A DNA stretch of 37,928 bases from Phycisphaerae bacterium. GTDB taxonomy: Bacteria > Planctomycetota > Phycisphaerae > Sedimentisphaerales > Anaerohalosphaeraceae. A program made the position numbers and the translations under genes. Numbering within the stretch: the first letter of the stretch is position 1; each line of letters starts with the position of its first letter. The notes under the pieces are model-generated. The model was not told the DNA's origin. It did not search any database and saw only the letters and a program-made list of their open reading frames with translations. Shown piece by piece: positions 1 through 37,928 of the stretch. The DNA is taken from NCBI GenBank assembly GCA_012729675.1, contig JAAYCR010000026.1, positions 1-37,928 of the forward strand. Reading direction: 5' to 3'.

Positions 1-1246
1 GTTTTAGCCACAAATTAACACTAATTAACACTGATTTATGGAGGAAAGAAGGGAGAGGTCGTTCAAAGTTCATAGTATGTAGTTCATCGTTCGTAGATTT
101 TAGTTTTGAGTTGGGTTGGGGACAGAAGACAGGGGGCAGAACACAGAATTCAGAATGTCGAGTTTATTTGTTCATTTTTTGCTACTTCGGTTCATGGCCA
201 AGATGGCCGTGCCACAGGTGAGTATTATAGCGTGAAGTTAGGTGGTTGTCAAACAAATTAGTTCTTAGTTCTTAGTTCTTAGTTCTTAGTTCGGAGTTCG
301 GAGTTCGGAGTTTTAAGTTCGGGGTTAAAGACAATGAAACCACGGATTTCACGGATTGACGCGGATTTTGTTTAACCATGAAGAGCGTGAAGAACACGAA
401 GGGGGAGGGGAATGGATTGACAATGGACGATTGACGATGGACGAAGGGGGAGGGGAATGGATTGACAATGGACGATGGATGGGAATTATGGTTGAAGAAA
501 CTTCGTGGTTCTTCGCGGCTTCGTGGTGGATAACTATGTCAAAAGGCAAAGGTCAAATGTTCAATGTGTGGAGCCGCCTATGGCGGAGGCTGAATTGATA
601 CCACCCCTGCCTTGCTGCGCAAGGCTGTCCCCTCCTTAACAGGCGGGGAGCGGGCCAGGTTAAAGAGTAAACACATTGACAATCCTGCGACTCGAACGAG
701 TTTTTTGGGAAAGTTGTTGACGTAATGCGGATTATGGAGTTAAATTGCACGAAATCTGCGACCGAGCGACAAAGGGAAAAAGTAAAAAAAAGAGGAATAT
801 TCACCACGAAGAAATGAAGAGCGCGAAGGTGTGGCCGGGCGAAACGAGAGATTGACGATGGACGCGTGACAAAGGACAATTTTACAGAACTTTTACATTA
901 CTTTTTCGTTTTTGGTGTACAATTTAGACAAACGGATCGCTATTGAATGACGATTTTGGCTATTCGCGACCGTGATTGGTCTATGAGGTGAGACGTCGAG
1001 TCCAACGGTTGGATTCGAAATTCATTGTGCAACAGGCTCATTGCTTGTTATTTTTGCGTTTGGCTCGCATGATGGGTATTACCGCACACTTTCAAGCAGC
1101 ACGCCGGCGTAAAAAAGCGAATAAAAATGTCGTCCGGACGGTTTTTTGATGTAACTTCAGGCCGAATCGGCGTACAATACTGTTAACTTTGATCTCATAC
1201 TCGGTGCAAGAATAACCAAATTGATGCTGTGGGAGGTCTTGATTAC
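1..1246. repeat. Gene-free spacer with tandem and direct repeats
   Basis: No credible gene is seen here; the open frames are repeat-driven and lack ribosome sites. Five copies of TTAGTTC run in tandem at 258-292, followed by about three copies of GGAGTTC to about 313. A perfect 35-base direct repeat lies at 396-430 and 441-475, separated by 10 bases. The stretch 61-160 is made of degenerate 7-mer units such as AGTTCAT and AGTTTTG. Phrases like 'accatgaagagcgtgaag' and 'gacgatggacg' recur. From about 880 on the composition changes to ordinary AT-rich spacer with a possible small transcript or leader. Confidence 0.8.
1173..1178 (+). promoter_or_regulatory. Possible -10 box for the membrane/SpeE-like pair
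   Basis: A TACAAT hexamer lies about 70 bases before the GTG start at 1247. No good -35 box is at the right distance, so this is a weak call based on the -10 only. Confidence 0.3.
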
Positions 1247-1969
1247 GTGGATAATCCTACTTCGATAGTGGGCCGGCCGTCGGAACCGGCGGTAAAAGGG
1301 TACCGGCTCAAGGCCGTGACAATCATTACTATTGGCTGTGTGTGCGGTTGGTTTATGATGCAGTTGGAGATTCTCGGCGTGCGGATTCTCGTGCCGTATT
1401 TCGGGAGTGCGATCTATGTGGTTTCCGGCAGCGTCATCGGCGTTTTTCTGTTGAGCCTGTCGATTGGCTATTTGCTTGGCGGGTGGCTGTGCGAAAAAAT
1501 AAACGCCTGGATTTTGCTGGGGGCGGCGATGACGATGGTCGGCATCTGGAAAGGCTTGATTCCTGTGATGACCGGGCCGGTGTGCGATTATATTTTTGAA
1601 TCCATGATGGATGTTGAATCCGTGATGGATGAAAAATGGGGATCTCTGGTGGCGTCACTGGCCTTGTTCTGTATCCCGACGGTATTGCTGGGGACTGTCT
1701 CGCCGACGGTGATGCACTGGCTGGCGGTTCAGACCGGCAATTCCGGGTTCAGCGGCGGTGTGGTGCTGGCGACCTCGACGATAAGCAGTTTTGCAGGGTG
1801 TCTGGTCGCTGCGTTTTACCTCGTTTTATACTCGCTTCGGGCAACGCTTTTTATCTCCGGGATTATACTGGTCGTTCTAGGTTTGATCGTCCTGCTTTCG
1901 ACATTCATGCAGGCGACCCATCGTCCTGCGATACGAAAGGAACCACGTTATGAAAAATCGTCTATCTAA
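1247..1969 (+). CDS. Membrane half of a split spermidine-synthase-like (fused MFS/SpeE type) protein
   Basis: The protein has about 240 residues and six predicted membrane helices, for example the segment with GSVIGVFLLSLSIGYLLGGW, separated by short loops. This matches the N-terminal membrane domain of fused MFS/spermidine-synthase-like proteins, whose soluble domain is encoded by the next gene. The frames overlap by 20 bases, so the two are translationally coupled. I chose GTG 1247 because GGAGG at 1232-1236 sits 10 bases before it; an in-frame GTG at 1229 has no ribosome site. The family is known as membrane-anchored SpeE homologues of mostly unknown substrate; transport is not shown. The family assignment rests on topology and the neighbour. 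Confidence 0.7.
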   Translation: MDNPTSIVGRPSEPAVKGYRLKAVTIITIGCVCGWFMMQLEILGVRILVPYFGSAIYVVSGSVIGVFLLSLSIGYLLGGWLCEKINAWILLGAAMTMVGIWKGLIPVMTGPVCDYIFESMMDVESVMDEKWGSLVASLALFCIPTVLLGTVSPTVMHWLAVQTGNSGFSGGVVLATSTISSFAGCLVAAFYLVLYSLRATLFISGIILVVLGLIVLLSTFMQATHRPAIRKEPRYEKSSI

Positions 1970-2912
1970 GACCGTCCTGACAAGTCTGCTGCTGGCCGTT
2001 GTGTCGGCACTTTTTGCTCCACGCGCTGCGGCCTTCGAAACGAATCTGGGCAACATCATACACGAGCGCAATTCGCTCTACAGTAACATCCTCGTTTACC
2101 AGAACGGGCCGGTGATTTCGCTGCGGTTTGGTAAACGGCCGTCGCTGGCTGTCCAATCCCAGATTCATGAGGACAACCCGCGCCTGCACATGCTGGAATA
2201 TTCCAAGATGACCTTCAGCGGTCTGTTGTATGTCTCCGATCCGAACCGGGTGCTGGTGCTGGGGCTGGGCGGCGGCGTGATTCCGCGCGAGATGCGGCAT
2301 TATTTCCCCGATCTTGAAATTGACGTGGTGGATATCGATGCGTCGATTCCGCCGATTGCGACGCGGTTTTTCGGGTTCAAGCCGGATTCAAAGATGAAGG
2401 TGCATGTGGATGACGGCCGGATGTTCGTGAAAAAACAGATGCGGCTCAAGTCCCCGCCGAAATATGACATTGTTGTGCTGGACGCCTTCAACGGCGACTA
2501 TATTCCGTTTCATCTGATGACGCGCGAATTTCTTGAAGAGCTTAAAGGCGTGCTTTCCGATGACGGCGTGGTTGTGGCCAATGTCTTTTTTACCAGCCGT
2601 CTCTTCGATGCGGAATTCAAGACGTTTCTGGATGTCTTTGGACGCAGTCAAGCCTATTTCGGCGTCGAGTCCGGCAATGCGATACTGGTCTCGCCCGGCC
2701 CGAAAGGTTCGGTCTTGACCGTGCAGGAAGCGGTCGAGCGGTCCGCACGCGTGAAGCAAAAGCTGGGGCTGTCCTTTGATTTGACACAGATTGCACGAAT
2801 GTTGGCTCCCGATGTAAAGCCTGACCCGCGGGCACAGGTGCTGAAAGACGACGTGGCGCCGGTCAACTGGCTGAGCACCCAGGAGTCGTCCCGTACCAAC
2901 AGCACACCGTAG
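1950..2912 (+). CDS. Spermidine-synthase-like (SpeE fold) Rossmann protein with N-terminal hydrophobic segment
   Basis: 320 residues. A hydrophobic stretch near residues 9-28 ending in APRAAA looks like a signal peptide or single anchor. Next comes a SpeE-type N-terminal sheet, then a nucleotide-binding Rossmann fold: VLVLGLGGGVIPREM (glycine loop), VDIDASI (acid ending strand 2), VDDGRMFV, and VVLDAFNGDYIPFHL. The last motif replaces the catalytic DSSDP-type motif of true aminopropyltransferases, so real spermidine synthesis is doubtful. It resembles the soluble half of fused MFS/SpeE proteins, and its membrane half is the preceding overlapping gene. AAGGA at 1937-1941 supports ATG 1950. If the hydrophobic segment is cleaved the domain would be outside the cytoplasm, odd for a SAM-type fold; an anchor is more likely. 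Confidence 0.75.
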   Translation: MKNRLSKTVLTSLLLAVVSALFAPRAAAFETNLGNIIHERNSLYSNILVYQNGPVISLRFGKRPSLAVQSQIHEDNPRLHMLEYSKMTFSGLLYVSDPNRVLVLGLGGGVIPREMRHYFPDLEIDVVDIDASIPPIATRFFGFKPDSKMKVHVDDGRMFVKKQMRLKSPPKYDIVVLDAFNGDYIPFHLMTREFLEELKGVLSDDGVVVANVFFTSRLFDAEFKTFLDVFGRSQAYFGVESGNAILVSPGPKGSVLTVQEAVERSARVKQKLGLSFDLTQIARMLAPDVKPDPRAQVLKDDVAPVNWLSTQESSRTNSTP

Positions 2913-3039
2913 TGTCCGTCCAAGTCCGAGCGATTATAGTCGGGCCGGGACGGCACAGATCTGAGCGGTAACCCCGTGTTGCGGTTGGGTTTCCGACATA
3001 CCGGTTATCGGTGTTGCATGTGCGAAGATACTGGTTTAT

Positions 3040-4233
3040 CTAATTCTCCAGTGTTTTTCCGTCGAGGATGTGCCAGGGAAGGCCGTATTGGTTCAGGTCG
3101 GCCATGAAGGGGTCGGGGTCGAACTGTTCCATATTGAAGACGCCCTTGCCGCGCCATTTGTTTTCGAGGATCATCTTGGCCCCGATCATCGCCGGCACGC
3201 CCGTGGTGTAGGACACCGCCTGGGCCTTGACTTCCCGGTAACACTCGGCGTGGTCGCAGACGTTGTAGATCATCATCTGTTTGGGCTTCCCGTCCTTGAC
3301 GCCGTCGAAGATGACGCCGATGCTGGTCTTGCCCTTGTAGTTGACGCCCAGCGAGCCGGGGTCGGGCAGAAGCGCCTTGAGGAACTTGATCGGTACGATT
3401 TTGTGGCCTTCATACTCCACCTCGTCGATGCGGGTCATGCCGACGTTCTGCAGCACGCGCAGATGCGTGAGGTATTGCTCGCCGAAGGTCATCCAGAAAC
3501 GGATGCGCTTAAGCCCCTTGATGTACTTGACCAGTGATTCCAGTTCCTCGTGGTAGAGTACATAGGACGCGCGCGGCCCGACTTCGGGGTAGTCGATGTC
3601 TTTCCGGATGCTCATCGGCGGGATCTCGACCCAGCGGCCGTTTTCCCAGTATTTGCCCTTCTGGGTGATCTCGCGAATGTTGATCTCCGGGTTGAAGTTG
3701 GTGGCAAACGGATGGCCGTGATCGCCGGCGTTGCAGTCCACGATATCGACATAATGAATCTCGTCGAAGTAATGCTTTTGGGCGTATGCGCAAAAGACAT
3801 TTGTCACACCCGGGTCAAACCCGCTGCCCAAGAGCGCCATAATCCCCTTGGCTTTGTAGCGGTCCTGATAGGCCCACTGCCATTTGTATTCGAATTTGGC
3901 TTCATCCAGCGGCTCGTAATTGGCCGTATCCAGATAATCCACACCCGTCTCCAGGCAGGCGTCCATTATCGGTAGGTCCTGATAGGGCAGGGCGACATTG
4001 AGCACCAGATCGGGCGTATGCTTTTTGATGAGGGCGACCATCTGCGGCACATCGTCGGCATCGACGGCCTCGGTAATAATCGGGCGTTTGACATCGGCGG
4101 CAATGGCGTCGCATTTGGCCTTCGTCCGGCTGGCCAGTATAATCTGAGAAAACACCTCCGGCACTTGGGCGCACTTTTGAACGACCACATTGCCGACGCC
4201 GCCGGCCCCGATAATCAGCACTTTTTTGCTCAT
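3040..4233 (-). CDS. Carboxynorspermidine dehydrogenase (saccharopine dehydrogenase family)
   Basis: 397 residues. The N-terminus reads MSKKVLIIGAGGVGNVVVQK, a GxGGxG NAD(P)-binding Rossmann motif at residues 5-15. LGSGFDPGVTNVF near residue 130 and DCNAGDHGHPFATNF are typical of the saccharopine-dehydrogenase-like carboxy(nor)spermidine synthases. The enzyme reductively joins aspartate semialdehyde to a diamine, giving carboxynorspermidine or carboxyspermidine, which the nspC product encoded at 6548 decarboxylates. I chose ATG 4233 because GGAG (complement of 4239-4242) precedes it; the ORF extends to 4269 without a ribosome site. It is transcribed away from the phasin/ubiB genes. Family confidence is high; which diamine is used cannot be read from sequence. 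Confidence 0.9.
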   Translation of the reverse strand: MSKKVLIIGAGGVGNVVVQKCAQVPEVFSQIILASRTKAKCDAIAADVKRPIITEAVDADDVPQMVALIKKHTPDLVLNVALPYQDLPIMDACLETGVDYLDTANYEPLDEAKFEYKWQWAYQDRYKAKGIMALLGSGFDPGVTNVFCAYAQKHYFDEIHYVDIVDCNAGDHGHPFATNFNPEINIREITQKGKYWENGRWVEIPPMSIRKDIDYPEVGPRASYVLYHEELESLVKYIKGLKRIRFWMTFGEQYLTHLRVLQNVGMTRIDEVEYEGHKIVPIKFLKALLPDPGSLGVNYKGKTSIGVIFDGVKDGKPKQMMIYNVCDHAECYREVKAQAVSYTTGVPAMIGAKMILENKWRGKGVFNMEQFDPDPFMADLNQYGLPWHILDGKTLEN

Positions 4234-4292
4234 TTTGTCTCCAAAACAAAATAAATCATTTTTGTCCACTAATAAAGTTTTTTCAAGACAGC

Positions 4293-4320
4293 ATTATATC
4301 GCCAAAACGCATCAGATTAA
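4293..4320 (-). promoter_or_regulatory. Candidate promoter for carboxynorspermidine dehydrogenase
   Basis: On the minus strand a perfect TATAAT (4293-4298) follows TTAATC (4315-4320) with a 16-base spacer, about 60 bases before the ATG at 4233. The -10 is strong and the -35 weak. Confidence 0.5.
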
Positions 4321-4360
4321 ACATTTTTTGTCGCTTATTATCTCTTTATCCAGCTTTGAC

Positions 4361-4389
4361 TTGCAGGTTGGGCGTTTCGGTGTTATGAT
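4361..4389 (+). promoter_or_regulatory. Candidate promoter for the phasin-like/ubiB operon
   Basis: TTGCAG at 4361-4366 and TATGAT at 4384-4389 are separated by 17 bases. The predicted start of transcription lies about 60 bases before ATG 4459. It forms a divergent pair with the minus-strand promoter about 70 bases away. Confidence 0.45.
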
Positions 4390-4458
4390 CGTATGTAAAG
4401 ATAGGTCGCGGACCGGCCGCGGTATCTGTGGGGTTTAAACGATATTTTGGAGGTACCT

Positions 4459-4755
4459 ATGTTTGAGACACTGGACAAACTGATGATGGCGGGGATGGGT
4501 GCGATGTCGATGACCAAGGAAAAGGCCGAGAAGATTTTTGACGAGGCCGTCAAGAAGGGGATGGCCGAGAAAGAGCATAAGAGCGGATTTGTCAAGGAGA
4601 TGCTCGACAGCGCCGACAAGGCCCGCAAAGACCTCGAAAAACTCGTTTCCGACCAGATTCACAAGACGCTGAGCGATATGCCATTGGCGACAAAAGACGA
4701 CATCAAGCGACTTGAACAGAAGATAGACTTGATTCTGGCAAACCGAGGTAATTAA
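4459..4755 (+). CDS. Phasin-like small helical protein
   Basis: 98 residues, highly charged and predicted all-helical, with a start MFETLDKLMMAGMGAMSMTK and a C-terminal heptad-like helix (DDIKRLEQKIDLIL). This resembles phasin or polyhydroxyalkanoate-granule-associated small proteins that often sit directly before an AarF/UbiB kinase gene. GGAGG at 4449-4453 gives ATG 4459 as start; a TTG at 4447 overlaps that ribosome site and is rejected. Only three bases separate its stop from the ubiB start, so the two are one transcript. No PHA synthase is in the window, so a granule role is not supported; a partner role for the kinase is equally possible. Confidence 0.7.
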   Translation: MFETLDKLMMAGMGAMSMTKEKAEKIFDEAVKKGMAEKEHKSGFVKEMLDSADKARKDLEKLVSDQIHKTLSDMPLATKDDIKRLEQKIDLILANRGN

Positions 4756-4758
4756 CCC

Positions 4759-6453
4759 TTGACGGGTCTTTATTCCAGTACCCGGCGGACGATAACGCAC
4801 CTGCGGCGCTATCGTCACATTATGGCTGTACTGATGAAGTACGGCTTTGAGGAAGTTGCCGGCATTTTGGCCCGCCGATTAAAGATTGGTCTGGGGTCGA
4901 AGGGGTTGCCGACGACGGCCAGCCAGAGTCTGGCTCAAACCAGTCTGGCCCAGCGAATCCGGATGGCGATGGAGGAACTGGGTCCGACGTTCATCAAGCT
5001 GGGGCAGTTGCTGTCCACTCGCCCTGACCTGCTGCCGGTTGAGTACATCGAAGAGCTGGAGCATTTGCAGGATCAGGTCACGCCAGAAAAGATTGAGGTT
5101 ATTCGGCTGCAAATTCAACATCAGTTAAAGGCAAGCCCGGAGGAGTTATTTGCATCGTTTTCGCCGAATTCGATTGCGGCGGCCAGCATCGCGCAGGTGC
5201 ATCGCGCCTGCACCAAAGACGGGCAGGAGGTGGTGCTGAAGATCCGCCGGCCGCATATCGTCAAGACGATGCATACCGAGTTGGAGATTCTCGAAGATTT
5301 GGCCGGTTTGGTGAAAAAACGCCGTCTGTTCCCGGAGACCATCAACCCGGTCAAAATGGTGCAGGAATTCAGCCAAGCGGTCGCCAAAGAGGCCGATCTG
5401 GCCAACGAACGCCGCAATCAGCAACGTTTTATTCGCAACTTTGCCGACGATCCGACGGTGCATGTGCCCCGTGTGTTCACGGAGTACAGCTCCGAAGGGC
5501 TGCTGACGATGGAATATATCGACGGCATCAAGCCCAACCAGATCGACAAGCTCAAGGAAGCCGGGCTGGACACTAAAGAGATCGCACGGCGCGGCGCCGA
5601 TTTTGTGCTCAAGCAGGTCTTTGAGTTCGGGTTTTTTCATACCGATCCGCATCCGGGTAATTTTTTGGTAATGGCGGACAATGTGCTGGCGCCGCTGGAT
5701 TTCGGGCAGGTCGGACGGCTCACGCAGCGGGATCGGATGCTGTTGCAGTATCTGGTGCTGGCGATTGTCAATGGCGATGCAGACAAGATCGTCAACGGGC
5801 TGGAGCGGGCCGAGGTGCTGGAGGATGAGACGGATACTGTGGAGCTGACGCGCGATCTGGAGGAACTGCTGAGCAGCTACGCGAACCTGCCCATCAAGGA
5901 TATTCCCTTCCGCGAGGCGCTGTCGCGGGTGTTTGATATTATCCGCCTCCATCATATCGCGCCGCCGCGGGATTTTACGCTGATGCTCAAGTGCCTGATG
6001 ACAATAGAATCGTTTGCCATGGCGCTGGACAGTGAGTTTCAGATTATCGAGAATCTCAAGCCGTATGCCCGCCGGTTTTCGATGGAAGAGGTCAGCCCTA
6101 CTCGGCTGTTTCGCCAGATGCGCACGGTCGCCCGCGGCGCCGGCAGCCTGGCCACACGGCTGCCGGAAGACGCCTCGGCCATCCTCACCAAATTCCGCCG
6201 GGGAAAATTCAAGGTTCACATCCACCACGAGCATCTGGAAGAACTGGAGCAGACGCTGGACAACAGCTCCAACCGCATCTCCTTTTCCGTAATCATTGCC
6301 GCGCTGCTGGTCGGGTCGAGCCTGCTGGTCGCGCAGGACGGCACGGTGCTGGGGCTGATTACGCTGGAAGCGTTGGGGATTGTGGGTTATCTGACCGCCA
6401 CTGCAATCGGCATCTGGCTGGTCATCTCCATCATCCGCAGCCGGAAGTATTGA
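4759..6453 (+). CDS. ubiB: AarF/UbiB/ABC1-family atypical kinase
   Basis: 564 residues, the usual length of the family. The family-defining KxGQ motif is in FIKLGQLLSTRPDLLP (near residue 80). Then come the alanine-rich loop AAASIAQVHRA, the ATP-contacting lysine in VVLKIRRPHI, HTDPHPGNFLV as catalytic loop, and DFGQVGRL as the DFG-like metal site. Two C-terminal membrane helices (about 505-525 and 535-560) anchor it in the membrane. Relatives support ubiquinone or other isoprenoid-lipid metabolism; in an organism of this kind a menaquinone or lipid role is likelier, but that is inference. TTG 4759 follows GAGG at 4745-4748; an in-frame ATG at 4822 is the alternative. It is co-transcribed with the phasin-like gene. 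Confidence 0.92.
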   Translation: MTGLYSSTRRTITHLRRYRHIMAVLMKYGFEEVAGILARRLKIGLGSKGLPTTASQSLAQTSLAQRIRMAMEELGPTFIKLGQLLSTRPDLLPVEYIEELEHLQDQVTPEKIEVIRLQIQHQLKASPEELFASFSPNSIAAASIAQVHRACTKDGQEVVLKIRRPHIVKTMHTELEILEDLAGLVKKRRLFPETINPVKMVQEFSQAVAKEADLANERRNQQRFIRNFADDPTVHVPRVFTEYSSEGLLTMEYIDGIKPNQIDKLKEAGLDTKEIARRGADFVLKQVFEFGFFHTDPHPGNFLVMADNVLAPLDFGQVGRLTQRDRMLLQYLVLAIVNGDADKIVNGLERAEVLEDETDTVELTRDLEELLSSYANLPIKDIPFREALSRVFDIIRLHHIAPPRDFTLMLKCLMTIESFAMALDSEFQIIENLKPYARRFSMEEVSPTRLFRQMRTVARGAGSLATRLPEDASAILTKFRRGKFKVHIHHEHLEELEQTLDNSSNRISFSVIIAALLVGSSLLVAQDGTVLGLITLEALGIVGYLTATAIGIWLVISIIRSRKY

Positions 6454-6535
6454 CAGTAAAAAATCGAAATTCAAAGCACGAAATTCGAAACAAATTCTAA
6501 TCTTCAAAACCCAAAACGATTTGTACAACAAAGTA
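6454..6535. repeat. Low-complexity spacer of 'gaaattcgaaa' type
   Basis: Between ubiB and nspC the DNA is A-rich and built from variants such as 'cgaaattcaaagcacgaaat' and 'cgaaacaaattct'. It codes for nothing recognisable and resembles the low-complexity spacer before 32662. Confidence 0.5.
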
Positions 6536-6547
6536 TGAGGCATAAAA

Positions 6548-7693
6548 TTGAACTATGACGTAAACCGCGTGCCCAGTCCGAGTTATTTGATTGATCTGGG
6601 GTTGTTGCGGAACAATTTGGAAGTGCTGGCGTCGGTGCAGGAGCGGACGGGGTGTTGGATTTTGCTTGCGCTCAAGGGGTTTGCGGCGTGGAGTACGTTC
6701 GGGCTGTGTCGGGAGTATCTGGCGGGGGCGGCGGCCAGCAGTCTGCATGAGGCCAAGCTGGCGCGGGAGTATTTTGACAAGGAAGTGCATCTGTGCGCCC
6801 CGGCCTACCGGGACGACGAGATGGACGACTACCTGCGGATTGTCGATCATATTGTGTTCAATTCGTTCAGCCAGTGGCGGCGGTATAAAGACAAGGTGCG
6901 GTCGGCGGGTCGCGGCATAGAATGCGGCCTGCGCGTCAATCCGATGCACTCGGAGGTCAAGACGAAGATTTACGACCCGTGCGCCCCCGGCTCGCGGCTG
7001 GGGATTCTGCCGGAGTTTTTCAATGCTGATGCGCTGGACGGCATCAACGGCCTGCACTTTCATACCCTGTGCGAACTGAACGCCGACTCGCTGCAGCGGA
7101 CGCTGCCGGCGGTAGAAAAACACTTCGGCGACATCATCCGGCGGATGGACTGGGTCAACTTCGGCGGCGGCCACCACATCACCCGGCCGGATTATGATGT
7201 CGATTTGCTGTGCAGTCTAATCTGCGATTTCAAGACCCGGTATCCCAACCTCAAGGCGATCTATCTGGAACCGGGCGAGGCGATCGCGCTCAATACCGGC
7301 GTCTTGGTCGCGACGGTGCTGGATGTCGTGTACAACGCGATGGATATTGCGATTCTGGATACCTCCGCCTCGGCGCACATGCCGGACGTGCTGGAGATGC
7401 CGTATCGACCTGCCATCGCCGGGGCGGACGAGCCGGGTAAAAAGCCGCACACGTACCGGCTGGCCGGGCCGACGTGCCTGGCGGGCGATGTCATCGGCGA
7501 TTATGCGTTCGACGCCCCGCTGAAGGTCGGCGATAAATTGGTGTTCGGCGATATGGCCCACTACACGATGGTCAAGAACACGATGTTCAACGGGATCAAT
7601 CTTCCAGACATCGTGTTGTACGACCCGGATACAGATCAGTACCGCGTCCAGCGGCACTTTACCTACGAGGATTTCAAGGGCCGACTATCATAA
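6548..7693 (+). CDS. nspC: Carboxynorspermidine decarboxylase
   Basis: 381 residues, standard for NspC, a fold-type III PLP decarboxylase. The PLP lysine is in LLALKGFAAWS (about K40). LHFHTLCE, VNFGGGHHI and LEPGEAIA form the phosphate- and PLP-binding loops, and GPTCLAGDVIGDY near residue 310 carries the catalytic cysteine of the second subunit. It decarboxylates carboxynorspermidine or carboxyspermidine to the polyamine, the second step after the dehydrogenase at 3040. TTG 6548 is chosen because GAGG at 6537-6540 lies 7 bases before it; the ATG at 6555 is out of frame. It follows ubiB by 94 bases, so it may share that transcript. The start codon is the only uncertain point. Confidence 0.93.
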   Translation: MNYDVNRVPSPSYLIDLGLLRNNLEVLASVQERTGCWILLALKGFAAWSTFGLCREYLAGAAASSLHEAKLAREYFDKEVHLCAPAYRDDEMDDYLRIVDHIVFNSFSQWRRYKDKVRSAGRGIECGLRVNPMHSEVKTKIYDPCAPGSRLGILPEFFNADALDGINGLHFHTLCELNADSLQRTLPAVEKHFGDIIRRMDWVNFGGGHHITRPDYDVDLLCSLICDFKTRYPNLKAIYLEPGEAIALNTGVLVATVLDVVYNAMDIAILDTSASAHMPDVLEMPYRPAIAGADEPGKKPHTYRLAGPTCLAGDVIGDYAFDAPLKVGDKLVFGDMAHYTMVKNTMFNGINLPDIVLYDPDTDQYRVQRHFTYEDFKGRLS

Positions 7694-7728
7694 AACAAAT
7701 TAAAAATCAAAGAGGAAAAACAAAAAAT

Positions 7729-8550
7729 ATGGCTGAGCAAAAATCGATGAGCGAGCGGTATCGGGTCGAGCCGGGACAGAAGGTCAAGCTGAGCAAGTGG
7801 GATCCGGCCGAGACGGGCGAATTTGACAGCAAGGGCAAGGCCCGTAAGGCGATGCAGAACAATCTGAAGCGGCTGGCGAAGCTGGAATATCTGCTGTATG
7901 CCGAGAGCAAGCGGTCGGTGCTGATCGTCCTGCAGGCGATGGACGCCGGCGGCAAGGATGGCACCATCCGCCACGTGATGGGGCCGCTGAACCCGCAAAG
8001 CTGCCGGGTGACCTCTTTTAAAGCGCCCAGCGCCGAAGAGTTGTCACGCGATTTTCTCTGGCGCATCCACAAGGCCGTCCCGGCTAAAGGCGAGATCGGA
8101 ATCTTCAACCGCTCGCACTATGAAGACGTGCTGATTGTGCGGGTCAAGAAGCTGGTCGAAAAGGCCGTCTGGTCCAAACGCTATCGGCAGATCAACGACT
8201 TTGAGCGGCTGCTCAGCGAAAACGGCGTGCATATCCTCAAGTTCTTTCTGCATATCAGCAAGGATGAGCAGCTCAAGCGGCTGCAATCGCGGCTGGACGA
8301 CCCGGACAAAAACTGGAAGATCACGCCCGCCGACGCCGAGGAACGCCAATACTGGGACGACTACGTCGCCGCCTACGAAGACGCCCTGACCCAATGCTCC
8401 ACGTCGTATGCGCCGTGGCACATCATTCCCGCCGACGCCAAGTGGTACCGCAATTTGGCGATTTCGGAGATACTGGTCGAGGCGTTCGAGGGGTTCGGGA
8501 TGCAATTCCCCAAACCGGCAGCAGACGTTGCGTCCATCAAGCTGAAGTGA
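7729..8550 (+). CDS. PPK2-family polyphosphate:nucleotide phosphotransferase
   Basis: 273 residues, a single-domain PPK2. The Walker A loop AMDAGGKDGT is at 70-79, and the Walker B-like GEIGIFNRSHYEDVL starts at 121, followed by the lid region rich in Arg/Lys. The family moves phosphate between inorganic polyphosphate and nucleotides (AMP, ADP or GDP level depending on subclass); the subclass cannot be fixed by eye. The gene lies 35 bases after nspC on the same strand, with an A-rich leader containing GAGG before ATG 7729. Its stop at 8550 is one base before a possible 39-residue ORF. Family confidence is very high; the direction of catalysis is not shown. Confidence 0.93.
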   Translation: MAEQKSMSERYRVEPGQKVKLSKWDPAETGEFDSKGKARKAMQNNLKRLAKLEYLLYAESKRSVLIVLQAMDAGGKDGTIRHVMGPLNPQSCRVTSFKAPSAEELSRDFLWRIHKAVPAKGEIGIFNRSHYEDVLIVRVKKLVEKAVWSKRYRQINDFERLLSENGVHILKFFLHISKDEQLKRLQSRLDDPDKNWKITPADAEERQYWDDYVAAYEDALTQCSTSYAPWHIIPADAKWYRNLAISEILVEAFEGFGMQFPKPAADVASIKLK

Positions 8551-8551
8551 T

Positions 8552-8671
8552 ATGCACGCACGTTTTGTTGTGCAAATAGATCGCTTTTGGCAGCAGGAAG
8601 ACGGCGATTATCTTTGGGAGATTGTGACGGACGGGCCGAAAGGCGTCGTAATCAGTCGGCAGGGGAGGTAG
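8552..8671 (+). CDS. Possible 39-residue protein after PPK2
   Basis: An ATG one base after the PPK2 stop opens a frame of 39 residues starting MHARFVVQIDRFWQQE and ending in a basic tail, closing with TAG at 8669-8671. The composition looks like a short beta-strand protein, but it is not recognised. Its last 20 bases overlap the convergent beta-helix gene. No separate ribosome site is seen; translation would depend on coupling to PPK2. It could be chance. Confidence 0.35.
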   Translation: MHARFVVQIDRFWQQEDGDYLWEIVTDGPKGVVISRQGR

Positions 8672-10715
8672 CGTCGCGCGGGCCGGCCAATGACGGGTCG
8701 AGGGAGCGAAAGCCCAGCTCCAGTGCGGGTGAATCGGGGCGCAGACGAAAGTCGCGGCCGGCGGCATCTACGAAACGCGGATCCGCGATCCGTGAGTTTC
8801 TGTCCTTGCCTGTGGTCTTCCAGTCTTCAAACGTCTTTCCGTTAAACCGCATCTGTTCAGGGGACTGTGTGGGATTATAATAGACATTCCAGTTCATCGT
8901 AAAGGTGCTGTCGGTCTTCTGCATCCCGCTGCTCGGGCGATAGTAAAAATCATACGGGACATCGTTCCACTTGTTATCCAGCAGTGTACCCTCTTCGAAA
9001 TAGACGATGTTGTTTTCAAAGTAGCAGCTCTGGTGCGGTTCGACGATGCTGCGGCTGAGCTGCTGGAGCCGTCCGAACGCAAAGATATTGTTGCGGACGG
9101 TAATCTCCTTGGCGTAGTGGATGTTGTAGCCGGCAAACTTGGTATCATAGACGATGTTGTCCTCGACGAGGATATGGCTGGAGCCTTCGTCGTTGTAGAT
9201 GCCCCAGCCGCCGTACCGATTCGCATCGACATCGTGGATGCGGTTGCCTCGCAGCACCGTGCCGGGCGAGACGCCGAGCGTATAAATTCCGCCCATATCC
9301 GACAGCAGCCCTTGCCCGATATGGTGAATGTGGTTGTAGGCAATCACATTATCCCGGCTGATGCTGCGCTGATAGCCCCAGTGCCAACCGACCGAGATGC
9401 CCGTATAGAAGCCGTGATGAATCGCGTTGTGCTCGACGGTGTTGCCAAAGGTATGCATCAGGAGCACTCCCACCGCCGAATGATAGACCAGCCCGTATGG
9501 CCCGATGCGGTTGTCGGCGATCCGGTTATTTCCCGTGCGCAGCAGCGGGTGGGCGTTTTCGCCGCCCCCATTGACGCGAAAGCCGCCGGCGGCCGTATCG
9601 ACGATCCGGTTGCGCGTAAACTCATTGTCGGAACAGCCTTCCAGCACCTCCACGGCATAGGTTCCCAGCCGGGCGAAGGAACACCGGTCAAACCGGACGT
9701 GCCGGGCGCCTTTGAGGGAGACGGCCGCCGGAACGGTGGTCGAGGCCTGGGCGTTGTTGCAGTCGCCCGGCTTCAACTGCCATTGCGTATGCGCAAACTC
9801 AATGTCCTCGAACCGGATATGCTCGACATAGCGCCTGCCGAGGGGGTCGCCTTCGAGTCGCAGCAGCGCCGGGGCAACGGGAGCGATCACCTCGGCGGTC
9901 TCCATCGTCTCGCCCGGCAGCGGCCGGTAGTACAGGACGCCTTTGCTCCGGTCAAGATACCACTCGCCGGGTGCATCGAGAGCCTCGAAGAGGTTTTCTA
10001 CAATATATCTGGCCCCATCGCCGGAAAAGTCGTCGGTAAACCGCTTGCCGGACTTGTGCTGAAAGGTCACGATATGGCTGTCGTCGTTGATGTTTTCAAT
10101 CGGCAGGTGTGTATCCGTCCAGAAATGATAAACGATGACCTTGGCGTCGGCCAGATGGGTCCAGGCGGGATTCAGATCGCCCGGCCGATAGCCGAACCGC
10201 TGCGAAGGAGTGTTGTACGGCACGTTGTCGCCGCCGTCCGGCAAGGCCGCCACGCGAAAAAAGCCCTCGTTCGGCGTGCGGGCGCGAAGGCGGCGCCGGC
10301 CGTTGACGAAAAGCTGCGTAAAATACGACTGTCCCGCCGCAACATCGTCCAGGGTGGTCTTCCAGATGTAGTCGTCGTGCTTGACCCAGCCCGTAATCCG
10401 CCGCCCGCCGGTGACCAACGCCGTTTCTCCTTCATACGCCCGGACTCTCACAGGCGTCCGTTCCGTCCCCGAATGTTCCGGGCGCAGCACCAGCGGTTCG
10501 GTAATCGCATACTCCCCCCCGCGGAGAACTACCGTAACGGCCTGATCCTTTGCCGCCTGCCGCACCTGTTCAAACGCCCGCGCCACCGTCCGCACCGGAG
10601 CATCCAGCGTCGTGCCCTGGGCCTGGTCATCGCCTTGCGGCGACACATAAATGACCTGCTCGGCCGCAACAATCCCGAAACCCAGCACCCACAAAATCGC
10701 TGTCCATCGCTTCAT
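8652..10715 (-). CDS. Secreted right-handed parallel beta-helix protein, GH141-like
   Basis: 687 residues. A signal peptide spans about 1-18 (hydrophobic core AILWVLGFGIVAAE). Next is the start module IYVSPQGDDQAQGTTLDAPV with VVLRGGEYAITEPLVL, typical of polysaccharide-active beta-helix proteins. An N-terminal sandwich carries FTQLFVNGRRRLRARTPNEG, and a long coil region from about residue 300 repeats units such as HIRFEDIEF, NRIVDTAAGGF, NAIHHGFYTGISVG and NIVYDTKFAGYNI. This architecture fits GH141-type (fucosidase/xylanase) or related polysaccharide enzymes acting outside the cytoplasm. It starts 40 bases after the stop of the large DUF362 gene, so they probably form one transcript. The exact CAZy family and substrate are not provable by eye. 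Confidence 0.8.
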   Translation of the reverse strand: MKRWTAILWVLGFGIVAAEQVIYVSPQGDDQAQGTTLDAPVRTVARAFEQVRQAAKDQAVTVVLRGGEYAITEPLVLRPEHSGTERTPVRVRAYEGETALVTGGRRITGWVKHDDYIWKTTLDDVAAGQSYFTQLFVNGRRRLRARTPNEGFFRVAALPDGGDNVPYNTPSQRFGYRPGDLNPAWTHLADAKVIVYHFWTDTHLPIENINDDSHIVTFQHKSGKRFTDDFSGDGARYIVENLFEALDAPGEWYLDRSKGVLYYRPLPGETMETAEVIAPVAPALLRLEGDPLGRRYVEHIRFEDIEFAHTQWQLKPGDCNNAQASTTVPAAVSLKGARHVRFDRCSFARLGTYAVEVLEGCSDNEFTRNRIVDTAAGGFRVNGGGENAHPLLRTGNNRIADNRIGPYGLVYHSAVGVLLMHTFGNTVEHNAIHHGFYTGISVGWHWGYQRSISRDNVIAYNHIHHIGQGLLSDMGGIYTLGVSPGTVLRGNRIHDVDANRYGGWGIYNDEGSSHILVEDNIVYDTKFAGYNIHYAKEITVRNNIFAFGRLQQLSRSIVEPHQSCYFENNIVYFEEGTLLDNKWNDVPYDFYYRPSSGMQKTDSTFTMNWNVYYNPTQSPEQMRFNGKTFEDWKTTGKDRNSRIADPRFVDAAGRDFRLRPDSPALELGFRSLDPSLAGPRDATSPAD

Positions 10716-10755
10716 CGCATTTCACAGGGCGGACACGGCCCACCTCGCCGGGCTG

Positions 10756-13700
10756 TCAGGGGGCTATTTTCTTGACCACAAAGCCGATAATGACCTGACG
10801 ATTTATGGAGCTGTTATAGGTCGCGCTGGGAATTTCCGCGACCCCTGAAGCCGCTTTATAGCCTGCCGCTGCGGTGCCTCCGTTCGTCCCGTCGCCAAAT
10901 TGCTGATCGAAGCCTTCCACAAAATCGTTGTTAAGCGTATAGGAGTTTTGATTGCCGCACGTTACCGCGACAAAAACCAGATCTCCTTCCGCGGTCAAAA
11001 GATCAGCGGTCGTAATGGTAGTGCTGCTCGTTGTGTCCGCGGCAGCGCAGTCTCCAAACAAGTTCGTCTGGTCAACGTTTTCGAGGAATACACTGGTATA
11101 GACAACGGCGGCGGGCGTGGTATCCCAGACCGGAACGAACATGTTGTCGGTCGCGGCAGCGATCCCGGCCTCATCCAGAATGAACGCTGTAACATTGGCC
11201 GTATAGCCTGTGCCGACACTCTGGCCGATGATTGGAGTCATCGCCTGGCCGCCGTATGTGACGGAATTGAGGGTTACCGTTCCGTTGGAATGTTCAGCGT
11301 GCGCAAATAACAGCAATGCCCGATTGCTGCCCGGTTCCACATCACGGGTGGTGCCGTCGCTCCAGTCGCCCAGGATGGTCGTATCAGGGATTGGTGCAGC
11401 AAGACCAAAATACACATCATCGACCCAGATTTCTGCGTAGGTGGTATCTGTATTCTGTGCCCCGGTGTCGGCTCCGTTTTCATCTAACTCCATCGTAGCG
11501 CCTTCTTCAAACCAAAAGGACACGTCCATGGTACCTTCGGAGGCAGTATAGAGGCCTTCCATATATTGCCAGCCGTCGGACTCGTTTACGACAAGTAAAT
11601 CAACGCCATACCATCGGTTTCCTGCACCTGAGCCGTCAGGCAGATTGTCCCGTTCAATCGTCATCTTAACCGGCGCCAGCCCGTCGGCACCGGCGTTTGT
11701 AACCTTAACCCACGCTGAAATATAATAAGTCTGGTTCGCTTGCAGATCGACGAGATCACCTTTTGCTATCTGGATGCCGTGCCAGCGTTGGGTTTTGTTG
11801 TAATGGCGTGCACTATATGTCCCGCTGTGGGCATCAGCGATTGTGAGTTCAACAGTCCCGCCGCTGCGGGGTTGCCAGGGGGTAAGAAGTCCACTTCCAC
11901 TGCCTTCAAAGGTACCGTTGTCCAGCAGGTTTACCGGGAGTGGGGCCTCGTCGGTTGTCGCTGATGCCGGAATGGACCATCCCGTTTCATTTGGAGTTGG
12001 ATAGGCGTTGTCACGGGCTTTGACCTGGAAGGTGTAGGATGTTTTGGGCTTGAGCTTCGGCGTTGTATAACTCGGGCTTATCTGCCATGTACTGCTAACA
12101 GAAGGGTCTGTCGTACATTCGAAATAGTACTCAACGGTCGGACTGACAAGGTCTGTCGCCGTAACTGCCGTCATGGTTATCCTGGTATCAGCGGTTGCGG
12201 CAGGTTCGCCGCCGTCGGCCCATTCCATCGGAGTCGGACTCGGGGGGTCAAAATCGGGAACCGGCGGCGTCCATCGCGCTCCGCGAACGTACATTGCGAG
12301 GCTGTAGACTCCATTCTGACAGGTCATATAGAGGGTTTTCCCCGCAGATCCTCCGAACGTTACATTGAAGACGTCGGTCGGTGTATCAATAAACTCCAGC
12401 AGTTCACCCTGCGGTGAGACAATCCAGACGCCGCCGAAACCGCTGAAGTATAAATTCCCAAACTCATCGATGGTCATGCCGTCGGGGACATTGTTCGGAG
12501 AGGGCAGAGTGTCCGGTTTGAAAAATACTGTGCCGGCATCGAGCGTGCCGTCCAGGGCGATATTGAAGACCCGCCATTGACCGTTCCCGCCGCTGCCGCT
12601 TTCAGCGACATACAGTTTTTTACCGTTCAGGCTTGCGATAACCCCATTTGGTTTATCCAGGGCGTTATTCACTCGCGTTACGGTGCCATCCGGTTCGAGC
12701 AGGAAGATGCCCTGTTGTGCAATTGGAAGCCCGTCCCAGGAAGGTGTTGTGAAGTAAATATTTCCGTTGTCAAGCTGGCAGATATCATTCGGCTTTCCAA
12801 ACCAAATATCCGGCCATGAGGCAGCGTCCGCCAGGACAATCGGATCGCCCGGTCCGGAGGCATCGATGCGAAGACTTCTTATCTGCTTCGTACTTTCGTC
12901 GCACGTGAGCAATCGGCCGTCAATCGATAAAAACGTACCATTGGTCTGAGGCGAAGGATTCAGCCATGCGGTGACATTGCCGGGCGAGTTCAGCCGTAAG
13001 ATTTGTTGGTAGGTGTAGTTGCTTGCTTTGGAAAAATAAAGCCTATTGTCGCCGGGATTCCAGGTTGGGCCTTCGAAAGTAACCCCCCCGGTCGAGTCCG
13101 AGTACGCCACTTCGAGCGTTGCTCCGGGCTGAATCAAATAGGGGACGAAATAGCTGAGCCAGTCCCCGGTCAGAACGTACAGATCCAGCACATTAATAAT
13201 CCCGTCGGCGGGTATTGAGATGTCACAGGCGGGATTCCAGTTGTCATCGCCGGGCTGACTGTTCCAGGCCGCCGCGAAAATCGCAAAATCTTTCAGGTCT
13301 ACGGTACCGTCTCTGTACAAATCACCGACGAGCGTCGGGCCGGTCACCAACTCGATGCCGGTTCCGTTAAGCGGGTCGAGATTTCGACTGTATTGTTTGT
13401 CAATGGCGTTGTTCCAGTGCTCATGCACACCTAAGCTTTTCGTGAGTCCCCCTGTGTGAGCCGGATCATAGTTTGTTCCGGAAGGCGGATTGGGAATCAG
13501 CGCCGCTTCGTGCAGGTAATCGGCGGCGCCGGATTTCTGCGGGTAACTGTTCAAATCATTGGGATTTGAGGGATCTGCGTCCCATTCATAGTCCATGAAA
13601 TCGAAAGCCACCGAATCGGCCGCAATCGGATCCTGCGACAGGAAGATACTGCTGGGCCAATGGCCATTGAAGGGGGCCATATTCCATCGAATCGGGTGAG

Positions 13701-15000
13701 AATCCCAGCTTCGGCCGGCGTATAATCCGTCGAGCAGGGTCAGCATGGTTTTGCCTCCAAGCTGCGGATGCCCCAACAAATCAACAATCGCCCGATAGTG
13801 CCCCATCCCGGGCCTTTCAGTCGCTCTTGTTAAGTGCATATCATAATACTCCTGGGGACCGCTCCACGCGGTTGGAGCTCTCATCAAAGAACCATAGTGG
13901 TTTTTGCCCCCGAGCGTAATGCCGCCGTCATTATGGCTTTTCAGAATAGGGCAGTTAATAAAGTAATCCGCCTGTGCAAAATGCGTCGGGATATAATCCG
14001 TCTTAGTCTCTGTGTGGTGAGAGGGATCAGGATCGCTCCAATAGAAAGGAGCCGTGGGATCACCGGAGACCTCTACTCGGCCGTATTCATCATAACCGTA
14101 CGACGACAAATACACAACTCCCGGACACGCGGCTGACACCATGTCGTACCAATAATTGGCGATTCCTCCCTGGGGATCACCAATGCTGATATCTCCGGGA
14201 TTTACACCTACGACATCTGTCAGTTGCTTAAGAAGGGCTATCACAAGCTGAGGGGCGTTATCAATCTGGTCATAACGATCCGAAGGTTTTCTTCCGCCAT
14301 TCCCCATCGTCAATACACTATTAATTTTGATCGCGATTTTTTGACCGGGTGTGTAGCCGACGTACCCTCGACCCATTTGATGGTTAAACTGTTTAAAGAT
14401 CGCATCCCAGGCCAGAGCGTCCGTATTCTTCCCTGTCAGGGCTTGCAGTGCATTCGAGAGCATGTTGCTCACAACGACCGGGTCTGTGCTGACGTCCTCG
14501 TACCAGTATGGGGGTCTTGTATTGCCGTCATCCCCAAGCCAGTTGGCCGCAGCCGGGTCATGAATCCATGCGACACGTCCCGGAAAGATGCCTTTTCCCT
14601 GGCCCATCGGTTCGTTGGCTACAATCGGCTCATGGGCATAGGCGACCTGCTGGTCAGAATGGTTCATCGCCATCCAGAGAAATGTGACACTCACTGCTAT
14701 AAACGCCGCGGCCAGAACTTTCCGTCCCTGTGCACGCAGAAGAATGGCTTTGCGAAGAACGGTAACGGAACCGGCCAGACCAATCAGCCAGATCACAAAG
14801 GCCGACGCCAGGGGAAAGGCCGCACGTTGACACGGGTATGTTGCTCGCGATGGCTTTGGGATGACGCGGATTAAAAACCAGAGTAATGCAAACATCCCCG
14901 TAATGGGAAACAGCCATTTTAGCCAGGGGATGGTTTTTTTTGTGTGAGTGGTTTCGTCTGTGTGAGACATGGACGATGTATGTTTGTCGTTTGAAACCAT
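10756..15000 (-). CDS. Giant modular protein: membrane helices, DUF362, dockerin-like, SMP-30, FN3, CBM-like
   Basis: About 1414 residues. Three membrane helices lie near 27-47, 60-82 and 94-112. DUF362 spans about 135-548 (KIAIKINSVLTMGNGG, CPILKSHNDGGITLGGKNHYG, DPIAADSVAFDFMDYEW). A dockerin-type pair of calcium loops follows at about 552-620 (DLYRDGTVDLKDFAIFAAAW and a second DGIINVLDLYVLTGDW). An SMP-30/gluconolactonase-like beta propeller is at about 625-900 (GKPNDICQLDNGNIYFT, PDGMTIDEFGNLYFSGFGG), an FN3-like domain at about 905-1020, a CBM_4_9-like sandwich at about 1022-1197 (NLLDNGTFEG, YYISAWVKV), and an unrecognised C-terminal domain. ATG 15000 has GAAAGGG eight bases upstream; GTG 15093 has nothing, so it is rejected. 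It likely acts at the cell surface on sugars. The substrate is unknown. Confidence 0.8.
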   Translation of the reverse strand: MVSNDKHTSSMSHTDETTHTKKTIPWLKWLFPITGMFALLWFLIRVIPKPSRATYPCQRAAFPLASAFVIWLIGLAGSVTVLRKAILLRAQGRKVLAAAFIAVSVTFLWMAMNHSDQQVAYAHEPIVANEPMGQGKGIFPGRVAWIHDPAAANWLGDDGNTRPPYWYEDVSTDPVVVSNMLSNALQALTGKNTDALAWDAIFKQFNHQMGRGYVGYTPGQKIAIKINSVLTMGNGGRKPSDRYDQIDNAPQLVIALLKQLTDVVGVNPGDISIGDPQGGIANYWYDMVSAACPGVVYLSSYGYDEYGRVEVSGDPTAPFYWSDPDPSHHTETKTDYIPTHFAQADYFINCPILKSHNDGGITLGGKNHYGSLMRAPTAWSGPQEYYDMHLTRATERPGMGHYRAIVDLLGHPQLGGKTMLTLLDGLYAGRSWDSHPIRWNMAPFNGHWPSSIFLSQDPIAADSVAFDFMDYEWDADPSNPNDLNSYPQKSGAADYLHEAALIPNPPSGTNYDPAHTGGLTKSLGVHEHWNNAIDKQYSRNLDPLNGTGIELVTGPTLVGDLYRDGTVDLKDFAIFAAAWNSQPGDDNWNPACDISIPADGIINVLDLYVLTGDWLSYFVPYLIQPGATLEVAYSDSTGGVTFEGPTWNPGDNRLYFSKASNYTYQQILRLNSPGNVTAWLNPSPQTNGTFLSIDGRLLTCDESTKQIRSLRIDASGPGDPIVLADAASWPDIWFGKPNDICQLDNGNIYFTTPSWDGLPIAQQGIFLLEPDGTVTRVNNALDKPNGVIASLNGKKLYVAESGSGGNGQWRVFNIALDGTLDAGTVFFKPDTLPSPNNVPDGMTIDEFGNLYFSGFGGVWIVSPQGELLEFIDTPTDVFNVTFGGSAGKTLYMTCQNGVYSLAMYVRGARWTPPVPDFDPPSPTPMEWADGGEPAATADTRITMTAVTATDLVSPTVEYYFECTTDPSVSSTWQISPSYTTPKLKPKTSYTFQVKARDNAYPTPNETGWSIPASATTDEAPLPVNLLDNGTFEGSGSGLLTPWQPRSGGTVELTIADAHSGTYSARHYNKTQRWHGIQIAKGDLVDLQANQTYYISAWVKVTNAGADGLAPVKMTIERDNLPDGSGAGNRWYGVDLLVVNESDGWQYMEGLYTASEGTMDVSFWFEEGATMELDENGADTGAQNTDTTYAEIWVDDVYFGLAAPIPDTTILGDWSDGTTRDVEPGSNRALLLFAHAEHSNGTVTLNSVTYGGQAMTPIIGQSVGTGYTANVTAFILDEAGIAAATDNMFVPVWDTTPAAVVYTSVFLENVDQTNLFGDCAAADTTSSTTITTADLLTAEGDLVFVAVTCGNQNSYTLNNDFVEGFDQQFGDGTNGGTAAAGYKAASGVAEIPSATYNSSINRQVIIGFVVKKIAP

Positions 15001-15217
15001 ATTTGTGACCCTTTCTCTTACTCTGGTCTGCTTCAGCGGTGTCAACACATCTTCTTTAGCGGCAAATGAAGCAAACGGGATTAATGTTTGCACCTTTTAA
15101 TTGACCACACTTTACGACGATTCAACACAACGGCAAACAAGATAAATATGTTTGTCGTCTCAATTCAGAACGTAACCCCACGGTGATCCTGTATAAACAA
15201 CCCCTTGGTCTGACAAA

Positions 15218-15241
15218 AACAAGCTCAAGAACAAGCTCAAG
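15218..15241. repeat. Perfect tandem 12-mer in the leader of the DUF362 gene
   Basis: AACAAGCTCAAG occurs twice without a gap (15218-15229 and 15230-15241), inside the presumed 5' untranslated region of the large minus-strand gene. Confidence 0.85.
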
Positions 15242-15261
15242 GTCATCGCGGCCTTCACTAA

Positions 15262-15281
15262 TATAATCAGTTATAATCAGT
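15262..15281. repeat. Perfect tandem 10-mer at the predicted transcription start
   Basis: TATAATCAGT occurs twice back to back (15262-15271, 15272-15281), just downstream of the minus-strand promoter at 15296-15324. The position suits a repressor binding site; this is inference. Confidence 0.75.
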
Positions 15282-15295
15282 GAAAACTTAACCTT

Positions 15296-15324
15296 ATTAT
15301 AAACAACACAAAGAAAATGGTCAA
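15296..15324 (-). promoter_or_regulatory. Strong sigma70-type promoter for the DUF362/beta-helix genes
   Basis: On the minus strand TTGACC (15319-15324) and a perfect TATAAT (15296-15301) are separated by 17 bases. Transcription would start near 15289, leaving a leader of roughly 290 bases before ATG 15000. Confidence 0.75.
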
Positions 15325-15460
15325 GTAAAAAATAAGAAATTTTGAGACGGTGTGTATACATATCGCTTTGTATTCAGTTTAAGGATAGAAGATGTACTCT
15401 TTAATTAATTTACGCAAAACAAACACAACACCCACAAGTGGTATCGGAGTGTAAAAACAG

Positions 15461-15488
15461 TTGCAACGAGTTTGTCAGTTGCTATAAT
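15461..15488 (+). promoter_or_regulatory. Sigma70-type promoter for greA
   Basis: TTGCAA (15461-15466) and a perfect TATAAT (15483-15488) have a 16-base spacer. The predicted leader to ATG 15631 is about 137 bases. Confidence 0.7.
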
Positions 15489-15600
15489 CGGCCAACCGTC
15501 GGCGGCGGCACAGGCTTGGGCCGACAAGACAATTGCGTCTCGTTTTTGAGACTGCGTTTTTTCATAATTTATTTAGAATTCAGTACATAGGATTTACTTT

Positions 15601-15613
15601 GCGGCTCTGCCGC
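15601..15613 (+). promoter_or_regulatory. Small hairpin just before the greA ribosome site
   Basis: GCGGC-TCT-GCCGC forms a 5-bp stem ending three bases before GAGGA at 15617-15621, the likely ribosome site for ATG 15631. Confidence 0.4.
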
Positions 15614-15630
15614 GATGAGGAGATGTTATA

Positions 15631-16113
15631 ATGCATGATATTATGCCGATTTCGCAGACGGGAAGTGAAAAGCTCCGGGAAGAGCTTGGCGAACTGGAAC
15701 AGGAAGTGGTCCTGGTCCGCCAGCGCGTGGCCGAGGCCCGTGAACAGGGCGACCTGCGCGAAAACGGCGAATACATCTACGGCCGCCAGCAGTTGGGCTT
15801 TATCGAAGGCCGCATGGCCGAAATCCGCGGCAAACTGAACTATTCCGAGACCATTGATTGCACCCAGGTTCCCTGCGACAAGGCCGGGTTCGGCACCGTG
15901 GTCACGCTGCGCGACCTGGAGACCCAAAAAAAGACCGTCTATCACCTGCTCGGCCCCTACGACGCCGACCTGACCGACGACAGCATTTCCATCCTTTCGC
16001 CCATCGGCGACGCGCTGCTCGGCCTGACCCCCGGCGACAAAGTCTCGGTCAACATCCCCCGCGGCCTCATCCATTTCGAACTGCTCGAAATCACCCCGTC
16101 CCCCATCAAATAA
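15631..16113 (+). CDS. greA: GreA/GreB-family transcript cleavage factor
   Basis: 160 residues, the usual GreA length. The N-terminal half (about 8-75) is an antiparallel coiled coil whose tip carries the acidic signature EQGDLRENGEYIYGR (residues 38-52). These residues reach the RNA polymerase active site to stimulate cleavage of backtracked RNA. The C-terminal FKBP-like domain ends in SPIGDALLGLTPGDKVSVNI, the conserved closing motif. GAGGA at 15617-15621 is nine bases before ATG 15631; a second in-frame ATG (residue 5) is possible. The consensus tip NAEY is NGEY here, a small deviation. It is a single-gene unit with its own promoter. The RHS remnant array begins directly after its stop. 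Confidence 0.92.
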   Translation: MHDIMPISQTGSEKLREELGELEQEVVLVRQRVAEAREQGDLRENGEYIYGRQQLGFIEGRMAEIRGKLNYSETIDCTQVPCDKAGFGTVVTLRDLETQKKTVYHLLGPYDADLTDDSISILSPIGDALLGLTPGDKVSVNIPRGLIHFELLEITPSPIK

Positions 16114-16417
16114 CGCATCCCCGGCCAAGGGCTGCGGAACTGTATGAATGGTCGTGGGCATAATACCGCATCGTCAGCGGCATTCCTGCAAGGTGTGTAT
16201 TCCGAATCAAGACCTCGTCAATATAGTTGCCGTAGGTGTACCACTGGCGGCACGTCGTATCGTCGGTGTATTCGGCCGGAATCTGCCACTGGTCGTTATT
16301 AACGAATCGTGTTGTCTTTTCAGGCCTGTTCAATATCGTCAATCTTTTTGATTGGTCGGATAAAGCATCCGAACTCGTTTCATTTTCCCAATAATGAAAA
16401 GCATACAATAGATACAA
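16106..16417 (-). pseudogene. RHS core remnant (third copy), truncated at both ends
   Basis: In a frame of about 100 codons, the middle part NNDQWQIPAEYTDDTTCRQW through YYAHDHSYSSAALG (about 16130-16303) matches the RHS core encoded near 18940-19100. At DNA level 16240-16297 matches 19043-19100 with one mismatch. The sequence before and after is unrelated, and there is no tip, no core end motif and no ribosome site. It is a leftover of recombination and ends within the last bases of greA. Confidence 0.75.
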
Positions 16418-16799
16418 AAATCGCGGCGGTAATTAAAATCGCCAAAACCCAAACAGTTGCCGCCCTTAAAAGGAAAGGTTCTTTTTCATGACAGAGCTTT
16501 CCTTTGACATTTGAGCCATCGGAAATTACCCTTACTTGATGTCTTCCTTTCAAACGAACGATCACCGTCAGAATAACAAATAATACGGCTGAAAATAACC
16601 CGAGGATATTACACATCCTCAGGGCATAATGACCTGACAGGTCTTCTCCTGAAAAATAATTAATCGAAATCTCCTCTTGAAAAGGAATTTCCTGCCGCAG
16701 AGCTGAGTAAAAATATCTATCATAAGCCTTTGATATTATTGGGAGCACACAGAAATATGCTAAAAAAACTCCCAAGAGAACTGCTCTTAAATTATTCAT
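16380..16799 (-). CDS. Small membrane protein, candidate partner (immunity) of the preceding RHS tip
   Basis: 139 residues with three predicted membrane helices (about 4-26, 65-86 and 112-136) and a basic loop after the second helix. The family is not recognised. ATG 16799 is preceded by GGAG eight bases upstream; the longer TTG start has nothing. It begins 40 bases after the stop of the RHS tip at 16839-17837 on the same strand, and is AT-rich compared with the RHS core. Small genes directly behind RHS or other polymorphic-toxin tips usually encode immunity proteins, and membrane immunity proteins are common; here that is inference from position only. Its 3' end overlaps the RHS remnant. Confidence 0.6.
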   Translation of the reverse strand: MNNLRAVLLGVFLAYFCVLPIISKAYDRYFYSALRQEIPFQEEISINYFSGEDLSGHYALRMCNILGLFSAVLFVILTVIVRLKGRHQVRVISDGSNVKGKLCHEKEPFLLRAATVWVLAILITAAIFVSIVCFSLLGK

Positions 16800-16838
16800 A
16801 AACAAATCTCCAGTAGACCCTCGCTTGTTACTCGCATT

Positions 16839-17837
16839 TTAATAATCTCCGTAGTCAATCTCTATTGAACCTTCAGGGCAAAAGTCGCAATCGGTTTCGA
16901 ATGTTGCTAATTTAAAATTTTTCATCTCATCCAAATACCACCATGCAAATGCCGCCGCATCAGCCGCTGTTTCTGCAGTAAGACAAGCTGCGTATGCTCC
17001 GACCCAGCCTACCCCACCAGGGCCCAAACACGCCGCTTGGCATGCTTGTTTAAGCACAGGAATATGTGGACAATCATCAAAGCACCCTGCAAGTGCTGCG
17101 TCAGCAGCTGCCCTACAAGCATCACCAGCTTCGTGAGAGGCAGCTAATAAATATTTAAAGTGTTCCCTAGAGGAATTGGCTAACTTATCATAACGATCAT
17201 TGTCCAAACACGTTGCCAAACCGGAAGGATCTTTTAGATTTATGGCATTGTTATTAACATACGAATAAACATTCATACCGGTTTTCATTTGGAAAAGAGG
17301 GGAATTCTTAAAAAATAAATTGGATGGACTCAGCCCCAACGGATCATGCTGCATAAAGCGTCCCAGTTGGGGGCTGTAGTCGCGGTGGCGGTAGTGCATG
17401 TGGTGGAGGGTGCCGTTGTCGAGGATGTCCAGTTGGCGGCCGGTGAACGTGTATGGGTTGCCGTGCTGGGAAGAGGTTAGAGGGGAGAAGTTAGAGGTTA
17501 GAACTTGCACTTTGCCGTAGGCGTCGTATTCGTAGCGTTCGAGGACATCGCCGTCGTCGTCCAGCAGGGCGACGGGGCTGTACAGGTGGTCGTGGGCGTA
17601 GTAAGTGTCGTCCGCCCCGTCGTTCATGACCAAGACCTCATCGATGGTGTTGCCATAAACATAGTACCTCTGCAAACTACTGTACTCGTCATACGCGGCC
17701 AGAATCTGCCACTGGTCGTTGTAGTAGTAAAACGTCGTTTCCATCGCGGCTGCATCGTATTTGCCAATCCGCCGCCCCAACGCGTCGTAGGCGTACTGCG
17801 CCGCCGTCATTATTTTATTGTTTGTGCAGATTCCCAT
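16839..17837 (-). CDS. 5'-truncated RHS core plus cysteine-rich tip (module B)
   Basis: 332 residues. From about residue 12 (AAQYAYDALGRRIGKYDAAA) it matches RHS module A. It continues through YYYNDQWQILA and RYEYDAYGKV to the RHS-associated core end MHYRHRDYSPQLGRFMQHDP, then NVYSYVNNNAINLKDPSGL. The last about 127 residues (206-332) are unique and carry nine cysteines, including GCFDDC and TDCDFC. Full RHS proteins are over 1000 residues with a secretion domain; here the N-terminal repeats are missing, ATG 17837 has no ribosome site, and the first 11 residues are unrelated. This fits an orphan RHS tip cassette, silent unless recombined into a full gene. The tip activity is not recognised. 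Confidence 0.75.
   Translation of the reverse strand: MGICTNNKIMTAAQYAYDALGRRIGKYDAAAMETTFYYYNDQWQILAAYDEYSSLQRYYVYGNTIDEVLVMNDGADDTYYAHDHLYSPVALLDDDGDVLERYEYDAYGKVQVLTSNFSPLTSSQHGNPYTFTGRQLDILDNGTLHHMHYRHRDYSPQLGRFMQHDPLGLSPSNLFFKNSPLFQMKTGMNVYSYVNNNAINLKDPSGLATCLDNDRYDKLANSSREHFKYLLAASHEAGDACRAAADAALAGCFDDCPHIPVLKQACQAACLGPGGVGWVGAYAACLTAETAADAAAFAWWYLDEMKNFKLATFETDCDFCPEGSIEIDYGDY
17701..17770. repeat. RHS core direct repeat, copy in module B
   Basis: These 70 bases match 19081-19150 in module A with one mismatch (at 17751), despite different flanking codons. Another shared stretch, 33 identical bases, is at 17377-17409 and 18712-18744. Confidence 0.85.
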
Positions 17838-17864
17838 TTTTATAGATGGCTGTCCCTAGTTTTC

Positions 17865-18194
17865 CTAGTTTTCCCTGTGATTCTCAAATAAAGTGTCGGA
17901 ATCCGGTTTATTCTGATTCTTTTTACGGCCTCTAATCGTAAAATCAAAGCCTGTGCCTGATGCCCACGTTATAAGTACAAAAAAAGCCCACACACAGGCT
18001 ACGCCAATAGCATCCGAAACCTTCTCAAACCAAATCCAGCCTTTTATTGCTCCGACAACAAATGCAACACTTGCTAGAGCAATAATATACTTTGGAATCG
18101 TTCGTTTTTCTGTGATAAAATCAGCGACCACAGCAAAAAAGGTGATTCCGCCAACCACCATCGCTACCCACCACCACCACGGCTGTCCAAGCAT
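17865..18194 (-). CDS. Small membrane protein, candidate partner (immunity) of RHS module A
   Basis: 109 residues with three predicted membrane helices (about 7-25, 35-51, 60-80), a tryptophan-rich start (MLGQPWWWWVAMVVGG) and a polar C-terminal tail. The family is unknown. GGAG nine bases before ATG 18194 is a good ribosome site, unlike the RHS modules on either side. It lies about 95 bases after the stop of RHS module A and 27 bases before the start of module B, the position of an immunity gene in a tip/immunity pair. That role is inferred from location. The other membrane protein of the array is not visibly similar to it, as expected if each pairs with its own tip. Confidence 0.6.
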   Translation of the reverse strand: MLGQPWWWWVAMVVGGITFFAVVADFITEKRTIPKYIIALASVAFVVGAIKGWIWFEKVSDAIGVACVWAFFVLITWASGTGFDFTIRGRKKNQNKPDSDTLFENHREN

Positions 18195-18290
18195 TTTTTA
18201 TATCTCCACTCATAATCGTATATTTGAAAGCATGACATAAACCGCCAAGGATTTCAAAATGCGATCAATCTACAATTAAAGACTTTTATA

Positions 18291-19478
18291 CTAACAACCC
18301 ATCCCTTTTATTGCATCGTAAACCAACGAAAGAGGAAATAGACACGAATTACATATTATTTTCCAAGCAGTATTGCTCTTGATCGTCTCACATAAACACT
18401 CTTTCGGATCTAAATCTTCCCCACATATGCCGCGGGCAACTGCACACATTGCTTTAATACCCTGAGTGCTCGTCAAACAAGTTGAACATGTCATCAACTT
18501 AAGTCCTCTCATGCCTTTTTTTGCCAAACGTATAATTTCTGACAGCTCTCTTGTCCCTGTAGGGTCCAACCTCATGTGCATTGCAAAGTAACCATTGTAA
18601 AGATTATGTCCATCGTTGTATTGCATTTCGGGTTTAAAATAGTTTAGCTCGCTACTCATCGGATCAATCCCCAACGGATCATGCTGCAAAAACCTTCCCA
18701 AGGCGGGGCTATAGTCGCGGTGGCGGTAGTGCATGTGGTGGAGGTTTCCGTTGTCGAGGATGTCCAGTTGTCTTCCTGTAAAGGTGAAGGGGTTGTTGTA
18801 GGCCGAGGCTGACAGCGTCACATCGTCGGCCGTGTACCAGAGGTTATCCGCCCCGCGTCCGGTAATCGTCACCTTGCCGTAGGCATCGTACTCATAGCGC
18901 TCCCAGACTGTAAAGCCGTTATAGTTCGCCAGCGCCGCCGGGCTGTACAGGTGGTCGTGGGCATAATACTGCATCGCCAGAATCAACCCATAAGGATGCG
19001 CGTTGCGGCTGAGGACCTCATCGATATAGTTGCCATACGTAAACCACTGGCGGCACGTCGTATCGTCGGTGTATTCGGCCAGAATCTGCCACTGGTCGTT
19101 GTAGTAGTAAAACGTCGTTTCCATCGCGGCCGCATCGTATTTGCCAATCCTGCGGCCGAGGGCGTCGTAGGCATACTGCGCGACGTCGATTTCCGTCTGG
19201 CCGTTGAGTTTAAAGATGCGGGTGATCCGGTTTTCGTGGTCATAGACGTACCGATAGCCGTCGTGGTCTTGCGTGAGATTGCCCGCGGCGTCGTAAGCCA
19301 GCGGCTGGCCGCCCACGGCCGTATAGCGGTTGGTGATATTCGGCGTATCGGTCGCATACACCTGATTGGCCCCGCTCCGCAGGTTCACGGTCGTGCGATT
19401 GCCCAAATCGTCCATCCCAAACACCTCATCTTCGTTTAACAGCCCCGCCAGATACTCGGCCTCCGCCAGCCGATCCAA
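18291..19478 (-). CDS. 5'-truncated RHS core plus cysteine-rich tip (module A)
   Basis: 395 residues from the only available start (TTG 19478). RHS/YD repeats are clear: YDNLDRL just upstream, YDAAGNLTQDHDGYRYVYD, YDALGRRIGKYDAAA, RYEYDAYGKV, then the core end MHYRHRDYSPALGRFLQHDP. The final 88 residues are a unique tip with nine cysteines (MTCSTC, KECLCE, NSCLF, terminal GC). The frame stays open upstream through the gdhA terminator at 19588-19626 with no ATG, GTG or further TTG, so the 5' end of a longer RHS gene was lost on arrival here. It could be a silent donor module. The tip has no recognised toxin fold. Confidence 0.75.
   Translation of the reverse strand: MDRLAEAEYLAGLLNEDEVFGMDDLGNRTTVNLRSGANQVYATDTPNITNRYTAVGGQPLAYDAAGNLTQDHDGYRYVYDHENRITRIFKLNGQTEIDVAQYAYDALGRRIGKYDAAAMETTFYYYNDQWQILAEYTDDTTCRQWFTYGNYIDEVLSRNAHPYGLILAMQYYAHDHLYSPAALANYNGFTVWERYEYDAYGKVTITGRGADNLWYTADDVTLSASAYNNPFTFTGRQLDILDNGNLHHMHYRHRDYSPALGRFLQHDPLGIDPMSSELNYFKPEMQYNDGHNLYNGYFAMHMRLDPTGTRELSEIIRLAKKGMRGLKLMTCSTCLTSTQGIKAMCAVARGICGEDLDPKECLCETIKSNTAWKIICNSCLFPLSLVYDAIKGMGC
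19081..19150. repeat. RHS core direct repeat, copy in module A
   Basis: This is the partner of 17701-17770. The neighbouring part 19043-19100 is also repeated in the remnant at 16240-16297, so module A shares near-identical DNA with both other copies. Confidence 0.85.
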
Positions 19479-19587
19479 GTTATCGTAGGCATACCCATTA
19501 TACGGGGTACTCGGCCGATGGTCAAAGGCTATTTTTTCGATGTTGACCGGAAAAATGTAGGGATTTGCTTGGTTTTGTGCTGTCGGG

Positions 19588-19626
19588 AAAAAAAAAACTC
19601 CTTTCCGGCAGGAATCCGGAAAGGAG
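19588..19626 (-). terminator. Rho-independent terminator of gdhA
   Basis: Read on the minus strand, a perfect 11-bp stem (CTCCTTTCCGG with CCGGAAAGGAG) and a 7-base loop are followed by ten T residues. It starts 28 bases after the gdhA stop. RHS module A follows directly. Confidence 0.95.
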
Positions 19627-19654
19627 TTGGTGTGTTTAACAGGGACGGACGCGG

Positions 19655-21007
19655 TTAGACGGCGCCTTGGTCGATCATGGAGTCGGCGACCTTGACGAAG
19701 CCGGCGATGTTTGCGCCTGCGACGTAATTGCCGGCCATTCCATAGCGTTCGGCGGCCTGCCGGGCCTGGGTGTGGATCGATTCCATGATATATTTCAGAC
19801 GCGCATCGACTTCTTCACGCGACCAGTTGGTGTGCATGGCGTTCTGTGCCATTTCCAGACCGGAGACGGCCACGCCGCCGGCGTTGGCGGCCTTGCCGGG
19901 GCCGTAAAGGATTTTGGCGTTGAGGAACACTTCCACCCCCGCCGCTTCAGTCGGCATATTGGCGCCTTCGCTGACCAGTTTGCAGCCGTTTTTCACCAGC
20001 GTCTTGGCGTCGGCTTCGGAGATTTCGTTCTGCGTTGCGGACGGGAACGCACAATCGCACGCCACGCCCCAGGGCCGCTTGCCTTCCAGATATTCTGCGC
20101 CTTTAAACTTGTCGGCGTAGTCTTTGATGCGGCCGCGACGGACATTCTTAAGTTCCATTACATAGGCCAGCTTTTCGGCATCGATGCCGGCCGGGTCATA
20201 GATGGTGCCGCCCGAATCCGAGAGGGTCACGCACTTGCCGCCGAGCTGGTTGATTTTTTCGACGGTGTACTGGGCGACGTTTCCGGAGCCGGAGACCGTG
20301 CATAATTTGCCATCCATGCTGTCATTTTTTGTCGCCAACATATTTTGAGCAAAATACACCACCCCGTAGCCGGTCGCTTCCGGACGGATCAGCGAGCCGC
20401 CCCAGCGGATGTTTTTGCCGGTCAGCACGCCGGTGAACTCGTTGCGGAGGCGTTTGTACTGGCCGAACAAATAGCCGATCTCACGGCTGCCGACACCGAT
20501 ATCACCGGCCGGCACGTCGGTATTCGGGCCGATGTGCTTGCTCAGCTCGGTCATAAACGACTGGCAGAACCGCATCACTTCGTTGTCGGATTTGCCCTTG
20601 GGGTCGAAGTCCGAGCCGCCCTTGCCGCCGCCCATCGGCAGCGTCGTCAGCGAGTTCTTGAAGACTTGCTCAAAGGCCAGAAACTTCAGAATGCCCAGGT
20701 TAACGCTCGGATGGAACCGCAGGCCGCCCTTGTAGGGGCCGATTGCGCTGTTCATTTCGATGCGGAAGCCGCGATTGACTTGGATTTGGCCCTTGTCGTC
20801 GATCCACGGGACGCGGAACATAATCACCCGCTCCGGCTCGACGATACGCTCTAACACTTTGTTTTCGCGATACTTGGGTGATTGGTCCATCACCGGCAGC
20901 AGGGATTCGAGCACTTCGGCAACCGCCTGCAAAAATTCCGGCTCGCCTACATTCCGGCTTTTCACGATGTCCATTATCGACTGAATGTAACTTTCGCCGC
21001 TTGGCAT
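19655..21007 (-). CDS. gdhA: Glutamate dehydrogenase (NADP-type, hexameric class I)
   Basis: 450 residues, the length of bacterial NADP-dependent GdhA. Substrate-binding lysines are in NSAIGPYKGGLRFHPSVN (about K93) and LPMGGGKGGSDFDPKG (about K129). DVPAGDIGVGSREIGYLFGQ is the signature of small hexameric enzymes, and VSGSGNVAQYTVEKI near residue 240 is the dinucleotide fold. It aminates 2-oxoglutarate to glutamate in nitrogen assimilation. GGAGG seven bases before ATG 21007 fixes the start. It is divergent from a LysR regulator gene 120 bases away, which likely controls it. Cofactor preference is taken from the family. Confidence 0.97.
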   Translation of the reverse strand: MPSGESYIQSIMDIVKSRNVGEPEFLQAVAEVLESLLPVMDQSPKYRENKVLERIVEPERVIMFRVPWIDDKGQIQVNRGFRIEMNSAIGPYKGGLRFHPSVNLGILKFLAFEQVFKNSLTTLPMGGGKGGSDFDPKGKSDNEVMRFCQSFMTELSKHIGPNTDVPAGDIGVGSREIGYLFGQYKRLRNEFTGVLTGKNIRWGGSLIRPEATGYGVVYFAQNMLATKNDSMDGKLCTVSGSGNVAQYTVEKINQLGGKCVTLSDSGGTIYDPAGIDAEKLAYVMELKNVRRGRIKDYADKFKGAEYLEGKRPWGVACDCAFPSATQNEISEADAKTLVKNGCKLVSEGANMPTEAAGVEVFLNAKILYGPGKAANAGGVAVSGLEMAQNAMHTNWSREEVDARLKYIMESIHTQARQAAERYGMAGNYVAGANIAGFVKVADSMIDQGAV

Positions 21008-21060
21008 AAATTAGCCTCCGCATTGTATTTTTTTTATTTACAGTAAAATAACTTTGGCTT

Positions 21061-21089
21061 ATAATAACCGCCGTTATGGGTAATCACAA
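21061..21089 (-). promoter_or_regulatory. Candidate gdhA promoter
   Basis: On the minus strand TTGTGA (21084-21089) and TATTAT (21061-21066) are separated by 17 bases, about 55 bases before the gdhA ATG. Confidence 0.55.
21064..21077. promoter_or_regulatory. Inverted repeat, candidate LysR operator in the gdhA promoter
   Basis: ATAAC-CGCC-GTTAT is a perfect inverted repeat overlapping the gdhA -10 and spacer. It lies 50 bases before the lysR start, a normal site for LysR-type regulators (T-N11-A class); here the T to A spacing is 10. Confidence 0.45.
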
Positions 21090-21127
21090 ATTTTCTTTCG
21101 GAATATATTAAATTAGAATAGCTTATC

Positions 21128-22018
21128 ATGAATCTGGATACTGCGAAACTGTTTTGTGATGTTGTGGAAATGAAAAATTTCTCGCGAGCGGCTGAAATTC
21201 ACGGTGTCAGTCAGTCGGCGGTCTCCCAGCAGATTGCCCAATTGGAAATGGAATACAGCACTCAATTGCTGGATCGCAAAAAACGCCCGATTGAATTAAC
21301 GCTCGCCGGAGAATTGTTTTTACAGGCCTGTCAGGACGTTATCGAGCGGTGTCAGCGGCTCAACAGCGAGATCATCCAGTTGAATCGGCAAAGCACGAAG
21401 ATTCATCTGGCCGCGATTTTCAGTATCGGGATGCACACGCTCCAGCCGTATGTGAAGAAATTTATGGGCATCTATCCGGATGTCAACTTGTGTGTAGAGT
21501 ATAAAAATGCCAAGGAGATCTACGACCTGCTGCTGCGCGGCAGTGTCGATATCGGGATTGTCGCGATGCCGCGTCGGGATAAGAACATTGAGGTATATCC
21601 ATTTGAAAATGAGCCGATGTTGCTGGTGTGCTCCCCGGAGCACTCGCTTGCCCGGGAAAATGAGATCGATATTCACCAGTTGAAGGGCGAAAAATTCATC
21701 GGGTTTGAGGCGGATGTGCCGAGCCGTCAAAATGTCGATGCCATCCTGAAGAAATATAATGTGACGGTGCGTACCGTGATGGAATTTGACAACATCGAGA
21801 CGATCAAACGGGCGGTGGAAATCAATGCCGGGCTGAGCATTTTGCCCAAGCCCTGCCTGCGCACCGAATTGACAACCGGCACGCTGGCGGCCATTCCGTT
21901 TACTAACGAACACTTTTACCGTCCGACCGGTATTATTATTCGCAAGGACAAACATTTGGCCAAGGCAGCTCGCTATTTGATCGAACTGCTGCGGAAGGAT
22001 TTCGAAACGGAATTATGA
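21128..22018 (+). CDS. LysR-family transcriptional regulator
   Basis: 296 residues, typical for the family. The winged helix-turn-helix is at about 3-62 (FSRAAEIHGVSQSAVSQQIAQLE is in the recognition region). A linker helix follows, then a two-lobed effector domain from about 90 (IHLAAIFSIGMHTLQPYVKK, VDIGIVAMPRR, GLSILPKPCL). It is divergent from gdhA with an inverted repeat between them, so it probably controls gdhA and its own operon; the effector is unknown. Its stop overlaps the start of the next gene (ATGA at 22015), so it is the first gene of a four-gene transcript. Confidence 0.92.
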   Translation: MNLDTAKLFCDVVEMKNFSRAAEIHGVSQSAVSQQIAQLEMEYSTQLLDRKKRPIELTLAGELFLQACQDVIERCQRLNSEIIQLNRQSTKIHLAAIFSIGMHTLQPYVKKFMGIYPDVNLCVEYKNAKEIYDLLLRGSVDIGIVAMPRRDKNIEVYPFENEPMLLVCSPEHSLARENEIDIHQLKGEKFIGFEADVPSRQNVDAILKKYNVTVRTVMEFDNIETIKRAVEINAGLSILPKPCLRTELTTGTLAAIPFTNEHFYRPTGIIIRKDKHLAKAARYLIELLRKDFETEL

Positions 22019-22608
22019 ACATTCAGGCGGTCATTTTTGATTTGGACGGCACGCTGACCGAGCCGTTTTTGGATTTCGACCAGATTCGTTGTGAAATCGG
22101 CTTGCCCGATGACGGCGGCATTTTGGAGGCATTGCTGAGAATGCCGGATGCGCGTCGCCAACAGGCCGAGGCCGTCTTGCTGGCACACGAACAGGCCGCG
22201 GCCGAAAATTCGACCTTGAATGACGGCGCGGCGGATTTGATCGATACGCTTCGCCTGCGCGGCACGTCAATCGGCATCCTGACGCGGAATACACGGCAAA
22301 ATGCCCTTTTTGTCGCCGAAAAACATCGCTTGCATTTTGACGCGATGATCTGCCGTGAAGACGGCCCGGCCAAACCCGACGGCTTCGGCGTTCTCAGCCT
22401 GTGTCGACGGTTCGAAGCCGCCCCGGCACAAACACTTGTCGTGGGCGATTTCAAACACGACCTGGAAGCGGCCCGCAACGCCGGCGCGGTCGCTATACTC
22501 TTGAAAAATCACACCAAAGCGGATACCTTTGAACACTTGGCCGATTACGTAATTGAACATCTCAATGAAATATTGACGATCATTGACCGTCTTGAACACC
22601 CCAACTGA
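22015..22608 (+). CDS. HAD-superfamily hydrolase (phosphoglycolate phosphatase-like)
   Basis: 197 residues. Motif I FDLDGTLTE (D9 and D11 as nucleophile and acid/base) is followed by a small helical cap. Motif II is in IGILTRNTRQN (about 91-101), the motif III lysine in GPAKPDGFGV, and motif IV VVGDFKHDLEAARNAG near 142. This is a complete HAD phosphatase of the Gph/PGMB-like group; the substrate is not readable. The start overlaps the lysR stop by four bases, so it is translationally coupled, and the DUF1571 gene begins ten bases after its stop. The link with nitrogen metabolism is positional only. Confidence 0.88.
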   Translation: MNIQAVIFDLDGTLTEPFLDFDQIRCEIGLPDDGGILEALLRMPDARRQQAEAVLLAHEQAAAENSTLNDGAADLIDTLRLRGTSIGILTRNTRQNALFVAEKHRLHFDAMICREDGPAKPDGFGVLSLCRRFEAAPAQTLVVGDFKHDLEAARNAGAVAILLKNHTKADTFEHLADYVIEHLNEILTIIDRLEHPN

Positions 22609-22618
22609 AAGGACTGAT

Positions 22619-23440
22619 ATGCGTATTTGGAGTATCGCTGCCTTGTACCTGTGTTTTGTCGGATGTGGATTTGCGGAGACCGCGTCCGGCAGTGACCCGC
22701 GGATCGTCCCGGCCGTTGCGCCCGCGGAAACCGAAGCCGACCCCCTAAAGGACATTCTGGCGCGCCTGGGTCAAAACGCCGCCAAGCTGGTCTCCTGCAC
22801 GTCCAACATCGACTATCTGGTGATACAGGACCCTGACCTGCTTGACGCACATGCACTCCGCAAAGGGAATATGTATTACCTGAAAACCGATGAGCGGTCG
22901 TATATCCGAATCAACTTCGAGACGCTTCGGCAGGACGATTTCGACGAAGAAAAGCGCCCGGAAGTGTATCTGTTTGACGGCGTCTGGCTGACGAAAGTGG
23001 ACTATGCGCTCGAACAAATGGATCGCTATCAGCAGGCACCCGAAGACAAGCCTCTGGACGCCCTGACATTTCTGAGCCATCATTTTCCGCTGGTGGGGTT
23101 TTCGGGCGGCGAGCAATTACAGACCGAATTTGACATCCGCCTTGGCGATTCTTCACCCGACGACGATCCGAATATGATTCGCCTGCATTTGGATGTGCGG
23201 AAAGAATCGCGCTACAGCAAAGATTACAAGGCCATCGATTTCTGGATCGACAGCACACGGTATTTGCCCCGACGCGTGCGCGCCCTGTCCACACAGGGGG
23301 ATATCTACGACATACGGTTTGTGGACATCCGAACCAATCTCAAGCTGGAAAAGGAGGCGTTTAAGATTGACATTCCAGCGCATTTCCGAAAAAATGTAGA
23401 GTTTCTGAAGCAGGAACCCGAAACGAAAGGACTTAATTGA
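22619..23440 (+). CDS. DUF1571-type exported protein, possible lipoprotein
   Basis: 273 residues. The N-terminus MRIWSIAALYLCFVGCGFAE is a signal sequence with FVGC as a possible lipobox. The rest reads as a beta-rich LolA/DUF1571-like domain: helix LKDILARLGQNAAKLVS, then strands in GNMYYLKTDERSYIRINF, VYLFDGVWLTKVDY and DIYDIRFVDIRTNLKL, ending KIDIPAHFRKN. DUF1571-like proteins are frequent in Planctomycetota; their function is unknown and binding of lipids or of outer-membrane components is only suggested by fold. ATG 22619 follows AAAGGA (22608-22613); the longer TTG/other start is rejected. It is in an operon with the HAD hydrolase and the flavodoxin-like gene. Confidence 0.7.
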   Translation: MRIWSIAALYLCFVGCGFAETASGSDPRIVPAVAPAETEADPLKDILARLGQNAAKLVSCTSNIDYLVIQDPDLLDAHALRKGNMYYLKTDERSYIRINFETLRQDDFDEEKRPEVYLFDGVWLTKVDYALEQMDRYQQAPEDKPLDALTFLSHHFPLVGFSGGEQLQTEFDIRLGDSSPDDDPNMIRLHLDVRKESRYSKDYKAIDFWIDSTRYLPRRVRALSTQGDIYDIRFVDIRTNLKLEKEAFKIDIPAHFRKNVEFLKQEPETKGLN

Positions 23441-23441
23441 T

Positions 23442-23918
23442 ATGGCACACGGACTGGTTATTTATTATTCCCGAAGCGGCAACACCAAGACGATGGCCAA
23501 GGCCATTGCCGACGCGATGGACAAAGCGGGCTTGCCGACCACATGCAAAAGCGTCACCGACACCAAAGTCGATGAGTTGGTCGCCGCCGACGTGATTGTC
23601 GTCGGCTCGCCGACGTACTACGGCCGGGCCGCGGCGCCGATTGCGACGCTGTTTGACGAATCGGTCAGCAAACACGGCAAGCTTGACGGCAAGATCGGGG
23701 CGGCGTTTGCCAGCTCAGCCAACATCGGCGGCGGCAACGAAACCACTGTGTGCCAGATCATCAATATGCTGCTCATCCACGGGATGATCGTCCAGGGCGA
23801 CCCGCAGGGCGACCACTACGGCCCGATCTCGATCGGCAAGCCCGACGACCGCGTTCTCAGCCAGTGTAAGCGTCGCGGTAAACGACTGGCCGAACTGGCC
23901 CAAAAACTGTTCGGATAA
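23442..23918 (+). CDS. Flavodoxin-like/WrbA-type flavoprotein
   Basis: 158 residues of a flavodoxin fold. The FMN phosphate loop is YYSRSGNTKTMAKA (residues 8-21). SPTYYGRAAAPIATLFDE (near 55-75) is the second FMN loop of the WrbA/flavodoxin group, and ASSANIGGGNETT the third. WrbA proper is about 200 residues and acts as an NAD(P)H:quinone oxidoreductase; this shorter one may be an electron carrier or a quinone reductase. GAAAGGAC precedes ATG 23442. It begins one base after the DUF1571 stop and is the last gene of the operon, convergent with the next minus-strand gene. Confidence 0.85.
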   Translation: MAHGLVIYYSRSGNTKTMAKAIADAMDKAGLPTTCKSVTDTKVDELVAADVIVVGSPTYYGRAAAPIATLFDESVSKHGKLDGKIGAAFASSANIGGGNETTVCQIINMLLIHGMIVQGDPQGDHYGPISIGKPDDRVLSQCKRRGKRLAELAQKLFG

Positions 23919-23948
23919 GGCCGGCGTTCCGATCAGCAAATGGCCGAT

Positions 23949-25049
23949 TCATTCAAACAGCCGGTCGCTTGTGTAGGGGTATTGGCAGCGGAAGTAGTCG
24001 ATCGCTTCGTCCGGTGTGTGGAAGACCCTGTTGGCCGTCTGGGTGATGAACACCGACGGCGGGGTGTTGGGCGTCCAGATGACATAGACCTGCTTGGCCG
24101 CCTCGTGGGCGTGCTGGAGTTCACGCTCGACCCCGCTGGATAGCGCGGGCCGGCCGTCGGGCAGTTCGGGGATAAAGCTGACAATCATCTCGGCCTGATC
24201 AATCAGGGCAAAATCGCGGGCATAGATCTGGCTGTTGATGTCCGGCTCGACCTGCCGCACCTCCTCGGCGCAGAGCCGCACCGTTTCGCCCAAGGCCTGT
24301 ACCTGGACGTAGTCTCGTCCCGCTGCCGCAGCCTGCTGCGCATAATACGGCAGGTACGCCTCCTCCAGATCGCCCGGATCAAAGCAGGTCATCAGCGGCT
24401 TCATCGCGGCGCGAAACCGTCTTATCGTTGCCAGTACCTCCGGCATCCCCGCCACGTGCGTCATCGGAAAGCTCAGATACGCCTTCTTCCGCTGCTGCTC
24501 GAAAACCAGTTGGTAAAACGTCTCGGCTGTGTCCCGCTCGACGCCTCGCGCCAGCACATAGAACGGCGCGGCGGCGTTGGTTCCCTGCTGCATCATCTGC
24601 GTGGCCAGCGTCTCTTCCTCTCGCCAGACGAACAAATCCTTAAGCGTGTGCCGAATCTGGTGCTCGCGCATCAGCCGCAGATGCAGCGGTTCGACGCCAT
24701 CGACCATGCAGATAAACAGATCGGGGCTTAACTGCCGCATCTGGTCAAAATCAAACCCCGGAAACAGCCCGTGTCGCCAGCGAAACGTCGCGTGTGTATT
24801 GACCATGACGGTCTCGTGCTGCTGCGATTGGGCAATGATATCCTTAAACACGCTTCGCCGCAGGGCGTGCAACCGCTTGAGCGGGATATCCAGTATCCGA
24901 CCCGGCGCGATATCCGGTGCCTCGGCGTACATCATCTGCCCGACATTGCACACCACTACGTCGCGGCCGCGTTCCCTCGCCATTCGGCACACCTCGGCCA
25001 GATACGGCTTTTTGTCAATCCCGACCAGCCCCGTTACGACGATGACCAT
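23949..25049 (-). CDS. P-loop NTPase-like protein with a nucleoside-deoxyribosyltransferase-like C-terminus
   Basis: 366 residues. The start VIVVTGLVGIDKKPYL resembles a P-loop, but the Walker A GxxGxGKS is changed to GLVGIDKK, so nucleotide binding is uncertain. The N-terminal half has kinase-like pieces such as VMVNTHATFRWRHGLFPGFD and LFICMVDGVEP. The last about 140 residues (EPDINSQIYARDFALIDQAE, SSGVERELQHAHEAAKQVYVIW) read like a nucleoside 2-deoxyribosyltransferase-fold domain. The start overlaps the end of the RACo-like gene by 16 bases, so the two are coupled. A role in corrinoid-protein activation is inferred only from this coupling. Close relatives were not recognised. Confidence 0.6.
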   Translation of the reverse strand: MVIVVTGLVGIDKKPYLAEVCRMARERGRDVVVCNVGQMMYAEAPDIAPGRILDIPLKRLHALRRSVFKDIIAQSQQHETVMVNTHATFRWRHGLFPGFDFDQMRQLSPDLFICMVDGVEPLHLRLMREHQIRHTLKDLFVWREEETLATQMMQQGTNAAAPFYVLARGVERDTAETFYQLVFEQQRKKAYLSFPMTHVAGMPEVLATIRRFRAAMKPLMTCFDPGDLEEAYLPYYAQQAAAAGRDYVQVQALGETVRLCAEEVRQVEPDINSQIYARDFALIDQAEMIVSFIPELPDGRPALSSGVERELQHAHEAAKQVYVIWTPNTPPSVFITQTANRVFHTPDEAIDYFRCQYPYTSDRLFE

Positions 25050-26632
25050 ACATCCTCCGAAAACAGCAGGCAGGCGCTGAAGGCGTCCTGAAACGCGGCC
25101 TGATGGGCGATTTCGACGTATTGGATTTGCTGGGCCAGTCCGGCGGCCAGCTCGCGGGCGTGGCGGCTGATGAGAATCATCGTCGCCCCGGCGCCGGCGG
25201 CGTTGCCGACAAAGCGGATGCGCTCCACGCCCGGCCCGGGCAAGAGTCCCACCCGCACAGCGCTTTCGCGGCGGATGTAGTTGCCGAACGCCCCGGCCAG
25301 CAGGATACGCACCAGCTTGTCCTCCGGCAACTCGGCCGTCCGGCAGAGCAGTTGAATGCCGGCGCGGATGGCCGCCTTGGCAAGCTGGAATTGGCGGATG
25401 TCTTTTTGCGTCAGGACGACCGGCAGGGCGGCACCGTCAGCCGAGAAGCGAAATGCGGGCTGCCCGTCGTACTCGGTCAGCCGCTTAGCAATCGCCTTCG
25501 GTAGCGGCGGCACAATCGTTTCCGGCTCGGAAAACCGCCCCGATTCCTCAATAATGCCCAGATCGAGCATCACGGCCACCGCGTCGATCAGGCCGCTGCC
25601 GCACAGCGACCGCGCCGCGATGCCGCCGATGACGTCCGTATCGATGTCCTCGTCGTTGATGAGCACCCTTTGGATGGCTCCATCCTGTGCGGGCGAGCCG
25701 AACAGGATGCCCGCCCCCTCCAGCGCCGGCCCGGCGGCACAGCTTCCCGCCCAGAGCTTGTTTCCCGTGCCAAGCACCAACTCGCCGTTGGTGCCGATAT
25801 CGACCAGCAGGGTCGGGGCGTCGAGGATGTCCATCCCGGAGGCCAGTGCGGCCGCGACGGTATCGGAGCCGACAAACCCGGCAATATTTTCTATGGTGTG
25901 CAGGCGGCCTGTGGGGTGAATCCGGATTCCCATTTCGGCGGCCGGCTTGTCGTGTGCCGCGACGGAATACGCATAGTAGGGAGCTTGCCCCAACTGCGCG
26001 ACCGGAAGATTCAGAAGCAGGTGGTTCATCGTCGTGTTGCCCGCCGCGACGATTTCATAAACGTCAGTGGAAGCGACGCCGGCCGCTTGGGCCGCCTGTT
26101 CGATGAGCGTTTCTAGGCAATTCAGAATGCACCGCTGGAGTGTTGCGGCGTTTTCCGACTTGGAGGCGTATTGAATCCGGCTGATGACATCGGCGCCATA
26201 CCGGGACTGGGGGTTGGCTCCGCTGGCGGTGGCGACGACCTGTCCGGTCGTCAGGTCAACGAGATTGACGACCACCGTCGTTGTGCCGATGTCCGCCGCC
26301 GCTCCGTAATAGCATCCGATTGCGTCCCCCTTTTGCACCGCTGGATCCAGCGGCATATCCCGCAAGGTGCCGTGCTGGAGGATTTGCTGGCGCAGCAGGC
26401 GGCTCTGATCGGGCACGCGGACCTGAAGGTCATGCTCGACGCGGAACTGACAGGCCAGCACGGATTTGCCGCTCGGCAGAAGCTCGACTTTGCACTTGCC
26501 GCACCGCCCGACACCGCCGCACGGGCTGGCTAGCGTGATCCCGGCCTGTCCGGCTGCCTCGATCAGCGTTGCCCCCGAATGGATCGACACCGTTCGGTTA
26601 TCGGGCAAGAAATGTATTGTGTGATGCTGCAT
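25034..26632 (-). CDS. RACo-like reductive activator of corrinoid proteins (2Fe-2S + ASKHA)
   Basis: 532 residues. An N-terminal ferredoxin domain has the 2Fe-2S cysteine pattern SPCGGVGRCGKC plus a fourth cysteine in VLACQ (C38, C44, C47, C61). A linker leads to a DUF4445-type ASKHA ATPase: AADIGTTTVVVNL, VAAGNTTMNHLLL, LLVDIGTNGELVL, CGSGLIDAV and ILLAGAFGNYIRRE. RACo proteins use ATP to drive electrons uphill onto the cobalt of corrinoid methyl-transfer proteins, or do the same for B12-dependent enzymes. No corrinoid protein is in the window, so its target is unknown. I chose ATG 26632; the frame extends to a TTG at 26665 with no ribosome site. It overlaps the next gene. Confidence 0.88.
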   Translation of the reverse strand: MQHHTIHFLPDNRTVSIHSGATLIEAAGQAGITLASPCGGVGRCGKCKVELLPSGKSVLACQFRVEHDLQVRVPDQSRLLRQQILQHGTLRDMPLDPAVQKGDAIGCYYGAAADIGTTTVVVNLVDLTTGQVVATASGANPQSRYGADVISRIQYASKSENAATLQRCILNCLETLIEQAAQAAGVASTDVYEIVAAGNTTMNHLLLNLPVAQLGQAPYYAYSVAAHDKPAAEMGIRIHPTGRLHTIENIAGFVGSDTVAAALASGMDILDAPTLLVDIGTNGELVLGTGNKLWAGSCAAGPALEGAGILFGSPAQDGAIQRVLINDEDIDTDVIGGIAARSLCGSGLIDAVAVMLDLGIIEESGRFSEPETIVPPLPKAIAKRLTEYDGQPAFRFSADGAALPVVLTQKDIRQFQLAKAAIRAGIQLLCRTAELPEDKLVRILLAGAFGNYIRRESAVRVGLLPGPGVERIRFVGNAAGAGATMILISRHARELAAGLAQQIQYVEIAHQAAFQDAFSACLLFSEDVWSSS

Positions 26633-26660
26633 AATCCCGGTGTCTCTGCCTAAAAGAAAA

Positions 26661-26695
26661 TGCAAAATAAAGCCATTGTACAGCTTTATTCTGCA
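26661..26695 (-). terminator. Hairpin between the 26-residue gene and the RACo gene
   Basis: AATAAAGC (26666-26673) and GCTTTATT (26683-26690) form an 8-bp stem with a 9-base loop. On the minus strand it is followed by a T-rich run. It would end the small-gene transcript before RACo; the stem is AT-rich, so efficiency is doubtful. Confidence 0.45.
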
Positions 26696-26766
26696 TAATC
26701 AAAACGTACGTTCGGCGCCAATTAGCAAGTAAAACCAAATTTCGCGCCGTGTTCCCCAAACACCGG

Positions 26767-26847
26767 TTAGGTGATTTTGTTGCGGACTTTCCAGCGGGCG
26801 CGTCGTTTTTTACTGCCGATTTTGCGTCTTCGTCTTGGTTTTGCCAT
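26767..26847 (-). CDS. 26-residue basic ribosomal-protein-like peptide
   Basis: A very short but well-equipped gene. ATG 26847 has AGGAG six bases upstream, the frame ends at TAA 26767, and a good promoter lies at 26904-26931. The peptide begins MAKPRRRRKIGSKKRR, with about half its residues Arg or Lys, and resembles small basic ribosome-bound proteins (bL37, bTHX or COX24/AURKAIP1-like classes), though I cannot place it in one. It would bind rRNA. Standard gene callers miss it because of its size. Confidence 0.7.
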   Translation of the reverse strand: MAKPRRRRKIGSKKRRARWKVRNKIT

Positions 26848-26903
26848 TCAAATCTCCTGCGTTCGTTTTTGGAATTCACTTTTGTCAAATAGTATAAACT
26901 GGT

Positions 26904-26931
26904 ATTATAGTGGTATCTTGCACAATTGCAA
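26904..26931 (-). promoter_or_regulatory. Promoter for the 26-residue basic protein
   Basis: On the minus strand TTGCAA (26926-26931) and a perfect TATAAT (26904-26909) are separated by 16 bases. Transcription would start near 26897, 50 bases before the ATG. Confidence 0.65.
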
Positions 26932-26971
26932 GGCAACGCTCTAATTTTTGTTAATTTGGAAGGCCGATACA

Positions 26972-27292
26972 ATGATTCAGTGTGCAGAATGTGAATTTTA
27001 CGCGCAGGAACCGGACGGGCGACGTGTGTTTCGGTGCGATCCATTTGTAAATATAAAAGAACCTGAATGTCTCCAGAAATGGCAGTTGCTCCGCCTTGAT
27101 CTGCTGGTTTCCAACTTTCGCTCCATGACCTTGTGGCAACACAAAATGGCGCCGATGCAGGAAAAGCTGTTTCGTTATATGAAGCGTGAATTAGACGATA
27201 TTGACGAGGCAGATAGCTGGAAAATAGACGATGACGCCGACGCACCGGACGACCCGGACGCTCCCCAAATACGCCCGGACGATATTTTTTAA
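26972..27292 (+). CDS. Small cysteine-containing acidic protein, unknown function
   Basis: 106 residues. The N-terminus MIQCAECEFYAQ has a CxxC pair, followed by FRCDPF and EPECLQKW; four such cysteines may bind zinc. The middle is a charged helical part with MAPMQEKLFRYMKREL. The C-terminus is strongly acidic (DDDADAPDDPDAPQ). It looks like a protein conserved in Planctomycetota, but no family is named. GGAAGG (26958-26963) is eight bases before ATG 26972; the frame opens earlier at 26948 without support. The ECF sigma gene follows 66 bases downstream on the same strand, so it may belong to that unit. An RNA or sigma-related role is possible but not shown. Confidence 0.7.
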   Translation: MIQCAECEFYAQEPDGRRVFRCDPFVNIKEPECLQKWQLLRLDLLVSNFRSMTLWQHKMAPMQEKLFRYMKRELDDIDEADSWKIDDDADAPDDPDAPQIRPDDIF

Positions 27293-27358
27293 CTTATGGA
27301 CTTGCCCGCAATATCAATCTATTTCAAAGCGTCTATGAAAGTGAAGTCCGCTTGACCG

Positions 27359-27907
27359 ATGATTGAACAGCAGGAATTATCAACATTTATTAAGCGTCTT
27401 CAAAAACGGGACGCCGGTGCGTTTGAGGAACTGGTCGAACGTTACAGCGGTCGCTGTTACGCCTATTTTTATCGGTTGTGCGGAAATCCCGAACAGAGTG
27501 AAGAATTGGTCAGTGAATTGTTCGTTCGGTTGGTCGAAAAGATTAAGACGTTTAACGGTGGCTCTTTTGAAAAATGGCTTTTTACGGTGGCATCCAATCA
27601 GTTTCGAGACTACTTGCGTCGGCAATATCGATACAAACGGCTGTTGGATGAGGCCGCGGAGCAGCAGCGCCGAGAAGAAGAGGCCGACAGGCGGGAACAT
27701 ACCGGCGAGCATGTAATTTTTGATCGACTTCAGTGGGCCCTCGAAAGACTCGATACAGAAACAGCGGAATTGTTGATGCTTCGGTATTACAGTGAAGTGG
27801 GCTTTAAGGAATTGGCCGAGATGCGAAACGAGCCCGTGGGCACAACGTTGTCGAAAGTACATCGCGGGCTGAAAAAATTGCGGCTTATGTTGGATGATGC
27901 AGAATGA
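27359..27907 (+). CDS. ECF-type RNA polymerase sigma factor
   Basis: 182 residues with only sigma regions 2 and 4. Region 2 is at about 10-90 (DAGAFEELVERYSGRCYAYF, then the helix with FEKWLFTVASNQFRDYLRRQ). Region 4 is at about 115-175 (RLQWALERLDTETAELLMLR, then a helix-turn-helix in FKELAEMRNEPVGTTLSKVH). It directs RNA polymerase to a small regulon, probably with extracytoplasmic input. ATG 27359 has no clear GGAG and may be read by coupling or from a weak site. The stop overlaps the next gene's start by four bases (ATGA), typical of sigma/anti-sigma pairs. The regulon is unknown. Confidence 0.93.
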   Translation: MIEQQELSTFIKRLQKRDAGAFEELVERYSGRCYAYFYRLCGNPEQSEELVSELFVRLVEKIKTFNGGSFEKWLFTVASNQFRDYLRRQYRYKRLLDEAAEQQRREEEADRREHTGEHVIFDRLQWALERLDTETAELLMLRYYSEVGFKELAEMRNEPVGTTLSKVHRGLKKLRLMLDDAE

Positions 27908-28533
27908 AACGTGAAGAGAACAAATTGAATGTGTTGTTGCGGCGTTTTGTGGATGAGGCCGCGGCCGAAGCCATGTCCCAGGATATCCAAAAGGGCGATG
28001 CGCTACTTAAACGGTTTGCCGATCCTGTGTTGAGCGACAAGGCGAAAGATCTTATCCGTGCGCGTTTTGAGGCCGTCTGTTCCGCACGACGTCGCGCTCG
28101 ACGCCTTATGTTCGGCGTTGCCGGCGTCGCGGCCGCGGCCGTTGCGCTGTTTGTTGTGTTATTTATTGGGAATAACTTGGGTCCGTCTCCCGTATCGTCT
28201 CCAAACAGGGATATTGCATTGCCCCATACCGACGAGCGTTTGCCGTTACCGATTCAGCCCGAAAGGCAACCTGTCGCCGCAACTTCCGATGAAATTTTCA
28301 CCGAAGACCTGAAGGCGGTCGCACGGTATCTCTGGGACGATGGTTCTAACGCCGACAGCGGGGATTTTTTTACCGTTATACGTGAAGAATTGGACAATAT
28401 CGCTGCAGCCATTGAGGCCGATCGCATGGAAAGCGAGAGTGTAGCCCCCGAGCGATTCATACACGGCGCCAGCAGCGAAGACGCCCAGCAGCGTGCCCGT
28501 TCGCTTATTACTGCCGACTTTTGGAAGGGATAA
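27904..28533 (+). CDS. Probable anti-sigma factor, single-span membrane protein
   Basis: 209 residues. The cytoplasmic N-terminal part (1-66) is helical and charged, a single membrane helix spans about 68-89 (MFGVAGVAAAAVALFVVLFI), and the rest is a proline-rich, acidic periplasmic part. There is no visible zinc-binding HxxxCxxC motif, so it is not a ZAS-type anti-sigma factor. The overlap with the sigma gene and the topology are the evidence that it holds the sigma factor at the membrane. The next gene starts 8 bases after its stop. Families of this sort are weakly conserved, so the name stays tentative. Confidence 0.7.
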   Translation: MKREENKLNVLLRRFVDEAAAEAMSQDIQKGDALLKRFADPVLSDKAKDLIRARFEAVCSARRRARRLMFGVAGVAAAAVALFVVLFIGNNLGPSPVSSPNRDIALPHTDERLPLPIQPERQPVAATSDEIFTEDLKAVARYLWDDGSNADSGDFFTVIREELDNIAAAIEADRMESESVAPERFIHGASSEDAQQRARSLITADFWKG

Positions 28534-28541
28534 CAGACATA

Positions 28542-29390
28542 ATGAAGCACCTGTCTTGTGTACAGTGGAACGGATTATTTGCGCTTGTCGTGGCGTTGTG
28601 CGCGACATTTTGTGTTGCCGCCTCGCCGACGGAGCAGCCGAAAACAGATATCTGGGAAGATCATCTGGTGTATCCGTTTGATTTGGTTGTGCTGACCGAC
28701 CGCCAGATAGATCGGTTTTTGTCGCGTCTTTCAGAATCCAACCCTGCGCGTGCCGCCGACCTTGAGAAGATTCGCATTACCCATCCGCAGCAGTTTCGCT
28801 GGGAAATCCGCGACGAAATGGCCAGCCGCTTTTTTGGACGGACCGCCCTTTCTGACACGGTCGAACCGAGCCCGTCGATTCCAGCCGGTCCGCCCCCCGA
28901 GGTTGAAGATGCGGAACAGAAACGTTATCGAGACTTGATCGTCTGGCTTGAACAAAACTTCCCACAGCAAGCAGAAGAATTGAAGGCGAACCCGACGATA
29001 TCCGAGTCGCGTCTGAATGAACTGTTCCGTCGCTATGAGCCGGTGATGCGTGCCGAGCGAAACAATCCGCCGTTGGCCGATGCCATGAAAGAAGACATTT
29101 CCGTTCAGATGCAATGCGATGCGCTGCTTCTGATCTTACCGTATGTCGATGAGCCGGGTCGGAATAGAATTATCCATCGAATTGATGAATTAACCGCAAA
29201 GCGGTTCGACTTGATCCTTCTCAAACGTCAGCTCCAGCACGATCAACTCCAACGCCGTCTCGAGCGTCTCGGCCAGGAGCTTGCCCGGCAAAACGAAGAG
29301 ATTGAACTGCTCAAAAGCGGCAAAGACCTTGCCGTGAAAGATCGCGTCAATGAACTCGTCAAACGCGCCGACAATGCCGACTGGGATTGA
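28542..29390 (+). CDS. Exported helical protein of the sigma/anti-sigma operon
   Basis: 282 residues. A signal peptide covers about 1-27 (NGLFALVVALCATFCVAA). The mature part is charged and mostly helical, with a repeated motif-like part around the IRITHPQQFRWEIRDEMASR region, and a coiled coil near 220-275 (LKRQLQHDQLQRRLERLGQE). No domain is recognised. GGAAGGGA upstream supports ATG 28542; the frame opens at 28521 but that start is inside the ribosome site. Being third after sigma and anti-sigma, it may sense or be controlled by the same signal; that is inference. Confidence 0.7.
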   Translation: MKHLSCVQWNGLFALVVALCATFCVAASPTEQPKTDIWEDHLVYPFDLVVLTDRQIDRFLSRLSESNPARAADLEKIRITHPQQFRWEIRDEMASRFFGRTALSDTVEPSPSIPAGPPPEVEDAEQKRYRDLIVWLEQNFPQQAEELKANPTISESRLNELFRRYEPVMRAERNNPPLADAMKEDISVQMQCDALLLILPYVDEPGRNRIIHRIDELTAKRFDLILLKRQLQHDQLQRRLERLGQELARQNEEIELLKSGKDLAVKDRVNELVKRADNADWD

Positions 29391-29434
29391 ATTGTCGTCT
29401 GTCTGGTATGCGGACGGTGTAAGGCAGGGGGGTG

Positions 29435-30646
29435 TTATGGCGTGTCAAGGATTTCAATCCGGGTTCGTCCGTTGATCCGATAACGGATCCCCCTCCAACG
29501 AATTGTTCGCCCGACCGCAGAGGACAGGATCACCGCCAACAGTAAAATCCCCCACGCCCAAAACCCCAGCCAGTCCGCCCGCTTCGCTGCTCGCATCGCG
29601 TCTTTTTCGGCCGGCAGCAGACGAACCGCCAGACGCTGCCGTACCACCGCCCGGAATATCTGACAGCCTAAAAACACGACACCCACGGCGACATACTCAA
29701 CCCAAAATCGCGGCCGTGCCGCCAGTCCCCACACCGCCAGCGCCAGCCCTCCCCACAGCCCGACCACCGACAGCATCGCTCCGCCCAATCCGAACAGCCA
29801 CAGCCGAAACGCATAGACCCGGGTAATAATGAACTGACGTCGCGCAAATTCCCACAGCCGTCGCCAGGTCATCGACTCATACGAAGCGATCATGCAGGCC
29901 GGCACAAACCGGGTTCGCAGTCCTGCCTTGCGAATCGCCCGGCTCAACGACAGGTCATCGCTGAGCGACTTCTGCCAAATGTGTTCGATGTCCAGCCGCA
30001 CAAAATCCGCCCGCCGCACCGCCATCGACCCGCCCCAAGCCGGATTGAACCGCGTGTTGCCCAACAACTGACACACTTTGGCATTTATCGCCGACAGCGC
30101 CAGTGTCGCCAGATTGTTTGTCTGGGGCACAAACCACCGATACCCGCTGGCCAGCCCGATATGCGCCTTTCGCAGCGGCGCGACCAACCGCAGCAGCCAG
30201 TCCGGCTCCGTACAGGCGTCCGAATCTGCAAACACAAGCGCCTCGATCTCATCGGTGGTCTGCCTATACGCAAACAGCAGGTTGTGCAGCTTCTGGCTGC
30301 AGCCGGTTGTCGCCCCGGCCACCCATATTTTCACTTCTTTGGCCGAGGAACGATCCCGGCAGCTCGCAATCAGCCGCTGCAAGTGCGCATAGGCCGGGTC
30401 CTCTTTATCGGCCACCACAAACCACAGGCGATAGTCCTTATACGCCTGCTCGAAAAAGGACCGAATGTTCGCCTCAAAGGCCTCATCCAGCCCCTTGCAC
30501 GGCACGATCAGCACGCACTGCGGCCGAAACGTCCGCTTGCGGTGGTATTTTTTCAGCGCGTAATGGTAATTGCAATAGACCTGTATGGTGAACAGGATTT
30601 CCACGGCAATCAAAACCGCAATCAGTATTTCAAGCCAGCCTATCAT
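29435..30646 (-). CDS. Membrane glycosyltransferase, GT2/GT21 (ceramide-glucosyltransferase-like)
   Basis: 403 residues. An N-terminal helix lies at about 5-26, then a GT-A domain: VLIVPCKGLDEAFEANIRSF, the FADSDACTEPDWL DxD motif, GGSMAVRRADF, and SDDLSLSRAIRKAGLRTRF with the catalytic acid. RRLWEFARRQ matches the (Q/R)xxRW-like site of processive and GT21 enzymes, and three membrane helices close the protein. This pattern is that of ceramide glucosyltransferase and hopanoid-related HpnI-type enzymes, which glycosylate a lipid on the cytoplasmic face. Acceptor and sugar are not readable. It is divergent from the Kdo-kinase-like gene, so an envelope-lipid role is likely. Confidence 0.85.
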   Translation of the reverse strand: MIGWLEILIAVLIAVEILFTIQVYCNYHYALKKYHRKRTFRPQCVLIVPCKGLDEAFEANIRSFFEQAYKDYRLWFVVADKEDPAYAHLQRLIASCRDRSSAKEVKIWVAGATTGCSQKLHNLLFAYRQTTDEIEALVFADSDACTEPDWLLRLVAPLRKAHIGLASGYRWFVPQTNNLATLALSAINAKVCQLLGNTRFNPAWGGSMAVRRADFVRLDIEHIWQKSLSDDLSLSRAIRKAGLRTRFVPACMIASYESMTWRRLWEFARRQFIITRVYAFRLWLFGLGGAMLSVVGLWGGLALAVWGLAARPRFWVEYVAVGVVFLGCQIFRAVVRQRLAVRLLPAEKDAMRAAKRADWLGFWAWGILLLAVILSSAVGRTIRWRGIRYRINGRTRIEILDTP

Positions 30647-30697
30647 TATCTCGCCAAAACCCTTGTCTGCCCATTTTGAGCAGTTGACTTTTAATCT

Positions 30698-30725
30698 TTA
30701 ACAGTTACTATCATTCCACTATAAT
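30698..30725 (+). promoter_or_regulatory. Promoter of the Kdo-kinase-like gene
   Basis: TTAACA (30698-30703) and TATAAT (30720-30725) have a 16-base spacer. The ATG at 30724 lies inside this -10 region, which argues that translation begins further down at 30766. Confidence 0.6.
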
Positions 30726-30765
30726 GAAACCCGACAAAACTGCAACTGTATTTTGGAGTCAAACG

Positions 30766-31506
30766 ATGGGTACGGACAAATCCGGGACAGGTTCAGGCCG
30801 CAAGGTCGGGGCAAAACCGCCCTCGCTATCTGCGGCACTGAGGGACAGTCTGCGCGACGGGTCTGACGTCTGTATCCTCAAAACCGGGTCTTTTTTCGCC
30901 GTGTTTGACGCCGCCGACTTTGACCGCGCCGCCGCGGCCGATTTTGTCGGACACATTGACGCCGTCACCGACGCAGCCCGTCTGCTCAAGAACGGCAACA
31001 CCTGCTTTGTTACCGCCATCGATCGCAACGGCCGCGGGTACGTCATCAAACGTTACAACCCCAAAGGCTTCTTGCACAGCCTGCGGCATACCCTCAAACG
31101 CTCCCGCGCCCGACGCGGCTGGCTCAACGCCCATCGCCTGCTGTATCTGGGCATCCCGACGCCGCGTCCGGTCGGCTTTATCGAAGAATACGCCGGCTGC
31201 TTGCTCAAGCGTTCGTGGCTGATGACGGAACTGGCTCCGGGACCGAAACTGAAAGAGTATCTGGCCGACCCCGACATCACAAAAACCCAAAAAACCGAGG
31301 TCATCGACCGGGTCTTTGACATTCTCGAACGGCTCGAACAGCACCGTATCACCCACGGCGACCTCAAGCACGTTAATCTGATTGTTACGCCCGATGGGCC
31401 GACATTGCTTGATCTGGACTCACTGAAAATTCATCGAACCGGGCTTTTCTATGGGTATCATCGAAAAAAGGATCTTGACGCCTTCAATTTGACGGCTCCA
31501 GATTAA
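30766..31506 (+). CDS. Lipopolysaccharide kinase (Kdo/WaaP/InaA-like) family protein
   Basis: 246 residues of a protein-kinase-like fold. The ATP lysine is in GYVIKRYNPKG, the catalytic loop is ITHGDLKHVNLIV (HGDxxxxN) and the metal site LLDLDSLKI replaces DFG. This matches the Kdo kinase/WaaP/InaA group, which phosphorylates sugars of LPS core or related envelope glycans; the acceptor is not known. I chose ATG 30766 because GGAG at 30755-30758 is seven bases upstream, while the upstream ATG 30724 overlaps the -10 box. It is divergent from a lipid glycosyltransferase gene, which supports an envelope role. The ligase gene follows after 69 bases. Confidence 0.85.
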   Translation: MGTDKSGTGSGRKVGAKPPSLSAALRDSLRDGSDVCILKTGSFFAVFDAADFDRAAAADFVGHIDAVTDAARLLKNGNTCFVTAIDRNGRGYVIKRYNPKGFLHSLRHTLKRSRARRGWLNAHRLLYLGIPTPRPVGFIEEYAGCLLKRSWLMTELAPGPKLKEYLADPDITKTQKTEVIDRVFDILERLEQHRITHGDLKHVNLIVTPDGPTLLDLDSLKIHRTGLFYGYHRKKDLDAFNLTAPD

Positions 31507-31575
31507 TAACGGATGTGAAGTGGTGTGAATTTTAGCAAGAAAGAAATAGCAAGGAATGTGGAAACGGTCGAATAA

Positions 31576-32586
31576 TTGGAAGCTGTTCTGATTTTACACA
31601 ATACGTTTGGCGAACCGGGCGATACGCTGTATGAAAGCCGGGCGGGGGTGATGGACCAGGTGCGGGCCGTCGAGGCGGGCTGCGGGCGGTTGGGGGTCGC
31701 TTTCGAGACGGTTGCGGTTGCCGACCTGCGGCATTTGACGGCGGTATTGGACGGGCGACAGGAGAGGTTGGTCTTTAATCTGGCCGAGGAGTTTTTGGGC
31801 GATGTGCGGCAGGCGTCGTTTGTGCCGGGGGTCTGTCGGGCGTTCGGCAAAAGCTGCACCGGCAACGACACGCCGGCGCTGCTCTTGGCCCAGAACAAGA
31901 TTCAGGCCAAGGCACTGCTGGCCGGCTGCGGCCTGCCGGTTCCGCAGGGGATGGTTGTTACGCCGGGCGACGCATTGGATGCCGCTCACCTGCCGGCCGG
32001 CGTGTATATTCTCAAGCCTGCTTTCTGTGATGCCAGTGAGGGTATTACAGCCGAGTCGGTCGTGCGACTGCCGGAAGAGAATGACAAGGCGGCGTATTTA
32101 GTTGCATCGCTGCATCGGGAATTTTCGCAGTCGGTGATCGTCGAGCAGTATATTCCCGCAAAGGAATTGAATGTGTCGGTGATTGAGACGGATGGAAAGC
32201 CGCTGGTGATGCCGCTGGCGGAGATTGATTTTTCGGCCTTTGCCGACGGGCAGCCCAAGATCGTCGATTATGCGGCCAAGTGGGACGCGGGGTCGTTCGG
32301 ATTTCACAACACGCCGCGGAAGATTCCGGCGGACCTGCCCGCCGATGTGGCCGAGCGGGTGCGGGAATTGGCGAAGGCGGCGTGGGCGGCACTGGGCTGT
32401 CGGGACTATGTGCGGGTGGACTTTCGGCTGGATGAGCGGCTGAATCCATATATTCTGGAGGTCAATCCCAACCCGGACATCTCGCCGGACGCCGGGTTTG
32501 CCGCAGCGCTGGATGCCGGAGGGATTGCGTATGAGCGGTTTGTGGCGATGATGCTGGAGAACGCCGAGGGGCGAGTTGAGAATTGA
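31576..32586 (+). CDS. D-alanine-D-alanine-ligase-like ATP-grasp enzyme
   Basis: 336 residues with the three ATP-grasp parts. The N-terminal preATP domain has VLILHNTFGEPGDTLYESR and NLAEEFLGDVRQASFVP. The ATP part has VYILKPAFCDASEGI (glycine loop changed), VEQYIPAKELNVSVIE and PLAEIDFSAF. The metal-binding end is YVRVDFRLDERLNPYILEVN with PNPDISPDAGF. It ligates amino acids with ATP; a housekeeping Ddl would have a closer match in the omega loop, so a paralogue with another amino-acid substrate is possible. TTG 31576 is the first usable start, as an in-frame TAA is at 31573. The acetyltransferase gene follows. Confidence 0.85.
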   Translation: MEAVLILHNTFGEPGDTLYESRAGVMDQVRAVEAGCGRLGVAFETVAVADLRHLTAVLDGRQERLVFNLAEEFLGDVRQASFVPGVCRAFGKSCTGNDTPALLLAQNKIQAKALLAGCGLPVPQGMVVTPGDALDAAHLPAGVYILKPAFCDASEGITAESVVRLPEENDKAAYLVASLHREFSQSVIVEQYIPAKELNVSVIETDGKPLVMPLAEIDFSAFADGQPKIVDYAAKWDAGSFGFHNTPRKIPADLPADVAERVRELAKAAWAALGCRDYVRVDFRLDERLNPYILEVNPNPDISPDAGFAAALDAGGIAYERFVAMMLENAEGRVEN

Positions 32587-32661
32587 GAATGAAGAAAAAT
32601 GTATGAAACTTGTTTTGACATTTGGCAGTGCATATTTGAAATTTGAGATTTGAGATTTGAG
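32587..32661. repeat. Low-complexity spacer with 'tttgaga' units
   Basis: Repeating units such as TTGAAATTTGAGATTTGAGA precede the GNAT gene. They resemble the spacer at 6454-6535. Confidence 0.5.
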
Positions 32662-33135
32662 ATGAGATCGGAATATACGATTCGAAAAACAACTGCAGCC
32701 GACACTGCATTAGTAATGGATATTATCCGGCGGACGAAATTTTTCCGGCCGGTGGAAGAGACGATTGCCCAAGAGGTGCTGGATGATGCGATTGCCGATG
32801 CATCGTACCAATCGTATGTGATTGAGAAAGACGGGCACGTGGCGGGGTGGATATGTTTTGGCGTCACGCCGTGCACGCTGGGGACGTTTGACATCTACTG
32901 GATCGCGGTCGATCCGGATATCCAGCACGCCGGCCTCGGCTCGGGGTTGCTGACGTTTGCCGAACAGCAGATAGCGGCACAGGGCGGGCGGCTGATGGTG
33001 ATTGAAACCTCCGGCTCCGAGATGTATCGTCCCACCCAGCGGTTCTATGAAAAGAACGGCTACCGGCTGGCCGCGTGCGTGGACGATTTTTACGCCCCCG
33101 ACGATCCGAAGCTGATCTTTACGAAACAAATATAG
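32662..33135 (+). CDS. GNAT-family N-acetyltransferase
   Basis: 157 residues with the GNAT fold. YTIRKTTAADTALVMDIIRR is the first strand and helix, AGWICFGVTPCTLGTFDIYW forms beta strands, AVDPDIQHAGLGSGLLTFAE is acetyl-CoA motif A (the GLGSG pyrophosphate loop), and TQRFYEKNGYRLA is the conserved C-terminal motif B. The amino acceptor cannot be told. It follows the ligase gene by 75 low-complexity bases on the same strand, so the pair may act on the same amino acid or peptide. ATG 32662 has only a weak GAGA upstream; a TTG at 32650 is possible. Confidence 0.88.
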   Translation: MRSEYTIRKTTAADTALVMDIIRRTKFFRPVEETIAQEVLDDAIADASYQSYVIEKDGHVAGWICFGVTPCTLGTFDIYWIAVDPDIQHAGLGSGLLTFAEQQIAAQGGRLMVIETSGSEMYRPTQRFYEKNGYRLAACVDDFYAPDDPKLIFTKQI

Positions 33136-33179
33136 GGGTTGAGTTTTTCCGAGAGTACGTTTTTTTCGTCGTTGGTTTT

Positions 33180-33527
33180 TTATCGTCGTCGGGCGACCAG
33201 GTGAAACAGGGCCATCGACTTATGCGTATCGTGTTTCAGGGCTTCGATGAGGATTTGTTCGGAGGGTACGTCCTTGCAGTTTTCGAGATTGCGCTGCCAG
33301 ATGAAATCGGTTTCGGGGAGGATTTCGGCGCAAGTAACGCTGAAGTGTCCGGATTTTTCCCAAAAGCACTTCCACCACGGGACGGCGTGACAGCAGTACC
33401 ATGGGTCTTCTTTGTCGTGGAAGAGGGTCTTGAGGTAGTCGGGAACGTCGTCGAGCGTGTCCAACTCGCGTGTAAAGCAGCCGTCGAGGATGCCGACGAA
33501 GCTGCCGGGTTTGAGGAATGTGGACAA
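33180..33527 (-). pseudogene. C-terminal remnant of a SAM methyltransferase
   Basis: The 115-codon frame starts LSTFLKPGSFVGILDGCF, which is the post-motif strand region of class I methyltransferases, and continues with EDPWYCCHAVPWWKCFWEKS and a closing ALFHLVARRR. The SAM-binding glycine loop and the first half are missing: upstream a TGA closes the frame about 40 bases further. No ribosome site is seen. It is a leftover of a full gene. The neighbouring membrane gene lies on the same strand. Confidence 0.6.
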
Positions 33528-33588
33528 ATAGGATAGATAGCGTATAGTTATTGGGCAAAAGAGTCAATTTGTAAAAAGCAGTGCTACG

Positions 33589-33906
33589 CTAAATTAATCT
33601 GCCTGTCAAAACAAGCTTGATTACACCCGTTGTGAACAGCAGCGACAAAGCCATCGTACCTGCAATAAACGGTCTGCACTTGAACAGGTATGCCAGCATC
33701 CAATTCAGGAAAGCTATTCCTATCCCGATTGGAACATAAATTCGAAGCGTATAGCGAATAGATGATAAACCCGGGATACATTGCCACCCAAAATAATTTT
33801 CAAGTCTTGGAATGACATTGTACATCATAAAACCGACCAGGAAAAGATTGAATAACCAAGGCAGGTTATAAAGGAGTTTAATCTTTTTTAATGTCGTTTC
33901 ATTCAT
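33589..33906 (-). CDS. Small membrane protein coupled to the HD-domain gene
   Basis: 105 residues with three predicted membrane helices (about 13-30, 52-70, 80-98) and a basic start. No family is recognised. Its ATG overlaps the stop of the YhaM-like gene (ATGA at 33903-33906), so it is translationally coupled to that gene. It is AT-rich compared with its neighbours, which may mean recent arrival. A role in RNA turnover is only implied by the coupling. Confidence 0.65.
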   Translation of the reverse strand: MNETTLKKIKLLYNLPWLFNLFLVGFMMYNVIPRLENYFGWQCIPGLSSIRYTLRIYVPIGIGIAFLNWMLAYLFKCRPFIAGTMALSLLFTTGVIKLVLTGRLI

Positions 33907-34880
33907 TGTCCGGTATCCATTGCCCGATGACGGTACAGTCGGGTTTCGAGAGATTTTTGATAGCTTGTCCAGTTGCCGCCGTCGCCGAGGTCGTTTTCGA
34001 TGAGGGTGGCGGTCTGGTTCATCTTGGCGTCGAGGTTGTCGATGTAGTTGACCATAAAGGCCTCCGGGGTGGCGGGCAGTTTGGGCGAGCCGAAGTCGTA
34101 CTGGCCGTGATGGCTGACAACGATGTGCAACAGACTGTCGAGGATGGGCTGCGGCACGGGCGTGCCGTCCAGCGTCAGGGCGTCAGCCTTTTGGGTGATC
34201 AATAGTGAGCCTTGAATAATGTGGCCGAGCAGTTGTCCCTGGTCGGTGTAGCCGAACGCGATATTGTAGGACAACTCCTGCGTCTTGGCCATGTCGTGCA
34301 AAAAGATGGCGGCCAGAACGAGATCTTTTTGAATTTTGGGGTAGAGCGGGAACAGGACTTGGGCGACGTTGAGCATATTGAGCGTGTGTTCGAGCAGGCC
34401 GCCGAGGTAGGCATGGTGCATGGTCATCGCGGCCGGCGCGGCGCAGAATTTTTGCATCAACTCCTCATCGGCCAAAAAGGCCTCGGTCAGGCGTTTGAGA
34501 TCGGGGTTTTGGGTGGTGGCGATGATGGCTTTGACCTGCTGGAACATCTGGTCGATGTCTTTGTCGGTGCGGGGCATATAGTCGGACAGGCTGACCGTCT
34601 CCGGGCTGACGACAACGACATCGTTGATGACGATTTGGAGAGTGCCCTGATAGAGTTCGCTTTTGCCGCGGATGCGGACAAAGCCCTCGCTGGGAATGGA
34701 CTGGTAAAGTGCTTCGCTGGCCTGCCAGATACGGCTGTTGGCCTTGCCGGTCTTGTCGGATAAAAACATCGCGATATACAAATCGCCTTTGGTCGTGTGC
34801 CGAAGCACGGGCTGAGAGACCATATAGGTTTCGGTCAGGGGTTGGCCGGGCTGGATATCCTTGATAAACAAATGCGCCAT
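33903..34880 (-). CDS. OB-fold + HD-domain 3'-5' exoribonuclease, YhaM-like
   Basis: 325 residues. The OB-fold at about 1-100 (MAHLFIKDIQPGQPLTETYM, LYIAMFLSDKTGKANSRIWQ, GFVRIRGKSELYQGTLQIVI) binds nucleic acid. The HD domain follows: MHHAYLGGLLEHTLNML, then the HD pair in LAAIFLHDMAKTQEL, then HIVVSHHGQYDFGSPKLP and NYIDNLDAKM. YhaM-type enzymes trim RNA and single-stranded DNA from the 3' end. I chose ATG 34880 because GGAG (complement of 34887-34890) is six bases upstream; the longer GTG at 34934 has no site and adds 18 residues not seen in the family. Confidence 0.87.
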   Translation of the reverse strand: MAHLFIKDIQPGQPLTETYMVSQPVLRHTTKGDLYIAMFLSDKTGKANSRIWQASEALYQSIPSEGFVRIRGKSELYQGTLQIVINDVVVVSPETVSLSDYMPRTDKDIDQMFQQVKAIIATTQNPDLKRLTEAFLADEELMQKFCAAPAAMTMHHAYLGGLLEHTLNMLNVAQVLFPLYPKIQKDLVLAAIFLHDMAKTQELSYNIAFGYTDQGQLLGHIIQGSLLITQKADALTLDGTPVPQPILDSLLHIVVSHHGQYDFGSPKLPATPEAFMVNYIDNLDAKMNQTATLIENDLGDGGNWTSYQKSLETRLYRHRAMDTGQ

Positions 34881-35105
34881 CTTCTTCTCCAACATAAACT
34901 TGCGGCAATTTCGCAAGAGGTCAGCGGTTTTCACACAATTTAAACGTCAGAGGTCTTATATCACAAAAAAGACCCGCAAACAAGCCCAAACAGTCGATAA
35001 TCGGGTATTTTTGCTCATGCGTATTCTTCCACCCAGTAAAGGCTATTGTCTTGTGCCGGCTGGGTGGCAACGGCTCTGCGCAGCAGACCGATGGGTAATT
35101 GGAGA

Positions 35106-36917
35106 CTATCGTCTTTTCCCGGTACGGGATTGAGCATGGCGGATTTGGGAGAGAAGTTTGAGCTTGCCGCGGGCGGCGAGGTAGTTTTCGAGAAGCCGAC
35201 TGTTCTGCTTGTCGTAGTACTGCAACAGGGCCATTTGGAGTTTTTTGTCGCTGTGGCCTTTGGGGATGACGATGGTCTTGCGTTTGGGACTGCGTCCCGA
35301 GACGAACATCGCCGTCGAAAGGGCCAGCGGCGCGGGAACGAAGTCCTGCACCTGTCGCGGCCGCCAGTTCCGCGCGATGAGGTACTCGGTCAGTTTGAGG
35401 GCGTCGTCGGCCGAGCAGCCGGGATGGCTGCTGATAAAGTACGGAATGAGGTATTGGTTTTTGCCGGCGCGGGCAGAGGCCTCGTTGAAGCGGGCCTCAA
35501 ATTCTTCAAACACTTCGAAAGCGGGTTTTCGCATCAAGCTCAGGACGTGCGGGCAGTAGTGTTCGGGGGCGACCTTGAGGTGTCCGCCGACGAAGTGAGC
35601 GGCCAGAAGCCGCATATAGTCCGGGCTTTTGATGGCCAGGTCGTGGCGGATGCCGGAGGCGACATAGCTTTGGAGTTTTCGCTTTTGACCGGATTGCCAG
35701 CTCAGCACACCTTCCATAAGTTCGATGAGGCGGGCGTGGTCGGCGGGCAGTTTGGGGCAGGGGGTGGGGAACAGGCAGCTATCGCGTCCGCAGGTCGCGG
35801 CATCAGCACAGGTCATGCCGTACATATTGGCCGTTGGACCGCCGATGTCGGGAATCGTGCCTTTGAAGTCTCGATGTTGTGCGATCCGGCCTGCTTCGGC
35901 CAAAATGGAATCTTGGGAACGCGAGGCGATCTGTTTGCCCTGATGGAAGTAGATGGCGCAAAAGCTGCACCCGCCGAAGCAGCCGCGATGGGTGGTGATG
36001 CTGAAACGCACCGGTTCCAGCGCGGCGATGCCGCCGTCGCGGTCGTATATCGGATGGGCGCTGCGGGTAAAGGGCAGCGCGTAGAGCGTGTCGAGGTCGG
36101 CTTCGGCAAGCGGCGCGGCAGGGGGGGTCACGACGATGCGTCCGGGGTCTTGTTCCTGAATGACGGGTTTGCCGCCGGGATGTGCCTGCTTTTGGTAGGC
36201 AAGCTGGAAATCCATAAACAGCTCGGCTTTTGTTTCGAGTGCTTCGCGGCCGGGCAGCGTGACGGCGTTGTGCGGCGGGGCAACATCGCGCACAACACGG
36301 TAGGCAATGCCGGGGATGTCGGTCATCGCATCAATGCTGCGGCCTGCCGCCAGCCTGCGGGCGATTTCCAGCGTGGCGTGTTCGCCCATCCCGTGGATGA
36401 GCAGATCGGCCTTGGCATCGACGAGGACGGAGCGTTTGAGGCGGTCTTCGACGTAGTCGTAGTGCACCAGTCGCCGGAGACTGGCTTCGAGGCCCCCCAG
36501 TACAATGGGAACGTCTTTGAAGGCCTCGCGGGCACGGGCGGCATAGACCAAGAGCGGCCGGTCGGGACGCAGATCGGTGCGTCCGCCGGGACTGTAGATG
36601 TCCTTCGGGCGGCGGTGCCCCATGGAGGCGTAGGCGTTCAGCCGAGAATCAATACAGCCGGAGGTGATGCCCCAGAACAGCCGCGGCCGCCCCATCGCTC
36701 GGAACGGCTCGACGCTGCGCCAGTCCGGCTGGGCCAGAATGGCGACACGGAAGCCATGATGGGTCAGCCACCGGCCAATGAGGGCCACGCCAAAGGACGG
36801 GTGATCCACATAGGCGTCTCCGGTGACAAGGGTGACATCGGGCGCATCCCAGCCCAAGGCGTCGATATCCGCTCGACTGACGGGTAAATAGGTTTTTATA
36901 TTACCATTGAAAGACAA
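35106..36917 (-). CDS. YgiQ-family radical SAM protein
   Basis: About 603 residues. The N-terminal domain has the family signature [20 protein letters not shown] and [15 protein letters not shown]. The radical SAM core follows with [20 protein letters not shown]; the cysteines are spaced CxxxCxxC, binding the 4Fe-4S cluster that cleaves SAM. Later [18 protein letters not shown] and [15 protein letters not shown] are typical of YgiQ, and the end is basic. The substrate is unknown. TTG 36917 is proposed as start because AAAGGA lies 6 bases upstream; ATG 36989 is possible but has no ribosome site. Gene order gives no operon; the next minus-strand gene is 226 bases away. Confidence 0.9.
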
Positions 36918-37016
36918 TAAGTATCCTTTTTTTGGGCCTAAATTCAGATTCAATATTGACAATCTTGACAGTTTATACAACAAAGTCATGTTTGTCGAGT
37001 GCGGCGCATGTTTTTA

Positions 37017-37036
37017 GGCTGGCGAAAGCCGGCTTG
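37017..37036. other. GNRA-capped hairpin before the tRNA half
   Basis: GCTGGC-GAAA-GCCGGC forms a 6-bp stem with a GAAA tetraloop, extendable by two weak pairs. It lies between the YgiQ gene and the tRNA start. Confidence 0.35.
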
Positions 37037-37050
37037 TCGCGTCGATTTGG

Positions 37051-37087
37051 GGGCCTGTAGCTCAGCGGGAGAGCAGGGGACTCATAA
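37051..37087 (+). tRNA. 5' half of a CAT-anticodon tRNA, interrupted at the anticodon loop
   Basis: The acceptor strand is GGGCCTG, bases 8-9 TA, D stem GCTC/GAGC with loop AGCGGGA, A26, anticodon 5' stem GGGGA and loop CTCATAA (anticodon CAT). The matching 3' stem, variable loop and T arm are absent: the following GCCAATCC does not pair with GGGGA. So only 37 bases of the tRNA remain; the break is at the end of the anticodon loop, a known target of tyrosine integrases. It is a Met- or Ile2-type tRNA by anticodon. Confidence 0.65.
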
Positions 37088-37129
37088 GCCAATCCTGCGT
37101 CCCTAACCCTTTTTAAGAAAAAGGCTTAT
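37084..37129. repeat. Inverted repeat and hairpin at the tRNA break
   Basis: ATAAGCC (37084-37090) and GGCTTAT (37123-37129) form a 7-bp inverted repeat starting in the tRNA loop. Inside it CCTTTTT and AAAAAGG form a second hairpin (37108-37124). These may be integrase core sites. Confidence 0.5.
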
Positions 37130-37140
37130 ATGTGACTTTT

Positions 37141-37233
37141 GAGTCAATAATAAGGATTTCAAGTCAGTAACAAGTCAACCGAAACGTTATTATCAGGTGG
37201 TTTGCAACTGGCAACTGACGCAAAAATGACGCA
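37141..37233. repeat. Short direct repeats, possible integrase arm sites
   Basis: CAAGTCA occurs at 37160-37166 and 37171-37177 with GAGTCA at 37141-37146. GCAACTG is in tandem at 37204-37217. TGACGCA occurs at 37216-37222 and 37227-37233. Such arrays beside a tRNA and integrase gene fit arm-type binding sites; this is inference. No gene is seen from 36990 to 37284. Confidence 0.5.
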
Positions 37234-37284
37234 GGTTTGGTTACCCTGATTTCACTCAATCGCTTGACTTTTTACTTTCTCGGC

Positions 37285-37611
37285 CTAAGCGTTCACAAAC
37301 AACTGGTAGCGTTGCTCGAACTGCAACCGGAGGCGGGCGATGAGGATGTGGTCGCCGAAGCTGAGCGGCATCAGTTCGTTTTTCGAGAGTGTCACATCGT
37401 TGACAAACACATCCGTAAGGTCTGTGAGGTTGTCCAGATTAAATCGCCCGTTCATATAGAAAATCCCCGCGTGAACCGGCTCCAGACCTCGATCCTCAAA
37501 ATATAGCGAGCACTCCGGCGCCGAGCCCATGTTGCGGCCCGATATCACTCTCAAGCAACTCTGTGAGCAGGTCATTCGTTTCAAGAAAACAGAGTGCAAA
37601 GCGGCCACCAT
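37285..37611 (-). CDS. FHA-domain fragment, truncated at its 5' end
   Basis: About 108 codons. From about residue 20 the sequence reads as a forkhead-associated (FHA) phosphopeptide-binding domain: VISGRNMGSAPECSLYF carries a GR-type site, EPVHAGIFYMNGRFNLDNL the SxxH-like strand, VFVNDVTL the N residue, and PLSFGDHILIARLRLQFE the end. The first 20 codons are the complement of the integrase gene and are not FHA-like. It is a truncated gene, probably cut by insertion of the element; an ordinary start is missing. It may not be expressed. Confidence 0.45.
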   Translation of the reverse strand: MVAALHSVFLKRMTCSQSCLRVISGRNMGSAPECSLYFEDRGLEPVHAGIFYMNGRFNLDNLTDLTDVFVNDVTLSKNELMPLSFGDHILIARLRLQFEQRYQLFVNA

Positions 37612-37928
37612 GGATGGCTACGAGATAGTCAAACAACAATTGTGTGCTTACTTTGGACCCAACACTAAAATCACTACCATCAACAAGCAAAAGGCAATGG
37701 AGTTTCTCTCAACCCGAAAAATCACATTTTCTACCCACCTGAAAGCAGGCAAGACAGAACTCTCTCCCTGGGGCGCAAAACTGTTCCTCAAGAATGGGTC
37801 AGTATTTTTCAATATGGCTGTCGAGTGGGAATACATCAAGAAGAATCCCTTCGCCAAAATTAAACTGTCCACTCCAATCAGCCATGACTGGCATTTCATT
37901 ACGCATCAGGAATTTCAAGCACTCCTGA
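37529..37928 (+). CDS. Tyrosine recombinase/integrase, N-terminal part, runs off the window
   Basis: An open frame without stop to the window end, 133 codons seen. MLRPDITLKQLCEQVIRFKK and AATMDGYEIVKQQLCAYFG are the helices of the core-binding (SAM-like) domain of phage-type integrases. FNMAVEWEYIKKNPFAKIKL is the classic join to the catalytic domain, whose first residues HFITHQEFQALL close the window. The catalytic R-H-R-H-Y residues would lie beyond. ATG 37529 is provisional, with no ribosome site; the frame is open back to a TGA at 37472. It sits beside the broken tRNA, which is its probable attachment site. Confidence 0.75.
   Translation, partial: MLRPDITLKQLCEQVIRFKKTECKAATMDGYEIVKQQLCAYFGPNTKITTINKQKAMEFLSTRKITFSTHLKAGKTELSPWGAKLFLKNGSVFFNMAVEWEYIKKNPFAKIKLSTPISHDWHFITHQEFQALL

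What the first reader, a model, noticed from the sequence alone, without database searches (positions are those of the whole stretch)
37051..37928. Half tRNA plus integrase: end of an integrated element
A CAT tRNA stops exactly at the anticodon loop; then an inverted repeat, clustered short direct repeats, a broken FHA gene and a tyrosine recombinase follow. An intact tRNA is not restored on this side. Either the element splits the tRNA, or it duplicated the 5' half; most known elements instead carry the 3' part.
Basis: partly seen in the sequence, partly recalled or inferred. Interest (0 to 1): 0.65.

Follow-up and report, generated by a model that had tools for sequence, protein, structure and literature searches.

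The report
Element end splitting a transfer-RNA gene
A stretch of mobile DNA has inserted into the anticodon loop of a bacterium's isoleucine transfer-RNA gene and left a displaced front half of that gene beside a damaged integrase gene: a known but uncommon mirror image of the usual way such elements insert.

Summary
Window 37051-37087 is the 5' half (nt 1 to the end of the anticodon loop) of tRNA-Ile(CAU). The left side is native chromosome: a relative has the same ygiQ-tRNA arrangement with an intact tRNA. After the loop come 197 bp of AT-rich DNA, a truncated FHA gene and an integrase that lacks its arm-binding N-terminus; then the contig ends. No 3' half and no other tRNA-Ile(CAU) was found in the 99.9%-complete assembly. 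This is best read as one end of an element inserted by a tyrosine integrase with crossover in the anticodon loop. This end carries no tRNA 3' half, so the usual 3'-restoring design is excluded. Likeliest is the 5'-half design: the element carries a copy of nt 1-38 and rebuilds the tRNA at its far, unassembled end. A complete 12.3-kb element in another genome of the class does exactly this at the same tRNA and base, and nine IMG/VR contigs carry the same 5' half, each with an integrase within 1.6 kb. The main rival, tRNA-dependent lysogeny, would leave the same left junction. It is a new member of a known minority kind (159 of 3919 Islander islands), not a new system.

The parts
35106..36989 (-). 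YgiQ-type radical SAM protein gene, native chromosomal flank of the tRNA
   Evidence: Pfam Radical_SAM_N E 8.5e-110; in G004 the orthologue (65% identity) lies in the same divergent position next to an intact tRNA-Ile(CAU)
37051..37087 (+). 5' half of tRNA-Ile(CAU), nt 1 to the last base of the anticodon loop; displaced chromosomal fragment at the element's left junction (attL)
   Evidence: 36/37 identity to the intact tRNA in same-genus G036; fMet and elongator Met are intact elsewhere; no other copy or 3' half found in the assembly
37081..37087 (+). CTCATAA anticodon loop, inferred 7-bp crossover (overlap) region
   Evidence: identity to the native tRNA ends at its 3' edge; in the 3'-type relative L072 the att repeat begins at the loop's 5' edge; inference
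37088..37284 (.). element end (P' arm): AT-rich, hairpin 37104-37128, five AGTCA words, candidate arm-type sites
   Evidence: function inferred, repeat enrichment not significant over all pentamers
37285..37530 (-). FHA-domain gene fragment, 5' end missing
   Evidence: Pfam FHA E 8e-8 over domain positions 3-66 of 67; upstream codons run antisense into the integrase
37529..37928 (+). tyrosine integrase fragment: SAM-like core-binding domain only; arm-binding N-terminus absent, catalytic part beyond the contig end
   Evidence: Pfam Phage_int_SAM_5 E 1.1e-4; 31-40% identity to 400-460 aa integrases with PF00589 and, in three of five, Arm-DNA-bind_4

Best explanation
This is the left junction (attL) of an element that a tyrosine integrase inserted into the only tRNA-Ile(CAU) gene found, with crossover in the 7-bp anticodon loop. 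The chromosome's own 5' half was cut off and stayed here. The element is of the 5'-half type: its attP carried tRNA nt 1-38, so the functional tRNA is rebuilt at the far end from the element-borne 5' half plus the native 3' half, read from a promoter in the element. The integrase and FHA genes next to the junction are both truncated where they meet (about 37505-37530), so this copy has probably decayed and could not excise by itself. Shown: the half gene, its exact break, the native left flank, the broken integrase, and the absence of the 3' half and of any other copy from the assembly. Inferred: restoration at the unseen far end, the promoter, loss of mobility.
For: Native left side: ygiQ and tRNA-Ile(CAU) adjacent in G004, with the tRNA intact. 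Break exactly at the 3' edge of the anticodon loop. Integrase relatives: 7 of 10 loci have a tRNA gene within 1.5 kb, and in L072 the 43-bp att repeat starts at the 5' edge of the anticodon loop, so this family cuts in the loop. Complete analogue in G441: displaced 5' half 17589-17552, 12.3-kb element with an integrase, Terminase_4 and S49 peptidase, intact tRNA 5260-5188, and a direct repeat of exactly nt 1-38. Recurrence: 9 IMG/VR contigs carry the Ile2 5' half ending at CTCATAA, all with a tyrosine integrase within 1.6 kb; in L106, L107 and L108 it lies well inside long contigs beside phage genes, as an attP would. The tRNA should be essential: ATA is used 12 times in 2136 codons of six window genes and no other AUA reader was found. 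Precedent: 159 of 3919 Islander islands have a 5' fragment.
Against: The far end is not in the assembly: no restored tRNA, no 3' half, no right flank. attL looks the same whether attP carried the whole 5' half or only the loop. The integrase lies on the side away from the inferred 5' half; in G441 and most of the nine viral loci it lies on the 5'-half side. A relative of this integrase uses the 3' design (L072). The head-to-head truncation at about 37505-37530 could be an assembly join. The genome is a fragmented assembly, probably a MAG.
Confidence: 0.6

Rival explanations
1. tRNA-dependent integration: attP shares only about 7-10 bp (the loop) with attB, the tRNA is not rebuilt at either end, and the element supplies its own tRNA-Ile(CAU).
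For: Known for actinobacteriophages, including Gordonia phages OneUp and Mollymur at tRNA-Ile2-CAT with 9-10 bp cores (PMC10865867). attL would look just like this one. No complete tRNA-Ile(CAU) was found in the assembly.
Against: No element-borne tRNA seen, though the element is almost wholly unassembled. The complete analogue in the same class (G441) and the viral loci carry the full 5' half from nt 1, which only makes sense for rebuilding the tRNA.
Confidence: 0.2
2. Assembly artefact: the contig tail (from 37088, or from about 37505-37530) is joined wrongly.
For: The genome is in 96 contigs and the site is within 0.9 kb of a contig end. FHA and integrase are both truncated at the same place.
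Against: A random misjoin would not stop exactly at the edge of the anticodon loop next to an integrase. Independent loci show the same break.
Confidence: 0.12
3. Dead remnant: the element was largely deleted after insertion, the tRNA function having been taken over elsewhere, and only a 5' half and gene debris remain.
For: Truncated FHA and integrase; one change in the D-loop of the half tRNA. The tRNA-Ile(CAU) context differs between genomes of the family.
Against: No replacement tRNA-Ile(CAU) found in the assembly; the half gene is otherwise unmutated.
Confidence: 0.06
4. Intron-containing tRNA (group I intron as in Azoarcus tRNA-Ile) or a split, trans-spliced tRNA.
For: The break lies in the anticodon loop of tRNA-Ile(CAU), a known group I intron site (own knowledge).
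Against: No group I intron at E<=10; the upstream exon would end in A, not U (own knowledge of group I splicing); an integrase follows; no 3' half within 841 bp or elsewhere in the assembly.
Confidence: 0.02

Closest known systems
Genomic islands with a 5' tDNA fragment (Islander: 159 of 3919; Zhao and Williams 2002, known here only by citation)
   Same: Displaced 5' tRNA fragment at one end, tyrosine integrase, crossover in the anticodon loop
   Different: The restored tRNA at the far end is not seen here; the integrase is truncated and on the other side of the att core from the inferred 5' half
12.3-kb phage-like element in G441:C20 (same class)
   Same: Same tRNA, same break after CTCATAA, displaced 5' half
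   Different: Far end present with an intact tRNA; its integrase shows no clear relation to this one (17% identity over 64 residues, E 0.047) and sits divergently upstream of the restored tRNA
pTN3-like archaeal integrases (attB = 5' half of a tRNA gene)
   Same: 5' half duplicated, tRNA expressed from an element promoter (PMC8371274)
   Different: Archaeal; no sequence comparison made
tRNA-dependent lysogeny (mycobacterial and Gordonia phages)
   Same: A tRNA-Ile2-CAT gene is split in some cases and not rebuilt at the junction seen
   Different: No element-encoded tRNA seen here; only one junction known
3'-type tRNA element of the same integrase family (L072, tRNA-Pro)
   Same: Integrase about 32% identical over the shared domain; crossover at the anticodon loop
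   Different: It carries the 3' half and places the integrase's 3' end next to the restored tRNA

Membership tests
tRNA-integrated element (tyrosine integrase) | Chromosomal tRNA gene interrupted at a known crossover sublocation | tested here: met
   Break at the anticodon loop edge; intact syntenic gene in G004
tRNA-integrated element (tyrosine integrase) | Integrase gene of the tyrosine family inside the element | tested here: inconclusive
   Only the core-binding domain is present, N-terminally truncated; the catalytic domain is beyond the contig end but present in relatives
Usual 3'-restoring island | Element end next to the chromosomal 5' half carries the tRNA 3' half, giving an intact tRNA | tested here: not met
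   No tRNA found at the junction; sequence diverges after the loop
5'-fragment island | Displaced 5' tRNA fragment at one end | tested here: met
   37051-37087
5'-fragment island | Intact tRNA at the other end, with direct repeat of the 5' half | not testable with these tools
   Far end absent from the assembly; met in the analogue G441
tRNA-dependent lysogeny | Core of about 10 bp only, tRNA not rebuilt at either junction | not testable with these tools
   Needs attR or attP
[quoted passage not shown]
   None found in the assembly, but nearly all of the element is missing
Group I intron in tRNA-Ile(CAU) | Conserved intron core next to the 5' exon | tested here: not met
   No Rfam match at E<=10 in 36800-37928

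The most novel reading that the evidence does not exclude
The tRNA is not rebuilt at either junction and this planctomycete lives on an element-encoded tRNA-Ile(CAU): tRNA-dependent integration outside the actinobacteriophages, with the host dependent on the element for an essential tRNA.
Probability: 0.18. Interest if true: 0.55.

Novelty: new member of a known kind. Interest (0 to 1): 0.32.

Why it matters
It adds a planctomycete case of the minority design in which an element carries the front half of a tRNA gene. The search it prompted shows that tRNA-Ile(CAU) is cut this way repeatedly: in G441 and in nine viral contigs with several different integrases. If confirmed, it also suggests that one integrase family can serve both designs, since a relative of this integrase carries the 3' half; the near-symmetry of the anticodon stem-loop could allow that. 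Islands of this kind at contig ends are easily missed in MAGs.

Tried and rejected
Searching the genome for the 3' half with three patterns gave only other tRNAs and chance matches. Finding the right flank: the genes right of the tRNA in G004 (GH20-like, AnmK-like) have no match in G000; the gene right of the tRNA in G036 (diacylglycerol-kinase-like) lies in G000 at C61 downstream of what reads as leuS, without a tRNA, so synteny does not give the far end. Close relatives of the integrase: none above about 40% identity in genome contigs, viral contigs, plasmids or phages. Junction DNA in IMG/VR and the element end in phages: none. Two pattern hits (L095, L096) are intact Met tRNAs, not split genes. 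L104, a further viral hit, has no tRNA features and is taken as chance. Repeat cluster as proof of arm sites: not significant over all pentamers. Group I intron: rejected. Half tRNAs near the other integrase relatives within the fetched DNA: none except L072 and, in distant hits, possible short 3' pieces in L075 and L076.

Full report
What is there. The window is the whole of contig C14 (37,928 bp) of a 2.80-Mb genome in 96 contigs, 99.9% complete. At 37051-37087 lies GGGCCTGTAGCTCAGCGGGAGAGCAGGGGACTCATAA. Same-family genomes hold intact tRNAs that start with nearly this sequence and continue TCCCTTGGTC...GGGCCCA; G036, in the same genus, differs by one base in 37. In the window identity ends at the last base of the anticodon loop. 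ARAGORN sees no tRNA there.

Which tRNA. The genome has two other CAT tRNAs, on C40 and C26. From their sequences C26 is the initiator (three consecutive G-C pairs in the anticodon stem) and C40 the elongator Met; this assignment rests on established tRNA features and my own knowledge of other bacteria. The split one is therefore the tRNA-Ile(CAU) that reads AUA. AUA occurs 12 times in 2136 codons of six window genes. No other copy was found, so the gene should be essential.

Which side is chromosome. In G004, of another genus in the family, a YgiQ-type gene (65% identical to the window's 35106-36989) lies divergently beside an intact tRNA-Ile(CAU). The left side of the break is thus native, and the right side is the insertion. 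GC falls from about 0.65 in ygiQ to 0.44-0.53 in the last kilobase.

What follows the break. 37088-37284 is AT-rich with a hairpin at 37104-37128 and five AGTCA words. An FHA domain on the minus strand runs from 37530 to 37339 (E 8e-8) and seems to lack its first strands. The integrase begins at 37529 and shows only the SAM-like core-binding domain before the contig ends. Full-length relatives of 400-460 aa have about 70 more residues in front, an arm-binding domain by Pfam in three of five, and a PF00589 catalytic domain behind. No frame upstream encodes that front part. Both genes are cut where they meet, so this end has been rearranged, or the assembly has a join there.

Comparison with relatives of the integrase. 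In the order, relatives at 31-40% identity were found in six other genomes and once more in this genome. Seven of the ten loci examined, one of them a weak hit, have a tRNA gene within 1.5 kb, six of these with the integrase's 3' end facing the tRNA's 3' end. In one (G044, L072) a 43-bp repeat of the tRNA-Pro 3' part, starting at the anticodon loop's 5' edge, lies 12.2 kb away. That is the usual 3' design with crossover at the anticodon loop. The window's break is at the other edge of the same loop.

A complete analogue. Among 397 genomes of the class, the search for an Ile2 5' half not followed by T hit only four: the window, two intact Met tRNAs, and G441. G441:C20 has the 5' half at 17589-17552 (minus strand). 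The intact tRNA is at 5260-5188, and the repeat is exactly nt 1-38. Between them lie an integrase divergent from the restored tRNA, a phage terminase small subunit and an S49 peptidase. By eye a TTGACA, 17-nt spacer and TAAATG precede the restored tRNA in the element's DNA; the consensus scan did not call it.

Recurrence in viruses. A 20-base pattern for the Ile2 5' half not followed by T gives 13 IMG/VR stretches. Three are intact tRNAs, one looks like chance, and nine are 5' halves ending at CTCATAA. Each of the nine has a tyrosine-integrase-like ORF within 1.6 kb: Pfam-confirmed in five, read from the translated sequence in L109, L111, L112 and L115. In L106, L107 and L108 the half lies well inside long contigs beside phage genes such as tail, endolysin, DnaB, RecE and RecT, as an attP would. 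L114 has the geometry of the window (host-like gene hrcA, half tRNA, then an integrase reading away), with inovirus-type genes further off. So the 3' design is far commoner, in line with Islander's 3760 to 159 (PMC4383910).

Mechanism. Most likely the integrase exchanged strands in the 7-bp anticodon loop of attB and of an attP that carried tRNA nt 1-38. The old 5' half stayed at attL (seen) and the tRNA was rebuilt at attR (not seen). attL alone cannot show whether attP held the whole 5' half. The alternative is tRNA-dependent lysogeny, known from phages at tRNA-Ile2-CAT with 9-10 bp cores (PMC10865867). The G441 and viral loci tilt the balance to the 5'-half design, at about 0.6 against 0.2. 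The missing far end fits the known undercount of islands in fragmented genomes and MAGs (PMC9580842).

Verdict. The finding is correct, and it is a new, probably decayed, member of a known minority kind of tRNA-integrated element.

Noticed in passing
G441:C20 (L099) 5188-17589: Complete 12.3-kb phage-like element in tRNA-Ile(CAU) that duplicates exactly nt 1-38 and rebuilds the tRNA at the integrase end.
   Followed up: yes
L106, L107, L108, L109, L111, L112, L114, L115, L116: Nine IMG/VR contigs carry an Ile2 5' half ending at CTCATAA, all with a tyrosine integrase within 1.6 kb; a recurrent 5'-type attachment site with several different integrases.
   Followed up: partly
L053 (G000:C54) and L054 (G000:C70): Two more integrase genes in the same genome face the 3' ends of tRNA-Gly(CCC) and tRNA-Val(TAC): likely ordinary 3'-type elements, far ends not found in the DNA fetched.
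   Followed up: partly
L063, L064, L065: The neighbourhood of tRNA-Ile(CAU) differs between genomes of one family (ygiQ/GH20-like, GH57-like/diacylglycerol-kinase-like, MurJ-like), so this gene sits at a rearrangement-prone place.
   Followed up: no
window 37505-37530: FHA and integrase fragments are truncated head to head at the same point, a rearrangement scar or an assembly join.
   Followed up: partly
L114 1-9394: Half tRNA-Ile(CAU) between an hrcA gene and an integrase, with resolvase, Zot and G2P-type replication genes beyond hrcA (inovirus-like).
   Followed up: no
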